DNA from: Ignavibacteriales bacterium
GTDB lineage: Bacteria; Bacteroidota; Ignavibacteria; Ignavibacteriales; Melioribacteraceae
DNA: 64,000 nt
Assembly: GCA_026390775.1 (NCBI GenBank)
Contig: JAPLFF010000008.1
Location: forward strand, 66,361-130,360
Direction of reading: 5' to 3'
In this document: positions 1 through 64,000 of the stretch, one piece after another
How the letters are laid out: each line of letters starts with the position of its first letter
Numbering within the stretch: the stretch's first letter is position 1
The notes under the pieces: generated by a model
The model's input: only the letters and a program-made list of their open reading frames with translations
Told to the model about the DNA's origin: nothing
Databases searched by the model: none
Program-made: the position numbers and the translations under genes

Positions 1-33
1 CATCAATTGTTCTTCTGTGAATTCGAAGTTCAT
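1..33 (-). CDS. Acyl-CoA dehydrogenase, N-terminal fragment (partial)
   Basis: The reverse strand starts an ATG at 33 and reads MNFEFTEEQLM before leaving the window. That is the typical opening of acyl-CoA dehydrogenases, whose first helix commonly reads like MxFxLTEEQ. A purine-rich AGGAAAGG lies directly upstream and serves as ribosome binding site. Only 11 codons are visible, so the family call rests on this short motif and the good Shine-Dalgarno. The gene diverges from rlmN. Confidence 0.5.
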   Translation of the reverse strand, partial: MNFEFTEEQLM

Positions 34-120
34 CCTTTCCTCTTATTAATCTAATTTTTATTAGTTGTTTACATTTTAAAACTACTGAAAGGATTTCAAA
101 TATCAAATCCTCATTCTAAT

Positions 121-152
121 ACTAAGGCACTAAGGAACTGAGGCACTCAGTA
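121..152 (+). repeat. Degenerate 8-bp tandem repeat upstream of rlmN
   Basis: Four imperfect octamers of the ACTAAGGC/ACTGAGGC type follow one another in the divergent intergenic region between the acyl-CoA dehydrogenase start and rlmN. No protein-coding role is seen. It resembles the short tandem repeats found inside three nearby genes (390-405, 1648-1671, 10597-10617). Confidence 0.5.
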
Positions 153-198
153 ACTTCTATCTTTGTCACTTTCCATCTTGATCTCTATATTTGTTTCA

Positions 199-1263
199 AT
201 GAATATCAATAACAAGAAAATACAACTTAAAGGACTAACACTTCCGGAACTTGAAGAGTATTTCGTTTCAATCGGCGAACCAAAGTTCAGAGGCAAACAA
301 GTCTTTAATTGGATGTATAATCATCTTGCTACTGATTTTTCCGAAATGGGGAATATTTCAAAAGAGCTTAGACAAAAACTTACTGCAACCTGCAAACTGC
401 AAACTCTAAACTTAGTAACTACTCAAAATTCACCATCAACCGGAACAAAAAAATATTTGTTTGCAACACATGATGAACGGAAGATCGAATCGGTCGTAAT
501 TCCAGAAAAAGAAAGAAATACACTTTGTATCTCCACTCAAGTCGGCTGCCCGCTTGATTGTAAATTTTGCGCAACAGGACTAATGGGTTATAAAAGAAAC
601 CTTTCTGTTGGCGAAGTTGTGGATCAATATCTTCTAACAGCTAAAGAACATGGTAAAAAAAATATTACCAATATCGTTTATATGGGGATGGGTGAACCTC
701 TTCTTAATTACGAAACAACATTAAAGTCGGTAGAAATTTTTACACACGAGCTTACAAAAGGATTGAGCAGATTGCGCATTACGATTTCGACTGCTGGCAT
801 AGCACCAAGAATAAAAGATCTTGCCGATCGCAGTGTTCGTGTTAAACTTGCTCTCTCACTTCATTCCGGATTTGAAGATATTAGAAGTATGATAATGCCC
901 ATAAATAAAAAATATTCTCTCAAAGAAAATCTTGAAGCTCTAAAATATTATGCAAAGAAAACAAAAACACGAATCACTTTTGAATACACAATGCTGAAAG
1001 ATATCAACGACCGTTACGAAGATATAAAAGCGCTTACTAAAATTTGCAGTTCTATTCCGTCAAAAATTAATATCATTCCTTTCAACAGTATAAAACATAT
1101 GGCCCCGGAAGGTATTTCTTCCAAACTTGAACCCACACCGTCAATAGAGATACATCAATTTGCAGATAGCCTCCGCAATAACAATATCACAGTTATGATC
1201 CGCGAAACACAGGGCGATGATATAGCGGCGGCATGCGGACAGTTGGCAGTTAAAATAAATTAG
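199..1263 (+). CDS. rlmN: 23S rRNA (adenine2503-C2)/tRNA methyltransferase RlmN
   Basis: A radical-SAM enzyme that methylates C2 of A2503 in 23S rRNA and of A37 in some tRNAs. The 4Fe-4S motif is CPLDCKFC (C-x3-C-x2-C), preceded by the conserved region ending in CISTQVG. The SAM-binding YMGMGEPLLNY, the RITISTAG segment and the C-terminal RETQGDDIAAACGQL containing the second catalytic cysteine are all present. I chose the ATG at 199 (MNINNKKIQLKG, about 354 residues) over an upstream TTG at 163, whose extra residues do not resemble the family. A 7-bp tandem repeat lies in frame at 390-405. The gene converges on mocA with a 14-bp overlap of the 3' ends. Confidence 0.96.
   Translation: MNINNKKIQLKGLTLPELEEYFVSIGEPKFRGKQVFNWMYNHLATDFSEMGNISKELRQKLTATCKLQTLNLVTTQNSPSTGTKKYLFATHDERKIESVVIPEKERNTLCISTQVGCPLDCKFCATGLMGYKRNLSVGEVVDQYLLTAKEHGKKNITNIVYMGMGEPLLNYETTLKSVEIFTHELTKGLSRLRITISTAGIAPRIKDLADRSVRVKLALSLHSGFEDIRSMIMPINKKYSLKENLEALKYYAKKTKTRITFEYTMLKDINDRYEDIKALTKICSSIPSKINIIPFNSIKHMAPEGISSKLEPTPSIEIHQFADSLRNNNITVMIRETQGDDIAAACGQLAVKIN
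390..405 (+). repeat. 7-bp tandem repeat (CTGCAAA) inside rlmN
   Basis: Two copies of CTGCAAA followed by CT lie within the coding sequence, encoding the segment around CKLQTL in a variable part of RlmN ahead of the catalytic domain. The unit is not a multiple of three, so gain or loss of one copy would shift the frame. The same heptamer occurs with three copies in the convergent gene at 1648-1671. Confidence 0.7.
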
Positions 1264-1852
1264 GGAGGAAAAAATTTTGCATATCTTCGGGTGTATCAAA
1301 ATCTTTTAAAATTTGGGAGTAACCACACTCCCATTTTTTTGTCTTCGTATTTCCATCGTCTCTAATCAATCGAAGTGAAGAAGAAGAATCTGCTGTTAAA
1401 ATTTTTTCGAATATATTTTTCTTAAATAAAACCGGATGACCTTCTTTTCCGTTATAACATGGCTGTATCCAATCATAATTATCATCGATTTTGGAAATTA
1501 GTTCACAATAAAATTTTTCTTCATGAAACGGCTGATCTACAAAATGATATATGATCCAATCCGAATCTTTTAATTTCGCCAGTCCGGCTTGAAGTGAAGT
1601 GAGCATACCACACTCATAGTCAGGATTGAAAACACATTCAACTCTATCTGCAAACTGCAAACTGCAAACTGATTTGACTTCATCGCTCTTGAATCCCGTC
1701 ACAACAACAACTCTTTCGCAAACTGTTAAAAGTTTTTCAACTATTGTTACAACAAATGATTTATCCTTGTAAAGCATTAACGGTTTGAATTGTCCCATTC
1801 TTCCGGATAATCCGGCTGAGATTAGCAACCCGTTTATGATCGGCTTACTCAT
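1250..1852 (-). CDS. mocA: MobA/MocA-type molybdenum cofactor nucleotidyltransferase
   Basis: A 200-residue NTP-transferase-like protein. The N-terminus has the nucleotide-binding LISAGLSGRMGQFKPL (G-x-S-x-R-M-G-x-x-K), and IYHFVDQPF carries the metal-binding aspartate of the family. E. coli MocA transfers CMP to the Mo cofactor for the xanthine dehydrogenase family, and YgfJ sits in the comparable E. coli region, so a cofactor-maturation role for the two Mo hydroxylases nearby is inferred. It overlaps the preceding threonine-synthase-like gene by 4 bp, indicating translational coupling. A 7-bp tandem repeat lies at 1648-1671. CMP versus GMP specificity cannot be read from the sequence. Confidence 0.85.
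   Translation of the reverse strand: MSKPIINGLLISAGLSGRMGQFKPLMLYKDKSFVVTIVEKLLTVCERVVVVTGFKSDEVKSVCSLQFADRVECVFNPDYECGMLTSLQAGLAKLKDSDWIIYHFVDQPFHEEKFYCELISKIDDNYDWIQPCYNGKEGHPVLFKKNIFEKILTADSSSSLRLIRDDGNTKTKKWECGYSQILKDFDTPEDMQNFFLPNLF
1648..1671 (-). repeat. 7-bp tandem repeat (CTGCAAA) inside mocA
   Basis: Three perfect copies of CTGCAAA plus a partial fourth (plus-strand reading) lie inside the mocA reading frame, encoding the stretch around SVCSLQFAD. A change of one unit would frameshift the protein roughly one third of the way through. Confidence 0.75.
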
Positions 1853-3114
1853 TTGTTTAATAATTTTTCTTTTAAATATTTTGGTGAGCTCGGTTCGATG
1901 TTAGAATTCCAACTCTTTAGAGCAGAAGTATCCTTCAATCCATTTCCGGTAAAAAGAAGCAGAGCAGTCTGATCATGCAGTTTATTTTGTGAGATGTATT
2001 TTTTGTATGCAGCAAATGTTGATGAAGAAGACGGTTCAATTAAAATTCCATAATTCTGTGCGACAAATTTTTGTGCTTCAAGAATTTCATTGTCGCTCAC
2101 TTGAATCGCTTCGCCTTTAGTTTTTACAATTGAGTCATAAGTCATGTATAAACATCTTGGCGCACCGGCAGAAATTGAATCGGCAATACTTTTAGCAGGC
2201 ATGTATTCGAACTTTTGATCCTTCATATATCTGACTACGGCATTACTTCCTTCAGCTTGAACAGCCATTAATTTTGGAAGTTCTTTAATCCAGCCAAGCT
2301 CTTTCAATTCCCATAATCCTTTATACAATCCGCTTAATACAACACCGTCACCGGTAGGAACAAAAATTAGGTCCGGCATTTTACCTTTGGTTGTCATAAA
2401 AATATCAAATGCTGCAGATTTTTTACCTTCGACAGTAAGCGGATTATAGCCGGTGTTTCTATTGTATAATTTTTTCTCTGAAGAGATTTCCAAACAAGTA
2501 TCGAATGCTAGATCATAGTCGCCGTCAACTAAATAAATTTCAGCTCCGTATGATTGGATCTGAATCCGTTTTGCTTCCGGAATAAGTTTCGGTACAAAGA
2601 TCATTGATTTCAATCCGAGCCGTGCGCAGATTCCCGCTAATGAAGAACCCGCATTCCCGGTTGAAGCTGCGGCAATCTCTTTTATACCAAGCTCTTTTGC
2701 TTTGAGAGCAACCAAACTGGAAGCACGGTCCTTAAATGACAAAGTAGGATTACGTGTGTCATCAAGGACAAAAAAATTATTCCCTTTGAAAGAATATTTT
2801 AATATACAATTTGACGGAAGGGATAATCTCTCTATGTCATTCCGAAGTAGCTCAGCGATTGAGGGATTTTTCAAATCCAGCGGCCATAATAAATTATATT
2901 GCCAAAATCTTCCCGGCTGCAGATTTAGGAATTCCTTTTTCTTGTATTTCTTTTTAATTGATGCATAATCATATTCAACTAAAAGAACCCCACGCAACGG
3001 TTGGTTCTTTTCAATCATGCCGCAAGATGGACAGAGATAGATCAGATTTTTTTCTATCTCATCTTTGCTGTAAGTCTTTCCGCAGTCGAAACATTTGTAG
3101 ATATAATTTTTCAT
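1849..3114 (-). CDS. Threonine-synthase-like PLP-dependent lyase with N-terminal zinc ribbon
   Basis: A fold-type II PLP enzyme of about 421 residues. The N-terminus has a rubredoxin-like ribbon (CFDCGK then CPSCG). The PLP lysine lies in NPTLSFKDRA, and the phosphate-binding loop is AASTGNAGSSLAG, as in threonine synthase. Its position between mocA and a YgeW-type transferase suggests a catabolic ammonia-lyase role on an amino acid released from purine breakdown rather than threonine synthesis; that is inference. I prefer the ATG at 3114 (MKNYIYKCFDCGK). The eight extra residues of a longer frame from 3138 derive from the palindromic repeat at 3121-3190. The gene overlaps mocA by 4 bp. It could instead be the genuine ThrC. 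Confidence 0.75.
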   Translation of the reverse strand: MKNYIYKCFDCGKTYSKDEIEKNLIYLCPSCGMIEKNQPLRGVLLVEYDYASIKKKYKKKEFLNLQPGRFWQYNLLWPLDLKNPSIAELLRNDIERLSLPSNCILKYSFKGNNFFVLDDTRNPTLSFKDRASSLVALKAKELGIKEIAAASTGNAGSSLAGICARLGLKSMIFVPKLIPEAKRIQIQSYGAEIYLVDGDYDLAFDTCLEISSEKKLYNRNTGYNPLTVEGKKSAAFDIFMTTKGKMPDLIFVPTGDGVVLSGLYKGLWELKELGWIKELPKLMAVQAEGSNAVVRYMKDQKFEYMPAKSIADSISAGAPRCLYMTYDSIVKTKGEAIQVSDNEILEAQKFVAQNYGILIEPSSSSTFAAYKKYISQNKLHDQTALLLFTGNGLKDTSALKSWNSNIEPSSPKYLKEKLLNK

Positions 3115-3120
3115 TTTTAA

Positions 3121-3190
3121 TCCTGAGGAGCGAAGCAACGAAGGATCTCATTCTAAGTAATAGAGACTCTTCGCTTCGCTCAGAGTGACT
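3121..3190. repeat. Dispersed palindromic repeat, copy 1
   Basis: Complementary ends (TCCTGAGGAGCGAAG against CTTCGCTTCGCTCAGAG) enclose GAAGGATCTC and GAGACTCTTCGC boxes. A second, inverted copy with the same GGATCTC ... AAGTAA ... CTTCGC layout lies at 12394-12501. It occupies the gap between the carbamoyltransferase and the PLP enzyme. This is a REP/BIME-like intergenic element. Confidence 0.7.
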
Positions 3191-3193
3191 ACG

Positions 3194-4204
3194 TCACATT
3201 GTTAGTCCCATGATTGCTTTTGCTGTATGCAAACGATTTTCTGCTTCATCAAAAACGATTGAAATTTTCGGATCATCGAGAATCTCATCAGTTACTTCAT
3301 TATTTCTATCTGCCGGAAGTGCGTGCATCAATTTTACATTTTTATCTGCAAGTTTAATTCTCTTGTCGTTGCAGATCCAGTCTTTATGTTTCTCAAGATT
3401 ACTTTTCATTTCTTTTTTGCATTGATCTTCATGCGAGAGATAAAATTCTTCATCATAAAATCCAAAGCCGCCCCAATTTTTTGGAATTACAATCTGTGCG
3501 CCTTCAAATGCTTCATCCATATTATTTGTAAAGCGTAAACTTCCTCCGCCTTCTTTTGCATTCTTCTGAGCTTTCTCAACAATATTTTTACTAAGAGGAA
3601 ATTCTTTTGGATGAGCGACCGTTACATCAATTCCGTAACGCGGGAAAAGAAGAATTTGTGTTTGCGGAACGCTCAGCGGTTTTGAGTGCGTTGTTGCGTA
3701 TGCCCAACTAACTGTTACTTTCAAATTTTTTGTGTTTCTACCAAGATGCTCGAAGATCGTCATCAAATCTGCAAGTCCTTGGAATGGATGATAAACATCA
3801 TCTTGCAACGACATGACAGGTTTTCTTGAGTTAGCCGCAAGTTCATTTAAATACTTATTGCCGATTCCGTAGAAACAATTACGGCATGCGATCCCGTGTC
3901 CCATGCGGCTAAGAATTATTGCTGTGTCTTTTGCAACTTCGCCGTGAGTGATCTGCATTTTATCTGGAGTGAGATCATGCGCGTGTCCGCCAAGCTGTGT
4001 CATCCCGGCTTCCATAGAGTTACGCGTGCGTGTTGATTGCTCAAAGAACATCATGAACAATGTTTTATATGGCAGCCAGAGTGTGGGTTCTTCCGCATAG
4101 AATTTCTTTTTCAAATCAAACGCCGTGTCAAAAACTATATCGAGTTCTTCTTTTGCCCAGTTGTCTTCAGTTATAAAATGTCTTCCTCTGAAACGAGTTT
4201 CCAT
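3194..4204 (-). CDS. ygeW: YgeW-type carbamoyltransferase
   Basis: A transcarbamylase-superfamily protein of 336 residues, slightly shorter than E. coli YgeW. The carbamoyl-phosphate motif FEQSTRTRNS is intact, followed by HPFQG (the HPxQ motif) and the C-terminal HALPAD loop, which replaces the HCLP of ornithine transcarbamylase. The opening RFRGRHFITEDNW and the insertion around MTQLGGHAHDL are typical of YgeW rather than ornithine or aspartate transcarbamylases. In E. coli the gene sits with ygeX, ygeY and ssnA. The likely role is phosphorolysis or transfer of a carbamoyl group from a ureido intermediate of purine degradation (inference). ygeY lies 25 bp upstream in the same orientation. 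Confidence 0.88.
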   Translation of the reverse strand: METRFRGRHFITEDNWAKEELDIVFDTAFDLKKKFYAEEPTLWLPYKTLFMMFFEQSTRTRNSMEAGMTQLGGHAHDLTPDKMQITHGEVAKDTAIILSRMGHGIACRNCFYGIGNKYLNELAANSRKPVMSLQDDVYHPFQGLADLMTIFEHLGRNTKNLKVTVSWAYATTHSKPLSVPQTQILLFPRYGIDVTVAHPKEFPLSKNIVEKAQKNAKEGGGSLRFTNNMDEAFEGAQIVIPKNWGGFGFYDEEFYLSHEDQCKKEMKSNLEKHKDWICNDKRIKLADKNVKLMHALPADRNNEVTDEILDDPKISIVFDEAENRLHTAKAIMGLTM

Positions 4205-4229
4205 TATTCCTCCAATAAGAAATATTCAG

Positions 4230-5429
4230 TTACTTAATTCTCTCTATTAACTCAAACGGAAAGAGCGAATAAAACTTTGTTGCCTTCAGCAAATCATTCA
4301 ATACAAGTTCTTCTTTCGATGAGTGAGAAAGTTCTTCTTTACCCGGCGCAAAACCGATTGTCGGAATTCCAAAATGTCCGGCAGTTGCAACTCCGTTAGT
4401 AGAGAAACTCCATACACCGCTCTTCGCTTTTCCGATTGCTTCCTTAGAAGTTTTCATTGCAGCATCAACTAACGGATGTTTCTCATCATAAACCCACGTA
4501 GGGAAATATGCCTCTTGTGAAAACTTCGTTCCTTTCCAGCTTGTTCCTTCAACATTTGGAATGGAAATTTTTGCATCGCTCTTATGCTTTTTGATAATCG
4601 CTTTTAATTCTTTCACAACAGAATTTTTATTTTCTCCGATCGTCATTCTTCTATCAAGATGAATCTGGCAATAATCCGAGACCGAACAAGTTGACGGTGC
4701 TTTGGAAATAACTTGGCTAACAGTTATTGAACCCTTACCAAGTGGTTGTTTGGGTTTTAATTTTTTATCAAGTTTTTCTATTTCAGAAATTATCGGCTGC
4801 ATTTTATAGATCGCATTAATTCCTTTTTGATTATGTGCGCCGTGTGCAGATTTTCCCGTTGCAGTAATTTTCAATTCCATTCTTCCGCGTTGTCCGAGGT
4901 AAACTTTTAGATCGGTCGGTTCGCCAAGTAAAACATAATCCGGTTTGATTCCTTCATTGGCGATTATATGATAAAGCGGATAACCGTCTGCATCTTCTTC
5001 AAGCACTGAACCGACAACATAAAGAGTGAATGGAAAATCATTTCCGTAAACCGCTTTCAAAACTTTTCCCGCGATCATAAATCCAGCCATAGCGGGCTTC
5101 TCATCAACAACTCCGCGTCCGTACATTTTTCCGTTTACGATTTCTCCGGCAAATGGCGGATGCGCCCAAGTTTCAGTATCGGTAACTTTCACTGTGTCAA
5201 CGTGTGCGTCAAACATAATTTTTATTGGTCCGTTGCCGATTCTTCCCACCGCATTTCCAAACCCGTCATGAAACGCATCGTCAAATCCGTATTCTTTCAT
5301 CTTAGAAACAATGAACTCAACAATTTCTTTTTCTTCACCGCTGTAGCTTTTAATTTGAATTAATTTTTGAATAAGAGAAAATAAATTTTCTTTCTCAGCT
5401 TCAACTGCACTAAATAATTTTTCTTTCAT
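4230..5429 (-). CDS. ygeY: YgeY-type M20 family metallohydrolase
   Basis: A 399-residue M20 peptidase/deacylase-family protein close to the 403-residue YgeY. Metal-site motifs are FDAHVDTV, MYGRGVVDEK, EEDADG and GEPTD, and the C-terminal histidine is in ELSHSSKEE. M20 enzymes hydrolyse amide, ureido or peptide bonds using a di-zinc centre. With YgeW next to it, a ureido or carbamoyl amino acid substrate is plausible (inference). It begins the leftward ygeY-ygeW-PLP-mocA operon, with a 108-bp divergent region separating it from the ygfK-like gene. Confidence 0.88.
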   Translation of the reverse strand: MKEKLFSAVEAEKENLFSLIQKLIQIKSYSGEEKEIVEFIVSKMKEYGFDDAFHDGFGNAVGRIGNGPIKIMFDAHVDTVKVTDTETWAHPPFAGEIVNGKMYGRGVVDEKPAMAGFMIAGKVLKAVYGNDFPFTLYVVGSVLEEDADGYPLYHIIANEGIKPDYVLLGEPTDLKVYLGQRGRMELKITATGKSAHGAHNQKGINAIYKMQPIISEIEKLDKKLKPKQPLGKGSITVSQVISKAPSTCSVSDYCQIHLDRRMTIGENKNSVVKELKAIIKKHKSDAKISIPNVEGTSWKGTKFSQEAYFPTWVYDEKHPLVDAAMKTSKEAIGKAKSGVWSFSTNGVATAGHFGIPTIGFAPGKEELSHSSKEELVLNDLLKATKFYSLFPFELIERIK

Positions 5430-5485
5430 GCTTATTCCAATTCAGTTTTATGACTAACAAAATTACAAAATTGTCTAAACACTTA

Positions 5486-5498
5486 ATACCGGTATACC
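5486..5498. promoter_or_regulatory. Overlapping palindromes in the ygeY/ygfK divergent promoter region
   Basis: The 108-bp divergent gap contains the perfect 10-bp palindrome ATACCGGTAT overlapping the 8-bp palindrome GGTATACC. An AT-rich TTATATTTATAATG follows just before ygfK and could hold a -10 element. A regulator binding here could control both arms of the island. No regulator gene is seen nearby, so this is tentative. Confidence 0.25.
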
Positions 5499-5537
5499 TT
5501 ATATTTATAATGTTCAAGAAAAAAAACTGGAAATTTC

Positions 5538-8500
5538 ATGTCAGATAAAATGCAGCCGATTCCTTTCCAAAATTTATTGGACTGGATATTTCAAGAGTAC
5601 GTTAACCAGAAATCCATCTTCGGGATTCCATCTTCAAAATTTTATTATGTTAAAGAAAAGGGGAATGACAAGATATTTGATGAATGTCTTGAAACTCCGA
5701 TCGGTCCTGCTGCCGGTCCGCATACTCAACTAACTCAAAATATAATCTGCGCATACTTAACCGGAGGCAGATTTTTTGAACTCAAGACAGTTCAAAAGCT
5801 GGACGACTTAAAGATTGATAAGCCGTGCATTGATGCAACAGATGAAGGTTATAATGTTGAGTGGTCGCAAGAACTGAAGCTTGATGAATCGTATGATGAA
5901 TATGTTAAAGCCTGGTTTCTAATTCATTTGATAAAAGTTCTGTTCGGGCTCTCGAAATCCAAAAGAGGATTTGTTTTCAATATGAGTGTTGGTTATGACC
6001 TTGATGGAATCAAAACTCAACGAATGGATAGATTCATTGAAGAACTAAAGGATGCATCTAAGAATGAATTATTCACTAAGTACAAATCAGTTTTAATAGA
6101 TCAGCTAAACAGTACTGATGTATTCAAATTGCTTGAGACCAGATTTGGAATTACTAGTAACAAACGTGATGAAATCATTCTGAACATAGAAAACATTTCA
6201 CCACATATATCTAATTCGGTTACACTTTCAACAATGCACGGCTGCCCTCCTCATGAAATTGAAGCTATTGCAAAATATCTTATCCAGGAAAAAGGATTAC
6301 ACACTTACGTAAAATTAAATCCGACTCTTTTAGGATATGATTTTGTAAATGATACTCTGCATAAACTCGGATATAAATATATCCATCTTGACAAGAATTC
6401 TTTCGATCACGACATTCAATATCAAGATGCTATTCCTATGATTAATAGATTAAGATCGTTTGCTTCTGCATACAATAAAACTTTCGGGATTAAACTTTCC
6501 AACACGCTTGGAGTGAAAAATACAATTAAAGCATTACCTGGCGATGATATGTATATGTCAGGCAGATCGCTTTACCCGCTTACAATAAATCTTGCATACA
6601 AATTAGCTAACGAATTCAATGGTGAAATAAATATTTCTTATTCTGGCGGAGCCAATATCAATAACATAAAAGAAATATTAGAAACCGGAATAAGACCGGT
6701 TACTTTTGCTACAGAATTATTGAAACCCGGCGGATATTTACGTCTTTCACAAATTGCAGAAACGGTCGAAAAGAATTCATCAAAGTTCGAACATAGTTTT
6801 AAAAAAAATACTGCTCACCTGAAAATTTTAGCAGAAGCATCTCTATCAGATAAAAACTATTCTAAAGAGAAACGTGAAATTAATTCTATAAAGATTCCTA
6901 AAACTCTTCCGGTTTTTGATTGTTACATCGCTCCATGTCAAGAAGCATGTCCGATACATCAAGATGTTGCATCGTATATTAAATTAGTTGAACAAAAACG
7001 ATACGAAGAAGCATACGAGTTGATCATTTCAAAAAATCCGTTACCTCACATAACAGGTTACATTTGCGACCATCAATGCATGTTCCATTGCACACGTTGG
7101 GATTATGATGAGCCGGTGTTGATTCGTGATCTTAAGAAGGAAGCAGCTCTTAATGGTTTTGATTTATACATAAAAAAATTCAAGAATGATCTTTCATTTA
7201 ATCAGAATAAAATAAAAGTTGCAGTTATTGGAGCGGGACCATCTGGCTTATCTGCCGCATATTTTTTAGCCAAAGCCGGATTTAATGTAACAATTTTCGA
7301 AAAAGAAATGAATGCCGGCGGTATAGTTCAAAATGTATTACCAAGATTCCGTTTGCCAAAAGAAGCAATAGAAAAAGATATTGAGTTTATCGAAAAACAT
7401 GGAATCAGATTTGTTTTTGGTTTTAATCCAAATTTCTCAGTTGATAAACTGAAAAAAGAAGGATATAAATATATCTACATAGCAATCGGAGCTGAGACAT
7501 CAAACAAAATTAAGATTGATGGTGATAATGGAAATATTTTTGATGCGATTGAATTCTTGAAAGATTATCACAATGATCAATTTATAAAGCCCGGCAAAAG
7601 TGTTGCTGTTATTGGCGGCGGTAATTCGGCAATGGATAGCGCACGTGCTGCAACTCGTTATAAAGGAGTTAAAAAAGTTTACCTGATCTACCGTAGAACA
7701 AAAGAACAAATGCCGGCAGATAAAGAAGAATTTTTTGCTGCACTTAAAGATGGAGTTGAGTTTAGAGAACTGCTGCTTCCTATCAGATTTAACAACGGAC
7801 TTCTAGTTTGTCAGAAAATGAAACTGAGCGAGACTGGATCTGATGGAAGAAAAAATGTATTGCCGATTGATGGCGAGTATGAAGAAATTAAAATTGATTC
7901 CGTAATCTCTGCAATCGGTGAAAACGTTGATACGGAATTTTTGACAAAAAATAAAATTCTATTAGAAAATAACAGAGTGAAAGTTACCGAGTCTAATGAG
8001 ACGATGATAGAAAATGTTTTCATTGGCGGTGATGCGCTGAGAGGACCATCTACCGTAGTAGAATCAATTGCAGATGGAAAGAAAGCGGCAGAAGCAATCA
8101 TTAAGAAAGAAAATGTTAAGGTCGGGCAGTACTCTGCTAAAAATTATTTTGTCAATGATCAACAACTTTTTGAAGACATAAGAAAAAGAAAGGGTGAAAT
8201 TGCAAATCAATCTAATACAAATTTTATTATTGAAGCCGGAAGGTGTTTAGGATGCAATTTTATCTGCAATAAATGCGTTGAGGTCTGCCCGAACCGTGCC
8301 AATGTTGCAATAATATCGAATTCAGATTCCTTTAAAGATCAATATCAGATTATCCATCTTGATCAACTATGCAACGAGTGCGGCAACTGCGAAACTTTTT
8401 GCCCTTACCAAGGTGCACCATATAAAGAGAAGTTCACATTTTTTAAGAGTAAAAATGATTATACTCAAAGCACTAACGAAGGTTTTTACTTTGATGAGAA

Positions 8501-8657
8501 TAAAAATCTAACGACAGTAAATATAAGATTGAGATCTGAGACTGGAACGATTCTTTTTGATAATCACGGAGAAGTTGTTCAAACAACAATCAGTACTCGA
8601 AACGAACTAATTCAATTAATTAAAATATTTCGGAAGGATTATTCTTTTCTAATTTGA
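5538..8657 (+). CDS. ygfK: YgfK-type Fe-S flavoprotein (putative selenate reductase subunit family)
   Basis: A 1039-residue multidomain oxidoreductase matching E. coli YgfK in length and order. Residues about 1-440 form a dihydroorotate-dehydrogenase-like barrel ([23 protein letters not shown]). At about 461 comes a GltD-like 4Fe-4S entry module ([10 protein letters not shown]). At about 560 is the FAD site [15 protein letters not shown], and at about 688 the NAD(P)H site [14 protein letters not shown]. From about 902 there are two 4Fe-4S ferredoxin clusters ([16 protein letters not shown] and [12 protein letters not shown]). The architecture resembles dihydropyrimidine dehydrogenase, suggesting reductive handling of a purine-derived ring, but the reaction here is inferred. 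It is convergent with the Mo-hydroxylase operon, with a 6-bp gap between stop codons. Confidence 0.9.
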
Positions 8658-8663
8658 GAATAA

Positions 8664-9134
8664 TTAGTGAGCCGTTAATTCTTTTGCGCTTTCACTGATT
8701 GCTTCAATTATTTGTTTGTACCCGGTACATCTGCACAAGTTACCCGCAATTGCATCTTTGATTTCTTCTTCGGTAGGATTTTGATTTTCTTCAAGCAAAG
8801 CATAAGCCGATAAAACCATTGCCGGTGAACAGAATCCGCATTGTACTGCACCATACTTTAAGAAATTTTTTTGAATCGGATGTAATTCATTACCGTTTGC
8901 AATTCCTTCAATTGTAACGATCTCACTTCCTTCAATTTGTGCAGCAAGAATCAGACATGAATTAACCGCTTTTCTATTCAATAATACAGTACATGCACCG
9001 CACTCTCCAACTCCGCATCCTTCCTTTGTTCCGGTTAGATTTAATTTATCTCTGAGTAGATCGAGCAAACGGATACTCGGTTCAGTCTCTACTGTAACTT
9101 GTTTTCCGTTAAGTATGAATTTCAAACTGATCAT
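8664..9134 (-). CDS. Molybdenum hydroxylase [2Fe-2S] subunit (three-subunit type)
   Basis: At 156 residues this is the standard small subunit of a three-gene Mo hydroxylase, like E. coli YgeU or XdhC. The plant-ferredoxin-like cluster is CGVGECGACTVLL plus a downstream cysteine in NSCLI. The second all-alpha cluster is CGFCSPAM with CRCTGY. It passes electrons from the Mo site to the FAD subunit. Its start overlaps the end of the FAD subunit gene by 4 bp, and it is the last gene of the leftward operon. Confidence 0.93.
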   Translation of the reverse strand: MISLKFILNGKQVTVETEPSIRLLDLLRDKLNLTGTKEGCGVGECGACTVLLNRKAVNSCLILAAQIEGSEIVTIEGIANGNELHPIQKNFLKYGAVQCGFCSPAMVLSAYALLEENQNPTEEEIKDAIAGNLCRCTGYKQIIEAISESAKELTAH

Positions 9135-10003
9135 TTTATTCTTTTCGTCATTCGATTAAGCATTTGATAAAACATTTGCTGGACAACCGGTAATTTATAT
9201 TCACTTGACCAACGTAATCCTGTTAATTTAATTATCTCTTCTGCTAGCTTGCTTGCAAGCAATTTTAAAAAATCGTTCTTTACTTCTTTACCGGCAGCAA
9301 ATTTTTCTAATTCCTGGAAACGAGTTCCTATTGGAGTTGCAGCGCCGGAAGCAATTCTTATTTCATTTATTTTGTTCTCGTTCAACTCCATCAAAACAGC
9401 AAGTGTAATTCTGCTGATAGCTACAGCCTGGCGTCTTCCTAGTTTATAAAAATCTCCTACAAAAGTTTTTGGCGGAACCGGAATATTTATGCGGATTACA
9501 ATTTCATCTTTCTTTAATTGTGTTTTGTAAGGACCTTGCAAAAATTCTTGTAGTGATATTTCCCGTTTAGAATGGATTGATTCAATTTCTATTGTAGCGT
9601 TGTAGATCAATAGAGCTGGAACAGTATCGGCACACGGTGCGTTGTTTACAAAATTTCCCGCTATCGTAGCGCGGTTTCTTATTTGCAAACTGCCGATTGT
9701 AGCAACAGCTTTTTTTAGAATCTGTAACTCTTTGGAAACTATTTGGTTTGTATAAATCTCCGTAAATGTTGAAGCCGCACCGATAGATATTTTCCCATTC
9801 CTTTGTTCAATTCCTTTAACTTCTGCAACATGATTAATATCAACTAAAACTTCCGTATTAACAAAACGATTCGATTCTTGTTTCAGTCCGGTAACTACAT
9901 CCGTTCCGCCTGCAATAATTCTTAAATCTTTGTCATAATTTGAAAGAATGCTGAGTACCTCGTTCAAATTTTTTGGAATCAATATTTCGATTGATGGCAT
10001 CAC
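9131..10003 (-). CDS. Molybdenum hydroxylase FAD-binding subunit (YgfM/XdhB-like)
   Basis: A 290-residue PCMH-type FAD protein. The FAD pyrophosphate-binding loop is RIIAGGTDV near residue 30, and the second motif GSLQIRNRATIAGNF near 110 is typical of xanthine-dehydrogenase and CO-dehydrogenase medium subunits. It receives electrons from the 2Fe-2S subunit and passes them to an external acceptor. Four-base overlaps with both neighbours imply a coupled operon. E. coli YgfM (259 residues) is the likely counterpart given XdhD-like and SsnA-like neighbours, but XdhB is equally possible. Confidence 0.9.
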   Translation of the reverse strand: MMPSIEILIPKNLNEVLSILSNYDKDLRIIAGGTDVVTGLKQESNRFVNTEVLVDINHVAEVKGIEQRNGKISIGAASTFTEIYTNQIVSKELQILKKAVATIGSLQIRNRATIAGNFVNNAPCADTVPALLIYNATIEIESIHSKREISLQEFLQGPYKTQLKKDEIVIRINIPVPPKTFVGDFYKLGRRQAVAISRITLAVLMELNENKINEIRIASGAATPIGTRFQELEKFAAGKEVKNDFLKLLASKLAEEIIKLTGLRWSSEYKLPVVQQMFYQMLNRMTKRIK

Positions 10004-12381
10004 TGCAAACTTCCTCTTTTCACTTCAACCGGCCTTAGCTTTTTACCTAATAAAATTTCCTCTAAGTTCAGTGGTAAATTAAAAAATCTTTTTCCGAGAG
10101 CATTACTAACTGCATTTGAAATTGCAGCCGCTGTTAATTCCAAAGTTGGTTCACCTAAAGACTTAGCTCCCCATGGTCCGTAAATCTCTTTTCCTTCAAC
10201 AAAGATTGGTTTTATTTTTCCAATATCTTTTGCCGTTAGAATTAAATACTGATCAAAATTTAATTCACGGATTAATCCATTATCTATTGTTACTTCCTCT
10301 AGCATTCCATAACCCGCGCCTTGTGTAACACCGCCGTAAACTTGTCCTTCTGCACTAAGTTTATTTATTACTGTTCCTGGATCGTGCACCGCTGTGATCT
10401 TATCAAGATAGACTTCGCCCGTTCCGAGGTTAACATTCACTTCTGCAACCTGACATCCGTACACATAAGTAAAGTAAGCGTCTCCTTGTCCTGTATGTTC
10501 ATCCCAATCAACGTTTGGACTTTTATACCAACCGATTGTCGAAAGATTTACTCCACACGACGATGCAAGTCTGCAAAGATCAGGAAAAGTTGCGAGTTGA
10601 GAATTGAGAATTGAGAATACTTTATTATCACTAAAAACAATTTCATCTTCTGTTTTTAATTTCCATTCTTCACGAATTAATTCTTCAAGTCGCCCGCGTA
10701 AAATTTCTGCTGCATTTTTAACGGCGCCTCCGCCCATCAATGTTGCACGCGATGCAACCGTTGGTCCGCTATCCGGTACACGTGATGTATCTGTCTCAAG
10801 ATAAAATATATTGTCAGTCGTAATTCCTAATTCTTCTGCAACAATTATAGAAAATGTTGTTCTTAATCCTTGCCCGTTCTCCGCAAGTCCGGAAAGTAAA
10901 TATGCGGTTCCATCATTTTGAATTGAGAGATAGCAAGCTGCAGCATCAATGCCTTCTGCACCAAGTGAACAACCTCGGTAGCTTACCGCAAGACCAATTC
11001 CTTTTTTAATAAGTTGATCTGGTTCAATGAATTGCGAATTATTGAAAACAGGTTTTGTGAAATCATATTTTTTTAATATCGGTTTTTCTTTTTTGTATTT
11101 CTTCCATTTGTTTTGAAAATCAGTTTCCTTAGTTGCGGTATCCAAAACTGTTAAAAGATTTACATCATGGTTTTGAAGTTTTTGTCCAGTTGCAGTTATT
11201 GACCCGGCTTTCAATCCATTTATTTTTCTTACTTCGTTTGGAGTAATTCCCAGCTTAAGTGCAATCTCATCCATCAACGATTCATTAGCAAAGATCGGTT
11301 GAGGCGAACCGAAACCCCGCATTGCACCGGTGTATGGATTATTCGTGTAAACAGCGCGCACATCAGTATGAACATGTTCGATTTCATAAGGTCCGGTTGC
11401 TTGAACAACAGAACGCCAAGTTACAAACGGACTCATTGAGCAGTAAGCTCCGCCGTCTGCAAGAATATCTATCTTCATAACTTTTATCTTACCGGAGTTT
11501 GTAAATCCAACTTTATAATTTAAAATGTATGGATGACGTTTATACGATTCGAGGATTGATTCTTCTCTTGTGTAACGAATTTTCACCGGACGATTTGTTT
11601 TTATAGCTGCAACGGCGGCGCGTGAAGAAAGAATGCACATTGTATCATCCTTTCCGCCGAACGACCCTCCGAGTTGCGCTTGAATTACTTGCACTTTGTC
11701 TAACGGAAGATTTACAACAGCCGCAATAATTCTTCTCGCACTAAAAGGATTTTGAATACTGCCAATAATTTTTACCCCATTCACACCAAGCGGTATAGCA
11801 ATAACAGCTTCAGGTTCTATGTAAGCATGTTCAATTAATTGTGTTGTATAAGTTTGTTCAAGTATGTGATCGCTCTCAGCAAATCCTTTTTCGATATTTC
11901 CTTTGCGTAGAGGATGATGAACTATAAGATTACTTCCTAATTCCGGATGAATTAAAATTGCATCCGGATCAAGTGATTTTCTTGGATCTGTTAAAGCCGG
12001 AAGTGGTGTGAAATCAACTTTTATTTTTGATAAAAGCGAACGAAGTTGAGCTTCATCTTCGCCGACTAGCATTGCAAGAACATCTCCCGGTGTTACAACT
12101 ACTTCATCGCAGAAAATCGGTTGATCGTTTTTAATCATACCAACTTTCTTCTCACCCGAAATATCTGCAGATGTAATTATTGAGTTAACTGAGTTATCGT
12201 TTTCAATTTCTGAATAATCAATCGAATTAATCTTGGCGTGAGTCTCAGGAATCCTAAGCATTACCGCATGAAGCATTCCATCAAATTTATAATCATCGGC
12301 AAACTTAGCACGACCGGTTATTTTATCGAATCCATCTTCACGAACTATTGGTTTGCCTACAACAGAAAAATTTTTTTTCAT
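10000..12381 (-). CDS. Molybdenum hydroxylase Mo-cofactor-binding large subunit (XdhD-like)
   Basis: A 793-residue catalytic subunit. The N-terminal hammerhead domain starts VGKPIVREDGFDKITGRAKFADDY. The Mo-site motifs include GGSFGGKDD, the arginine-bearing AMRGFGSPQ, the AENGQGLRTTF segment and the C-terminal active-site glutamate in GAKSLGE. These are expected for purine or aldehyde hydroxylation with water as the oxygen source. It is the first gene of the large-FAD-2Fe2S trio, whose order differs from the second Mo hydroxylase further upstream. Three copies of a 7-bp repeat are in frame at 10597-10617. The exact substrate (xanthine, hypoxanthine, nicotinate or other) cannot be fixed from the sequence. 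Confidence 0.92.
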   Translation of the reverse strand: MKKNFSVVGKPIVREDGFDKITGRAKFADDYKFDGMLHAVMLRIPETHAKINSIDYSEIENDNSVNSIITSADISGEKKVGMIKNDQPIFCDEVVVTPGDVLAMLVGEDEAQLRSLLSKIKVDFTPLPALTDPRKSLDPDAILIHPELGSNLIVHHPLRKGNIEKGFAESDHILEQTYTTQLIEHAYIEPEAVIAIPLGVNGVKIIGSIQNPFSARRIIAAVVNLPLDKVQVIQAQLGGSFGGKDDTMCILSSRAAVAAIKTNRPVKIRYTREESILESYKRHPYILNYKVGFTNSGKIKVMKIDILADGGAYCSMSPFVTWRSVVQATGPYEIEHVHTDVRAVYTNNPYTGAMRGFGSPQPIFANESLMDEIALKLGITPNEVRKINGLKAGSITATGQKLQNHDVNLLTVLDTATKETDFQNKWKKYKKEKPILKKYDFTKPVFNNSQFIEPDQLIKKGIGLAVSYRGCSLGAEGIDAAACYLSIQNDGTAYLLSGLAENGQGLRTTFSIIVAEELGITTDNIFYLETDTSRVPDSGPTVASRATLMGGGAVKNAAEILRGRLEELIREEWKLKTEDEIVFSDNKVFSILNSQLATFPDLCRLASSCGVNLSTIGWYKSPNVDWDEHTGQGDAYFTYVYGCQVAEVNVNLGTGEVYLDKITAVHDPGTVINKLSAEGQVYGGVTQGAGYGMLEEVTIDNGLIRELNFDQYLILTAKDIGKIKPIFVEGKEIYGPWGAKSLGEPTLELTAAAISNAVSNALGKRFFNLPLNLEEILLGKKLRPVEVKRGSLQ
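10597..10617 (-). repeat. 7-bp tandem repeat (TTGAGAA) inside the XdhD-like gene
   Basis: Three perfect contiguous copies of TTGAGAA (plus-strand reading) encode the segment around VFSILNSQLATF in a surface-type region of the large Mo subunit. Since 7 is not divisible by 3, a one-unit change would truncate the protein. Confidence 0.8.
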
Positions 12382-12393
12382 TTATTCTATCCA

Positions 12394-12501
12394 GTCATTC
12401 TGAGTACAGACAAAGTCTGTGCGAAGAATCTCTTACTTATAATTTTGAGATCCTTCAGTCGTTACACCTGCCTACCGGCAGGCAGGCTTCTTCAGAATGA
12501 C
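12394..12501. repeat. Dispersed palindromic repeat, copy 2 (with nested GC-rich insert)
   Basis: This fills the 124-bp gap between ssnA and the XdhD-like gene. The ends GTCATTCTGAG and CAGAATGAC are complementary. Inside are GAAGAATCTC, AAGTAA-like and GAGATCCTTC boxes matching the element at 3121-3190 in reverse orientation. A nested palindrome (GCCTACCGGCAGGC core) interrupts one arm. Confidence 0.7.
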
Positions 12502-12505
12502 ATTA

Positions 12506-13837
12506 TCATTTTATTTGATGATACAACCTTTCGCCTTGAATGTAAATCTCATTTTTAATTTTGTTCTCATCAACACCAATTAGCTGAAAATCCTTCATCA
12601 AAAAATTTCCATTCTGTAATACAGTATGAATCGGAAATTCCAACATACCAAAAATAAAATGTCCCCAGAAATTTTCTTTAGTCATTGGTGTTGGTGGAAC
12701 ATAATCCCAAACGATTAGATCAGCACGTTCGTTTTCATTGAGAGTTGAGAAATCCGGGAAATATTTTTTAGCAAACCCAATTTGATCGAAATAAATTCTT
12801 TTTATAAGTGCTGTCGCTTGATCTCCGTTGATGCCTTGATCTCTAAAAGTTAAGAACATTTGTTTAAGTGAACGGGAAATGTTTGAGTGCATACCGTCTG
12901 TTCCGGCTAATAGCGGAATACTTTTGGGAATCTTGCTGAAATTCGGAACACCGACAGAATTATTCATGTTGGAGTCGAGACAAAACGCAATTGCGCTTTC
13001 TGCTTCACTGATCTTGTCATAATCTCTTTCCTTTAGATGAACGCCATGTACCAAAATACTTTTATCATTCATCAGCTTGAATTTTTTCAAGCGGCTGACA
13101 GGTAATGAGCCGGTGTATTCAACGCTTAATCTATTATCACTTTCATCTTCTGCGACATGAATATGAATTCCCCAATCAGATTTCATAAGCATTTTTGACT
13201 CTAGCAGAAGATCATCCGAAAGTGTAAACGATGCATGTAATCCCAGCATGGCATGGAAATCATCGTTCATTTGAAACGAGTAAAACTCTTTGTTCTCTGA
13301 TAATCCTCTTAATGCATTGTTGAGACCGTTTCTATCTGTACTTTCGAAACAAAGTACACCACGTAATTTAAAATCATTTAATACATTTTTTATTGTTTTC
13401 AAACTTCCTGCAATTTCGTTTTGTGATGAGTGATGATCAAAAATATATGTTACACCGCTGCGGATTGATTCAATCGCAGCCATTTGTGCTGAAGCAATTA
13501 TCATTTCCATGTCAAGCACGCGGTCAAGTTTCCACCAAAGATTTTTTAGAACGTTCTGAAAATTATCAAACTTGCCTTTAAGCGGTAAACCTTTAGCAAG
13601 TCGGGAATAAATGTGATCATGGAAGTTTACTAATGGAATTGTTACTACTCTTCCATATGCATTGAAAGAATCCTTATTAACCTTATCGGGATTTTTCATA
13701 TAAATATGAAAATATTTAGGACGAATTTTAGAGATCTTTCCACCGCTTATTATTATGTCGCCAAAGAATGGAATTATCTCGTTTTCTACAATTGTACAAA
13801 TCCAAGCATTTTCGATTGTTAGATTTTTTGTTTTCAT
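12506..13837 (-). CDS. ssnA: SsnA-type amidohydrolase (putative aminohydrolase)
   Basis: A 443-residue metal-dependent amidohydrolase very close in length to E. coli SsnA (442). The metal-binding start NFHDHIYSRL stands in for the usual HxH near residue 71. Later come HIHVAED (third metal histidine), LVHGVHL, and LAGTDGMHSN with the catalytic aspartate. Such enzymes deaminate purine-like bases (guanine deaminase relatives). Placed between two Mo hydroxylases, deamination or ring opening of a purine intermediate is likely (inference). It follows the PLP gene by 18 bp and is transcribed leftward. Confidence 0.88.
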   Translation of the reverse strand: MKTKNLTIENAWICTIVENEIIPFFGDIIISGGKISKIRPKYFHIYMKNPDKVNKDSFNAYGRVVTIPLVNFHDHIYSRLAKGLPLKGKFDNFQNVLKNLWWKLDRVLDMEMIIASAQMAAIESIRSGVTYIFDHHSSQNEIAGSLKTIKNVLNDFKLRGVLCFESTDRNGLNNALRGLSENKEFYSFQMNDDFHAMLGLHASFTLSDDLLLESKMLMKSDWGIHIHVAEDESDNRLSVEYTGSLPVSRLKKFKLMNDKSILVHGVHLKERDYDKISEAESAIAFCLDSNMNNSVGVPNFSKIPKSIPLLAGTDGMHSNISRSLKQMFLTFRDQGINGDQATALIKRIYFDQIGFAKKYFPDFSTLNENERADLIVWDYVPPTPMTKENFWGHFIFGMLEFPIHTVLQNGNFLMKDFQLIGVDENKIKNEIYIQGERLYHQIK

Positions 13838-13855
13838 TTTTTATCCAATAAGATT

Positions 13856-15322
13856 CTATTCTGTTAATCCAACTTGTTTGTTAAAATCATCAATTAGTTT
13901 ATCCCACACAGGAACAATGGCAAATTTTTCCTCCCAATAATTTTCATCATACCATTGAGCGTTTAGTTCTTCAACTGATTTACCCTGCTGTTCTACCCAT
14001 GTAAAATATTTTAGATTGTGAATCCGTTTCTTATCGTAATAGTTCAATTCACTGAAATAGTCAATCGTTTGTTTCTTGATCACTGAAGTCCAATCAACTT
14101 CACTTTGATGCTCGGAATATTTTCCCCATTCTTGATTCATTTCTTCCAAACGTGAGTTGTACATTTCTTTTGAATCGGTGAAGATCGTAAAAATGACATC
14201 GTTCTCGTTCATCTCGTAATACTTTGCAAGCTTAATTGAACTAAGCATATTGCTGACCGAAGAAATTCCAAGCCAGGAAAGTTTTTCAATAACATCATCC
14301 TTCACACCATTAGCTATCAACCATCTTTTCCCTTCCGGTTCATTGAACAATCTTAAAATTCTTAACGGATCTTCATCATCAATTGCGCATACAGCGTCTG
14401 TGTTTTTAACATTGTGAATCCATGGTATATGTTTATCGCCAATCCCTTCAATCCTATGCGCACCGTAGCCATTCATCAAAAGTGTTGGGCACTGCAATGC
14501 TTCAGCGGCTAATACTTTTAGTAATGGAAATTTTTCACGCAGATAATCGCCTGCACCAATCGTCCCTGCAGATCCAGTTGCACTTACATATCCGCTTACT
14601 CTTTGATTTTCTTTTTTAATTTGATTAAAAAGTTTTTCGATTGTTGAACCGGTAACAGTGTAATGCCAGATTGTATTTCCAAATTGATCGAACTGGTTGA
14701 AGATTACATATTCATCACTCTTACTTTCTAACTCATGACATTTATCATAAATTTCTTTTACATTACTTTCGCAGCCTGGGGTTGCATAAATTTCGGCGCC
14801 CATATTTTTAAGCCAGCTAAATCTTTCTTTACTCATCTCTTCGGGAAGAATTGCAACACCGTGAACTGATAACAAACGCGAATTAAAAACTCCGCCACGG
14901 CAGTAATTTCCCGTTGAGGGCCAAACAGCTTTATGATATTCAGGATTAAATCTTCCTGTTATCAAATAAGGAACAAGACAACCGTACGAAGCACCGACTT
15001 TGTGTGCGCCGGTGGGGAAGAATTTACCGACCAGACCAATGATACGTGCTTTAATTCCTGTGATCGCTTGCGGTATTTCTAAAAAATTTATTCCGCCGAT
15101 TTTTCCTGTTGTAGAATCGTTCTGCCAATTGATACGAAATAAATTTAACGGATCTGTATCCTGCATTCCGACTTTAGGAAGCTTATCTTGAATTTTTTGA
15201 GGAATGGTTTCCGGATTTTTCATTTCGCTGAATTTCGGAAGAATTATTTTTTGTTTCTTACATCGTTCAATCGTCTTTTTTAGAAATTCTTTATTTTCAA
15301 TTTGCCATGACCAATTGTTCAT
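13856..15322 (-). CDS. TrpB-fold PLP-dependent enzyme of the yge-type cluster
   Basis: A 488-residue fold-type II PLP enzyme. The lysine is in FPTGAHKVGAS (K108), resembling the TGAHK of tryptophan synthase beta, and PSTGNYCRGG is the PLP-phosphate and substrate loop. The C-terminus is extended compared with the roughly 400-residue YgeX diaminopropionate ammonia-lyase, whose sequence it does not resemble closely. Similar proteins are commonly annotated only as PLP-dependent subunit beta. Between ssnA and a xanthine-dehydrogenase-like pair, with a 4-bp overlap to the latter, it may perform the deaminating step of the pathway (inference). Confidence is high for the fold and low for the substrate. 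Confidence 0.8.
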   Translation of the reverse strand: MNNWSWQIENKEFLKKTIERCKKQKIILPKFSEMKNPETIPQKIQDKLPKVGMQDTDPLNLFRINWQNDSTTGKIGGINFLEIPQAITGIKARIIGLVGKFFPTGAHKVGASYGCLVPYLITGRFNPEYHKAVWPSTGNYCRGGVFNSRLLSVHGVAILPEEMSKERFSWLKNMGAEIYATPGCESNVKEIYDKCHELESKSDEYVIFNQFDQFGNTIWHYTVTGSTIEKLFNQIKKENQRVSGYVSATGSAGTIGAGDYLREKFPLLKVLAAEALQCPTLLMNGYGAHRIEGIGDKHIPWIHNVKNTDAVCAIDDEDPLRILRLFNEPEGKRWLIANGVKDDVIEKLSWLGISSVSNMLSSIKLAKYYEMNENDVIFTIFTDSKEMYNSRLEEMNQEWGKYSEHQSEVDWTSVIKKQTIDYFSELNYYDKKRIHNLKYFTWVEQQGKSVEELNAQWYDENYWEEKFAIVPVWDKLIDDFNKQVGLTE

Positions 15323-17595
15323 CCTTTCTCCTGATGTTTTGGTGTATTGTATAATGTAAGCAAAACTTTTTCCGGTGTAAGCGGCGCTGAGAAATTCATT
15401 TCAAGATTTGGTTTGAATGCTCTCATTGCATTCATCAATGCAAAATAAACGCCAATACCATACATTAATGGCGGTTCACCGATTGCCTTGGAATTATTCG
15501 GTCCGAATGGATTAGATACATTTTCCAGAAAATGAATTTTCATTTCTTTCGGAACAGCATGTATATCAGGTATTTTATATGTTGATAGCGCATCCGTCAA
15601 TAGTTTTCCTTCACTGTTCCATTTCAATTCTTCCATAGTCATCCAACCGATTCCTTGTACGATTCCTCCTTCGGCCTGACCCAAATCTATTGTCTTGTTA
15701 ATCGTATCACCGAAATCATGAACCACTTTAACCGAATCAACTTCATAAATACCTCTTAAACAATCCAACGTTACTTCAACAATTGCAACACCGTATGAAT
15801 GATAAGCGAACGGTTCACCTTTATTTATTTTAGTGTCGAAATAAATATTTGGCGTTGAATGATGTGCTTGAGCAGTTAAACTAATTCGTTTTCTGTATGC
15901 TATGCTTACAAGTTTTATAAAATTCAGTTCGGTTTTATTGTTCTTATAAAAAATAATTTCATCTTTAAGAAGTATACGGGAAGATCTTTTCACTTTTAGT
16001 TCATCGGTGGCGACTTTCTTTAGACGACTTATTAAAATCTTGCAAGCATCTATAACTGCAAAACCATTTAGATCTGTACCTTTGCTTGCTGCGGTAGCAG
16101 AACTGTTTGAAACACGTGAAGTGTTTGTTGAATCAATGTGAATTCTATCAATGTTGATCGAGAGTTCATTTGCGGCAATCATTCTTAGTTTTTCATTAAC
16201 TCCTTGTCCCATTTCGATAGCGGCAGTATTAATGCCTACGCTTCCATCCGTGTAGATGTGAAGCAGTGCAGAAGCCTGATTCAAAAATGTTGTAGTGAAA
16301 GAAATTCCGAAAGTGACAGGTATAATTGCCGCACCTTTTTTCATCAATTTATTTTTTGAATTGAATTCAATAATTCTTTCAAAAACTTCTTTTGGTTTAT
16401 ATTTATCTTCTACTCCAGCAAAACATTTTCCAATATTGCAATTCAATGTTTTCTGTCCGTACGGAAATTCATTTCCTTCTATTAATAGATTTTTCTTCTG
16501 AATCTCTGAAGGATCTATTCCAAGTTCATTCGCTGCTTTGTATATAGCAGATTCAATCACAAACATTCCCTGTGGTCCGCCGAATCCTCTGAATGCAGTA
16601 AACGGAGTAAGATTGGTTTTACAGCTTAATGCAGTAGCTTTTACATTTGGAATGAAATAGGAATTTGTACAGTGAAAAAGTGTACGGTCTAAAATTGCAG
16701 GTGAAAGATCTGCTGCTGCGCCTGCGTTCTGATAAAAAGTTACTTCGTAAGCAAGAATTTTTCCTTTTTTATCCAGCCCGATTTTAAAATCAGAAGAGTA
16801 AGGATGTCGTTTTCCTGTAATTCTAATATCTTCTTGCCGAGGTAAAATTATTTTAACCGGTTTATTTAATTTCAAAGCGGCTAAAGCTGCCATAACAGCC
16901 CACGCAGTTGCTTGATCTTCTTTACCGCCAAATCCTCCGCCTAGTCTTGTAACATCTACTTCAATTTTGTGCATAGGTAATCCAAGGACACGTGAAGCCG
17001 TACGCTGAACTGATGTTGGTCCCTGTGTTGATGAAATTATTTTTATTCCTCCGCCTTCCATGGGAAATGCGAGTGAACCTTGTGTTTCAAGATAAAGATG
17101 CTCTTGCCCCCCACTCTCAACAACTCCTTCGAAAATGTAATCACATTTTTTCCAAGCCTTATTAATATTGCCAAGTTCAAAAATTCTTGGTGGAATTATC
17201 AGTTCACCTTTTGCTGCAGCTTCGCGAGGATCAAACACTGCAGGAAGTTTTTCGAATTCACATTTAATCTTTTTTGCAGCATCATGTGCTTGAAGAAAAG
17301 TTTCTGCAATTACCAAAGCTATTGGATGACCAATAAAGTGAGCCGTGTCCTCCGCAAATAGATCCTCATCTTGAACAATGCCTCCAATCTGATTTTCACC
17401 CGGGATATCTTTTGCAGAAATAATTCCTTTTACACCTTGTACATGTAATGCTTCTTCGAAACCAAGGCTTAATATTTTCCCATGTGCTATAGGAGAATAA
17501 AAAACATAGCCGTACAAAGTCCCTTGCGGAGACACAATATCATCAACAAAAAGAGATTCACCCCGGACGTGTTTTATTGAGTCTACGTTTCTCAA
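15319..17595 (-). CDS. xdhB: Xanthine dehydrogenase-type molybdopterin-binding subunit (XdhB-like)
   Basis: A 758-residue Mo subunit of the two-component bacterial xanthine dehydrogenase type. It opens with the hammerhead domain HVRGESLFVDDIVSP. Mo-cofactor motifs include RLGGGFGGKEDQ, FRGFGGPQGM and AIEMGQGVNEK, and the active-site glutamate lies in SKAIGEPP. The size and the fused Fe-S/FAD partner upstream match proteobacterial XdhB with XdhA. It overlaps both neighbours by 4 bp. The enzyme would oxidise hypoxanthine or xanthine to urate, or run in reverse under strongly reducing conditions. The directionality is not visible. Confidence 0.9.
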   Translation of the reverse strand: MRNVDSIKHVRGESLFVDDIVSPQGTLYGYVFYSPIAHGKILSLGFEEALHVQGVKGIISAKDIPGENQIGGIVQDEDLFAEDTAHFIGHPIALVIAETFLQAHDAAKKIKCEFEKLPAVFDPREAAAKGELIIPPRIFELGNINKAWKKCDYIFEGVVESGGQEHLYLETQGSLAFPMEGGGIKIISSTQGPTSVQRTASRVLGLPMHKIEVDVTRLGGGFGGKEDQATAWAVMAALAALKLNKPVKIILPRQEDIRITGKRHPYSSDFKIGLDKKGKILAYEVTFYQNAGAAADLSPAILDRTLFHCTNSYFIPNVKATALSCKTNLTPFTAFRGFGGPQGMFVIESAIYKAANELGIDPSEIQKKNLLIEGNEFPYGQKTLNCNIGKCFAGVEDKYKPKEVFERIIEFNSKNKLMKKGAAIIPVTFGISFTTTFLNQASALLHIYTDGSVGINTAAIEMGQGVNEKLRMIAANELSINIDRIHIDSTNTSRVSNSSATAASKGTDLNGFAVIDACKILISRLKKVATDELKVKRSSRILLKDEIIFYKNNKTELNFIKLVSIAYRKRISLTAQAHHSTPNIYFDTKINKGEPFAYHSYGVAIVEVTLDCLRGIYEVDSVKVVHDFGDTINKTIDLGQAEGGIVQGIGWMTMEELKWNSEGKLLTDALSTYKIPDIHAVPKEMKIHFLENVSNPFGPNNSKAIGEPPLMYGIGVYFALMNAMRAFKPNLEMNFSAPLTPEKVLLTLYNTPKHQEKG

Positions 17596-19001
17596 AGCAA
17601 TTTCTCCGAATCCACGAGTTGCGGAAATAATTTAATAAAATGTGCGCAAAATAATTGATGCAGCAATAATCTTTTATACTCAGCAGAACCACGTGCATCA
17701 CTGATTGGCAAAATTTCGCTTGCAGAAATTGCTGCAGCCTTTTTTATTGTTTCAGTATCAATCGATTTGTTTCTTAAATAGTTACAAGTATTGTTAAGAT
17801 ATAACGGAATTGGGGCTACTCCTCCTACTGAAATATGAATCGTTGTTATTTTTCCGAGTTTTAATTCTATATAGATTGATGAATTTACGCTTGCAATATC
17901 AAGATAAGTTCGTTTAGAAATTTTTTCGAAATTAAAGAATGAATTCTTTGAAGGAATCTGAAAAGATAATTTTTCAACAATTTCATTTTTTTTCTTTTCT
18001 AATGATTTATAACCTTTGTAAAAATTTTTAAGAAGAATTGATCTTTTCTTCTTTCCATCATTCAAGTGAACAGTTGAGTTGAGTGCAAGAAAAATATTGA
18101 CCATATCACCTATTGGAGATGCATTAACAATATTTCCGCCGATTGTTGCTCGATTACGAATCGAGAGAGAGCCGAAGAGACTTAAATAGCTGTTCCATTG
18201 AGGAAAATATTTTTGAAATAGTTTTGATGATTTTAACTCTTCGATAGTTGTTGCCGAACCAATATTAATTTGTTTCCCTGTTTGAGAAATTCCGGTAAGC
18301 TTTTTATACTGTGATATTAAACTACCTTTACTGCGGACTAAACTTTCCCACCTCTGAACATAAAGATCTGTTCCGCCTGAAATAACAATATTTGAATTTT
18401 TATCAATTGATTTATTATCTACAGAAATTTTCTCAAGGCGTTTTTTTATATCCTGGAAATAATTAGGAATAAATTTTAATGCAATCAAGTTTTCAATATG
18501 ATTTCTGTCATCTGATCTTCCATTTTCAAATATAGAAATTGAATCGGAGGCCGCACGCTTAATCCCAGCGTAACCGGTACATCGGCAAATATTTCCACCA
18601 AGTGATTCTATTGCATCATCGGGATTAAGATTAGAGTTGTTCAAAAAATATCCGGTCATAGAAACAACAAAGCCCGGAGTACAAAACCCGCATTGTGTTC
18701 CGCCGTCATCAACCATCGCCGCTTGAACTGGTGAAAGATCTTTCTGATTAATTCCTTCAACAGTTACAACATGTTTACCATTGGCATCCCCTAACGGCAT
18801 CAAGCATGAATTAACAGATTTGTGTTTGACAGTTCCTTTAACTAATTCACCAAGAAGAATTGTACACGCGCCGCAATCACCTTCCCGGCATCCTTCTTTC
18901 GTTCCCGTTAACATTTTTTCTTTTCTTATAAAATCGAGAAGAACTGTTGTGGGGGGAAGATCAGTAGTAATATTAAGATCATTAAGAATAAATTTGATCA
19001 T
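17592..19001 (-). CDS. xdhA: Xanthine dehydrogenase-type Fe-S/FAD subunit (XdhA-like)
   Basis: A 469-residue fused electron-transfer subunit. The N-terminal [2Fe-2S] motif is CREGDCGACTILL, the second cluster is CGFCTPGF with CRCTGY, and an FAD domain follows with GGTDLYVQRW and GSLSIRNRATIGGNIVN. This fusion is the hallmark of bacterial XdhA, in contrast to the separate subunits at 8664-10003. It is the first gene of the long leftward operon xdhA-xdhB-PLP-ssnA-Mo hydroxylase 2. The divergent MFS gene begins about 140 bp away. Confidence 0.92.
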   Translation of the reverse strand: MIKFILNDLNITTDLPPTTVLLDFIRKEKMLTGTKEGCREGDCGACTILLGELVKGTVKHKSVNSCLMPLGDANGKHVVTVEGINQKDLSPVQAAMVDDGGTQCGFCTPGFVVSMTGYFLNNSNLNPDDAIESLGGNICRCTGYAGIKRAASDSISIFENGRSDDRNHIENLIALKFIPNYFQDIKKRLEKISVDNKSIDKNSNIVISGGTDLYVQRWESLVRSKGSLISQYKKLTGISQTGKQINIGSATTIEELKSSKLFQKYFPQWNSYLSLFGSLSIRNRATIGGNIVNASPIGDMVNIFLALNSTVHLNDGKKKRSILLKNFYKGYKSLEKKKNEIVEKLSFQIPSKNSFFNFEKISKRTYLDIASVNSSIYIELKLGKITTIHISVGGVAPIPLYLNNTCNYLRNKSIDTETIKKAAAISASEILPISDARGSAEYKRLLLHQLFCAHFIKLFPQLVDSEKLL

Positions 19002-19138
19002 TTTAACCTCAGTGGAATAATATCCACTTATGGTACAGCAATAACAGAAATAAATATCTTACTCATCAAAAAATTAACATTTTGGAATGCCGAAATCAAA
19101 AACTTAATTTCATATGCAAATAATCCAATTTGAGATAA

Positions 19139-20326
19139 ATCATCGAAACCTGGAAGAAAAATTTAACAGCTCTGTGCATAAGTCAATTTTTTTACCGTGC
19201 AGGAACACGAAGCTTGATTCCTTTTCTTCCTCTTTTTATTCATGATATTGGCAAGACCACACCCGAATATACTGCAATATGGAGCGGGTGGATATTTGCA
19301 GCTCCATTTATTGTTTCATTTTTCACAACTCCTTTTTGGGGAAGCTTCGGCGATAAATACGGCAGAAAATTAATGACAATTCTTGCTGTGTTTGGTTTTG
19401 CTGCCGCTCAGTTTTTGATGGGATTCTCTACAAACTTGACTCAACTTATTTTATTTGCTTCGCTTCAAGAAGTTATGGGCGGATTTTATCCCGCAGCTGT
19501 TTCGTTAACAGCGTCCAACACTCCAAAAGAAAAAACAGCGCAAGCTCTCGGTATACTGCAATTTGCAAACGGCTCAGGAAATGTTGTGGGACCAATTTTA
19601 GGAGGCGTACTTGCAGATCTGGTTGGTCTTAGAGAAGTATTCTTTTTAATTGCAATAACAGTCGGGCTATCCGGATTTTTGATTGTTTTCTTTATAGATG
19701 AAAAAAAATTCACACGTGAAGACCATAATTATTACTTCCTCACAAAAAATTGGCGGTATGTCTTAGAGAATAAAAAATTAATTATATGTATGTTGTTTCT
19801 ACTGATATATTCTTTAGCCGTCACGGTTGTTCGTCCTACATTCTCGCTGTTCATCAAATCAATGAATTTTACATTGAACAATTCTTCCACAGTAACGGGG
19901 ATTTTGCTAGGTATTTTCGGCGGCACCTCTGCATTGGCTTCTGCTTTAGTTGGCAAATTAGCAGTTAAAAGAAAAATTTATTCGATACTTTTATTTGCCT
20001 CAATAGTTGTAACTTCAACATACTTCTTGCTTTCATTTGTGAGCTCTGCTTCTTTTTTAATAATAGTATTGGCTGTTGGTGGATTTGGATTAGGATTAAT
20101 TCAACCATTGGTATTTACTTTAGTAAGTCATAATACAGATAATAACCGAAAAGCAGGTGTGTTTGGCGTAGGATCAAGTTTTCAGGTAATTGGAAATCTT
20201 TTCGGTTCTGTATCAGCCGGATATATTGTTTCTGAATTTGGATTGCGTTTTCCATTTGTTGCAGCCGGGGTACTGTTTTTATTGGTAATTTTTATTGCTT
20301 TATTTGGATTAAAGAAAAACTTGTAA
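19139..20326 (+). CDS. MFS transporter (start codon unclear)
   Basis: A 12-helix major facilitator. The loop-2/3 motif GSFGDKYGRKLM and the drug-exporter-type motif GNVVGPILGG are clear. The best in-frame ordinary start is TTG at 19214, which removes half of helix 1. The same frame remains open to a stop at 19136, and the intervening residues (TWKKNLTALCISQFFYRAG) look like a genuine MFS first helix. No ATG, GTG or TTG lies in that extension, so I give the open-frame boundary. The start could be a rare ATC or CTG, or the gene could have lost its start. It is divergent from xdhA. It could be an exporter or a purine-pathway importer; the motifs favour the DHA exporter group. Confidence 0.7.
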   Translation: MIETWKKNLTALCISQFFYRAGTRSLIPFLPLFIHDIGKTTPEYTAIWSGWIFAAPFIVSFFTTPFWGSFGDKYGRKLMTILAVFGFAAAQFLMGFSTNLTQLILFASLQEVMGGFYPAAVSLTASNTPKEKTAQALGILQFANGSGNVVGPILGGVLADLVGLREVFFLIAITVGLSGFLIVFFIDEKKFTREDHNYYFLTKNWRYVLENKKLIICMLFLLIYSLAVTVVRPTFSLFIKSMNFTLNNSSTVTGILLGIFGGTSALASALVGKLAVKRKIYSILLFASIVVTSTYFLLSFVSSASFLIIVLAVGGFGLGLIQPLVFTLVSHNTDNNRKAGVFGVGSSFQVIGNLFGSVSAGYIVSEFGLRFPFVAAGVLFLLVIFIALFGLKKNL

Positions 20327-20549
20327 AAATATTTTTTACATCCGCTGGCATAGAAAAGGATTCAATATATTTAGATGATCAATTAATGATATGAACTTAA
20401 ACTCTCCTTTCGTTATATTTTAATACATAAACTGTTGGCACTTATATGAGTAAGCTGACACAAGATTCAAGATTGAAATTCCTTTCCAAACAATTTTCTT
20501 TTCAACAGGCTTCCTCATTATATAAAATAAATGCAAAGAGGAGCGGAAT

Positions 20550-20966
20550 ATGAGAACCAGATTTTTAATTATCGCTTTAATATTTTTCACTTTAGATGTT
20601 CATTTATTATTATCACAACCTGTTGAGATTGATTATTCCAAACCGGAAGAAGTAGCACAAAAATTTCTTCAACTTTATTTCAAAGGAGATTGGTTCGGCG
20701 CTTGTAAACTTTGTGCATGCGAAGGATGTGAAGATCAGATATCGTTCATGATAAAGAAAATGGATGAAGAAAGTACAATAACAGATGATACCAAATGCAC
20801 ATTTACACTTGATAAGTTTGAATTAGATAAAGATGGTACAACAGGCAAATATTATTTTACTAAGAATTGTCCGGATCTTAAACCCAGGAAAAATCATATT
20901 GATATGAAAAAGGTTGGGGATAAATGGCTGGTTGAATATATTTACAGACGCGATAAGTTTTTGTGA
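20550..20966 (+). CDS. Secreted small protein with a four-cysteine cluster (DUF4878-like)
   Basis: A 138-residue protein with a signal peptide (hydrophobic residues 4-22). The mature part begins with a PEEVAQKFLQLYFKGDW segment typical of NTF2/DUF4878-like lipoprotein folds and ends in KKVGDKWLVEYIY. Unusually it carries CKLCACEGC (C-x2-C-x-C-x2-C) in the first helix region plus two more cysteines, which could form disulfides or bind metal. A strong AGGAG precedes the ATG. The function is unknown. Confidence 0.7.
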   Translation: MRTRFLIIALIFFTLDVHLLLSQPVEIDYSKPEEVAQKFLQLYFKGDWFGACKLCACEGCEDQISFMIKKMDEESTITDDTKCTFTLDKFELDKDGTTGKYYFTKNCPDLKPRKNHIDMKKVGDKWLVEYIYRRDKFL

Positions 20967-21017
20967 AATCAGACAGACGAGTAATTTTGAACATAAACAA
21001 TTTTAATCTGAGTTTAT

Positions 21018-21398
21018 ATGAGAAGAAATGAAATAAAAAATAGATTTACATTCGAGCACAAGAATGAACCTCTTTTACCAAGAGATCTTTTTGTTAAGAG
21101 AATGTTTAATCATCTTCTACTAGGTGCCACTACAATTTTGTTCTCACTTATGATCGGTATAATAGGTTATCATTACTTTGAAGGTATTGGCTGGATTGAT
21201 TCTCTACTCAATGCCTCTATGATTCTAGGCGGTATGGGACCGGTTACTGAATTACATACAGATTCAGGTAAAATTTTTGCTTCAATGTATGCTCTGTTTT
21301 CCGGGATTATTTTTTTAGTTACTGTTGGAATAATAATAGCCCCTGCAGTACATCGTTTCCTTCACCGTCTTCATATAGATGAAAAAGACGGTAACTAA
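21018..21398 (+). CDS. Two-helix membrane protein, potassium-channel-pore-like
   Basis: A 126-residue protein with two transmembrane segments (about residues 34-54 and 88-110) separated by a re-entrant-like segment WIDSLLNASMILGGMGPV. This TM-pore-TM layout resembles two-TM ion channels, but the potassium selectivity filter TxGYGD is replaced by GGMGP. The amphipathic N-terminus is charged and the C-terminus is cytoplasmic-type. It may be a degenerate channel or an unrelated small membrane protein. The neighbours give no functional hint. Confidence 0.6.
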   Translation: MRRNEIKNRFTFEHKNEPLLPRDLFVKRMFNHLLLGATTILFSLMIGIIGYHYFEGIGWIDSLLNASMILGGMGPVTELHTDSGKIFASMYALFSGIIFLVTVGIIIAPAVHRFLHRLHIDEKDGN

Positions 21399-21525
21399 AT
21401 ATTACTAAGACAATTAATACTTCCCTAAGAGAAGAAATATTTTTTTCTTATCTTTTAATGTTGGTAATTCATTGATATTATTATGATTGTTTATTGAAGA
21501 AAAACAAAGAAAGAAATTGACAAAC

Positions 21526-22017
21526 ATGAAAAAAAGAAAATTAATATTATTTATATCAATAATAATTCTTTCCATATTTATTATTAGTTGTAATGGCAAC
21601 GGACCAAAGGAAATATCTGTTAATATTTACTTGGTCGCTTATCAAGGATCTAATTTAAACGGGAAGAAAATCGGGTGTAATGACATTTTGGTTCCAATTA
21701 CTAAAAATGTTTTAGTAGAGAATAACGAGGTAGAATCTGCACTTAATGAGCTGTTAATAACTAAAGATTCGGAAGAATTAAAAAATTTCGTTAAAGGTCC
21801 TTCATTACTAGTATATCAAGTAACTATAGCAGATGGAATAGCAGATGTTTATTTAAAAGGGGATTTCCATATGTCCGCTGTTTGCGATATACCACGCATT
21901 AAAGAACAACTTTATGAAACTACAAAACAGTTCTCAGACATAAAAGAAGTAAAAATTTATATTAACGATAAAACTTTAGAATCATATCTCACTGTTGCAC
22001 AAGAAGGATTTAAATAA
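21526..22017 (+). CDS. GerMN-domain lipoprotein
   Basis: I start at the ATG at 21526 (MKKRKLILF), giving about 163 residues. The leader ends in a lipobox-like FIISC, so the protein is predicted to be lipid-anchored. The mature part carries a GerMN (Sporulation/Germination) fold: IYLV near the start, a block of NEVESALNELL, a TIADGIADVYL strand and a C-terminal helix-strand containing VKIYIND. These domains are found in extracytoplasmic proteins and often bind peptidoglycan or small ligands. The ATG for sugE follows two bases after the stop codon. Confidence 0.7.
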   Translation: MKKRKLILFISIIILSIFIISCNGNGPKEISVNIYLVAYQGSNLNGKKIGCNDILVPITKNVLVENNEVESALNELLITKDSEELKNFVKGPSLLVYQVTIADGIADVYLKGDFHMSAVCDIPRIKEQLYETTKQFSDIKEVKIYINDKTLESYLTVAQEGFK

Positions 22018-22019
22018 GA

Positions 22020-22343
22020 ATGTCTTGGATCTGGATCTTTATTGCATCGCTGTTTGAAATCTCCTGGGCTGTCGGTCTAAAATACTCGCAAGGTTTTACT
22101 CAATTAAAAGCTACAATTTTTACAGTTATTACTATGATACTAAGCTACGTTTTTCTTTCACTTGGTGTAAAAAATCTTCCTATAGGAACTGCTTATGCTG
22201 TCTGGACCGGTATAGGTGCAATCGGAACAGCCATTTACGGAATTATTTATTTTAACGAACCGAAAGATTTAATTCGTGTTTTTTTTATTTTCTTAATCGT
22301 TGTTGGAATTATCGGTCTGCGACTTACATACAAAACCAATTGA
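22020..22343 (+). CDS. sugE: SMR-family transporter, SugE/Gdx type
   Basis: A 107-residue four-helix small multidrug resistance protein. The essential glutamate is in helix 1 (ASLFEISWAVGLKYS), and the helix-3 motif PIGTAYAVWTGIGAIG is characteristic. The W-A-V-G-LKYSQGF pattern fits the SugE/guanidinium-exporter subgroup more than EmrE. It follows the GerMN gene by 2 bp and is followed by the TrmH gene with 1 bp between stop and ATG. No guanidine riboswitch was recognised upstream, consistent with it being inside an operon. Confidence 0.92.
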   Translation: MSWIWIFIASLFEISWAVGLKYSQGFTQLKATIFTVITMILSYVFLSLGVKNLPIGTAYAVWTGIGAIGTAIYGIIYFNEPKDLIRVFFIFLIVVGIIGLRLTYKTN

Positions 22344-22344
22344 A

Positions 22345-22878
22345 ATGAAAAAACTTTCCCACGAAGAAATTTCTAAGAACAGAAGCACTTTATCTACATT
22401 ACACACTGTAACTAAACTTCCAATTTATGTTGTGCTTAACAGCATCCGCAGCAGCTATAATGTAGGATCAATATTCCGCACATCAGACGGTGCTATGATC
22501 GAAAAACTTTTTCTCTGCGGATATACACCTCATCCTCCCAAGAAAGAAGTCCTGAAGACAGCACTTGGTTCACAAGATAGTGTTAGTTGGGAATATATCC
22601 ATGATCCAAAAGACGTTATTCAAAAATTGAAAGCAAATGGAATTAAGATCTGTGCGCTCGAACTTACAGAATCTAGTATCCCAACTTTTAAGATTAAGAA
22701 AGAAGATTTCCCTTTGGCATTAATAATCGGAAATGAAATCACAGGAGTTTCACAAGAGTTATTGGATATGTGTGATATGTCAATTGAAATTCCGCAATAC
22801 GGAATTAAACAATCATTAAATGTTGCAGTAGCTTACGGGATTGCTGTTTTTGATTTAAGAAGGATTTTGGATTCGTAG
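22345..22878 (+). CDS. TrmH/SpoU-family RNA ribose methyltransferase
   Basis: A SPOUT methyltransferase of about 177 residues from the ATG at 22345 (MKKLSHEEIS). I chose this over an upstream TTG inside sugE. Motif 1 is LNSIRSSYNVGSIFRTSDG. Motifs 2 and 3 form the trefoil-knot SAM site: LIIGNEITGVSQELL and IPQYGIKQSLNVAVAYGI. It lacks an additional RNA-binding domain, so it resembles the short TrmL/TrmH-like group acting on tRNA or rRNA. The exact target is unknown. Confidence 0.88.
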   Translation: MKKLSHEEISKNRSTLSTLHTVTKLPIYVVLNSIRSSYNVGSIFRTSDGAMIEKLFLCGYTPHPPKKEVLKTALGSQDSVSWEYIHDPKDVIQKLKANGIKICALELTESSIPTFKIKKEDFPLALIIGNEITGVSQELLDMCDMSIEIPQYGIKQSLNVAVAYGIAVFDLRRILDS

Positions 22879-22937
22879 AGCAGAATCGTATTCTGCACCC
22901 TCCTATACAAAAAGCACAGATTAAGAATCTGTGCTAC
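22879..22937. repeat. Twin palindromes between convergent genes
   Basis: Two adjacent hairpins (GCAGAATCGTATTCTGC and GCACAGATTAAGAATCTGTGC) lie between the TrmH stop and the TPR gene end. They likely belong to a dispersed intergenic repeat family. They could also serve as a bidirectional terminator, although no long T-run follows. Confidence 0.5.
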
Positions 22938-22978
22938 ATTGTCCCGGAATAGAATTTATCGATGAGGATCAATTCAGT

Positions 22979-25375
22979 TTAAATACGGTCTCTTAATTTT
23001 TTCTTAGTAGAATCCGGATTTGTTTTTAATCGTTCTAAATTTTTCTGATTAATTAGACGCTCTTTAGACAAGGTATCATTCTTTGCTGTAGAGTCTTTAA
23101 CTGCAGTTTGTTTTTGCGGTTCTATTTGATTCGAAAGTGGTTGTGCAACATTATTATTTTTTTCTTTTTCTATCTTTTGTTGTTCTAATTCTTTTTGCTT
23201 TGCTTCATTTTCAGTCTTTATACGTAATCTTTCAATCTGATATTCACTGAATTTTGGAAGTACAGAATTTGCATACGGTGTTCCCACATAACCTTTTACA
23301 AGAATTCCATAAACTGCCGCTGCTGAATCATACATTTTGAGATCTCTTTCATATATCATCCCGGCGTAAGTTAAAGATTTTTTTGCAAATTCTGATTTTG
23401 GATAATTATTGTAAATCTCACGAAATGATTTTATCGCATCTTCGTAATTCTTATCATAATATTTTTTCTCGGCTTCTAAATAAAAAACTTCTGCAGGATC
23501 TTCATCTTTTTTTACTTCCGCTTTTTTTTCTTCTTTTTTTATCAATCCCAGCTTTTCACCTGCCGCAGTTCTTAGAGGATCTTTTTCGTAATTGTCATAA
23601 ATGATTTTGAATAGACTGTCGGCTTTTACAGTATCCTTCATTGTCTCATAATAAATTCCGAGTGCATAAAATGTTTGAACTTTTACGGGCTTATTCTGAT
23701 ACTCAGTTAGGATTTTATTATAATAAAAATAGGCTGAGTCCGGTACATCTAACTCGGAAAAAAACAAGCTACCAAGTCCGTACAAACTTTTTGAATAAAT
23801 TGTCCTAACTGAATCAGCTGAAATTCGAAGGCGTTCCGGTTTTTTTATTTTTCCTTGCAATATTAATTGATAAGGGGTAAGATTTTTATCTTTTGAATTA
23901 ACATTTTGGTTTTGCTGCAATGCTTGCTGTCGGCGGAGTTCAATTCCCGGATCAGTTTGATTTTGATTATTAGTAGCGCTGTTTTGACTTTCTATAATAC
24001 GGCGGTTCTCTTCTAAATATTGTCTGTAAGCAATATCATACTCAATAGAATCTTGCATATAACGAGTCGGATTTAGAATATAATTTAACTGCTGAGATAA
24101 ATCAGTCAACTCTTTCTTATTAGCGAAATATTTATCAAGATCCCTGGCATGTCTGTTCGATTCAATTTTAATATCCGCCGGTGCCAATGACATTGCGACT
24201 TTATTATAATACTTATAGGAGCTGTCATAATCGCGAAATTTTATTTTATATATTTCTCCTAATTTCGCTTGTGCAATTCCAGACGTTGGATTCATTCTAA
24301 AAGTTGAATCAACTTCCCGAAAAATATTTACAGCTAACTTGGTTTCATTTTTTTCATAATAGATCTGGCCAAGTTCAATCATTACTTGATCAACATAATT
24401 TTTGAATTTTCCGGCGTATCTTATATTATTTAGTTCAGATTCACTTTCTTCAACTCTGTTTAAATCTTTTAGCAGTCTCGCATGTTCAATTCGGCTTTGA
24501 AATTCAATGTCAAAAGTTGGAGAATATTTTAATACATCTACAAAAGCTTTAAGAGCATTTTCTTTATCTTTTAAAAACAGATAGATCTTTCCAAGCTGAT
24601 ATGAAACAAGCGCATTTGTTTCATCATCTTTGGAAACAGTAAGATAGTAAGTGCATTCATTGATAGCTTTTTGGTATTCTTCACGGAATTCAAAAAATGC
24701 AATTCTGGTTATCGCAGCGTCATTAAACAGTTTTTCATCACCTTCTTTCAGAGCTTCCTCTTTTACTTCCTCAATTAGAGTTAAACCCTCATCAAAATTA
24801 TGAAGTTGTAAATGAGTTTTTGCTAACCAAAGTTTATTTTCAAGTCGATATTTTGTGTCACCGAGTCCAGCAAGTTCAATAAATTTTCTTTGAGCTCTTG
24901 CATATTCTGATTGATAATAAAATGCTTTTCCAGTCATGAATAACGCATCAGGGAAATATGATGAGCCTGTTTCATACTGAAGAATCTTCGAACACTTTTC
25001 AATAACCCTTGTGAGATCCTGACTAAGCGAACCGCTTAATTGAGTACCTCCGATTTGTGCTCCTGGTTGAACATTTTGTTGTACAGTTTGCGGGACGTTA
25101 AATTGTGTCGTTTGTTGGATACCAAATTGCGAACTTGGTTGAGACACAATTGGAGAAGTAGTTTGAGTACCCTGAGTTAGAGTTTCTCGGAAAGCAAAAA
25201 TATCTTTTTTCTGTTTGAGAATTTCTTCTTCGACTCTATCGAAAAGTGTTTTTGCATTGTAGTAAGTATTGAAGTAGGTGTTAAAGTCTGTCCACACACC
25301 GCAACTTGAAAGTGCAACGACGAGAAATAACAAAGATGTCTGCACAAATAGTTTTTTTGTTTTTTTGTAAGACAT
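22979..25375 (-). CDS. Large TPR lipoprotein (PorW/SprE-like)
   Basis: A 798-residue lipoprotein. The signal peptide ends in a lipobox (VVALSSC), followed by WTDFNTYFNTYYNAKTLF, a region reminiscent of the mature start of SprE/PorW gliding and type IX secretion lipoproteins. A Gln-rich stretch at about 70-115 precedes many tetratricopeptide repeats (for example YFPDALFMTGKAFYYQSEYA and LVSYQLGKIYLFLKD). The C-terminus is Lys/Glu/Gln-rich with a coiled-coil tendency. It is probably an outer-membrane assembly scaffold. It follows the PII gene in the same direction, 92 bp away. The T9SS link is inference from the N-terminus only. Confidence 0.75.
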   Translation of the reverse strand: MSYKKTKKLFVQTSLLFLVVALSSCGVWTDFNTYFNTYYNAKTLFDRVEEEILKQKKDIFAFRETLTQGTQTTSPIVSQPSSQFGIQQTTQFNVPQTVQQNVQPGAQIGGTQLSGSLSQDLTRVIEKCSKILQYETGSSYFPDALFMTGKAFYYQSEYARAQRKFIELAGLGDTKYRLENKLWLAKTHLQLHNFDEGLTLIEEVKEEALKEGDEKLFNDAAITRIAFFEFREEYQKAINECTYYLTVSKDDETNALVSYQLGKIYLFLKDKENALKAFVDVLKYSPTFDIEFQSRIEHARLLKDLNRVEESESELNNIRYAGKFKNYVDQVMIELGQIYYEKNETKLAVNIFREVDSTFRMNPTSGIAQAKLGEIYKIKFRDYDSSYKYYNKVAMSLAPADIKIESNRHARDLDKYFANKKELTDLSQQLNYILNPTRYMQDSIEYDIAYRQYLEENRRIIESQNSATNNQNQTDPGIELRRQQALQQNQNVNSKDKNLTPYQLILQGKIKKPERLRISADSVRTIYSKSLYGLGSLFFSELDVPDSAYFYYNKILTEYQNKPVKVQTFYALGIYYETMKDTVKADSLFKIIYDNYEKDPLRTAAGEKLGLIKKEEKKAEVKKDEDPAEVFYLEAEKKYYDKNYEDAIKSFREIYNNYPKSEFAKKSLTYAGMIYERDLKMYDSAAAVYGILVKGYVGTPYANSVLPKFSEYQIERLRIKTENEAKQKELEQQKIEKEKNNNVAQPLSNQIEPQKQTAVKDSTAKNDTLSKERLINQKNLERLKTNPDSTKKKLRDRI

Positions 25376-25467
25376 AGTCTTTTACTATTTAGTTATTGAT
25401 AAAACTGTAAAAACTATTATGCGGTTTCTCCTTGTTTATGAATTCATATATGTAAATTTACAAAAAA

Positions 25468-25818
<351 letters not shown>

Positions 25819-28800
25819 TTAAGCGTTTTTACCGTGGCAATTTTTAAATTTTTTACCGCTTCCGCAAGGACACGGTTCATTACGACCAACTTTTGCTTCC
25901 ACTTTTACCGGCTGTTGTCTTCCCCTTCTATCTCCATCCCCTTCCGGTGACGTAGCCCGCAATCCTAAATTATCTGCAGAATCTTTTATAGTCTGCATTC
26001 TTTGCGCCGGGGCAGTTTTTCTTCCTTGTACTTCTTGAGGAGCTTGCGGCCAGAACTTAAAACAGAAAGCAACTACTTCATTTCTAATTTGTTCCAGTAA
26101 ACTTAAAAACAATGTATAAGATTCGGATTTGTATTCAAGAAGAGGATCTTTCTGCCCGTAAGCTCTTAACCCAATTCCTTCTTTTAAATCATCCATTTCT
26201 CTTAGATGCTCTTTCCATTTTTCATCAATAACACTTAACACCGCATATTGTTCCAGACGCGACATTAATTGGATGCTGAGCATCTCTTCTTTTCTTTTGT
26301 AAAATTCTTTTGCGCCATCAAGAATTTTTTCTTTCACACCATCTTTACCAAGTTTTTCAAATGTATCGGCTTCAATCTTAAAATCAACTAAGAAATTTTG
26401 CAGCACTTCATTATGAATACTTTCTATATCGCCTTCATCATAATATTTATCAACAATCTCCTGAACTACTTCATCAAGATATTCGAACACTTCACTTTTA
26501 AGACGTTCACCTTCAAGAGCTTGTTTTCTTCTCGAATAAATTACTTCACGCTGCTGATTCATTACGTTATCGAATTCGAGTAAGCGTTTTCTTATTGCGA
26601 AGTTATTTTCTTCAACTTTTTTCTGCGCACGTTCAACTGATCGAGTTATAAGCGGATGTTGAATTGCCTCACCATCTTCCATACCCATTCTTCCCATAAC
26701 ATTCGTAATCCTATCGCTGCCGAATAAACGCATCAAATCATCTTCCAACGAAATGAAAAACTTTGTTGTTCCGGGATCGCCTTGACGTCCTGAACGGCCT
26801 CGTAACTGACGATCAATTCTGCGCGCTTCATGTCGTTCTGTACCAAGAATATAAAGACCGCCGGTATCTACAACACCAGCGCCTAATTTAATATCAGTAC
26901 CACGACCCGCCATGTTTGTTGCAATTGTAACTGCACCGGGTTGTCCCGCGAATGCTATAATCTCTGCTTCACGCTGATGCTGTTTAGCATTAAGAACATT
27001 GTGCGGAATACCTTGTCTCTTCAAAATTTTGCTGATCGTTTCAGAAACATCAACGCTTGTTGTTCCAACAAGAACCGGACGTTTTTGTTCGCGCAGCTCG
27101 CTTATCTTTTCTAAAATAGCGCTATACTTTTCACGTTTAGTTTTATAGATCGCATCGTCTTCATCATCTCTAACATTTGGTCTGTTGGTTGGAATAACTA
27201 AAACTTCCAATTTATAAATTTCAAAGAACTCTCCTTCTTCAGTTTCCGCTGTTCCGGTCATACCTGCAAGTTTTCTGTAGAGGCGGAAATAATTTTGAAG
27301 AGTAATTGTTGCCAGAGTTTGTGTATCACGTTCAACCTTTACGCTTTCTTTTGCTTCAATAGCTTGATGTAGTCCGTCGGAATATCTTCTTCCCGGAAGA
27401 ACACGTCCTGTAAACTCATCAACAATCGCAATTTTTCCTTCTTCAGTAATTACATATTCAACATCTTTCTCAAATAAAGTATAAGCTTTCAATAGCTGAT
27501 TTAATGTGTGAATCCGATCCGATCTTTCTGAATATATATGATAAAGCTCATCTTTCTTTTTTAATTTATCTTCATCCGAAACCGAAGGATCATTTTCTAA
27601 TTTACTTATCTCAGTGCCGAGATCAGGTAGAACAAAAAAATCTTTTCCTTCGGAAGAACCCATGGCAAGTTCATCCCTTCCTTTTTCGGTAAGGTCCATT
27701 TGATTGTTTCGTTCTTCAATTGCAAAGTAAAGTTCTTCATCAATCTCCGGCATTCGTTTAGCGCTTTCGCGAAGAAAATCGAGTTCGGTCTGCTGTAATA
27801 ATTTTTTGTATTCCGGTTCGGAAAAAAGTTTCATTAAAGCTTTATTCTTAGGAAATCCTCTATGCGCTCTTAACAAAAGCATCCCGGCTCTTTCGCGGTC
27901 TTTAGAATTATCTGATTGTAAAAGTTGTTCAGCTTCTTTTACAATTGATGCAACAAGATTAGATTGTTTTCTGAAAAGTCTTTCAACACTCGGTTTCATC
28001 TCATCAAATTTATGTTCTGTTGAGCCGACGGGACCGGAAATAATAAGTGGTGTTCTTGCTTCATCTATTAAAACAGAATCAACTTCATCCACAATTGCAA
28101 AGTTGTGTCCCCGTTGAACACAATATTCTTTTGAACTTGCCATGTTATCACGCAGATAATCAAAACCAAATTCATTATTGGTTCCGTAAGTAATATCGCA
28201 TGCATACATTTTAATTCGCTGATCGGAATCCATCGTATTAATTATACAACCAATGGTCAACCCGTGAAATTTGTAAATCTCACCCATCCACTCACTATCA
28301 CGTTTAGCAAGATAATCGTTAACGGTTACAAGATGAACGCCGCGACCTGTGAGTGCATTTAGATAAACCGGCAGAGTTGCAACAAGTGTTTTACCTTCAC
28401 CCGTTGCCATTTCAGCAATTTTACCTTGATGTAAAACAATTCCGCCAAGAAGTTGAACGTCATAAGGAATCATATCCCAGGTAATTTTATTAGCTGCTGC
28501 TTCCCATGATCTTCCGCATAGTCTACGGCAAGTGTCTTTAACAACTGCAAATGCTTCCGGTAAAATTTCATTGAGAATTTCTTCGTACTTGTCGGTAAGT
28601 TCATTCTCCAATCTTTCAACTTCATCATAGATAGCGTGTTTCTCTTCAACGGATTGTACATCTAGAAGCTTAATTTTTAATTCATCAAGCGGTTTTTTTG
28701 TTTCGCGGGTATATTCTTCAATTCTATTTTTGAATTCAGTAGTTTTAACGCGGAGTTCATCATCCGTCAAATCTTTTAATTTTTCGTACTCAACTTTAAT

Positions 28801-28884
28801 TTGTTCAACAACAGGCCATAGATCTTTTGTAGCACGTACATTTTTATCGCCAAAAAACTTTTTCAGCAGCGATTCGAACATCAA
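25819..28884 (-). CDS. secA: Preprotein translocase ATPase SecA
   Basis: A 1021-residue SecA. Walker A lies in MATGEGKTLVATLP, the DEAD-type box in FAIVDEVDSVLIDEARTPLIISG, and the helicase motif in TNMAGRGTDIKLGAGV. The C-terminal zinc-binding SEC-C tail CPCGSGKKFKNCH contacts SecB or lipids. It is longer than the E. coli protein (901) because of an insertion in the pre-protein cross-linking part, common in Bacteroidota. It drives post-translational export through SecYEG; secG is at 52230. It is the first gene before glnB. Confidence 0.97.
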   Translation of the reverse strand: MMFESLLKKFFGDKNVRATKDLWPVVEQIKVEYEKLKDLTDDELRVKTTEFKNRIEEYTRETKKPLDELKIKLLDVQSVEEKHAIYDEVERLENELTDKYEEILNEILPEAFAVVKDTCRRLCGRSWEAAANKITWDMIPYDVQLLGGIVLHQGKIAEMATGEGKTLVATLPVYLNALTGRGVHLVTVNDYLAKRDSEWMGEIYKFHGLTIGCIINTMDSDQRIKMYACDITYGTNNEFGFDYLRDNMASSKEYCVQRGHNFAIVDEVDSVLIDEARTPLIISGPVGSTEHKFDEMKPSVERLFRKQSNLVASIVKEAEQLLQSDNSKDRERAGMLLLRAHRGFPKNKALMKLFSEPEYKKLLQQTELDFLRESAKRMPEIDEELYFAIEERNNQMDLTEKGRDELAMGSSEGKDFFVLPDLGTEISKLENDPSVSDEDKLKKKDELYHIYSERSDRIHTLNQLLKAYTLFEKDVEYVITEEGKIAIVDEFTGRVLPGRRYSDGLHQAIEAKESVKVERDTQTLATITLQNYFRLYRKLAGMTGTAETEEGEFFEIYKLEVLVIPTNRPNVRDDEDDAIYKTKREKYSAILEKISELREQKRPVLVGTTSVDVSETISKILKRQGIPHNVLNAKQHQREAEIIAFAGQPGAVTIATNMAGRGTDIKLGAGVVDTGGLYILGTERHEARRIDRQLRGRSGRQGDPGTTKFFISLEDDLMRLFGSDRITNVMGRMGMEDGEAIQHPLITRSVERAQKKVEENNFAIRKRLLEFDNVMNQQREVIYSRRKQALEGERLKSEVFEYLDEVVQEIVDKYYDEGDIESIHNEVLQNFLVDFKIEADTFEKLGKDGVKEKILDGAKEFYKRKEEMLSIQLMSRLEQYAVLSVIDEKWKEHLREMDDLKEGIGLRAYGQKDPLLEYKSESYTLFLSLLEQIRNEVVAFCFKFWPQAPQEVQGRKTAPAQRMQTIKDSADNLGLRATSPEGDGDRRGRQQPVKVEAKVGRNEPCPCGSGKKFKNCHGKNA

Positions 28885-29100
28885 ATTCTCCTATTTTTTC
28901 GGCAAGCAAGTTAAATAAAGAGGTTCTTAATTGCAATGAAACTGCGTATATACAAGTGATAACAGACGCTTCAAACATTATTAAACAAAGGTGTAAATGA
29001 GTTTCCGTTTTTTTTCTTATTGTTGCATCAATAGTTAATTAGTGCGATTGATCTATACAAGAATTATTTTAACAACTAATAGTTTTGGTGAGTTTTAATT

Positions 29101-31896
29101 TTGCATAGAAAGAAATTTCAATTCTCTGCCGGATTTGTAAATAAACTGGTTGAATTAACCGAGGGTAAAATATCTTCCAGAATATTTGAACAAGTTCTAG
29201 TTTTTCTCGAAACCGAAACGAAAAAATATTATTTCACTCAGTCATCTGAGGCAAATCTTCTAAGAATATTCTCTTCAATTTATGATAAGACTTTTTTCTT
29301 CGATGAGATTATTGGATATCCACATCATGGCGAAATTCTTGTTGCCATTTCATCTTGCAGTGATTTCTTAACCGATATAATCGTTCGTTACCCTCAATTT
29401 CTTTATCAAGTATTCGATCAAGAGTACCTTTCAAAAAAATTTGATCTTGTTTATTTAATGAAAGAAGTTGAGGATGGAGCCGGGCATTTTAAATCTTTCA
29501 ATTCAAAACTAAATTTTCTTAGACAGATCAAACAGAGATTCATTCTTAAAATTGGACTTGCAGATATACTCGGCATAGATGAGTTGATTTCTACAACAGA
29601 ACAACTTTCTTTTTTAGCAAAATCTCTAAACTCAAAACTATTCGAAATATGCTATCAAGAAGTATTGAACAAATACGGGATTACAGATCTTCATCATAAA
29701 TATTGTTTATGCTCTTTAGGAAAGCTGGGCGGTAATGAACTCAATTACAGTTCCGATGTTGATCTAGTTCTTTTTTATGACTTCAATGAAAATATTGGCG
29801 GAAGTTCGAAAGATTATCATGAATTATTATCTGAGGCGGCGCAATTATTTATAAAATCTTCCACAGAGATCTCTGATCGTGGTTACATTTATCGAGTTGA
29901 TTTTCGTTTGCGTCCCGATGGGAAATTTTCAGAACTGTGTAAATCGTTAGTTGATTACACAAAATATTATGAAACTCGGGGTGAGGATTGGGAACGGCAA
30001 ATGCTGATCAAGCTGGATTACATCTGCGGTGATGAAAATCTTTACAATCAATTTTTCAATTTCGTTCAGCCATATATTTTCCCTTCGACTTATTCATCTT
30101 CTATCAAAGAAAAAATTAGACAGATGAAATCAAATATTGAACTTCATAACAAAGAAAAAGAGAATGTAAAGACTTTTATCGGTGGAATTAGAGATATTGA
30201 ATTTTCAGTCCAAGCACTTCAATTAATTAACGGGGGTAAAAGCAAATCTGTAAGAAGTGGAAATACTTTGAAAGTGATCTCACTTCTTACCGAACAGAAA
30301 TTCTTAACAAAAAGAGAGAGTACAATATTTTCTAAAGCATATATTTTCTTTAGACGCTTAGAACATTTTCTTCAATTGATGAATGATACCCAGACACATA
30401 TCATCTCTCAAGAGAATGAGCTGCTTCATAAATTGATAAATTACCTTGGGCTGAAATCAAAAGAAGAGTTTAATAGTATTCTAAAGTCACACCGAACGAA
30501 TGTTAGAAATGTTTATAATCAAATTCTTAAGACTGAATCTTCCAACAAAAAAGATTTTAGTCCTCAAATAAAATTTAAGGAAACAAAAAAAGCTGAAAAG
30601 AATCTAAATTTTCTTCGAACGGGCGAAGGACTAATTGGAAGAAAAGAATTTGATTCCAGAACAACAGAATTATTTTCGTCTATACAGCCGACATTAATAG
30701 GCTTTCTAAAAAAAATAGATGAACCCGATGTTGTTTTGAATAATTTTGTAAAGATCATTCAGTCATCTAAAATAGCATCAATTTGGTATAGTGAATTTTT
30801 CAACAAGAAATTCTTCGCACATTTTCTCAAAGTTTGTCATTATTCACAGAAAGCAGTTGATCTCATATCAACTAACATGTTTCTTGAAGAATTTTTTCTC
30901 TCCAGAAAAGTATTTGTAAAAATATCGGATGAGCCGCTTAATCAGTTTAACCCGGATGAAATTGTTCTTATACTTTCCACACAATATGCTCTTGGTTTGA
31001 TTAACTCACTTCAGGTTTCTGAAATTTTATCTTCTTACATAGCACAAAAGATTGAATCGCATGTAAACAAATCATCAATTCAATACAATTATTTTATTGG
31101 TGGATTAGGAAGTTTTGGTTCTGCAAATATGAACTTTGCTTCGGATGTTGACCTAATAATTGTTACCGATAATGTTGCAGATCATCCTAATATTCAAAAA
31201 GATTTTCAAAAATTAATTAATGCTCTTTCCGAAATAATAAAACCATTCGCAGTTGATTTTAAACTGCGTCCTGAAGGGAAAAGTTCTCCATTAGTTTGGG
31301 GAATAGAGAATTACAACGATTATTTAGATAAGCGTGCAAGGGTTTGGGAATTTCAGTCTCTTCTAAAACTCAAGTATATCTGCGGTGATTTTAATTTATT
31401 TAATCGCTTACGAAAGCATATCTTGGAAAAAGTTAGACTACTGGATAAAGCTGAAATAAGAAAAGAAATTGTAAAAATGTATTCCACAATTTTGCGTCAA
31501 ACAATTCATTCATCTGATGGATCGTTTAACATAAAGAAAGATCGCGGCGGATTACTTACTATTGATTTTATATTGCAATCTATTTGCTTGAACTATCCGG
31601 AGTTGTTTGAAAAGTGCATCGGAAATAATTTTACTAGAATATTTCAAGTTGTTAAAAAACATTTCTCCGCATCAGAGATTGCCATACTAAAAAGTAATTT
31701 TATTTTCCTTAAACATGTTGAACTAGCTTTGCAAAATATTTACAATGTTAGTAAAGTTAATTTGCCCTCGAATCTAGATAAGAAAAATATTATTACATCA
31801 TTCATGAAACTAAAAAGTGTTAATGAGTTAGATAAAAAAATTAAAGAAATTATTAAATCAAACAATTCACTATTTGAAAAATATGTTTCCAATTAA
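29101..31896 (+). CDS. glnE: GlnE-type glutamine synthetase adenylyltransferase/deadenylase
   Basis: A 931-residue protein with two nucleotidyltransferase domains, as in GlnE. The N-terminal domain has LGKLGGNELNYSSDVDLVLFY, and the C-terminal domain has GGLGSFGSANMNFASDVDLIIV. Each is followed by a helical GlnD/PII-uridylyltransferase-like segment (DFRLRPDG and DFKLRPEGKSSPL). It adenylylates and deadenylylates glutamine synthetase under PII control; glnB lies 3.3 kb away across secA. The start is TTG at 29101, followed directly by HRKKF. The C-terminal domain deviates slightly (GSANMNF for GSRELNF), which may reflect divergence. Confidence 0.9.
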   Translation: MHRKKFQFSAGFVNKLVELTEGKISSRIFEQVLVFLETETKKYYFTQSSEANLLRIFSSIYDKTFFFDEIIGYPHHGEILVAISSCSDFLTDIIVRYPQFLYQVFDQEYLSKKFDLVYLMKEVEDGAGHFKSFNSKLNFLRQIKQRFILKIGLADILGIDELISTTEQLSFLAKSLNSKLFEICYQEVLNKYGITDLHHKYCLCSLGKLGGNELNYSSDVDLVLFYDFNENIGGSSKDYHELLSEAAQLFIKSSTEISDRGYIYRVDFRLRPDGKFSELCKSLVDYTKYYETRGEDWERQMLIKLDYICGDENLYNQFFNFVQPYIFPSTYSSSIKEKIRQMKSNIELHNKEKENVKTFIGGIRDIEFSVQALQLINGGKSKSVRSGNTLKVISLLTEQKFLTKRESTIFSKAYIFFRRLEHFLQLMNDTQTHIISQENELLHKLINYLGLKSKEEFNSILKSHRTNVRNVYNQILKTESSNKKDFSPQIKFKETKKAEKNLNFLRTGEGLIGRKEFDSRTTELFSSIQPTLIGFLKKIDEPDVVLNNFVKIIQSSKIASIWYSEFFNKKFFAHFLKVCHYSQKAVDLISTNMFLEEFFLSRKVFVKISDEPLNQFNPDEIVLILSTQYALGLINSLQVSEILSSYIAQKIESHVNKSSIQYNYFIGGLGSFGSANMNFASDVDLIIVTDNVADHPNIQKDFQKLINALSEIIKPFAVDFKLRPEGKSSPLVWGIENYNDYLDKRARVWEFQSLLKLKYICGDFNLFNRLRKHILEKVRLLDKAEIRKEIVKMYSTILRQTIHSSDGSFNIKKDRGGLLTIDFILQSICLNYPELFEKCIGNNFTRIFQVVKKHFSASEIAILKSNFIFLKHVELALQNIYNVSKVNLPSNLDKKNIITSFMKLKSVNELDKKIKEIIKSNNSLFEKYVSN

Positions 31897-31975
31897 AAAA
31901 GAATTCTTCCTAAAACATTATTCATTGATGACGGGATTACTTGTAGTTACAGTTTATCTTTTTACAATTGATTAG
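31883..31975 (+). CDS. Possible 30-residue single-helix membrane peptide
   Basis: An ATG at 31883 inside the 3' end of glnE opens a 30-codon frame, MFPIKKEFFLKHYSLMTG followed by LLVVTVYLFTID. The positively charged N-terminus and hydrophobic second half would suit a one-pass membrane peptide. Its stop overlaps the TTG start of the release-factor-like gene, giving a tightly overlapped glnE-peptide-arfB arrangement. No strong ribosome binding site is seen. This may be chance. Confidence 0.25.
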   Translation: MFPIKKEFFLKHYSLMTGLLVVTVYLFTID

Positions 31976-32387
31976 AATTAATAAAAATATTGCACTCAAA
32001 GAAAGTGAATTAACATTCAAGTTTATCCGTTCTTCCGGACCGGGTGGACAAAACGTAAATAAGGTTGCAACCGCAGTTCAATTACGATTTGATATTACTT
32101 CTTCGAAATCACTGACTGAAGATGTAAAAACAAGATTAAAATCTATTGCCGGAAGAAAAGTAACTAAGGATGGTGTGTTGATTATTGAAGCCAACCGGTT
32201 TAGAACTCAGGAGAAAAACCGTAAGGATGCAATTGCAAGATTAATCGTGTTGATTGACAAATCTTCTGTAAGAAGGAAACGTAGAATTAAAACAAATCCC
32301 TCGCATGCTTCGAACCAAAAAAGAATTGAAGTAAAGAAAAGATTAAGTGAAAAGAAAAAAATGAGAAAATATTCTGATCAATCGTGA
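31968..32387 (+). CDS. arfB: ArfB/YaeJ-type ribosome rescue factor
   Basis: A 139-residue release-factor-domain protein without codon-recognition domains. The catalytic GGQ is in RSSGPGGQNVNKVATAVQLRF. The C-terminus is a basic tail (KKRLSEKKKMRKYSDQS), which in ArfB enters the mRNA channel of stalled ribosomes. It hydrolyses peptidyl-tRNA on non-stop complexes. The start is TTG at 31968, giving MIRINKNIALKESEL. It lies 71 bp after glnE. Confidence 0.92.
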   Translation: MIRINKNIALKESELTFKFIRSSGPGGQNVNKVATAVQLRFDITSSKSLTEDVKTRLKSIAGRKVTKDGVLIIEANRFRTQEKNRKDAIARLIVLIDKSSVRRKRRIKTNPSHASNQKRIEVKKRLSEKKKMRKYSDQS

Positions 32388-32412
32388 TGTTTCTCGGCTG
32401 TTAAGACCAATA

Positions 32413-33081
32413 TTAATTAGGAACGTTCGGAAGAATGAGAGGAAGCTGCGGAAGAAAGAGCGCGTAAAGAATCCACATAGTAATGCAGATCGTTATTGGA
32501 ATAGTAAGATTGTCGTCCGTCCATTCGCCGGAAATATTTTCTGCAATTGCCCCGACTGCAATAGCGGCAAACCCGATCAAATATTCTTCAAATCTTCCTT
32601 CAATCTTCGGTGAAAGAAGAACAACTATACAAGAAAAGAAAAAGAATGCAAGAGTTCCTTCTAAACTCTTTAACAAAAATTTTGTCTTGCCGAATTTTCT
32701 TCCGATAAGTGCCGCAGTACCGTCACCAATTATCAAGACCGCAAATGCAGTAACAACAAAAATTTTAGGAAAGATAACAATAACAATTACAGCAGAAAGC
32801 AGAACGTATGTGGCTCCATTTAAATTTTTCTTTTTGGCGTCAACCTCATGCTTACGCATCATAAATCCAAAAATTTTATATACTAATCCGGCAAGAGGTT
32901 TATGATAATACCTTCCGTAATCAACAAGAAAAGAAAATATTGTAAGAGGAATTAATATTGATAATGCTAATTGCTTTGTGATATGATAGTACACAATTGG
33001 GATAGAAAGAGAAACCAGATGAAATGTTTTTCGCAGTACTTCACTCTTATAATCTATTGTAGCGCGGTCATTTGCTATCAT
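32413..33081 (-). CDS. Diacylglycerol/polyprenol kinase-like (SEC59/DGK1 family) membrane protein
   Basis: A 222-residue integral membrane protein with about six or seven helices. It opens with EVLRKTFHLVSLSIPIVYY, a typical CTP-dependent lipid kinase start. The conserved aspartate-rich segment FAVLIIGDGTAALIGRKFG and the later KSLEGTLAFFF match dolichol kinase/phosphatidate cytidylyltransferase-like proteins. It would phosphorylate a lipid alcohol using CTP. It overlaps the end of ftsH by 14 bp. Confidence 0.8.
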   Translation of the reverse strand: MIANDRATIDYKSEVLRKTFHLVSLSIPIVYYHITKQLALSILIPLTIFSFLVDYGRYYHKPLAGLVYKIFGFMMRKHEVDAKKKNLNGATYVLLSAVIVIVIFPKIFVVTAFAVLIIGDGTAALIGRKFGKTKFLLKSLEGTLAFFFFSCIVVLLSPKIEGRFEEYLIGFAAIAVGAIAENISGEWTDDNLTIPITICITMWILYALFLPQLPLILPNVPN

Positions 33082-35191
33082 TACTCTCTGGAGTTTTTAC
33101 TGTTTCTTTTTTCTTTTTTTCTTCAATTAATTTTTGGACATGGTCCGGAACTTCACTTTCAGTTGGTTTAACCGGATCGGAACCATTCCTTTTAACTGGA
33201 GGAAGTACTTCTCCGCGCATAATTTTATCAATCTCATCACCGTCAAGAATTTCCCGTTCCAATAATTCTTTAGAAAGTCTATGAAGCAGATCAACGTTCT
33301 CTGAAAGAATTTTTTCGGCACGTTTCATTCCGTCCATTATTATTTTCTTCAATTCCGAATCTATATCCTGTGCGGTTTGCTCGCTGTAGTCTTTATGCTT
33401 TGTAATTTCCCGACCTAAGAAAATTTCTTGATCTTTTTGACCGTACGCTATAGGACCAAGCTTATCACTCATTCCCCATTCGCAAACCATCTTGCGTGCA
33501 ATGTCCGTTGATTTTTCTATATCATTTCCCGCCCCTGTAGTAAAACGGTTGAATATCAATTTTTCCGCCGCACGTCCGCCTAGTGCATAAGTTATCATCG
33601 CTTCAAGATAATTCTTTGAGTAAGTATGTTTTTCATCAACAGGAAGATATGTTGTAACACCAAGTGCGCGTCCGCGAGGAATGATAGTAACTTTGTGAAC
33701 CGGATCTGCTTCGGGAACCATCTTAGCAACAAGAACATGTCCAATTTCATGATAAGCAGTAATCTTTTTTTCTTCTTCTGTAATGATCAGACTCTTTCGT
33801 TCCATTCCCATCATTACTTTATCTTTTGCTTCTTCAAAATCTTCCATCCCGACATTCTTTTTATTCTTGCGAGCAGCAAGAAGAGCCGCTTCGTTTACAA
33901 GATTTGCAATATCAGCTCCCGCAAGTCCCGGAGTACCTTTAGCAAGTATTTCAAGATCTACATCAACATCGAGTGGAATATTTCTTGTGTGAACTTTAAA
34001 TATTCCTTCCCTTCCTTTTACATCCGGACGGTCAACAACAACTTGGCGATCAAAACGGCCGGGACGTAATAATGCCGGATCGAGAACATCCGGTCTATTT
34101 GTAGCGGCTATAATTATTACACCGCTGTTCTGTTCGAATCCATCCATTTCAACAAGAAGTTGATTTAATGTTTGTTCACGCTCATCGTGTCCGCCGCCAA
34201 GACCTGAACCACGGTGACGACCGACCGCATCAATCTCATCAATAAAAATTATACATGGCGCACTTCGTTTTCCTTGTTCGAATAGATCGCGCACACGACT
34301 TGCACCAACACCAACAAACATTTCAACGAAGTCAGCGCCGGAGATTGAGAAGAACGGAACACCTGCTTCGCCAGCAACTGCTCTTGCTAATAAAGTTTTT
34401 CCGGTTCCCGGAGGTCCTAACAATAAAACTCCGCGCGGAATTTTACCGCCAAGTCTTTGAAATTTAGCAGGTTCCTTTAAAAATTCTATGATCTCTTCGA
34501 GTTCTTGTTTTGCTTCATCTGCACCGGCAACATCTTTGAATGTAACTTTTATTGCCGATTCAGAAATTAATTTTGCTTTGCTTTTTCCAAAATTGAAAAT
34601 GCCGCGAGCACCGCCACCACCGCCGGCTCCGCCTTGCATTCTTCTAAAAATTAAAATCCAAACACCGAAAATTAGAATCCAAGGGATTAATCCGAGAAGA
34701 ACTGTCATCCACTCATTAGACTCTTTTACAAATGTGAACTTTACATTTTTTTCTTTCCAAACTTTTATGTTATCCTGAATTATTGCTTGGTCGAATGTTA
34801 ATGAGAATTTTTGAATATCAACGGGAGTGCCGTTGATATTCTTTTTTTCTTTTTGAATTAGTGTTCCTTCTAATCTATAATCTGTCGCATCGGATTTAAC
34901 AACTTTAACTTCGGCAATTTTACCGGCGTCTAAAAATTCTTGGTAAACATCGAAAGTAATTTCGACATTTCCTGAGGAACTAGCTCTCATAAACTGCATA
35001 ACAATAACTGCCGCAACTATAACGGCGCCCCAGCTAAAAACAGTTTTTATAATTTTTCCCCAATCAAATTCACCGTCAGGTTTCTGTAGCGGATTAAATC
35101 CTTTTTTGGGTTTGTTCTGTTTAGGTTTTTTCTCTTCGTCAGCCATGAATAATTTATTCTCAAGATCTTGCATTTTTAATTTTTTCTCCAT
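33068..35191 (-). CDS. ftsH: ATP-dependent zinc metalloprotease FtsH
   Basis: A 707-residue membrane-anchored AAA+ protease. Two transmembrane helices (about 46-67 and 162-182) flank a periplasmic domain. A Gly-rich linker at about 187-195 precedes the AAA domain with Walker A GPPGTGKT at 259-266, Walker [12 protein letters not shown] and the SRH region ending in RPGRFDR. The zinc-protease motif is HEIGH at about 480. It degrades membrane and short-lived proteins. The start may be 35191 or a later ATG (MADEEKK, 15 codons downstream). The 3' end overlaps the kinase-like gene by 14 bp. Confidence 0.97.
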
Positions 35192-35751
35192 TATTCACTT
35201 AAAACATATATTGAGCTTAGATTTCGATACTTCTGTGCGTAATCGAGACCGTAACCAATCACAAATTTATTTGGAATTTTGAAGCCAATATAATCAATTT
35301 GGACATCATATTTTAAACTCTCGGGCTTCACTAAGAGTGTTACTACTTTCATACTTGCCGGTGTGTGTTCTTTAATAAGTTGTTCGATGTAGTTGATCGA
35401 AAGACCGGTATCAATTATATCTTCAACAATAATTAAATGCCTGTCGTTTATATCTGCATTAAGATCTTTTACCATTTTTACTTTGCCGGATGAAATTTTT
35501 TCATCGCCGTAGCTTGATAGTTTGAAGAAATCCATTTCGCAATTGATTGTTATATTCTTTAGAAGATCAGCCATGAACATGAATGATCCGTTCAGTACAC
35601 CAATAAATATTGGTAGTTTAGCTTTATACTCTTCTGATATTTGTTTCCCCAATTCAGCAATTCTTTTTTGGATTTCTTCTTCAGATAAGAAAGGAACAAA
35701 TTTATCTGTTCCCACCAAAATTTCATTTTTTTGATTTTTCATTTCACCCAT
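35191..35751 (-). CDS. hpt: Hypoxanthine phosphoribosyltransferase
   Basis: A 186-residue purine salvage enzyme converting hypoxanthine or guanine plus PRPP to IMP or GMP. The PRPP-binding motif is LIIVEDIIDTGLSI, the N-terminal loop is GVLNGSFMF, and the purine-contacting KFVIGYGLDYA is near the C-terminus. It overlaps tilS by 13 bp and meets ftsH at a shared base, a tilS-hpt-ftsH order common in many bacteria. Salvage of hypoxanthine may compete with the purine catabolic island. Confidence 0.95.
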   Translation of the reverse strand: MGEMKNQKNEILVGTDKFVPFLSEEEIQKRIAELGKQISEEYKAKLPIFIGVLNGSFMFMADLLKNITINCEMDFFKLSSYGDEKISSGKVKMVKDLNADINDRHLIIVEDIIDTGLSINYIEQLIKEHTPASMKVVTLLVKPESLKYDVQIDYIGFKIPNKFVIGYGLDYAQKYRNLSSIYVLSE

Positions 35752-37100
35752 AATTTATAAATCTTCTTTGTTTTCGAATTCAGTTTGTATCTGTCGTCTA
35801 TCCTTAAACCAACAATCCAGACAATTTGGTCCCGATTAGTAAGAACTAATTGATTTTTTTTTTTTTTTACTGAAATTTTTAGATCAGTCAGAAAATCGGA
35901 AACCTTTTTGAAATTTTTCATGCCGAGCGGTTTGAATTTATCTCCAAATTTCCATGTACGTAAAATAAAATTTTCATTCATTCCGTCTGCAGAAATAAAC
36001 TCAACTTTTCCATTATTCTTGAATTGGACGTTCTCACTCTTTGCTAGTTCTATACCGATTACTTTAGAACCAAGGTTAATCTGATCACCGGTTTTCAACG
36101 TAAAATTATTATTAGATGTCTTACCGCTCAATTCGATTCTAATACTTTCTTCTTCGCGCGAAGCAATAAGTTTTTTAGAAAGCTGAATCTTCTTCCCTTT
36201 TTGTTTTGTGATCAATGAATTGATCTTAATGTAATCATCGTATTCAAATTCATGATTTAGATATCTCTTAAAAATAATTTTTAATATGTCACCTGGGATT
36301 TTTCCCTCAAACAAATCCGCAAATAGCAAAGGAAAACTTACTGCATTTGAATTATGTGTAACATATTCCGCAATGATATGATCGATTAGTTTATGATTAA
36401 GGAATAAAGTGTTCTCAAAATTTTTAGATGAGCGGAAAAGTGCTTCATCAACAGCCAGATTTAATTTCATACGGACTAATGGAAGAATTCTATTGCGGAT
36501 ATAATTTCTTTTATAATCATCTTTCATGTTCGATGAATCAATACGGAAAGAGATTTTTTCATGATCTAAATAATTACTGATCTCCTGCTTCGTTAAGCAC
36601 AAGAAAGGACGGATAATATTTCCGCGTTGGATCGGAATTCCGCTAAAGCCAGAAAATCCTGTTCCGCTGAATAAATTTAATAGAATTGTCTCGGTGTTGT
36701 CGCTTTGGTTATGTGCAGTTACAATTTTTGTTGAACCGGTTTTTTCCGCGAGCTTCAGTAAATTATTATACCGTAGATTACGAGCTGCTTCTTCAATCGA
36801 AATTTTATTTTTTGCGGAAAACGATTTTACATTAAGTTTTACAACATCAAGCGGGATTGATCTCTTTTTACAAAATTCTTTGGAAAAAATTTCATCTGCA
36901 TCCGATTCCTTACCGCGTAATCCGTGATTGAAATGAACAGCATACAAATCAACTTTATATTTTCTTTTGAACTTGTCTAAGAAATGAAGAGCAAAAACAG
37001 AATCTGGTCCGCCGCTGAATGCTACTAAAATTTTATCACCAGCAGAAATCAATTTATTCTGTTCGATAAATCTTAAAACTTTTTGCTCTGTTTTTTTCAT
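35739..37100 (-). CDS. tilS: tRNA(Ile)-lysidine synthetase TilS
   Basis: A 453-residue N-type ATP pyrophosphatase that converts C34 of tRNA-Ile(CAU) to lysidine. The PP-loop is LVAFSGGPDSVFALHFL near residue 25. The HNxxDNxET signature appears as TAHNQSDNTETILLNLFSGTG, and RPFL is in IIRPFLCLTKQEI. The C-terminal TilS domain ends around SDFLTDLKISVKKKKNQ. It precedes hpt and ftsH in the leftward operon. Confidence 0.95.
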   Translation of the reverse strand: MKKTEQKVLRFIEQNKLISAGDKILVAFSGGPDSVFALHFLDKFKRKYKVDLYAVHFNHGLRGKESDADEIFSKEFCKKRSIPLDVVKLNVKSFSAKNKISIEEAARNLRYNNLLKLAEKTGSTKIVTAHNQSDNTETILLNLFSGTGFSGFSGIPIQRGNIIRPFLCLTKQEISNYLDHEKISFRIDSSNMKDDYKRNYIRNRILPLVRMKLNLAVDEALFRSSKNFENTLFLNHKLIDHIIAEYVTHNSNAVSFPLLFADLFEGKIPGDILKIIFKRYLNHEFEYDDYIKINSLITKQKGKKIQLSKKLIASREEESIRIELSGKTSNNNFTLKTGDQINLGSKVIGIELAKSENVQFKNNGKVEFISADGMNENFILRTWKFGDKFKPLGMKNFKKVSDFLTDLKISVKKKKNQLVLTNRDQIVWIVGLRIDDRYKLNSKTKKIYKLWVK

Positions 37101-37118
37101 TTTATAAATGACAATAAA

Positions 37119-37146
37119 AAAAAGAAAGTCTCATAAGAGACTTTTC
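37119..37146 (-). terminator. Rho-independent terminator after greA
   Basis: The stem AAAGTCTC/GAGACTTT with an ATAA loop lies directly downstream of greA. On the reverse strand it is followed by a run of T residues. Confidence 0.8.
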
Positions 37147-37214
37147 AACAATTATTTGATAATTATTGCCTTATAGCAAAATAACTTCCTCTTTGAGAGA
37201 GATTGAGGGAGCTA

Positions 37215-37685
37215 TTATTCTATTTTCAAAATTTCAAACTTTATTAGACCAGCAGGAACTTTTGCTTGAACAACTTGCTTTTCTTTTGTACCCATCAGGG
37301 CTTGCCCGACCGGTGATGTAATAGAAATTTTCCCCTTATCAATATCGGCTTCTTCCGGTGAAACTAAAGTATATTTATAAGTTTTGGAATTGTTCAAATT
37401 TTTAACTGTGAGCGTGGAAAGAATGTGTGCTTGATCTTTCGGCATATTGGTAATATCAATTACCGATGCTCTTGAAAGGACATCTTCCATCTTGCTGATC
37501 CTTAACTCCAGCAATCCCTGCTCTTCTTTTGCCGCATCATATTCGGCATTTTCCGAAAGATCGCCGTGAGAACGGGCTTCAGCAATTCTTTCAGCCATTA
37601 ATTTTCTGCCGCCGTTTTTCATTTCACTAAGCTCTTTTTCAAGCTCTCTAATTCTCTCTTTGCTTAAGTAGACAAAATTCGTCAC
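37215..37685 (-). CDS. greA: Transcription elongation factor GreA
   Basis: A 156-residue GreA. The N-terminal coiled coil (KERIRELEKELSEMKNGGRK) contains the acidic tip with ENAEYDAAKEEQ (D and E residues coordinating the second Mg in RNA polymerase). The C-terminal globular domain has SPVGQALMG. It promotes transcript cleavage in stalled RNA polymerase. It is a single-gene unit, with terminators on both sides. Confidence 0.96.
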   Translation of the reverse strand: MTNFVYLSKERIRELEKELSEMKNGGRKLMAERIAEARSHGDLSENAEYDAAKEEQGLLELRISKMEDVLSRASVIDITNMPKDQAHILSTLTVKNLNNSKTYKYTLVSPEEADIDKGKISITSPVGQALMGTKEKQVVQAKVPAGLIKFEILKIE

Positions 37686-37712
37686 GCTATAAGCTCCTAT
37701 TTATTTGGTCAA

Positions 37713-37746
37713 ATAAAAAAAATAGCCACTGCTTTTTTGCAGTGGC
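37713..37746 (-). terminator. Rho-independent terminator after the AddB-like gene
   Basis: The perfect stem GCCACTGC/GCAGTGGC with a TTTTTT loop (plus reading) is followed on the reverse strand by TATTTTTTTT. It separates the AddB-like gene from greA. Confidence 0.85.
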
Positions 37747-37800
37747 AACACAAACTTATAAAAATATTGGATTGATTTCAACTAATACAAAAACCAAACT

Positions 37801-40800
37801 TTAGCTGATTACCTCGTCTATTCTGCAGACCGTTCTAAACTGGCAGAAGCGGCATACCTTATTTTCTCTCTCCTCAAGTTTTGAGAGATGGAATTTTCCT
37901 TTCGAAATAGCTTCAACATAATTTTTAACATGTTCTATTGATTTATCAACAAGCTGTTCTACCGATTGAATCTCGTCTCCTTTTTTTGTTGATGTAACTC
38001 TATCCTTTCCAAAATCATCAACAGCATATTTTAACGAGTAGATGAACATTTCATTTGGAGAATATTTACCATTGAATTTTCTGCTGAGTAATTCACTAGC
38101 TGCAAAAAGATAGATCGGTAGCTGAAGCGAGATTCCGTTTTTCAGATCATCAAAACTTGGTTTTGCACCGCTCAATTTGTAATCAACAATGTTGAAAGAT
38201 TTTATTTTTTCATTTATCTCAATCCGGTCAATTTTTCCGCGGAGTTTTATGTTGTCAATTATAATTGGCTCCTGATCGCTTAATATCTTATCGGAACCGC
38301 TTTCTTTTAACCGTCCGAAACTTACTTCGAAGAACATCGGGATAAAATCATCTTCGCATTTTCGTTCTGTCTCTAAGAACTTATACAGAATTGATTCTTT
38401 TTTATTTCCGTTTAGACCAAGAATTTTTTCGCGTTCATAAAATGTTAACGGTGATCTAAATGCTGTTAACTGCAGCTGGTCAGTTGCGATCTCAAAAATT
38501 AGTTTCTCTGCCTGCTGAAAAGTTTTTTCATCACAATTAATAAGTTTGATCTTCTTCTCTCTCAATGAAGAATAAAATTCATATAATATTGAGTGAAGCA
38601 ATCTTCCCATTTCTATCGCTTCAATATCTTCTGTCGGTTCTTCTATGGTTTCTATTCCAAGTACACGCTCAACAAAAAATTTGAACGGACATTTAGCATA
38701 TGTTTCAAGTTGTGAAATAGAATATTGTTTTGACTTAAATGTATTCAATCTATTAGCAACGACCGGATCATCGGAACTAATATTTCCGGAATATGGAGAT
38801 TCAACTTGCACTTCAGAATTTCTAATCTTATCTATTTCAAGTGAACGGGATATTTTTTCTAGATCTACAGTTAAATTATTTTTCATTTTATCACTAATAG
38901 AGTCTGTCCCGTTTTTCCCAATGAGAGTTTGCAAATCCTCATTCGAAAAAATTATATCGTCATAATCATTCTCGTTTTTTGAAGAGATCGAAAAAACTTC
39001 TTCAAATTCATCCAGAAAAGTGGAGACGACAACTTCCCGCCCGCTTTCAGTTAACGGGTAAGTCAAAAAAAGTTTCTTCTTCCATGTGCACAGCGCTTGA
39101 TAAAAACGATAACGTTCTTCTGTCTGATGTATCCTTGCTTGTTTCTTAAATGAACCGGAGAAAAAGATTTCCGGCGAATAACGCGTGGGCAAATCTCCAT
39201 CGCATAGACCGCTTATAAATAGATAATCGAACTCAAGTCCGCGTATCTCATCAAGAGTTGTAACCTGCACGCCGTAATCTGATTTTTCTTTTACATTGAA
39301 ACGTGCCCAGTTGCATGCTGTACGAATCTGATCCATGTAAAAATCAATCGCAAATACTTTTTCATTACCATATTCTTCTGATAAGAGTTGAAATATTTCA
39401 GACATTGTTTCAAGAAAATCTGTAAATGCTCTTACATTTTTTTCCTGGTCGATCTCGATCGAAAGAAGTTTAAAAGGAATTCTCGTTTTAACTATAAACT
39501 CTCTAAACCGTTTATGAAATTCCTCAATTGTTAATTTCCCATCGAACGGTTTTAGTAATTCTGATATAAATTGAATATCGCTCAAAGCCTTATTATAAAG
39601 GTCTTTCTTTGTGTCTCCTTCATTATCATCATCGCCAGTGTAATCAAGATTTGCGATTGCGTCTTTAAGTGAATTGACCCAGTTCTCTTTTCCGGAAACG
39701 ATTTTTAATTCTGATGATAGTCTGTAAAGATTGGAAACATCAACTTTATTCGTATCTATGAAACCGCTGCTTAATGCACGGAAAATATTTTTGAAATAAA
39801 AATCGTTCTCGGCAATCTCTAAAAAATTTACAATGGCAGTAACGGGGTTTGCATTATCAAGCGGAGTTCTATCCGATAGATTGTACGGAAGTCCGTTCTT
39901 TTCAAATACGTCTTTTATTGTTGAAGAGTAATTCTGGATTAAATTAAACGCTAAACAGATTCTATGCGGCTCACATTTTTCATAAGTGATTATTTTTTTT
40001 ATTTCTCGTGCTATCAGTTCTATTTCTTTTTCACGGTCATTGGCAATAATTTTTGAAATGCTGGCAGAATAATCAATCTTGGATGAAAATTTTTGCGAGT
40101 TGAATAATTTATCGCGCAAGATCTTATGAAATTTATTTTGATCACGAATGTTTCTTTCTTCAATGTTAATAAATCCAAGATGGTAAAGTTTGTCATAACA
40201 TTTATCAAGATGAGAAAAGATAGATTTATTGTTCCGGGAATAATCGAATCTCAGAAACAATTTTGTGTTACCCACACTGGAAAGTTTTTGAATGATTTCG
40301 ATTTCCGGATTAGAGAACTCATTAAATCCGTCAATAATAATCAGATCAACTTCATCATACAGCTTTCGGAAGTTTGCAATAAATTCTTTGGTTGTTAGTT
40401 GATTCAGTTGCGAGTAAATATCTCCGGCTTCATAAGCATTAAGTGCAAAACATTTGTTACAGTAATTTTCATAAATGTCCGCAATATCCAATGCTTTTAG
40501 TCTCTCTGATTTTTCCAGCTTCTCGGCTTCGCTTCGTAATAAATTTGGTGAAATGCCTTGCCGTTTGTATTCAGAAATCACATTCTTGATTCGATCTAAA
40601 GCGCCAAAAGGAATTTCATTTTTATAAAGAGAAAAATATTTTAGCTCGATCTCCGCAGTACTTTGTCTGATAAAAACTGTAGCTGCTGCTTCACTCAACT
40701 GCTTGAAAGGATGTGTAATAGAAAGAAGTTTTGTAGAAATCGTGCCGAGTGTTTCAATGTTTAATCCTGATGTAGCGCGGTTTGGAATTCTTGATATAAA

Positions 40801-40935
40801 TTCTTTTTTAAGATTTCTTGCTTTACGGTTCGTTGGAACGATTAACAATAATTCGCTCAACTTAGATGAGTCAATCTTTTCACTAATCAAAAGATCAACA
40901 TTTACATCTCTAATATTTTCTTTTGTTAATATCAT
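37801..40935 (-). CDS. AddB-like PD-(D/E)XK nuclease with Fe-S cluster
   Basis: A 1044-residue helicase-like nuclease. The N-terminus (LLIVPTNRKARNLKKEF) resembles AddB, where the Walker A motif is lost. A C-terminal PD-(D/E)XK domain shows GRLLHSILYEFY, the GKIDRIE aspartate and NIVDYKLSG. Four cysteines for an iron-staple 4Fe-4S cluster are in YAKCPFKFF and CRFCQFRTVCR. AddAB/RecBCD-type enzymes resect double-strand breaks. No AddA/UvrD-like partner lies adjacent; the next gene is a CYTH protein overlapping by 4 bp. Confidence 0.8.
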   Translation of the reverse strand: MILTKENIRDVNVDLLISEKIDSSKLSELLLIVPTNRKARNLKKEFISRIPNRATSGLNIETLGTISTKLLSITHPFKQLSEAAATVFIRQSTAEIELKYFSLYKNEIPFGALDRIKNVISEYKRQGISPNLLRSEAEKLEKSERLKALDIADIYENYCNKCFALNAYEAGDIYSQLNQLTTKEFIANFRKLYDEVDLIIIDGFNEFSNPEIEIIQKLSSVGNTKLFLRFDYSRNNKSIFSHLDKCYDKLYHLGFINIEERNIRDQNKFHKILRDKLFNSQKFSSKIDYSASISKIIANDREKEIELIAREIKKIITYEKCEPHRICLAFNLIQNYSSTIKDVFEKNGLPYNLSDRTPLDNANPVTAIVNFLEIAENDFYFKNIFRALSSGFIDTNKVDVSNLYRLSSELKIVSGKENWVNSLKDAIANLDYTGDDDNEGDTKKDLYNKALSDIQFISELLKPFDGKLTIEEFHKRFREFIVKTRIPFKLLSIEIDQEKNVRAFTDFLETMSEIFQLLSEEYGNEKVFAIDFYMDQIRTACNWARFNVKEKSDYGVQVTTLDEIRGLEFDYLFISGLCDGDLPTRYSPEIFFSGSFKKQARIHQTEERYRFYQALCTWKKKLFLTYPLTESGREVVVSTFLDEFEEVFSISSKNENDYDDIIFSNEDLQTLIGKNGTDSISDKMKNNLTVDLEKISRSLEIDKIRNSEVQVESPYSGNISSDDPVVANRLNTFKSKQYSISQLETYAKCPFKFFVERVLGIETIEEPTEDIEAIEMGRLLHSILYEFYSSLREKKIKLINCDEKTFQQAEKLIFEIATDQLQLTAFRSPLTFYEREKILGLNGNKKESILYKFLETERKCEDDFIPMFFEVSFGRLKESGSDKILSDQEPIIIDNIKLRGKIDRIEINEKIKSFNIVDYKLSGAKPSFDDLKNGISLQLPIYLFAASELLSRKFNGKYSPNEMFIYSLKYAVDDFGKDRVTSTKKGDEIQSVEQLVDKSIEHVKNYVEAISKGKFHLSKLEERENKVCRFCQFRTVCRIDEVIS

Positions 40936-41429
40936 TTGCCAAGCATTAATAATTTGTAAGATTTTCTAATTTGTTTAGAAAGATCGAGTCCCAACAATTT
41001 TATTATCTCTCTAAATCGCTCTTCAGCATCTTTTCGTGTTGATACCAACACTGTTTCCAATTCAAGAAATTTTCCAAGTCCCTTAACTTCATCAAGATGG
41101 ATCCGGGTATTCTTATATAGATATAAAATTCTTTTTTTCTCAACGATTGTATCAATCTTAAAAATATCGTGTAAATATTTTTCCGGATTCTTTCCTTCTA
41201 ACCGCAGTAATTCATAGTTACTCCATCGTTTCCCCTTTTCATCGCGCAGATATTTTATCAAGGTAAAAGTATTTCCTTCTATACGAAGTTTAAGCAACCC
41301 GTTCTTGGTTTTGTAGTAAACGTCTTTTTGTTTAAGAATACCTTTTTTTTCGGCATTTATTCTTCTAAGAACATTTATTAATTTTGTATGTGATTCAACT
41401 TTAATTTTTAATTCTAAATTTAACGGCAT
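40932..41429 (-). CDS. CYTH domain protein (class IV adenylate cyclase-like)
   Basis: A 165-residue CYTH (CyaB/thiamine triphosphatase) protein. The N-terminal signature LNLELKIKVESH (ExExK-like) and later basic and acidic strands (KLRIEG, LIKYLRDEKGKRWSNYEL, ELETVL) line a tunnel that binds triphosphates. It may hydrolyse inorganic or nucleoside triphosphates or form cAMP; the sequence does not decide. It sits first in a two-gene unit with the AddB-like nuclease. Confidence 0.8.
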   Translation of the reverse strand: MPLNLELKIKVESHTKLINVLRRINAEKKGILKQKDVYYKTKNGLLKLRIEGNTFTLIKYLRDEKGKRWSNYELLRLEGKNPEKYLHDIFKIDTIVEKKRILYLYKNTRIHLDEVKGLGKFLELETVLVSTRKDAEERFREIIKLLGLDLSKQIRKSYKLLMLGK

Positions 41430-41563
41430 TTTAGTGAACCAATTTATGATTTGTGTTGTCTAAGAAATAAGAGATTATTCTTTAGTATGAACTAATTTCT
41501 CCGGTTGATTTTTAACATATAATCCATATCTTTAATAAGAAGCTTAGCAAAAGGAAATATAAG

Positions 41564-42217
41564 ATGAAAGTATTAATGATTCTCCTGTTAATTGTTCCGC
41601 TTGGTTTATCAAGTGCACAAAAAATCGGCGAACTTGCGCCTGAAAGACCGACTGAAATATTTCCCAACAATGCCTGGGGTATGGATATTATGTTTACCGA
41701 GGGCGGATTTGGTCTGGGTACTTTTTTACGAAAATCATTAGCTACCGATCTAACCGGATTTATTGATCTCTCATTTTCCGAAACAAAGGATGAAAGAGAA
41801 GTTGATTACGTTTATTACGATTTATACGGAAATCCTATTAATTATACACCGGATAAAGTAAACCGTGCTTTTCAAGTGCCTGTAAATTTTGGTGTTCAAT
41901 ACAGATTATTTTCAGAATCTTTGATTGAAAACCTCCGCCCGTATTTAACTGCCGGCGTCGGACCAACTTTAATTATTACTACACCTTATAGTCAAGAATT
42001 TTTTAAATCATTTGGTTCTGCTCAAATTAAATATGCTATTGGCGGATATGTAGGTTTTGGCGCAAACATGGGAATAAGCAAATCAAATTTGATCGGTCTG
42101 AATGTCAGATATTACTACACGTATGTTTTTGGTGATGGAATTGAAATTCTTGCCAACAATCTTAGAAAAAGTTTCGGACAGTTTGCTTTAACGCTTACAG
42201 TCGGGATTATGTATTGA
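41564..42217 (+). CDS. Outer-membrane beta-barrel protein
   Basis: A 217-residue protein with a signal peptide ending near LSSAQ. Alternating strands (for example FQVPVNFGVQYRLF and IGLNVRYYYTYVFGD) and the closing aromatic-containing FALTLTVGIMY are typical of small outer-membrane barrels in Bacteroidota. A good AAGGAAAT precedes the ATG. The last bases overlap the TTG start of the DUF2461 gene. Function is unknown. Confidence 0.75.
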   Translation: MKVLMILLLIVPLGLSSAQKIGELAPERPTEIFPNNAWGMDIMFTEGGFGLGTFLRKSLATDLTGFIDLSFSETKDEREVDYVYYDLYGNPINYTPDKVNRAFQVPVNFGVQYRLFSESLIENLRPYLTAGVGPTLIITTPYSQEFFKSFGSAQIKYAIGGYVGFGANMGISKSNLIGLNVRYYYTYVFGDGIEILANNLRKSFGQFALTLTVGIMY

Positions 42218-42930
42218 AAGTTGAAGATAATTCGTTCAATGGATTTAGTGAAGATATTTTTAAATTTCTCCGCGATTTAGATAAGAACAATTCTGTTGAA
42301 TGGTTCCATAAGAATTATGAACGCTACCAAAAGTTTTTAGTTGAGCCTGCAAAAGCATTTATCACGGATCTTGCCCCGTTCTTAAATCAGCTTAATCCCG
42401 CAATTAGAACCGAGCCGAAGTTTAATAAAACAATAATGCGTTTGAATAAAGATATGCGTTTTGCAAAAGGCGAACCTTACCGCGCATTTTTATTAATTCA
42501 CTTCGGCAGATTTAAATTGGACAGCGAATTTTTTCTTTACTTTGAACCGGATGATTATCAGATCGGATTATTCATCAACAACACAAAAGGTGATAATCTT
42601 TATTTCAGACAAAACTTAAAAAAGTTCAAGAAGGAAATTATTTCCGTCTGCAGCCGTTTTGGTATAAATGATAATTTCAGTTTGTATGATTTAAAGAAAG
42701 AGGATGAAGAAATTGTTGGAAAGTTTAATGCTGAAAAACATTACAGCAAGCTGGAAGAAATTGATATGATAATTCTTCATAAGAAGAAAAAGCCAAGTTT
42801 AAAAAAACTCTACTCGAGTGAAATAATTCCCGAGATGATGAAAACAATTACCACACTTTACCCGCTTTACTGCTTTGCAATCTCACCACAACCGATGAAA
42901 GAATTACAAAATTTTGAAGAGAATTTCTAA
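42214..42930 (+). CDS. DUF2461 family protein (TIGR02453)
   Basis: A 238-residue protein of the widespread DUF2461 family. Diagnostic pieces are FLRDLDKNNSVEWFHKNYERY, FNKTIMRLNKDMRFAKGEPYR and HFGRF. The start is TTG at 42214, overlapping the barrel stop codon (TTGA). No catalytic mechanism is known for this family. Cytoplasmic by sequence. Confidence 0.85.
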   Translation: MKVEDNSFNGFSEDIFKFLRDLDKNNSVEWFHKNYERYQKFLVEPAKAFITDLAPFLNQLNPAIRTEPKFNKTIMRLNKDMRFAKGEPYRAFLLIHFGRFKLDSEFFLYFEPDDYQIGLFINNTKGDNLYFRQNLKKFKKEIISVCSRFGINDNFSLYDLKKEDEEIVGKFNAEKHYSKLEEIDMIILHKKKKPSLKKLYSSEIIPEMMKTITTLYPLYCFAISPQPMKELQNFEENF

Positions 42931-42983
42931 CCTCCCCCTTTGTCCCCCTCCTTAAGTTAAGGAGGGGGAATTAGAGGGGGTGG
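42931..42983. repeat. C-rich/G-rich palindromic repeat
   Basis: A 13-bp stem (TCCCCCTCCTTAA against TTAAGGAGGGGGA, one-base loop) is flanked by further CCTCCCCC and AGGGGGTGG arms. This type of sequence typically occurs many times per genome as an intergenic palindrome. It also could terminate the DUF2461 transcript. It marks the left edge of the accessory region. Confidence 0.6.
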
Positions 42984-43203
42984 TCGGTGAGGTCAAGAAA
43001 ACGATTGACATCAATTTCCTTTTAAACTAAGTTGAGTTAGTACCAAACACCATCTTTAATCGGGGTACTTTGTTTTGGAATGAGAACAAAGGAAATAGAT
43101 TTCTGCAAAGGTTAATAGGTTAAAAAGCTGATTGTGCAAAGGATGATAGATATGCACACACTATTTTTAAATGATAGAAATTTAGATTGTTTTGTAAGAA
43201 ATT

Positions 43204-43241
43204 GGAACGTAGATATGCAACTGCATGCATATCTACGTTCC
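43204..43241. repeat. Perfect 16-bp inverted repeat
   Basis: GGAACGTAGATATGCA and TGCATATCTACGTTCC are exact reverse complements separated by ACTGCA. No T-run follows on either side, so it is not a standard terminator. It lies about 96 bp upstream of the first accessory barrel gene. It could be the end of a mobile or cassette element. The rest of the 370-bp gap shows nothing recognisable. Confidence 0.7.
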
Positions 43242-43336
43242 CTAACTAATAATTTCATGCAGTATAAGTAATAGTTATGTGGCATTAGTTTTATGCATAA
43301 TTGTTTATAAATAATTTTAGTAATGTAAGAGTTCGA

Positions 43337-43873
43337 ATGCAAACATTAAGTAATAAGGCTGTTTCTATTTTTATTTTGTCTTTTTTACTCTTGTCATTTA
43401 ATTTTACATACTCACAAAATAAAGAAGAAATAACGAAAGAAAATTATTATTGGGCAACTGTAGGTGTTGGTCTAAGTTCAATTGGTTATGGTAGCAGTAC
43501 CTCTTTTGCATTAAATGCAAATATTACTTATCAGTTCGACAGAAATATACTGTCACTGAGAGTTGCTGGAGGTGGTGAAGTTTTTGGAAAATCTCTTATA
43601 GATTATGGGTTACTTTATGGGTATTCATTAAACTCGACCTCATTTTTTTTATCTATTGGGGCTGGTCTTGCAATAGTATTTGGAATTAAAGATAATGGAT
43701 TATTCAATAAAGGTGAGAATATTGGACCTACCGTAGGATTGCCAATAGAAGCTCAATTATTTTGGCGTCCGCTTGCAGCATTTGGTCTCGGCTTATATTT
43801 TTTTGCAGATGTAAACACAGAAGATTTATTTGCTGGTGCAACTTTGAGTCTTCAATTTGGTAAACTTAGATAA
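43337..43873 (+). CDS. Small outer-membrane barrel-like protein (first cassette-type gene)
   Basis: I start at ATG 43337 (MQTLSNKAVSIF) rather than an upstream TTG, giving about 178 residues with a clean signal peptide ending at FTYSQN. Glycine- and aromatic-rich alternating strands (FALNANITYQFD, YGLLYGYSLN, FALGLYFFADV-like) suggest a small barrel. The function is unknown. An attC-like element follows 83 bp after the stop, so this gene could be the first in the cassette array. Confidence 0.6.
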   Translation: MQTLSNKAVSIFILSFLLLSFNFTYSQNKEEITKENYYWATVGVGLSSIGYGSSTSFALNANITYQFDRNILSLRVAGGGEVFGKSLIDYGLLYGYSLNSTSFFLSIGAGLAIVFGIKDNGLFNKGENIGPTVGLPIEAQLFWRPLAAFGLGLYFFADVNTEDLFAGATLSLQFGKLR

Positions 43874-43955
43874 AAAATAAATGCAGATGAGTCAATATAT
43901 TTTTCATAATATTTATTGTATTATTTATAAAATAATTGTAATAAAAGATTCGCCA

Positions 43956-44144
43956 CATAACCCGCCGCTCAACACAGACAGCGTTTTTCATTACGGCATT
44001 TGTGCAATTATAAAATTGGTCTTGCAAAACTAAGTTGCTTTTTAAGGTAGTTTGTTCTAAAAAATATTTTTATAAATTAATAAGTTGCTACTGCTATTCG
44101 GTATTCTTGTTGTGGGCTGCTGGTTAGCGGCAACGCCGTTATAT
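43956..44144 (+). repeat. attC-like recombination-site candidate 1
   Basis: A 189-bp element whose ends are inversely complementary. The left end has ACATAAC then GCCGCT (43965-43970). The right end has AGCGGC (44126-44131) then GTTATAT (44138-44144). The layout (outer box, spacer, inner box, variable centre, inner box, spacer, outer box) matches integron attC sites. Two similar elements follow at 45026 and 46104. It is longer than most described attC sites. Confidence 0.55.
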
Positions 44145-44163
44145 GCTTTGAAAAGGAGGTCAT

Positions 44164-44871
44164 ATGGAGTCTGGAACCAATCTCAAGAGCATTCATATCG
44201 CCGGAACTCTCGGGGTGATTGCTTGTGTCATCGCCTTTGCCGAGTTTCCGTTATGGTTTGTGGGCGAGTCTATGCCTAAGTTTTGGGACGCGACCGCTTT
44301 CAGTGAGTTCGTTGCGCGGCACAGCACGCTCTATCTCACGCGCACCTTAATGGACCTATTCATCTTCAGCCTGCTGATCGTCTTCTTCGGTGGATTCCGA
44401 CATCTGATTGTGATTACACAAGATTCCTACGAATGGCTCGGTACGACCTTCTTTGGCATCGCAACAATATACATCGCCTTGACCTTAGTCAGTGATTCAC
44501 TCGCCGGAACCGTCGCTCTCCACACAATCGATGGAAAGGCTGACCCGACGGTGGTACGGGCTCTCAACGAAAGCACGGTTTTGATGTTTGGTTCCGTTGC
44601 GGAAGTTCTTATCGCGACGATGATGGTGGTTGCCGGAATTCTAATCTTTTGTACGAAAGCGCTTCCACGGTGGACAGGATGGCTAGCTTTTATTACCGCG
44701 GTCTTGAACTTGGCGTTCGTGCCGACGATGTACTTAGGCACCGATTTCACAAAGTTCTATAGTGCTGCAGGGGATGGACCTGCGGCCACTGCTCCTTTCG
44801 CGTTTGTAATTTGGATTTTAGCTACAGCCATTTGCATGATGAGGAAGCGATCGATTAATAGCATTGCTTGA
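44164..44871 (+). CDS. DUF4386-like integral membrane protein (cassette gene 2)
   Basis: A 235-residue protein with about six hydrophobic helices. It resembles DUF4386 family proteins (N-terminal helix ending FPLWFVGESMP, central helix FSLLIVFFGGFRH, then GTTFFGIATIYIA). A very strong AAGGAGG precedes the ATG. Base composition and codon use are markedly more GC-rich than every neighbour (for example repeated GCG, CTC, ACG, GTC), pointing to recent horizontal acquisition. It is framed by attC-like elements 1 and 2. The function of the family is unknown. Confidence 0.75.
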   Translation: MESGTNLKSIHIAGTLGVIACVIAFAEFPLWFVGESMPKFWDATAFSEFVARHSTLYLTRTLMDLFIFSLLIVFFGGFRHLIVITQDSYEWLGTTFFGIATIYIALTLVSDSLAGTVALHTIDGKADPTVVRALNESTVLMFGSVAEVLIATMMVVAGILIFCTKALPRWTGWLAFITAVLNLAFVPTMYLGTDFTKFYSAAGDGPAATAPFAFVIWILATAICMMRKRSINSIA

Positions 44872-45025
44872 AACACAGTGATGTGTATAAATACTTTATC
44901 GATTTAACCATTATGTTCCAGTGACAATGGATTAGAAATTTTATTGTTGATTATTTATTTTATACAATAATGCCTACGCCATCCTTGGCTTCGGCAACTT
45001 AATTATGGCAAAGCGAGCCAACAGC

Positions 45026-45210
45026 ATATAACAAGCGTCTCAAGCGGAACGCTCCCGCCGATGGCGGGATAAATTCCGTCGGTCGTGTTATTTGTAGTTA
45101 CTGTTGAGATAGTTTATTCTGTTTTGGTGCAAGTGAATTTTATAAACAATAAATCAGATTATTTGTAGCGGACACTTCGTGGCGTCCGCTTAAACGCAAC
45201 TACGTTATAT
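45026..45210 (+). repeat. attC-like recombination-site candidate 2
   Basis: A 185-bp element with the best conserved ends: ATATAAC at 45026-45032 and the exact complement GTTATAT at 45204-45210. Inner pairs are GCGT (45035) with ACGC (45194) and AGCGG (45043) with CCGCT (45186). Its start (ATAACAAGCGTCTCAAGCGG) strongly recalls Vibrio-type attC repeats. The centre has further small hairpins, such as CCCGCC/GGCGGG. The 150 bp before it (44872-45025) show nothing recognisable. Confidence 0.6.
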
Positions 45211-45257
45211 AGTCTAATTAATTGAAATTCTCGTAGTGTTAAAGTAGGATATCCATC

Positions 45258-46109
45258 ATGAATAAAAAGATATATTCACCCAATCAGCAATTGATACAAT
45301 TTTTTCTTCTTACATTTTTATTTAGTTGGCTGATGTGGCTTCCTAGTATTTTAATTACTTATAACTTGATTACTCCCAGTCAAACTCTAATCACAATAAA
45401 TAATGTACTGAAATGGGTGGCCGGGATAGGGCCATCTCTAACTGCAATAATTTTGGTGATTAAATTCGATGGTAAAGTTGGTCTTAAAAAATTGTTCAAG
45501 AGAGTTTGGAACATAAAACTTGGATATTGGTATTTTCCAATAATTTTAATGCTGCCCATTATACTTGTTACTGCTCATTTAATAAATACTTTTTTCTTTA
45601 ATAATTCATTTCCTAAAACAGGTCTTTTAGAAGAACCCTGGTGGATTCCTGTATTATTTGTCATCTTTTTTATATACCAATTTAGCGAAGAATTGGGTTG
45701 GAGAGGGTACGCATTAGATCGTCTTCAAAAAAAATGGAATGCGCTTTATTCTAGTTTATTGCTCGGGTGCATTTGGGGCATCTGGCATTTACCCATGTTT
45801 TTATCCAGCGGCTTTGGCCAACATGATAACCACTTGCCATTTATTCAATTCTTGATAACATTAGTTTTATTATCAGTCTGGATAACATGGTTTCAGAATA
45901 ATACGAACAACAGTCTTATTCCGGCTTTTGTTATTCATGCATTTATAAATCTCTCAGGCGATGTTTTACCCTTAATTGAAAAGAACGAAAAGATACAAGG
46001 TAATTATACAGCTTGGCTAATTTTAAATATATTGCTTTTTCTATCTGTTATTGCGATTGTATTTTTTTATGGTATTAAGAAATTGGTTCGTAAGGAAACC
46101 ACTATATAA
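45258..46109 (+). CDS. CPBP family intramembrane metalloprotease (cassette gene 3)
   Basis: A 283-residue membrane protein of the CAAX protease/bacteriocin-processing (Abi, CPBP) family. Motif 1 is EELGWRGYALDRLQKKW (EExxxR), motif 2 includes the histidine in IWHLPMFL, and motif 3 is VIHAFINLSGD. About eight helices. Members cleave lipid-modified or peptide substrates or act in bacteriocin immunity. The TAA stop lies within the left box of attC-like element 3, so the gene fills its cassette almost completely. Confidence 0.85.
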   Translation: MNKKIYSPNQQLIQFFLLTFLFSWLMWLPSILITYNLITPSQTLITINNVLKWVAGIGPSLTAIILVIKFDGKVGLKKLFKRVWNIKLGYWYFPIILMLPIILVTAHLINTFFFNNSFPKTGLLEEPWWIPVLFVIFFIYQFSEELGWRGYALDRLQKKWNALYSSLLLGCIWGIWHLPMFLSSGFGQHDNHLPFIQFLITLVLLSVWITWFQNNTNNSLIPAFVIHAFINLSGDVLPLIEKNEKIQGNYTAWLILNILLFLSVIAIVFFYGIKKLVRKETTI

Positions 46110-46295
46110 CATGCAACTCAAAGCGACTGCTATCTTCGATGCGGTCGTTTGATGTGGTTATTGGGTTTGGTTTTTCAAAGTAAGTTTGTTGTTCAAAGTT
46201 GATTTGTATTTTTAAACTGATAATAAAACAAAAAGGTAGTTGCTAAAAGTGTAATTGTAGTTATGGGTGGCGCGTTAGGCGCAACACCGTAAGTT
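46104..46295 (+). repeat. attC-like recombination-site candidate 3
   Basis: A 192-bp element. The left end ATATAACATGCAACTCAAAGCG aligns with the left ends of elements 1 and 2. The right end GGCGCGTTAGGCGCAACACCGTAAGTT aligns with their GCAACNCCGTTATAT ends, though the terminal box is altered to GTAAGTT. Inner pairing is weaker than in elements 1 and 2. It closes the array. Confidence 0.5.
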
Positions 46296-46309
46296 TATTT
46301 GAGACAGAT

Positions 46310-47089
46310 ATGAAAAAAATATTACTTGTATTAATCCTTTCACTAAATTTTTTGCCGTGTGCAATAACCGGTCAGGTTAGTGATACTTTACAAAATAATT
46401 GTATGCAAGGTTTATCCATTAATAGCGGATTAAGTTTGTCTGCGGTTAAGGATGAATTTATTTCTAATGAAAAATACTCCGGTTCTTCAATCAACTATTT
46501 AATCAGCTGGATTAAGTATCATGAATCATATCTATATGATTTACGGATGGAAGCAATAGCCGGCGCTGAAGTAAAAAACAATAATGTTTCTGCCAAAGTA
46601 ACGGATTTTAATTTAAGTCTTGCTTATTGTTATCCTATCGGCAGTATTGATCTATTTGGAAAACGGATGAATCTTTTCCTCGGTCCTTATCCTGAATTAT
46701 ATCTGCATTTCAGAAGTCAAAATATTGCGAGCGGCGGAACAGCAATAATAGACGCCTACTCGGTGGCATTTTTGTTTTCTCTTGGCGCAAAAGTAATTGC
46801 AAACTTACCGCTTAATGATAATTTTCTGCTTAGCGGCGAATTGTCTTCAAGTCTGCTTTCTCTTGGAGGCAAATTTATTGATCCAAGAGATAAACAGAAC
46901 AGCATGATGAAACTTCTAACTGTTTTTTCCGGAATGAGATTGTCTTCTCAATATAGTATCAATTATAAAATTTCAGATTTTCTTTCCGCAGGTGCCGGTT
47001 ACAGATTCAATGTCGTTCGAATAAGCGCATGGGATTCTTTTCTGTTTTCATCCGATAATTTCTTTTTATCAATCACAATGAATTTCTAA
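46310..47089 (+). CDS. Secreted beta-barrel-like protein
   Basis: A 259-residue protein with a signal peptide (MKKILLVLILSLNFLPCAITGQ). Alternating polar/aromatic strands (LGPYPELYLHFRSQN, LSAGAGYRFNVVRISAWDSF) and the final LSITMNF indicate an outer-membrane barrel. It begins 14 bp after attC-like element 3 and is followed 1 bp later by the S41 peptidase, so the two form an operon. Function is unknown. Confidence 0.7.
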   Translation: MKKILLVLILSLNFLPCAITGQVSDTLQNNCMQGLSINSGLSLSAVKDEFISNEKYSGSSINYLISWIKYHESYLYDLRMEAIAGAEVKNNNVSAKVTDFNLSLAYCYPIGSIDLFGKRMNLFLGPYPELYLHFRSQNIASGGTAIIDAYSVAFLFSLGAKVIANLPLNDNFLLSGELSSSLLSLGGKFIDPRDKQNSMMKLLTVFSGMRLSSQYSINYKISDFLSAGAGYRFNVVRISAWDSFLFSSDNFFLSITMNF

Positions 47090-47090
47090 A

Positions 47091-48083
47091 ATGAAAAAGA
47101 ACGGTTTATTATTGGTTCTTAGCTTCCTCTTCTCCATTTCATGCAGTGATTTGATTATTGAAAATAACGACATCAATAAAAATCCAGATGATTTTGAATC
47201 TGCATGGCAAACGGCAAAACAAGTCTACCCGTTTTTCCAGTTCAAGAATATTGATTGGGACAGTCTTTATAGAAAATATAAACCGGTTGCTCTGGCTTCC
47301 AAAGGTGATGAAATTTATAATGTCCTTTTCGATATGTTCCGCGAATTAAAAGATGGTCACATTGAAATTCATACCGAAGGAGGATTCCCCGTTCCGACTT
47401 ATTTATGGCCGCGAGATATTGACCGCAAGTCATTCAGCCAAATTGTTGTAAGCAATTATATAGGGAAACAATTAAAACTCACCGGAAAGAATAATATCAG
47501 TTATGAAATTTTTGACAATATCGGTTATATCTATCTCTCAACGTTTGAGGAAGGAAGCTGGATAAACAATTTTGATAACATTTTAGATTACATGAAGAAT
47601 ACAAACGGATTGATCTTAGATGTCAGAAACAACGGCGGCGGAAGCGGCACTACATCCGATTTTGTAATATCCCGTTTTATCAAACAACCGATACAGGAAA
47701 AAATGATTTACGCCGACGGGCATATTAAACAGTGGCTGATTCAACCCGGCGGATCTTTCACTTACACAAACCAAGTTGTTATTCTTGTGAACGGTTCAAG
47801 TTTCAGCGCCGCTGAATTATTTCCTGAATTGATGCGCCAGCTTTCAAATGTAACTATTGTTGGAAGTATTACCGGCGGGGGCGGAGGCTCTAACGATGTT
47901 TACACATTGCCAAGCGGTAAACGAATCAAAATGCCGAATTCATATTTTACAAGATTGGACGGCGAATTGATTGAATGGAACGGGGTCGTTCCGGATATCA
48001 TCGTTGAACAGACTGAAGCTGATAAAAATAACGGCATAGATAAACAATTAGAAATGGCCCGGCTGAAACTTATTCAGAGATAA
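47091..48083 (+). CDS. S41 family peptidase lipoprotein (C-terminal-processing protease-like)
   Basis: A 330-residue lipoprotein; the leader ends in LFSISC. A tricorn/S41 core is recognisable: MFRELKDGHIEIHTEGG, the strand NGLILDVRNNGGGSG, and the catalytic serine segment VNGSSFSAAELFPELM followed by TIVGSITGGGG. No separate PDZ domain is obvious. Such enzymes degrade or process periplasmic proteins. Coupled to the upstream barrel gene by a 1-bp gap. Confidence 0.85.
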   Translation: MKKNGLLLVLSFLFSISCSDLIIENNDINKNPDDFESAWQTAKQVYPFFQFKNIDWDSLYRKYKPVALASKGDEIYNVLFDMFRELKDGHIEIHTEGGFPVPTYLWPRDIDRKSFSQIVVSNYIGKQLKLTGKNNISYEIFDNIGYIYLSTFEEGSWINNFDNILDYMKNTNGLILDVRNNGGGSGTTSDFVISRFIKQPIQEKMIYADGHIKQWLIQPGGSFTYTNQVVILVNGSSFSAAELFPELMRQLSNVTIVGSITGGGGGSNDVYTLPSGKRIKMPNSYFTRLDGELIEWNGVVPDIIVEQTEADKNNGIDKQLEMARLKLIQR

Positions 48084-48144
48084 TTACCCGGTCGTCAAGT
48101 ACCATTCCTTGACGAAAACGATTAGGTCTTAAAATCTTAAAATT

Positions 48145-48684
48145 TTATTTCTTCCATTTAATCGTACAGCCGATAGTAAACGTTTCCGGAACAGAGATTT
48201 GTTTACCACTCAAAAGTTCATCAAGTGCATTCCGCAAATATTTACTCTTTACGCTTTGAGGCTCTTGCCAGTTATCGTCAATCTTTCCGTGGAAAATTAA
48301 TTTTCTTTCTTTATCGAAAAGAAAAATTTCCGGCGTGTGAGTCGCACCGTACGCTTTAGCAATGTTTTGAGTTTGATCATGCAGATACGGAAAATTAAAC
48401 TTCTTCATCTTCGCGCGTGCTTTCATATTCTCAAATGAATCTTCCGGATAATTTTCATCCTCATTTGAACTGATCGCAATTAATTGAACATCTTTTGAAT
48501 AATCTTTTTGTATCTCCATAATCCTATCTTCATAAGCCTGTACATAAGGACAGTGATTACAGCTGAATACTATAACAAGCGCTTTCTTATTGGCAAATGT
48601 GTTTAACGAATATTTTTTGCCGTCGGTTGCGGGTAAGTTAAAGTCCGGTGCCAATGAACCGATTTTTAATGTGTCGGTTGCCAT
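48145..48684 (-). CDS. Thioredoxin-fold redoxin family protein
   Basis: A 179-residue AhpC/TSA-redoxin protein. The start SLAPDFNLPATDGKKYSL and the active-site FSCNHCPYVQAYEDRI (C-x-x-C) are characteristic of the thioredoxin-like family often paired with peroxiredoxins. The cis-proline lies in ATHTPEIFLFD. No signal peptide is visible, so it is probably cytoplasmic. It is transcribed towards the S41 gene and divergent from the M14 peptidase. Confidence 0.9.
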   Translation of the reverse strand: MATDTLKIGSLAPDFNLPATDGKKYSLNTFANKKALVIVFSCNHCPYVQAYEDRIMEIQKDYSKDVQLIAISSNEDENYPEDSFENMKARAKMKKFNFPYLHDQTQNIAKAYGATHTPEIFLFDKERKLIFHGKIDDNWQEPQSVKSKYLRNALDELLSGKQISVPETFTIGCTIKWKK

Positions 48685-48778
48685 AAAATCCTCCGTGTAT
48701 CTAAAATATTTCTTAAATTATTTTTGAATCAAAGCTAAACTTGTTGAAATTTACTTATGAAAAATAACGGAGTATAAT

Positions 48779-49990
48779 TTGAATTCCAACGAACTCTTTT
48801 CTTCACTTTTTAACGATTACGATAATTATCGTGAGAAAAAACTCAATTCGGATTTTATAAGTCATGCACAACTAAAAGAACTTGTTGCGGGAATGCAGAA
48901 CCAGAATCTTTTCCGTGTTGAAGAATTAGGTGAATCAATAGACGGAAAAGAAATATTTTCTGTTGTCTTCGGTGAAGGGGAAACAAAAATTTTAGCCTGG
49001 TCGCAAATGCACGGCGATGAACCAACGGCAACTGCGGCATTGTTCGATCTGTTCAATTTCTTCTCTTCGAAAGATCAGTATGATGATTTAAGAAAAGCTC
49101 TTCTAAAGAAAATTACATTTCACTTTATCCCAATGTTAAATCCCGACGGTGCAGAAATGTTTACGCGGGAAAATGCTTATAATATTGATCTCAACCGTGA
49201 TGCTTTGCGTTTACAATCTTATGAATCAAAAATACTTTGGGACTATGCGGGAAAGCTCGAACCCGAGTTCGGCTTTAATTTACACGATCAAAACAGCTAT
49301 TACACAGCGGGACGATCAAATAAAGCGTCGGCAATTTCTCTCTTGGCTCCGCCGATGAATCATGTTAAAAGTACAAATTACATCCGAGAAAAGAGCATGC
49401 AGGTAATTTGTAAAATTAATGAAGCTCTTTCTTTATTCATTCCTCAAAACATTGCACGGTACAAAGATGATTTTGAACCGCGTGCGTTCGGTGATAATTT
49501 TACCAAGAATGATATCAGCACAATTTTAATCGAATCGGGTTACTATAAAAATGATTTCAAAAAAGATTTTGTCCGCAAATTGAATTTCATTGCTTTACTC
49601 TCTGCTTTCAATTCAATCGCCGAGAAAGATTATGAAAATATAGATCACAAAAAGTATTTTGATATTCCCGAAAATGAAGAGCTTCTTTTTGATCTGCTTC
49701 TAAGAAATCTAACCTTAAACTATAATGGAAGAAATTTTAAGATAGATATCGGAATTAACCGTGAGAAAAAACGAAACAAGGAGTCACAATCATTTTATTA
49801 TAAAAGTAAAATTGCTGATTTAGGCGACCTTTCAATTTTTTATGGAATTGAGGAACATGATCTCACCGGCTACCAAGTAATTCCAGATAATAAACTTAGT
49901 GTTGATGAACCGGCTGATCTGAAAATCTTTATTAAAGGTCAACTAAAAAAAGAAGTAAAGAACGGATTCATGAACGATCCGGTTAAATAA
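48779..49990 (+). CDS. M14 family zinc carboxypeptidase
   Basis: A 403-residue peptidase. The zinc HxxE is in WSQMHGDEPTATAALF, followed by FIPMLNPDGAEMFTREN and IDLNRDA. The third zinc histidine is in FGFNLHDQN and the catalytic glutamate in ILIESGYY. No signal peptide, so probably cytoplasmic. The start is TTG at 48779. It could trim peptides or amino-acylated cell-wall fragments. Confidence 0.88.
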   Translation: MNSNELFSSLFNDYDNYREKKLNSDFISHAQLKELVAGMQNQNLFRVEELGESIDGKEIFSVVFGEGETKILAWSQMHGDEPTATAALFDLFNFFSSKDQYDDLRKALLKKITFHFIPMLNPDGAEMFTRENAYNIDLNRDALRLQSYESKILWDYAGKLEPEFGFNLHDQNSYYTAGRSNKASAISLLAPPMNHVKSTNYIREKSMQVICKINEALSLFIPQNIARYKDDFEPRAFGDNFTKNDISTILIESGYYKNDFKKDFVRKLNFIALLSAFNSIAEKDYENIDHKKYFDIPENEELLFDLLLRNLTLNYNGRNFKIDIGINREKKRNKESQSFYYKSKIADLGDLSIFYGIEEHDLTGYQVIPDNKLSVDEPADLKIFIKGQLKKEVKNGFMNDPVK

Positions 49991-50071
49991 CAAATTGCTT
50001 CATTATCAAATGGAGAGCTAATTAATTATTTTTAGATAACGATAAATTTTTATTGTTAGAAAGCGACAACA

Positions 50072-50686
50072 ATGCGTGCAATAACAAACACGTTGAATGA
50101 TCAAGAACTCCAACAGCGTTATTCAGAATTTGAAAAAGAAGCCGTTCCTCATCTCGATGCAGTTTATAACTTCGCTTTAAGGATGACCGGTGATGAAGAT
50201 GATGCCGACGATCTCGTTCAAGAAACCTATCTAAAAGCTTTCCGCTTCTTCGATAAATTTGAAAAAGGTACAAACTGCAAAGCATGGCTGTTTAGAATTT
50301 TAAAGAACTCATTTATTAACGACTACCGCAAAACAACTAAAGAGCAGAATAAAGTTGATTACGACGACATTCAAAATTTTTATGAAAATATTAAAGCCGA
50401 TGAAGTTGAAACCCAGCACTATGAAAAAGACGCTTTCGCAAATCTACTTGATGATGAAATCTCCAAAGCCATATCAGAATTACCCGAAGATTTTAGAACT
50501 GTAGTAATCTTAAGTGATATTGAAGGATTTACATACGAAGAGATTGCCGACTTTGTTGATATTCCTGTAGGAACGGTTAGATCTCGGTTACACCGTGCAC
50601 GCAAAATGCTCTACGTTCAACTGTTCGATTATGCTAAAGACAAAGGATTTATCAAAAAGAAAAATTCCTCAAAAAAATCCGGTTAA
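50072..50686 (+). CDS. ECF-type RNA polymerase sigma factor
   Basis: A 204-residue sigma factor of the RpoE/SigW type. Region 2 is YNFALRMTGDEDDADDLVQETYLKAFRFFDKF, and region 4 is LPEDFRTVVILSDIEGFTYEEIADFVDIPVGTVRSRLHRAR. The linker and C-terminus are Lys-rich. It is followed 5 bp later by a small Cys-rich protein likely to be its anti-sigma factor. This type often responds to oxidative or envelope stress. Confidence 0.93.
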   Translation: MRAITNTLNDQELQQRYSEFEKEAVPHLDAVYNFALRMTGDEDDADDLVQETYLKAFRFFDKFEKGTNCKAWLFRILKNSFINDYRKTTKEQNKVDYDDIQNFYENIKADEVETQHYEKDAFANLLDDEISKAISELPEDFRTVVILSDIEGFTYEEIADFVDIPVGTVRSRLHRARKMLYVQLFDYAKDKGFIKKKNSSKKSG

Positions 50687-50691
50687 TAGAA

Positions 50692-50919
50692 ATGGAATTG
50701 TTAGAAGAAATAACATCTTATGTAGATGAAGAATTAAAAGATCAGAATATTTGCTGCCGCATGAAAAAGCTTATTACTGATGATTGCGTTATTCGAAAAG
50801 AATATATGATTCAGAAATGCATGAAAGATCTTCTGAGAAAACGATTTGCCTGCTGTAAATCCCCAATTGGACTGGACGAAAAAATATTTCAATATATATC
50901 CCATAACATTAACAACTAA
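50692..50919 (+). CDS. Small Cys-rich putative anti-sigma factor
   Basis: A 75-residue cytoplasmic protein with six cysteines in CC, C, C, CC spacing (ICCRMKK, DDCVIR, IQKCMKD, FACCKSP). Zinc-containing anti-sigma (ZAS/RsrA) proteins of ECF factors typically have H-x3-C-x2-C; here CC pairs replace part of it. It is directly downstream of the sigma factor with a shared transcript and a terminator after it. Redox sensing by cysteine oxidation is a natural guess, not shown. Confidence 0.6.
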   Translation: MELLEEITSYVDEELKDQNICCRMKKLITDDCVIRKEYMIQKCMKDLLRKRFACCKSPIGLDEKIFQYISHNINN

Positions 50920-50935
50920 TCTTTTTCCGTTGTGT

Positions 50936-50967
50936 AAAAACCCAACTTCTAAAAAAGTTGGGTTTTT
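50936..50967 (+). terminator. Rho-independent terminator after the sigma/anti-sigma pair
   Basis: The stem CCCAACTT/AAGTTGGG with a short A-rich loop is followed by TTTTT. The A-run on the left makes it potentially bidirectional. Confidence 0.9.
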
Positions 50968-51060
50968 AATTCCAATTGATTACTTGATTTGATTCTTAGC
51001 ACTGATTTTTATAGGTTTACGCCTCAAAATTTTTATCAACAATAAGGCAGGTGATATAAG

Positions 51061-51267
51061 TTGGTTGGAATTACCGTTGCAGAGAACGAGAATATTGACA
51101 AAGCGTTAAAGCGTTTTAAGAAAAAATATGAGCGTTCAGGTGTTCTAAAAGAATTCAAGAAGAGAGCTTTCTTTGTTAAACCGTCCGTTGAAAAAAGAAT
51201 GGAAGGAATTAAAGCAAAGCGGAGAGCTTCAAGAGATCAAGCTATGCGCGATAGAAAATCGTCATAA
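51061..51267 (+). CDS. rpsU: 30S ribosomal protein S21
   Basis: A 68-residue basic protein matching bS21. It begins [31 protein letters not shown] and ends in a basic helical tail. The start codon is TTG at 51061, ahead of which AAGGCAGGTGAT gives a ribosome binding site. It is a single-gene transcription unit bounded by terminators on both sides. Confidence 0.95.
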
Positions 51268-51270
51268 CAA

Positions 51271-51299
51271 AAAAAACCCCGATCAAGTCGGGGTTTTTT
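51271..51299. terminator. Bidirectional terminator between rpsU and the LOG gene
   Basis: The stem CCCCGA/TCGGGG is flanked by A-run and T-run, suiting termination of rpsU and of the convergent LOG gene, whose stop codon lies 2 bp away. Confidence 0.9.
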
Positions 51300-51300
51300 C

Positions 51301-52131
51301 TTATTTACCATTATTGTGGTTGTTGAGATAATGTTTTCTAAAATGTAAAGTGATCTTTTCAAAAGCTTCATCAACGGTAGTGCAGAAATCAAAAATTTTC
51401 ACATCGGATTTACTTATCATTCCGTGAGCGATCATTGCATCAAAATTTATAATCTCTCTCCAATAGTTCTCACCATATATAATTACTTTAAGCGGCTTGG
51501 TAACTTTTTTAGTCTGGATCAAAGTAATAACTTCCATAAGCTCATCCATTGTTCCAAATCCGCCGGGGAATGCAACAAGAACTTTTGCCAGATAAATAAA
51601 CCAAAACTTTCTCATAAAGAAATAATGGAACTCAAAAGCCAATTCGGGATCTACATATTTATTAACAAACTGTTCGAATGGAATACTGATGTTCAAACCT
51701 ATAGAATGACCTTTGGCAAGTTTAGCTCCTTTGTTTGCAGCCTCCATAATACCGGGACCGCCGCCGCTGCAAATTATAAATCTCTTTTCGTTTACAGGAA
51801 GAGACATAGACCATTCCGTTAATTTCTTCGAGAGTTCTACAGCGTCTTCATAATACTGGGACATTTCCAAAAGTTTTAGAGCATGTTCAAATTTTTTCTT
51901 TGAGGAAGATGATTTCTCTTTCTTCGCTTGATTCAAAAGTTTCAAAGCATCTCTTCTGGAAATAATTCTAGCCGAACCAAAAAAAACTACGGTATCAACA
52001 ATTTTATTTTTTTTGAAACGTGCTTTAGGTTCTAAAAATTCTGATAGAATTCTAATTGTCCGGCCGTCTGCCGAATTTAAGAAATCCAAATTATTGTAAG
52101 CTTTTACAGGCGGCTTATGTTGTTTTTTCAT
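51301..52131 (-). CDS. LOG family (TIGR00730-type) nucleoside-5'-monophosphate phosphoribohydrolase-like protein
   Basis: A 276-residue Rossmann-fold protein. Diagnostic motifs are VVFFGSARI, the phosphate-binding ICSGGGPGIMEAANKGA, and the signature VAFPGGFGTMDELMEV. LOG-family enzymes release adenine or cytokinin-type bases from nucleotide monophosphates; PpnN-like variants act on purine nucleotides. It is longer than minimal LOG proteins (about 190) because of an N-terminal extension and could be closer to the PpnN-like group. Not a lysine decarboxylase despite old annotation. Confidence 0.85.
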   Translation of the reverse strand: MKKQHKPPVKAYNNLDFLNSADGRTIRILSEFLEPKARFKKNKIVDTVVFFGSARIISRRDALKLLNQAKKEKSSSSKKKFEHALKLLEMSQYYEDAVELSKKLTEWSMSLPVNEKRFIICSGGGPGIMEAANKGAKLAKGHSIGLNISIPFEQFVNKYVDPELAFEFHYFFMRKFWFIYLAKVLVAFPGGFGTMDELMEVITLIQTKKVTKPLKVIIYGENYWREIINFDAMIAHGMISKSDVKIFDFCTTVDEAFEKITLHFRKHYLNNHNNGK

Positions 52132-52196
52132 TTTTCACCAAATAAAATAAATATGATCGGATTGTAAAATTGTATTCATGATTAATTTGAGAGAAG

Positions 52197-52220
52197 AAAG
52201 CCCCGAGTGTCCGGGGCTTT
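52197..52220 (-). terminator. Terminator hairpin downstream of secG
   Basis: The stem AAAGCCCCG/CGGGGCTTT with a short loop lies 10 bp after the secG stop on the reverse strand, followed by a pyrimidine-rich CTTTCTTCTCTC tail. Confidence 0.75.
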
Positions 52221-52229
52221 ATCCAAAAT

Positions 52230-52574
52230 TTATTTTTGAGCCGGCTGAGTTGATCGCTGCTGCGGTAATGCAGGTGCAGTTGGAACTTGCTGTCTGCCTC
52301 CACCCTGAATAATACTTTCTTTCTGAGCAGATGTTGATTGACCCGGTAAAAAGAATAAGTTAATTACTACCGCTAAAATTAAAAGTGCCCCGCCTAACCA
52401 CCATGTAATACGGCTAAAAAAATCTGCTGTTCTTCTTGTGCCGAAAACTGTTCCAAATTGACCGGAACCGCCGAATGAACCCGCAAGTCCGCCGCCTTTA
52501 CTTGACTGAAGCAGAACAACAATAATTAGTAAAATCGCAATAATGACTGAAAGCATAATAAGTAATGTATACAT
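52230..52574 (-). CDS. secG: Preprotein translocase subunit SecG
   Basis: A 114-residue SecG with two transmembrane helices (about 1-22 and 57-75). The cytoplasmic loop LLQSSKGGGLAGSFGGSGQFGTVFGTRRTADFFSR is the conserved SecG signature. The C-terminal tail is Gln/Pro/Ser-rich and family-variable. It supports SecYEG-SecA export. The tRNA gene lies just upstream in the same direction. Confidence 0.92.
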   Translation of the reverse strand: MYTLLIMLSVIIAILLIIVVLLQSSKGGGLAGSFGGSGQFGTVFGTRRTADFFSRITWWLGGALLILAVVINLFFLPGQSTSAQKESIIQGGGRQQVPTAPALPQQRSTQPAQK

Positions 52575-52591
52575 AATAGACTCCTTGTTAA

Positions 52592-52668
52592 TGGTAGCGA
52601 GGGAGGGATTCGAACCCCCGACACATGGATTATGATTCCATTGCTCTAACCAGCTGAGCTACCTCGCC
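52592..52668 (-). tRNA. tRNA-Met (anticodon CAT)
   Basis: A complete cloverleaf on the reverse strand: GGCGAGG acceptor, GAGC D-arm, anticodon stem ATGGA/TCCAT around loop ATCATAA (anticodon CAT), GGGGG/TCCC T-arm with GTTCGAA loop, and encoded CCA. The first pair is G-T. Initiator features (three GC pairs in the anticodon stem, C1-A72 mismatch) are absent, so it is an elongator Met or lysidine-modified tRNA-Ile(CAT). It lies 17 bp upstream of secG. Confidence 0.9.
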
Positions 52669-52788
52669 AAATCTTCAGTAAAACGGGGTGTAAATATAAA
52701 GCATCACCTTTCCAAGTTCAAGCCAATGCTATGCTTGTTTTAGTTCTACTATCTTACTTTAGCGAGGATATTTTTCTTGTTTGAATAC

Positions 52789-53775
52789 TTAATCGTTCAA
52801 TTCCTTCCACAGTACATCGAGCATATTATCAATTCCTTCTTTTGTTGCGGAAGAAAAAATTAATATTTCTCCTTTATAACCGGGTATCTTTTTGTCTTTG
52901 ATTTTTTTTAGTTCCTTTGGTTCGATTAAATCGGATTTAGTTAATGCTACAAGTTTTTTCTTTTTACTTAACACTTTTGAATACTTCTCAAGTTCTCCAA
53001 GAAGTGTTTTATAATCTTTAACATAATCTTCAGAAGTAATATCAATCATTATCAAAAGGATTTTTGTCCTTTCGATGTGTCTGAGGAATTTTAATCCCAG
53101 TCCTTTACCAAGATGTGCGCCTTCAATAATTCCGGGAATATCTGCAACTGTTATACTCTGATAATTTTTATAACGGACAATTCCTAAATTAGGTTCAAGC
53201 GTGGTGAAAGGATAATCTGCAATTTTTGGTTTAGCTTCCGAGATCACAGAGATCAAAGTAGATTTGCCGGAATTAGGAAATCCAACAAGACCGACATCGG
53301 CAATTAATTTTAATTCCAATTCAATATTTTTTTCTTCGCCGGGTTTTCCAGGTTCTGCAAAACGCGGAGTTTGATTTGTCGGAGTAGCAAAGTTACTGTT
53401 CCCTTTACCGCCTTTGCCTCCTTTTACTGCAACAAATTCTTTTTGATCTTTATCCAAATCAAAAATTAGTTCATTTGTTTCGGCGTCTTTTATCAGAGTT
53501 CCAACCGGAATTTTTATAATAATATCCTGGCCACTCTTTCCATCTTTTAGTGAAGATCCGCCCGGGTCTCCATCATCAGCGATATATTTTCTTTTATATT
53601 GGAAATCTAAAAGAGTTGTAAAATTTCGATCGGCAAGGAATATTACACTTCCACCGGTGCCGCCGTTTCCTCCTGCCGGACCGCCTTTGGGAACATATTT
53701 TTCTCTGCGGAAAGCCACTGCACCATCGCCGCCATTACCGGCTTTTATATAAATTTTTGCGTAGTCTATAAACAT
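52789..53775 (-). CDS. obgE: GTPase ObgE/CgtA
   Basis: A 328-residue Obg GTPase that associates with the 50S subunit and ppGpp signalling. The Gly-rich Obg fold starts FIDYAKIYIKAGNGGDGAVAFRREKYVPKGGPAGGNGG, followed by the G1 P-loop GFPNSGKSTLISVIS, the G3 DIPGIIEGAHLGKGLG and the G4 TKSD. It lacks the long OCT domain, as in many short Obg proteins. It is 4 bp after the acidic protein gene, in the same operon. Confidence 0.96.
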   Translation of the reverse strand: MFIDYAKIYIKAGNGGDGAVAFRREKYVPKGGPAGGNGGTGGSVIFLADRNFTTLLDFQYKRKYIADDGDPGGSSLKDGKSGQDIIIKIPVGTLIKDAETNELIFDLDKDQKEFVAVKGGKGGKGNSNFATPTNQTPRFAEPGKPGEEKNIELELKLIADVGLVGFPNSGKSTLISVISEAKPKIADYPFTTLEPNLGIVRYKNYQSITVADIPGIIEGAHLGKGLGLKFLRHIERTKILLIMIDITSEDYVKDYKTLLGELEKYSKVLSKKKKLVALTKSDLIEPKELKKIKDKKIPGYKGEILIFSSATKEGIDNMLDVLWKELND

Positions 53776-53779
53776 TGTT

Positions 53780-55390
53780 TTATTTACCGCCGAAATATTC
53801 TGAAATGATTGATCTAAATGTTTCTGCCTCTTTTGAGTTGCGATTAATGCGGCGGGCTATCAGCGTTTGGTTGATCACCAAATGCGCATCATCTGCATTC
53901 TTGCAGTTTGAGATTTCATCAAGAGTTTTAGCAAAGTCTTCAATATCATAATCATAAATGACTTCAATTATTTTTGTCATCTCTTTATGCTCAAGAATTT
54001 CAGCAAGATCAACTTTGAAAGGTTCATCACTTTCCTGCTGTAAGTTTGTTGCTAACTCATTAATTTTATCTACATATTCAAATTCTTTTTCCGATTCGAT
54101 ATTATCATCGCTTTCAACAGAATTTTCATTATCGGTTGAATCTTCTTCATTTATCTTTTCGTTTTTAACTTCTGTTTGGTCACCATCTTTTTGTTTAAGT
54201 ATTAATGAGAGGTGATCCGGTCCTTCGTTTTCTTCTTCAGAGTTTTCAGTTTCATCTGACAAATCTTCTTCGGACTCATTCAATTCATCATTGTCTTCTT
54301 CACTCTCCTCAGTTTCTTCTATTGTACTTTCAGCAACATTTGCGGTTTGTTCTTCATAAACTGGTTCAATTCTAATATCCTCATCCATTCTGATTCTCAG
54401 CTTAGCAGATTGAGGAACTGAAATTTCTTTTTCTTCAACAATATCTTCATCTGTTGATTCTTCTTTTTCTTCAGCATCAACTTCTTGATCTTGCTCAAGT
54501 TTTTGTTCTCGCTCGTGATCTTCTTCCAAATCTACTTCTGCTTCAACCTCTGCAACCTTTGGTTTTTCTTCTTCGATCTTTTCGGTCTCAAATTTCTCTT
54601 CTTCTATGATCTCAGATAATGGTTCTTCCTTAACAATCATAACATTTTTCATAACTTTTAAAATATCGCTGATTTCAATCTTTGTATTTTCATCCTTACC
54701 GAATGTTTCGTTGACTTTTTGTAAATGTGATAATAATTCTTTTTCTTCTAAAAACATTTCAACTGCCGAAAGAGGCACTTTCGATTTCTTGATCTCGCCG
54801 ATATTTAAGAACTCAGCCATAGATTTAAGTGCATTAGATAAAATTGCCTCCAAGTAAGTCTCAACCCCAAGTTTATCGGCTTTATTCAGCAGTTCTTCGA
54901 ACTCTTGTGAGTTCATTGATAAGATCTTTTTTGTGTTGATATATGATATTAGAATTCTGTTTGTGTATTTGCAATAATAAACATAATTCAGAATCTGTTT
55001 GATCTCATTTGTTGTTTTGGTTGGAGATTCATCAAATATAAATTTTTGCAATGTCCACTTTGGATGAATAAGATAATTTACCGTGAACGATGAAGCATGC
55101 AGTACCAACTTTGCAATGTACTCAAGTGCAAAACGTTTTGTCTTTTTAACTTCTTCCGATATCTGGTTAAAATGATAAGAGATTTTCTCACCCGAGTAAT
55201 CAAAGACAGAATTTTTAAGAAGTTTCTGCCTGTCCTCAAAAATCAAGTAATCAATTTCTGCTGAAATATATTGAAGGATTGCCGGATGCAGATCGGAAGC
55301 AAGAAGTTGTTCGAATGTGAAAAAAGGTCCGAGTTTATTAACCTTATTCAGATTGAAATCATATATGAATTTTATTTCTCTTTCGAACAT
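53780..55390 (-). CDS. Acidic low-complexity protein upstream of ObgE, unknown function
   Basis: A 536-residue cytoplasmic protein with no recognised family. The N-terminal 200 residues are globular and rich in aromatic and basic residues (YYCKYTNRILISYINTKK). From about 265 to 440 it is dominated by Glu/Asp/Ser (EEEKFETEKIEEEKPKVAEVEAEV-type, many E-E pairs) and probably disordered. The last 80 residues are again globular (EMTKIIEVIYDYDIEDFAKTL). It is cotranscribed 4 bp ahead of obgE, hinting at a ribosome or GTPase connection. Nothing else is known from sequence. Confidence 0.7.
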   Translation of the reverse strand: MFEREIKFIYDFNLNKVNKLGPFFTFEQLLASDLHPAILQYISAEIDYLIFEDRQKLLKNSVFDYSGEKISYHFNQISEEVKKTKRFALEYIAKLVLHASSFTVNYLIHPKWTLQKFIFDESPTKTTNEIKQILNYVYYCKYTNRILISYINTKKILSMNSQEFEELLNKADKLGVETYLEAILSNALKSMAEFLNIGEIKKSKVPLSAVEMFLEEKELLSHLQKVNETFGKDENTKIEISDILKVMKNVMIVKEEPLSEIIEEEKFETEKIEEEKPKVAEVEAEVDLEEDHEREQKLEQDQEVDAEEKEESTDEDIVEEKEISVPQSAKLRIRMDEDIRIEPVYEEQTANVAESTIEETEESEEDNDELNESEEDLSDETENSEEENEGPDHLSLILKQKDGDQTEVKNEKINEEDSTDNENSVESDDNIESEKEFEYVDKINELATNLQQESDEPFKVDLAEILEHKEMTKIIEVIYDYDIEDFAKTLDEISNCKNADDAHLVINQTLIARRINRNSKEAETFRSIISEYFGGK

Positions 55391-55461
55391 GAATCAGTAA
55401 TTCTCCTTTAACAACATCGTAAAATCAAAGTGCACGGTCAATAATACCAAAAAGCCATAAA

Positions 55462-55490
55462 AAAATCCCGACTTAATTAGTCGGGATTTT
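55462..55490 (-). terminator. Rho-independent terminator after sdhB
   Basis: The perfect stem AAAATCCCGACT/AGTCGGGATTTT with a 5-nt loop sits 20 bp past the sdhB stop. Runs of A on the left become T on the reverse strand. Confidence 0.9.
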
Positions 55491-55510
55491 ATATCTAAAC
55501 AATAACTATA

Positions 55511-56281
55511 TCAAATATCAACATTTTGAGATTTAACCTTCGCCATAAAATATTCCCGGTTCATACGCGCAATGTTCTTAACGGAAATTCCTTTCGGGCA
55601 TTCTGCTTCACATGCATAAGTGTTTGAGCAGCTTCCGAATCCGTATTCATCCATCACTTTTACCATTGTTTCTACACGCTGATAACGCTCCGGCATCCCT
55701 TGAGGCAGCAACGCAAATTGTGAAACTTTTGCACTTACAAATAACATTGCCGATGCATTTTTACAAGCTGCAACACACGCACCGCATCCGATACATGAAG
55801 CTGCATCCATTGCTTCGGATGCAATTTCTTTCGCGATCGGAATTGCATTTCCATCCGGAACACTTCCGGTATTTACAGAAATAAATCCGCCGGCTTCCAT
55901 AATTCTATCCATTGCGGAACGGTCTGTCATTAAATCTTTGATGATAGGAAATGCTTTTGCGCGGAATGGTTCAATATAAATTTTATCGCCTTCGTTGAAA
56001 TTTCTCATATGCAATTGGCAAGTTGCAATTCTTGGAATTGGTCCGTGCGGTTGTCCGTTGATTACTAATCCGCAAGTTCCGCAAATTCCTTCGCGACAAT
56101 CGCTTTCAAAAGCAATCGGTTCCAGATTTTTACTTTCGAGATCATTATTAATATCATCCAGCATTTCTAAGAAGGATGAATCCGGTGAAACAGCAACTTT
56201 ATATTCAACAAAACTGCCGGGTGTTTTAGGACCGTGCTGGCGCCAAATCTTAAGAGTTAGATTTATTTTTTTATGTTCCAT
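55511..56281 (-). CDS. sdhB: Succinate dehydrogenase/fumarate reductase iron-sulfur subunit
   Basis: A 256-residue SdhB/FrdB. The [2Fe-2S] motif is CREGICGTC, the [4Fe-4S] motif [11 protein letters not shown], and the [3Fe-4S] motif includes [15 protein letters not shown]. It transfers electrons from the flavoprotein to quinone through the membrane cytochrome subunit. Its gene follows sdhA directly, sharing a base at the junction. It closes the sdhCAB operon, which ends in the terminator at 55462. Confidence 0.95.
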
Positions 56282-58194
56282 TATTTATAACTCCTTGTAG
56301 CTAATTTAACAGAAGTGAATTCAAGAGGTTCTTTGTTCAATTCCCATTTACCAACATCCTTAAATTCCCAAGCCGAAACAAAAGCATAATTTTCATCATT
56401 TCTTAAAGCTTCGCCTTCTTTAGTCTGATATTCTTCTCTAAAATGTCCTCCGCATGATTCGTTGCGAGTTAGTGCATCAAGAGCTATTAATTCTCCAAGC
56501 TCAAGATAATCTGCAACTCTTGCACCGCGTTCCAGACATTGATTAACATCTTTCGAATCACCGACAACATTTACATCTTTCCAAAATTCTTGTCTTAAAG
56601 CTTTTATCTCAACCATCGCTTCTTTCAATCCTTTTTTATTCCTACCCATTCCAACTTTATTCCACATAATTCTGCCGAGTTGTTTATGTATATCATCAAC
56701 GGTTCTTTTTCCTTTGATTGAAAGAAGTTTTGTAGTCATATCTTCAACTTCTTTTTGAACTTTGTTAAATTCTGCATGATCAGCTTTAACTAAAGAAGGT
56801 TTATCCCCAGCAAGATAATTTCCGATTGTGTAAGGAATAACAAAGTAACCATCGGCTAATCCTTGCATAAGAGCACTTGCACCCAGGCGGTTTGCACCGT
56901 GATCTGAAAAGTTTGCTTCACCGGCTACAAATAATCCGGGAATTGAACTCATCAAATTGTAATCAACCCATAAACCACCCATTGCATAATGCGGTGCAGG
57001 ATAAATTTTCATTGGTGTTTCATAAGGATTTTCTCCGGTAATCGTTTGATACATTTCACACAAATTTCCGTAACGTTCTTCAATTACATTTTTGCCAAGA
57101 CGGTTTATTGCATCCTTAAAGTCGAGATACACTGCTTCTTTTCCTTGTGCACCCCGTCCGTCATCAAATGCTTCTTTTGCGGCACGTGATGAAATATCAC
57201 GCGGACTTAAATTACCATAAGTTGGATATTTTCTTTCGAGATAGTAATCGCGTTCTTCTTCAGGAATGTCATTCGGTTTCCTCATATCATTCTTTAATTT
57301 GGAAACCCAAATGCGTCCGTCATTTCGTAAACTTTCGCTCATTAAAGTTAGCTTCGATTGATTCTCTCCGTGAACAGGTAAACATGTTGGATGAATTTGT
57401 GTATAGCACGGATTTGCAAATGCGGCTCCGCGTTTGTGTGCACGCCAAATAGCTGTTGTGTTACAATTCATGGCATTTGTAGAAAGGAAATAAGCGTTCA
57501 TGTATCCGCCCGTTGCAAGAATAACTGCGTGAGCAGAATGTTTTTCAATTTCTCCTGTTAACAAATTTCTGACTACAATTCCTTTTGCAATTCCGTCAAC
57601 AACAACAACATCAAGCATTTCCCTGCGTGTATAAAGTTTTACTTTTCCTGTTTTGACTTGTCTATTCATTGCAGTGTAAGCTCCAAGAAGAAGCTGCTGC
57701 CCGGTTTGTCCTTTCGCATAAAAAGTTCTTGATACAAGAGCACCGCCGAAAGATCTGTTATCAAGCAATCCGCCGTACTCACGTGCAAACGGAACTCCTT
57801 GAGCAACACATTGATCAATAATATTATTGCTTACTTCAGCAAGACGGTAAACATTTGATTCTCGCGAGCGGAAGTCACCGCCTTTTATGGTATCGAAAAA
57901 TAATCTGTAAACCGAATCGCCGTCATTCTGATAATTTTTTGCTGCATTGATTCCGCCTTGTGCTGCAATGCTGTGAGCACGTCTTGCACTATCATGAAAA
58001 GTGAATGCCTTAACATTATAACCAAGTTCACCTAACGATGCAGCCGCTGATGCACCGGCTAATCCTGTCCCAACAACAATTACATCGTACTTACGTTTGT
58101 TTGCAGGGTTAACAAGTTTCATATTGAATTTGTGGTTCGTCCACTTCTCTTCTAATTTACCCGCAGGTACTTTCGCATCTAATTTTATCATCAC
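56281..58194 (-). CDS. sdhA: Succinate dehydrogenase/fumarate reductase flavoprotein subunit
   Basis: A 637-residue SdhA. The FAD Rossmann motif is [21 protein letters not shown], and the FAD-linked histidine lies in [17 protein letters not shown]. The dicarboxylate-site motif [15 protein letters not shown] and the [14 protein letters not shown] segment are typical of Bacteroidota-type enzymes working with a single cytochrome b subunit. It links the TCA cycle to the quinone pool or runs as fumarate reductase. It overlaps sdhC by 4 bp. Confidence 0.95.
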
Positions 58195-58850
58195 TTACCT
58201 CCGAAGAAAAATAAAAAGTAAATTGGAATCGAAGCAAAACCGATCGTTATAATCACTACGTAGATAGTTCCAATTCTTTCGATCAATGGAAAATATTTTT
58301 TATGATTCCATCCGAAAGTTTGAAACGCACTTTGGAAACCGTGATTAAGATGAAATCCCAAAAGTAATACTGCAATGAAATAGAGAGCAGCATACCACCA
58401 GACTTGCAGCCATTCGGTTGTAATGGTATAAAGATCCAACTCACTACCTGAGTAATTGAACTTATACCAAATTGTTTGCAGATGAATTACTAAAAAGATA
58501 AATATGATGCTTCCGGTTATGAAAGCAGTGCGTGAAAAAACAGTTGTGTTCTTTCGTGATCCATTGACGGAATATCCTTGCGGTCTTGCCTGCTTATTTT
58601 CAATCCATAGACGCGTACCATTAAAAATGTGGAAAATAAAAATTGAAGCGAGAATAATTTCGATAACTCGAATAAATGGTTTAATACGCTCGAGTAGTCC
58701 CACATAATTGTTGAACGCATCTTTACCGCCGTACAAACTCATGTTTCCGGCGAGATGAACGATTAAAAAAAGCATAAGAGTCACACCGGTAATTGCCATC
58801 ACCAATTTTTTACCAATGGATGAATTCAAGCTTTTCCAGACCCAGCCCAT
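58191..58850 (-). CDS. sdhC: Succinate dehydrogenase/fumarate reductase cytochrome b subunit
   Basis: A 219-residue five-helix cytochrome b of the B-type SQR/QFR family, carrying both haems in one subunit. Histidines are in [32 protein letters not shown] and [14 protein letters not shown]. It is the first gene of sdhCAB and begins with a membrane-anchored helix after [14 protein letters not shown]. Quinone reduction occurs at this subunit. Confidence 0.93.
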
Positions 58851-59105
58851 TAATTTTCTCCTCTTTTAAGATAGTTTGTTTTTAGAATAGATGTGGTTTG
58901 CTGAAATAATTTTTTGAAATGACTTTTTTCTGAAAAGAATATTTTTGCCACAGCGCTGGACTATAATTTTTAATCTCTACTTTAAGATAAAGCTAATAAT
59001 GTTTTTTTTCAAAGAAGAAGTAGCTTTGTTTAATATTTAATTTTCTATCATTGCACAATTTTCCTTTCTTTTCTATCTTGCATCCGAAGTTCTTAAACAT
59101 TTTGC

Positions 59106-59322
59106 GGTGTTCGTTTTGAACTCAATAGGGAAACCGGTGAAAGTCCGGTGCTGCCCCGCAACTGTAAGAGACATAAAAAGTCGTTTGACATAATGCCACT
59201 GGTACTTCGAGTGAAGAACGTAGAACGAAGAGTATTAAAATACTCGGAACTCTACACTCATCGTTCTACACCCAATCCGGGAAGGCGTTAAACGATGTCT
59301 CAAGTCAGGAGACCTGCCGCAG
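59106..59322 (+). ncRNA. Cobalamin (adenosylcobalamin-type) riboswitch
   Basis: Characteristic elements appear in order: AATAGGGAAACCGGTGAAAG, TCCGGTGCTGCCCCGC, AACTGTAAGAG, GCCACTGG, CCGGGAAGGC and the B12 box AGTCAGGAGACCTGCC. It lies about 120 bp upstream of the TonB receptor gene and would reduce its expression when B12 is abundant. A large peripheral stem (GTAGAACGA with TCGTTCTAC, enclosing GAGTATT/AATACTC) is inserted at 59220-59269. Confidence 0.93.
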
Positions 59323-59442
59323 ATATCACAAATTTATAAACCTTCGCGGGTAGAGGTTTTGGTTCATGAGTCTCCAGATCAATATTTCGAATCAATCTTA
59401 ACATCACGCGAAGTTACAACTTTCTTAAAAGGAGTAACTTCT

Positions 59443-61371
59443 ATGAAATATCTTCATTCATTTTTACTAATCTTTTTTCTGTTTCAGATTTTTATCTCAG
59501 CACAGCAATCAGATTCTGTTAAAACAACTTTATCGGAAATTGTTGTAACAGCTAATAAAACAGAAACCCCGTATTACGCTCTTGGCAGTTCTGTTTCAAT
59601 TATTACTTCAGAAGAAATATCACGCCAAAATTTGCGAACTGTCGTTGATGTTCTTCGGGAAATGCCGGGACTTACCGTTACACAGCAAGGTGGACCGGGA
59701 AAACTTGCATACGTTTACATAAGAGGATCAAATTCAAATCATACGCTGGTAATTATTGACGGCGTTAAAATGAATGATGCTTCTTCTCCAAATAATGCAT
59801 TTGATTTTTCTACGCTTAATACCAATGATGTTGAAAGAATTGAAATTGTTAGAGGTCCTCAAAGTACATTGTATGGTTCAGAGGCTATAGCAGGTGTAAT
59901 AAACATAATTACAAAACGAGGAACTGATAAACCACAATTTAATTTTTCTGAAGAAGGCGGCTCCAACAATTATTACAGAGGAAATCTTTCCGCACAAGGG
60001 AAATATGGAATTCTTAGTTATGCAGTTACAGCAACCCGAAATGGAAGTGATGGTGTTTCTGCAAGCGATGCCCGTTTTGGTAATACAGAAAAAGATGGAT
60101 ACACGAACAATTCAATCTATTCACGTTTAGGTTTAGATCTATCATCAACTGCAAAGCTTGATATGATCTATAAGTTTACAAAAATGGAAACGGCGCTGGA
60201 TCAAAATGAAAAATTTGGAGATGATCCTAATTTCAATTTTAATATTGAAGAACAACTTTTCAAAAGCGGATTAAATTTATCTTTCTTTGAAGGAAGATGG
60301 CAGCAGCAAATCAATGCTTCATTAGTAAAACGATTCAGCCATTCACTTGATCTTGTGGATCAAGCTCATCCTAATCTATCTTCAGACGGATTTAATAAAG
60401 CAGATCGTGTAAAATTCGATTGGCAGAACAATCTTCGTTTCATTGAAAATAATTTGGTTACGTTTGGAATTGAAACTGAAAATGAAAAAACAAATTCCAG
60501 TTATGTATCTACAAGCGATTGGGGACCGTTCGAAAGTATTTTTCCGGAACAATCCATAAGAACAACTGGCGTTTATTTACAAGATCAATTCAGTTATGAA
60601 AATTCATTATTTATCTCAGCCGGAGTTAGATTAGACAACAATCAAAAATTCGGAAGTGTAGCAACTTACAGAATTGCACCCGCTTATTATTTCAATTCAA
60701 CAAACACAAAACTTAAAATGTCCTTCGGAACCGGCTTTAAAGCGCCCTCTCTCTTTTATCTTTTTGATCCGGTATTTGGTAATCCGGATTTACAGCCCGA
60801 GAAAAGTATCGGTTGGGATGCGGGTTTTGAACAATATTTTTCACAAGGAAAATTCAGCATTGCACTTACATATTTTAATTTGAAACTTGAGAACATGTTT
60901 GGATTTGATGCTAACTTTAGAACAGTAAATATTGCAAAAGCATCTTCACAAGGTTTTGAAGTTGTGGCATCGGTTTTTAATCTCAATAATTTTTCGGCAA
61001 ATGCTAATTACACTTTTACAAAAACAAAAGATGAATATGAATTAAGTGCCGATTACGGAAAAGCTTTATTGCGAAGACCAAAACATCAAGCTTCTTTCAA
61101 TATAAATTACAAGTTGAATGCAAATATGAATTGGAACATGCAGTTCCTTCATGTGGGCGAACGGGAAGACAAAGATTTTTCAACTTTTCCCACAGAACGG
61201 GTTGTTATACCTGATTACACTTTAGTTAATTTATCAGTATTGTATAAATTATTTAGTTACTTAGAATTAACAGGTAAGATCGAAAACCTATTTGATAAGC
61301 AGTATGAAGAAGTGTTGTATTATGGTACGCTCGGAAGAAGTTTTTATGTGGGACTGAATTTAAATTTATAA
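59443..61371 (+). CDS. btuB: TonB-dependent vitamin B12 receptor (BtuB-like)
   Basis: I use the ATG at 59443 (MKYLHSFLLIFF) with AAGGAG nine bases upstream, giving about 642 residues. A signal peptide ends near FISAQQ, and a TonB-box-like SEIVVTANK follows. The plug domain includes VVDVLREMPGLTV, RGPQSTLYGSEAIAGVINIITKRG. The C-terminal barrel has repeated aromatic-rich strands and ends in RSFYVGLNLNL. Control by the cobalamin riboswitch upstream and similarity to BtuB make cobalamin or cobinamide uptake the likely role. No btuFCD genes are seen here. Confidence 0.9.
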   Translation: MKYLHSFLLIFFLFQIFISAQQSDSVKTTLSEIVVTANKTETPYYALGSSVSIITSEEISRQNLRTVVDVLREMPGLTVTQQGGPGKLAYVYIRGSNSNHTLVIIDGVKMNDASSPNNAFDFSTLNTNDVERIEIVRGPQSTLYGSEAIAGVINIITKRGTDKPQFNFSEEGGSNNYYRGNLSAQGKYGILSYAVTATRNGSDGVSASDARFGNTEKDGYTNNSIYSRLGLDLSSTAKLDMIYKFTKMETALDQNEKFGDDPNFNFNIEEQLFKSGLNLSFFEGRWQQQINASLVKRFSHSLDLVDQAHPNLSSDGFNKADRVKFDWQNNLRFIENNLVTFGIETENEKTNSSYVSTSDWGPFESIFPEQSIRTTGVYLQDQFSYENSLFISAGVRLDNNQKFGSVATYRIAPAYYFNSTNTKLKMSFGTGFKAPSLFYLFDPVFGNPDLQPEKSIGWDAGFEQYFSQGKFSIALTYFNLKLENMFGFDANFRTVNIAKASSQGFEVVASVFNLNNFSANANYTFTKTKDEYELSADYGKALLRRPKHQASFNINYKLNANMNWNMQFLHVGEREDKDFSTFPTERVVIPDYTLVNLSVLYKLFSYLELTGKIENLFDKQYEEVLYYGTLGRSFYVGLNLNL

Positions 61372-61379
61372 TTAACTAC

Positions 61380-61437
61380 TGATACTAGGTACTTGATGCC
61401 GGTATTTTCCAGCATCAAGTATCCTGTATCTAGTACC
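61380..61437. repeat. Inverted repeat between btuB and the LTxxQ gene
   Basis: ACTTGATGC (61391) pairs with GCATCAAGT (61412), and outer arms GATACTAGGT/ATCTAGTACC extend it. It lies between convergent genes and may act as a bidirectional terminator or belong to a dispersed repeat. Confidence 0.55.
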
Positions 61438-61444
61438 AATAAAA

Positions 61445-61822
61445 TTAACCTCGACCCATTCCTTGTCTTCTTTGAGCCGCTTCTTCTTGAATCTTTTTAA
61501 ATTCTGCTTTTTGTGTATCATCCAGAAGTGTTTCAATTTTCTTATTAGTTTTTTCTCTTAAACCCATCATTGCTTCTCGCATTGACTCCCTATCACCGCC
61601 GCTATTATCTCTAAGTTTCTGCATTTCGCCCATTTGATCTTTAAGAATAGTATCAACTTTATTGAATTGAGCATCTGTGAGTTTCAGTCTTTCTTTGTAG
61701 TTTTGGAGTTGCTGCTTCATTCGTTCTTGCGGATTCATACCTCCCATACCCTGAGAAAATGATTGAGTTGTAAAACCGAATAAGAAGAGTACCGACAAAA
61801 TAACTACGAATTTTGCTTTCAT
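61445..61822 (-). CDS. LTxxQ-motif periplasmic protein (Spy/CpxP-like)
   Basis: A 125-residue secreted protein with a signal peptide ending near QSFSQG. The mature part is almost wholly helical, with an LTDAQFNKVDTIL segment (LTxxQ-like) and a later LLDDTQKAEFKKIQEE that forms the second half of the motif. Ends are Gly/Met/Arg-rich (MGGMNPQERM, RRQGMGRG). Spy/CpxP-like proteins act as envelope chaperones or metal stress proteins. The function here is inferred. Confidence 0.75.
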   Translation of the reverse strand: MKAKFVVILSVLFLFGFTTQSFSQGMGGMNPQERMKQQLQNYKERLKLTDAQFNKVDTILKDQMGEMQKLRDNSGGDRESMREAMMGLREKTNKKIETLLDDTQKAEFKKIQEEAAQRRQGMGRG

Positions 61823-62122
61823 GTTGCCATCCTATTTGTTGTATGTGATTAAAATAATTAACGTGATCTATTCAAACAATTTAAAAAGTGTTAAATCTAT
61901 TTAATAAGAATCATCTTTTTAACAATTTCTTCGGAACCAGCTTTTAGTTATTCTATGATTAATTGACATTTGATGTTAACAGAAAGTTTAATCACGTTAG
62001 AGATAAATTATTATAGACGTTTAAAAATGTGATGTACATTAATTTTTCAAAGATTGAAAAGTATTGTTTTAATAGAATCAGTTGCCCGAGTCGTAATAAC
62101 CCGGGCAATTAATCATTAACAA

Positions 62123-64000
62123 TTATTGCTGCATACCTGCTAAGTGAATTGCGTTGAAGAGTAGTTTAAATGTCCCGAATGTTTGATGACGATTCTGAAC
62201 TTTGAAACCAAATAAAATTACATGGCCATTTTTTTGTTTAACATCAACTACTGCATTTCGTTTGAATAGATAATCTTCGCCTAACAAAAATCCAGACTTT
62301 AATAAATTACTTGCTGGATACCTTGCTATAACGCTCCGATCAAAAGGTCCGAACGGTGTTGATGTTGTAAAAGCCATATTATCACTTAAATAACCGATTG
62401 ACTCTCTATCCATTCCGTAACCAATTGGGTTTGTATTATCAACACTAATTCTAATTAAAGAACCGGGACAATAAAAATCATCGCTCTTAACATTTCTTAA
62501 AACATTAGTTACTTTCAGACCCAAGTCTTCAATTGCAAAATTACACGCCTGTCCAAGAGTTAATACATAACCGCCGTCTTTTTCAATAAATGTTTTTAGA
62601 TTTTCAACTCCCTCTTTTTCAATTCCTCCTTCATATTCCGGCGGTTTTGGTCTGGAGAAACGTGCATTGTCACCACTTGGTTTTCCGGTTTTAATTATGT
62701 CTCCGGACATATCGGGAAATATGATAACATCAAAATTATCTTTTAGTTTTTTATTCTTGAAATCTTTGTTCACGATAGATGAAAATTCAAACTGATAATT
62801 TTCCAAAAGTAATCTTGTCCATCCTTCATCCATACTTGCAGAATAAGATTTATACAATCCTACGCGAACTTTTTTTAATTCTTTTAATTTTGATTTATCA
62901 GTTATATCTGTAGAAATTAGTTTTAAGTGAAGTTCATTTGCTAATTCTTTAACTGCTTTTGTTGATTTATCATTTACAGGAACAAAAACAGATCCGTCAT
63001 CAAACTCGTTTGAACCGCTCTTGATTTTTTCGTTATTCCAATAGACTTCAATATTTTCTTTTTGAAGTCTGTTAATAAAAGTCGAATTTGCATTTAATCC
63101 TGCTGGAGAGACAAAGTAATTCCCCTCCGAAGGTATTATTGCTGATTGATATAGAGGACCATTTATAATTTTCGCATCAATTTGAACTGGATCATTAACT
63201 GTAAAAAACTTTACACCCATTTGATATGGAAGCGTCCAGCCGGCAACATCATAGGGACGCAACGGGGTTTCGTTTCTTGTTCTTCTAAGATCGGGATAAG
63301 TTTGTTCTTCGAAGAGATCTTTAACATATCTTCCATTCGGTTGTGCTAAAAATATTAAATAACTGTTTGCCGGATAGATTGTGTTACCAACTTTAAATTC
63401 CTTTTCAGAAAATTGAACTTCAACACCTCCCATTTGAAGTTTTTCGATCATCAACGAAGTGGTAACGGGATCTTTTTGATCTCTTGGAATTATATACGCA
63501 TAAGGATTTCCTTCTTTTCCTTTTTCAATTGCATCTTTACACATTGTATAATAAGTTTTTAGTAAATCTTCCTTGAACATAGCAGATGTTTCAAGCAAAC
63601 TGTAAGTAAGACCAAGTTCATAATCAACGATATCAAGCAGCCGCCACCAGCCGCCGCGCCATGGCGAAGGATAATTTGTTCGAATATCATAAGTTGTAAT
63701 TTCTTGAGTTGCTTTTACTTCGGATGAATCAATAAAGATTGGACTTGCAACATTACAGCTTGCCATTTCTGATAGCATTCCGATTTGATTATGCCACAAA
63801 GAATTCTCAGTTGCACCTTCCCAGTATGCATCATATAAAGCTTGATCTATCACGCCGGTATATTTTTTCTTTTCTAGATCAAGTGCAGACATTCCGCCAA
63901 GAATTTTTTGCCATCTCCAAATAAGCGGATTCACATTTGGATTTATCGGATCTTTATAAGGTACTACAAAAAGTCTTGCACCATTACTGCCCATTTGATG
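62123..64000 (-). CDS. M14-type zinc carboxypeptidase-like secreted protein, C-terminal part (partial)
   Basis: The frame stays open to the window edge (HQMGSNGARLF precedes a methionine that is internal), so at least 625 residues are encoded and the N-terminus, including the zinc site, lies outside. Visible parts match the C-terminal region of large M14-like proteins of Bacteroidota: YKDPINPNVNPLIWRWQ, YDIRTNYPSPWRGGWWRLLDIVDYELG, then a GATase-like lobe with VIIFPDMSGDIIKTG and GGYVLTLGQACNFAIEDLG. Substrate is unknown. The 300 bp to its right neighbour (61823-62122) show nothing recognisable beyond AT-rich sequence. Confidence 0.8.
   Translation of the reverse strand, partial: HQMGSNGARLFVVPYKDPINPNVNPLIWRWQKILGGMSALDLEKKKYTGVIDQALYDAYWEGATENSLWHNQIGMLSEMASCNVASPIFIDSSEVKATQEITTYDIRTNYPSPWRGGWWRLLDIVDYELGLTYSLLETSAMFKEDLLKTYYTMCKDAIEKGKEGNPYAYIIPRDQKDPVTTSLMIEKLQMGGVEVQFSEKEFKVGNTIYPANSYLIFLAQPNGRYVKDLFEEQTYPDLRRTRNETPLRPYDVAGWTLPYQMGVKFFTVNDPVQIDAKIINGPLYQSAIIPSEGNYFVSPAGLNANSTFINRLQKENIEVYWNNEKIKSGSNEFDDGSVFVPVNDKSTKAVKELANELHLKLISTDITDKSKLKELKKVRVGLYKSYSASMDEGWTRLLLENYQFEFSSIVNKDFKNKKLKDNFDVIIFPDMSGDIIKTGKPSGDNARFSRPKPPEYEGGIEKEGVENLKTFIEKDGGYVLTLGQACNFAIEDLGLKVTNVLRNVKSDDFYCPGSLIRISVDNTNPIGYGMDRESIGYLSDNMAFTTSTPFGPFDRSVIARYPASNLLKSGFLLGEDYLFKRNAVVDVKQKNGHVILFGFKVQNRHQTFGTFKLLFNAIHLAGMQQ

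Follow-up and report, generated by a model that had tools for sequence, protein, structure and literature searches.

The 64,000-nt window (the whole stretch of DNA analysed, from an Ignavibacteriales bacterium) carries at about 1250-20326 a cluster of the reductive uric-acid type with two PLP enzymes. The reading favoured here, to which about an even chance is given, is a reductive uric-acid pathway without YgeX. A ThrC-like enzyme (1849-3114, minus strand) would occupy the YgeX slot and a CysK-like enzyme (13856-15322, minus strand) would be a separate partner; we infer the substrates and reactions of both. The YgeX step is most likely filled by the ThrC-like enzyme, its reaction being likewise deduced, while the reaction of the CysK-like enzyme is weakly constrained by the evidence.

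The island starts with a MobA/MocA-like nucleotidyltransferase gene (1250-1852, minus strand), which overlaps the ThrC-like gene (421 aa from ATG) by 4 nt. A short YgeW-like carbamoyltransferase (3194-4204, minus strand; 336 aa) and a YgeY-type M20 hydrolase (4230-5429, minus strand) follow, and YgfK is encoded on the plus strand (5538-8657). Two distinct xanthine-dehydrogenase-type (Xdh-type) complexes lie within the single island. The first (8664-12381, minus strand) comprises an Fe-S subunit (8664-9134), a FAD subunit (9131-10003) and a Mo subunit (10000-12381), the second (15319-19001, minus strand) a Mo subunit (15319-17595) and an Fe-S/FAD subunit (17592-19001). Between them are located the genes of an SsnA-like aminohydrolase (12506-13837, minus strand) and of the CysK-like enzyme. 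An MFS transporter gene (19214-20326, plus strand) forms the island border. Tested against the NCBIfam cut-offs, YgfK (1393.9 bits, cut-off 835.3) and YgeY (455.5 bits, cut-off 321) scored above, SsnA (317.6 bits to TIGR03314, cut-off 455.5) and YgeW (194 bits, cut-off 453) below. The YgeW-like protein obtained a higher score for OTC (219.6 bits) than for YgeW. At its start, the CysK-like gene shares 4 nt with the upstream Xdh large-subunit gene, and 18 nt separate its end from the SsnA gene, so that it looks like a part of one operon. HyuA is not encoded in the island; a D-hydantoinase/dihydropyrimidinase is located elsewhere in the genome (C3:837414; 608.8 bits, cut-off 393). Another hydantoinase-like match in this genome (G000:C5:32575-33702, L090) contains one in-frame TGA, representing a pseudogene, an error or selenocysteine. 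Three related loci (L067, L072, L080) harbor two YgeW-like carbamoyltransferase genes each, perhaps one for each ureido group.

The preliminary description had noticed no YgeX in the island, and the same was found for the entire genome (3.01 Mb, 8 contigs, 99.94% complete). The YgeX family model TIGR01747 gave no match over its cut-off (best 30.8 bits, cut-off 274), and TIGR03528 (YgeX) none at 1e-30. A YgeX concealed elsewhere in the genome, raised in that description as an objection to a variant pathway, was rejected on these searches. The ThrC-like protein itself reached 20.3 bits with TIGR01747. A PF00291 search detected six PALP genes in the genome, encoding the CysK-like and the ThrC-like protein, one CBS-like, two CysK/CBS-like and one BhcB/threonine-dehydratase-like protein. 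TrpB was not seen among these six, so tryptophan synthesis may be absent. One CysK-group gene of the genome (1462-2574 in L003, G000:C3) carries HRIQGISDEFIP, an Fn1055-like Asp loop.

The ThrC-like protein possesses the ribbon that had been described earlier as a zinc ribbon: C8, C11, C28 and C31 (two CxxC motifs) precede the PALP domain. All four cysteines are kept in 35/35 relatives and, almost without exception, in six ordinary ThrC-type genes too, hence the ribbon is not special to this protein. The protein stays below all six threonine-synthase cut-offs shown, e.g. with 226 bits against 303 (PRK08197) and 155.3 against 167.1 (TIGR00260). Three congeners (G048, G091, G136) harbor the ThrC-like gene together with a separate true ThrC gene, which exceeds the cut-offs of both models (607-618 bits for the former, 183-193 bits for TIGR00260). 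The ThrC-like protein is distinct from true ThrC. In fold comparisons, threonine synthases were the best matches (Z 40.2, rmsd 2.4, 373 aligned), followed at lower scores by CapA2 (Z 37.7) and the Salmonella diaminopropionate ammonia-lyase (Z 31.3).

Residues of note in the ThrC-like protein are K128, T152, N220, G222, T227 and D256. By alignment count, N154, S155, R160 and N188 of the Thermus threonine synthase face N220, A/G222, T227 and D256, respectively. Among the relatives, A or G is found at position 222 in 34/35, T, L or M at position 227 in 35/35 and D at position 256 in 34/35 (35 rows, 34 distinct; alignment A2 covers the window and, from the 17 loci that contain a ThrC-like gene, 15, two partial loci being dropped). 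Arg160, corresponding to position 227, as well as Ser155 and Asn188 presumably hold the phosphate in threonine synthase. Arg occupies the Arg160 position in 5/5 solved threonine synthases among the matches listed and in the true ThrC of the congeners. Of the six weaker ThrC-type genes, four show Arg at 227, one shows Ser at 222 and none shows Asn at 256. Since the Ser155 and Asn188 positions are also lost in the true-ThrC-type rows of the three congeners and of G118, only Arg160 discriminates. A homoserine kinase (TIGR00191) was not found over the cut-off in the genome (46.7 bits, cut-off 168.25); G048 and G091 reached 227 and 235 bits, while G136 stayed below (46). As G136 has a true ThrC without such a kinase over the cut-off, the kinase test alone is not decisive. 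Compared with threonine synthase, the ThrC-like protein shares the fold, the Lys motif and the N-terminal ribbon found in the congeners' true ThrC, but differs in its scores below the cut-offs, in T, L or M at the Arg160 position and in a GDG loop. Plasmid-borne relatives amount to 47 records, of which the 15 listed are haloarchaeal and named threonine synthase where annotated.

The profile comparison of YgeX with the ThrC-like protein aligned most of the length (probability 99.7, E 1.9e-25). The relationship of the CysK-like protein to YgeX is much more remote (probability 81, E 1.2e-5). Lys77, Asp120 and Asp189 are taken here as active-site residues of YgeX, Asp120 being the base that acts on the D isomer. 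In the profile alignment, D120 falls on T152 and D189 on N220 of the ThrC-like protein, and K128 represents its Lys. Both proteins have the DTAW/NT(A,G)Y region in common, whereas Thr in place of Asp120 and the N-terminal Cys ribbon distinguish the ThrC-like protein from YgeX.

The open reading frame 13856-15322 encodes 488 aa with the TGAHK motif and Lys at position 108, as described before; K108 is assigned as the Schiff-base residue. The label TrpB, which had been attached to it, was rejected. Its eight NCBIfam matches at E<=0.001 are all CysK, CysM, CBS, cysteate synthase or SbnA families, with no TrpB family model among them, and the listed fold matches belong to the CysK/CBS group as well. 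The best score (cysKM, 101 bits) is below the cut-off of 344.15. Profile searches led to solved cysteine synthases. The predicted model (mean pLDDT 87.9; below 50 in a loop near 293-299) matches 3vc3_A best (Z 35.3, rmsd 2.5, 312 aligned). Judged from sequence and model, the CysK-like protein is assigned to the cysteine-synthase/CBS group.

The CysK-like family is highly conserved and has no curated name. Its group positions are retained, namely the Lys, the STGN-type loop (136-139), the Gln (Q210) and the GISS-type Ser (S354). In a conservation set of 106 rows (104 distinct), K108 is kept in 104/104 rows with letters and G293-I294-G295-D296-K297-H298 is invariant in 105/105; alignment A1 covers the window and 42 of the best 80 loci. 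D296 in the GIGDK loop aligns with the Asp of Fn1055 at the GIS-D loop position. This Asp has the chain index 236 in the profile alignment, which we take to be D232 of PDB entry 5b55 (the offset is an assumption); the title of this entry names a D232N mutant with aminoacrylate. According to PMC9865163, Fn1055 forms L-serine and sulfide from cysteine and water. The CysK fold (Z 34.1 to 5z5c, rmsd 2.8, 312 aligned), the Asp in the same loop, the conserved Gln and the GISS-type Ser are common to the CysK-like protein and cysteine synthase or Fn1055. In contrast, N- and C-terminal extensions are present in the CysK-like protein, and K297-H298 and NYCRGG occur in its family only.

A GTDB genome scan with the CysK-like protein yielded at least 582 relatives. 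The best 80 of these at least 582 loci (57-94% identical; many on short contigs) originate from Ignavibacteria, Calditrichota, KSB1, Elusimicrobia, Omnitrophota, Atribacteria, Bacteroidales and others. They contain SsnA-like (49), HyuA-like (28), YgeY (25), YgfK (21), YgeW (20) and ThrC-like (17) genes. Of 102 loci with matches >=700 bits (the best 80 and later loci, with at least two contigs doubled, namely L057/L098 and L080/L107), 56 contain SsnA, 53 an Xdh-type gene, 26 the ThrC-like gene and 2 YgeX. Within 350 nt of the CysK-like gene, 24 HyuA-like, 24 SsnA, 15 Xdh-type, 12 ThrC-like and 9 YgeY genes were counted in these loci, the figures referring to neighbour genes and not to loci. The recurrence without YgeX in several phyla supports the variant pathway that the preliminary description had suspected.

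In 149 genomes of the same class, SsnA (39), CysK-like (37) and ThrC-like genes (39, >=400 bits) nearly coincide. At 1e-80, 42 ThrC-like matches are obtained, 39 of them at >=400 bits and 3 at about 273. All three genes occur together in 35 genomes and any of them in 40. CysK-like and ThrC-like genes are both present in 36 genomes, the former alone in 1, the latter alone in 3 and neither in 109; SsnA and ThrC-like genes are both present in 38, each alone in 1, and neither in 109. The Fisher values for the co-occurrence (7e-30 and 4e-33) ignore relatedness, by which the co-occurrence in this class is inflated; counted by genus, the CysK-like gene is present in 25/81. YgfK (E<=1e-150) was detected in 18 of the 149 genomes, and 18/18 also have the CysK-like gene. 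The 36 genomes with both PLP genes carry them on the same contig in 18 cases and within 30 kb in 17. The order by query matches in L128, L130, L137 and L138 is ThrC-like, CysK-like, YgeY, YgeW. Among 50 genomes behind loci, drawn from 50 of the 80, a ThrC-like match >=420 bits was found in 45 and YgeX at 1e-30 in 3; this set is not independent of the 149 genomes, because the two overlap in part (L057 ~ G132, L020 ~ G118). The remaining 5/50 CysK-like genomes have no strong ThrC-like match, and one of these five has an in-cluster YgeX.

YgeX did not exceed the cut-off in any of the 149 same-class genomes, and eight showed weaker matches (1e-30). A search of the related loci with the E. coli YgeX identified one real YgeX (41%, L077) and seven weak matches, all seven in loci with a ThrC-like gene. 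L077 and L125 contain YgeX (74% alike) together with YgfK, Xdh, SsnA and CysK-like genes, and no ThrC-like gene is present in either locus; in the genome of L077, the only ThrC-type match has 287 bits. The opposite pattern was found in three genomes of one genus (G004, G015, G035; fragmented, 85-94% complete), with a ThrC-like gene near SsnA, YgfK or Xdh2-type genes and neither a CysK-like nor a YgeX match. From 30 genomes of the L077 phylum with a match, 20 further loci were obtained, of which 1 has YgeX (L125), 8 have the ThrC-like gene and 11 have neither within the stretch; several are on short contigs. Both patterns suggest that the ThrC-like gene exchanges with YgeX and that the CysK-like gene is an extra. 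This apparent exchange is drawn from few cases, namely two YgeX loci of one phylum and three genomes of one genus. The two PLP enzymes had been supposed either to split one deamination between them or to act on different amino acids. The former is disfavoured, since L077/L125 and G004/G015/G035 separate the roles; as for the latter, the CysK-like enzyme seems additional and perhaps serves a different amino acid.

YgeX-like matches (1e-30) were commoner in genomes with the CysK-like gene (6/37 versus 2/112). Three of these genomes (G029, G077, G108) scored 437-509 bits, the cut-off being 532, and it is therefore likely that a genuine YgeX coexists at another place in some genomes. No other pathway match was found in the examined stretch around eight YgeX-like genes; these belong to seven other genomes, six of which have the CysK-like/ThrC-like pair. 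Of the eight genomes with a match at 1e-30, all but G053, G099 and G141 were covered. A YgeX of other genomes as a cluster member was rejected, as L100-L105, L111 and L112 have no other query match nearby. The absence of cluster genes carries less weight for L105 and L112, each located at the end of a contig.

Homologues of the CysK-like enzyme with the same signature loops (41-43% identical) are located on plasmids of Rhizobium sp. NXC24 (L145, 11965-13464) and Bosea vaviloviae (L146, 12070-13404), with Phaseolus vulgaris and Vavilovia formosa as their respective sources. The annotated regions around them contain no uricolytic genes. A TauE/SafE exporter gene is the next gene upstream in Rhizobium and about 7 kb off in Bosea. 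An M20 hydrolase gene is present in both regions and is not YgeY-like by score. In Bosea, a RidA-type gene is one transposase gene away. 2-Aminoacrylate is the substrate of RidA, which makes a beta-elimination plausible for the CysK-like family. The plasmid homologues may be catabolic enzymes for plant beta-substituted alanines. In Calditrichota, the CysK-like gene lies beside DUF364/DUF4213 and HAD genes; in L047, L049, L051 and L054 it is followed by a protein gene, the copy in L054 being DUF4213/DUF364. CpXC genes are neighbours in L068 and L074 and prephenate genes in L081. These non-uricolytic contexts were uninformative as clues to the reaction. A conserved gene pair (about 345 and 160 aa) occurs upstream of the CysK-like gene in L019 (6647-8181), L036, L037, L046, L048 and L073; the first of the two has no Pfam match.

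In the proposed mechanism, K128 of the ThrC-like enzyme would bind L-2,3-diaminopropionate, and elimination of the beta-amino group would lead via aminoacrylate to pyruvate and ammonia. D256 would hold the cationic beta-amine near the place where threonine synthase holds the phosphate. Albizziin or diaminopropionate would undergo a beta-elimination or a beta-replacement by the CysK-like enzyme, a near-constant partner, whose D296-K297-H298 is the putative leaving-group/nucleophile loop. These two compounds are the beta-substituted alanines that PMC12507026 names as intermediates of the pathway and are therefore the likely substrates of this enzyme.

A two-step relay is rather unlikely. The CysK-like enzyme would add water to the aminoacrylate derived from diaminopropionate, releasing L-serine and ammonia, and the ThrC-like enzyme would convert serine into pyruvate. 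The alignment of D296 with the Asp of the serine-forming Fn1055 and the linkage of the pair (within 30 kb in 17/36 genomes; 12 ThrC-like neighbour genes within 350 nt in 102 loci) are in line with it. A few clusters, however, have either enzyme without the other, and the RidA-type gene near the Bosea homologue fits a release of free aminoacrylate instead of serine. Little probability is assigned to the CysK-like enzyme as a racemase or an enzyme for the other enantiomer, enabling an L-only ThrC-like lyase to complete the pathway. In favour of this role, YgeX is equally active on the L and D forms (PMC12507026), the R configuration has been suggested for an earlier stage of the pathway (PMC12990295) and Thr replaces Asp120 in the ThrC-like protein. 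Yet the CysK-like gene accompanies YgeX in L077/L125 and is missing in the three genomes that carry the ThrC-like gene alone, and its STGN loop likewise has Thr at the Asp120 place. It is also quite improbable that the CysK-like enzyme assists the molybdenum hydroxylases as a source of sulfide or selenide for their Mo cofactor. The CysK-group fold, the overlap of its start codon with the Xdh large-subunit gene and the Xdh-type genes (in 53/102 loci, 15 as neighbours within 350 nt) would agree with such a role. Against it speak the more frequent HyuA-like and SsnA neighbours (24 each), with ThrC-like (12) and YgeY (9) next, and the Xdh-type genes near the ThrC-like gene in two of the three genomes without the CysK-like gene.

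That the ThrC-like gene encodes an ordinary biosynthetic threonine synthase is very improbable. No other ThrC is found among the six PALP genes of this genome, an outcome that the preliminary description would have counted as a refutation, and threonine synthases are the top fold matches (Z 40.2). Against this stand the missing thrB (none over the cut-off) and the congeners G048, G091 and G136 with both genes. Moreover, the protein falls under six cut-offs, while the second gene of the congeners passes two of the same models, and the Arg160 position is lost. Another heterocycle or purine derivative may be degraded by the island through related chemistry, the PLP enzymes acting on a different beta-substituted alanine; this is given a slight chance. 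SsnA and YgeW below their curated cut-offs, the lack of HyuA and the two Xdh-type complexes would be explained, but YgfK and YgeY exceed their cut-offs, 28 of the best 80 loci have HyuA-like genes and the genome encodes a D-hydantoinase (608.8 bits).

The reductive uric-acid pathway was elucidated in 2025, with the order of the ureido steps and the enantiomer listed as open (PMC12990295). The favoured YgeX-less pathway resembles that of E. coli and Clostridioides difficile (PMC12507026) in the joint presence of YgfK, YgeY and SsnA-, YgeW- and Xdh-type proteins, and in the HyuA-type gene of 28 of the best 80 related loci. It differs in the absence of YgeX, in the ThrC-like and CysK-like enzymes present instead, and in divergent YgeW and SsnA. 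Replacements of YgfK and YgeW are described in the accessible sections of PMC12507026, none of YgeX, and the survey reported there marks YgeX by PF00291. The CysK-like and ThrC-like proteins also match PF00291, so a survey by this model alone does not distinguish the YgeX-less variant. A literature search confined to papers outside subscription, hence leaving aside the C. sporogenes study, found no prior description of the variant.

Possibly, although with less than an even chance, several phyla use a repurposed threonine synthase at the last step of reductive purine breakdown together with a new, near-constant CysK-family step on a ureido- or amino-alanine that is absent in E. coli. With at least 582 loci, the CysK-like family represents a conserved pathway companion without an assigned reaction. 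The missing counterpart of the YgeX Asp120 suggests that both PLP enzymes are L-specific. If so, the route would proceed via L intermediates, contrary to the proposed R (D) configuration. Clusters in which enzymes lacking an Asp120 counterpart seem to take the place of the non-stereospecific YgeX offer a direct handle on the stereochemistry of the pathway.
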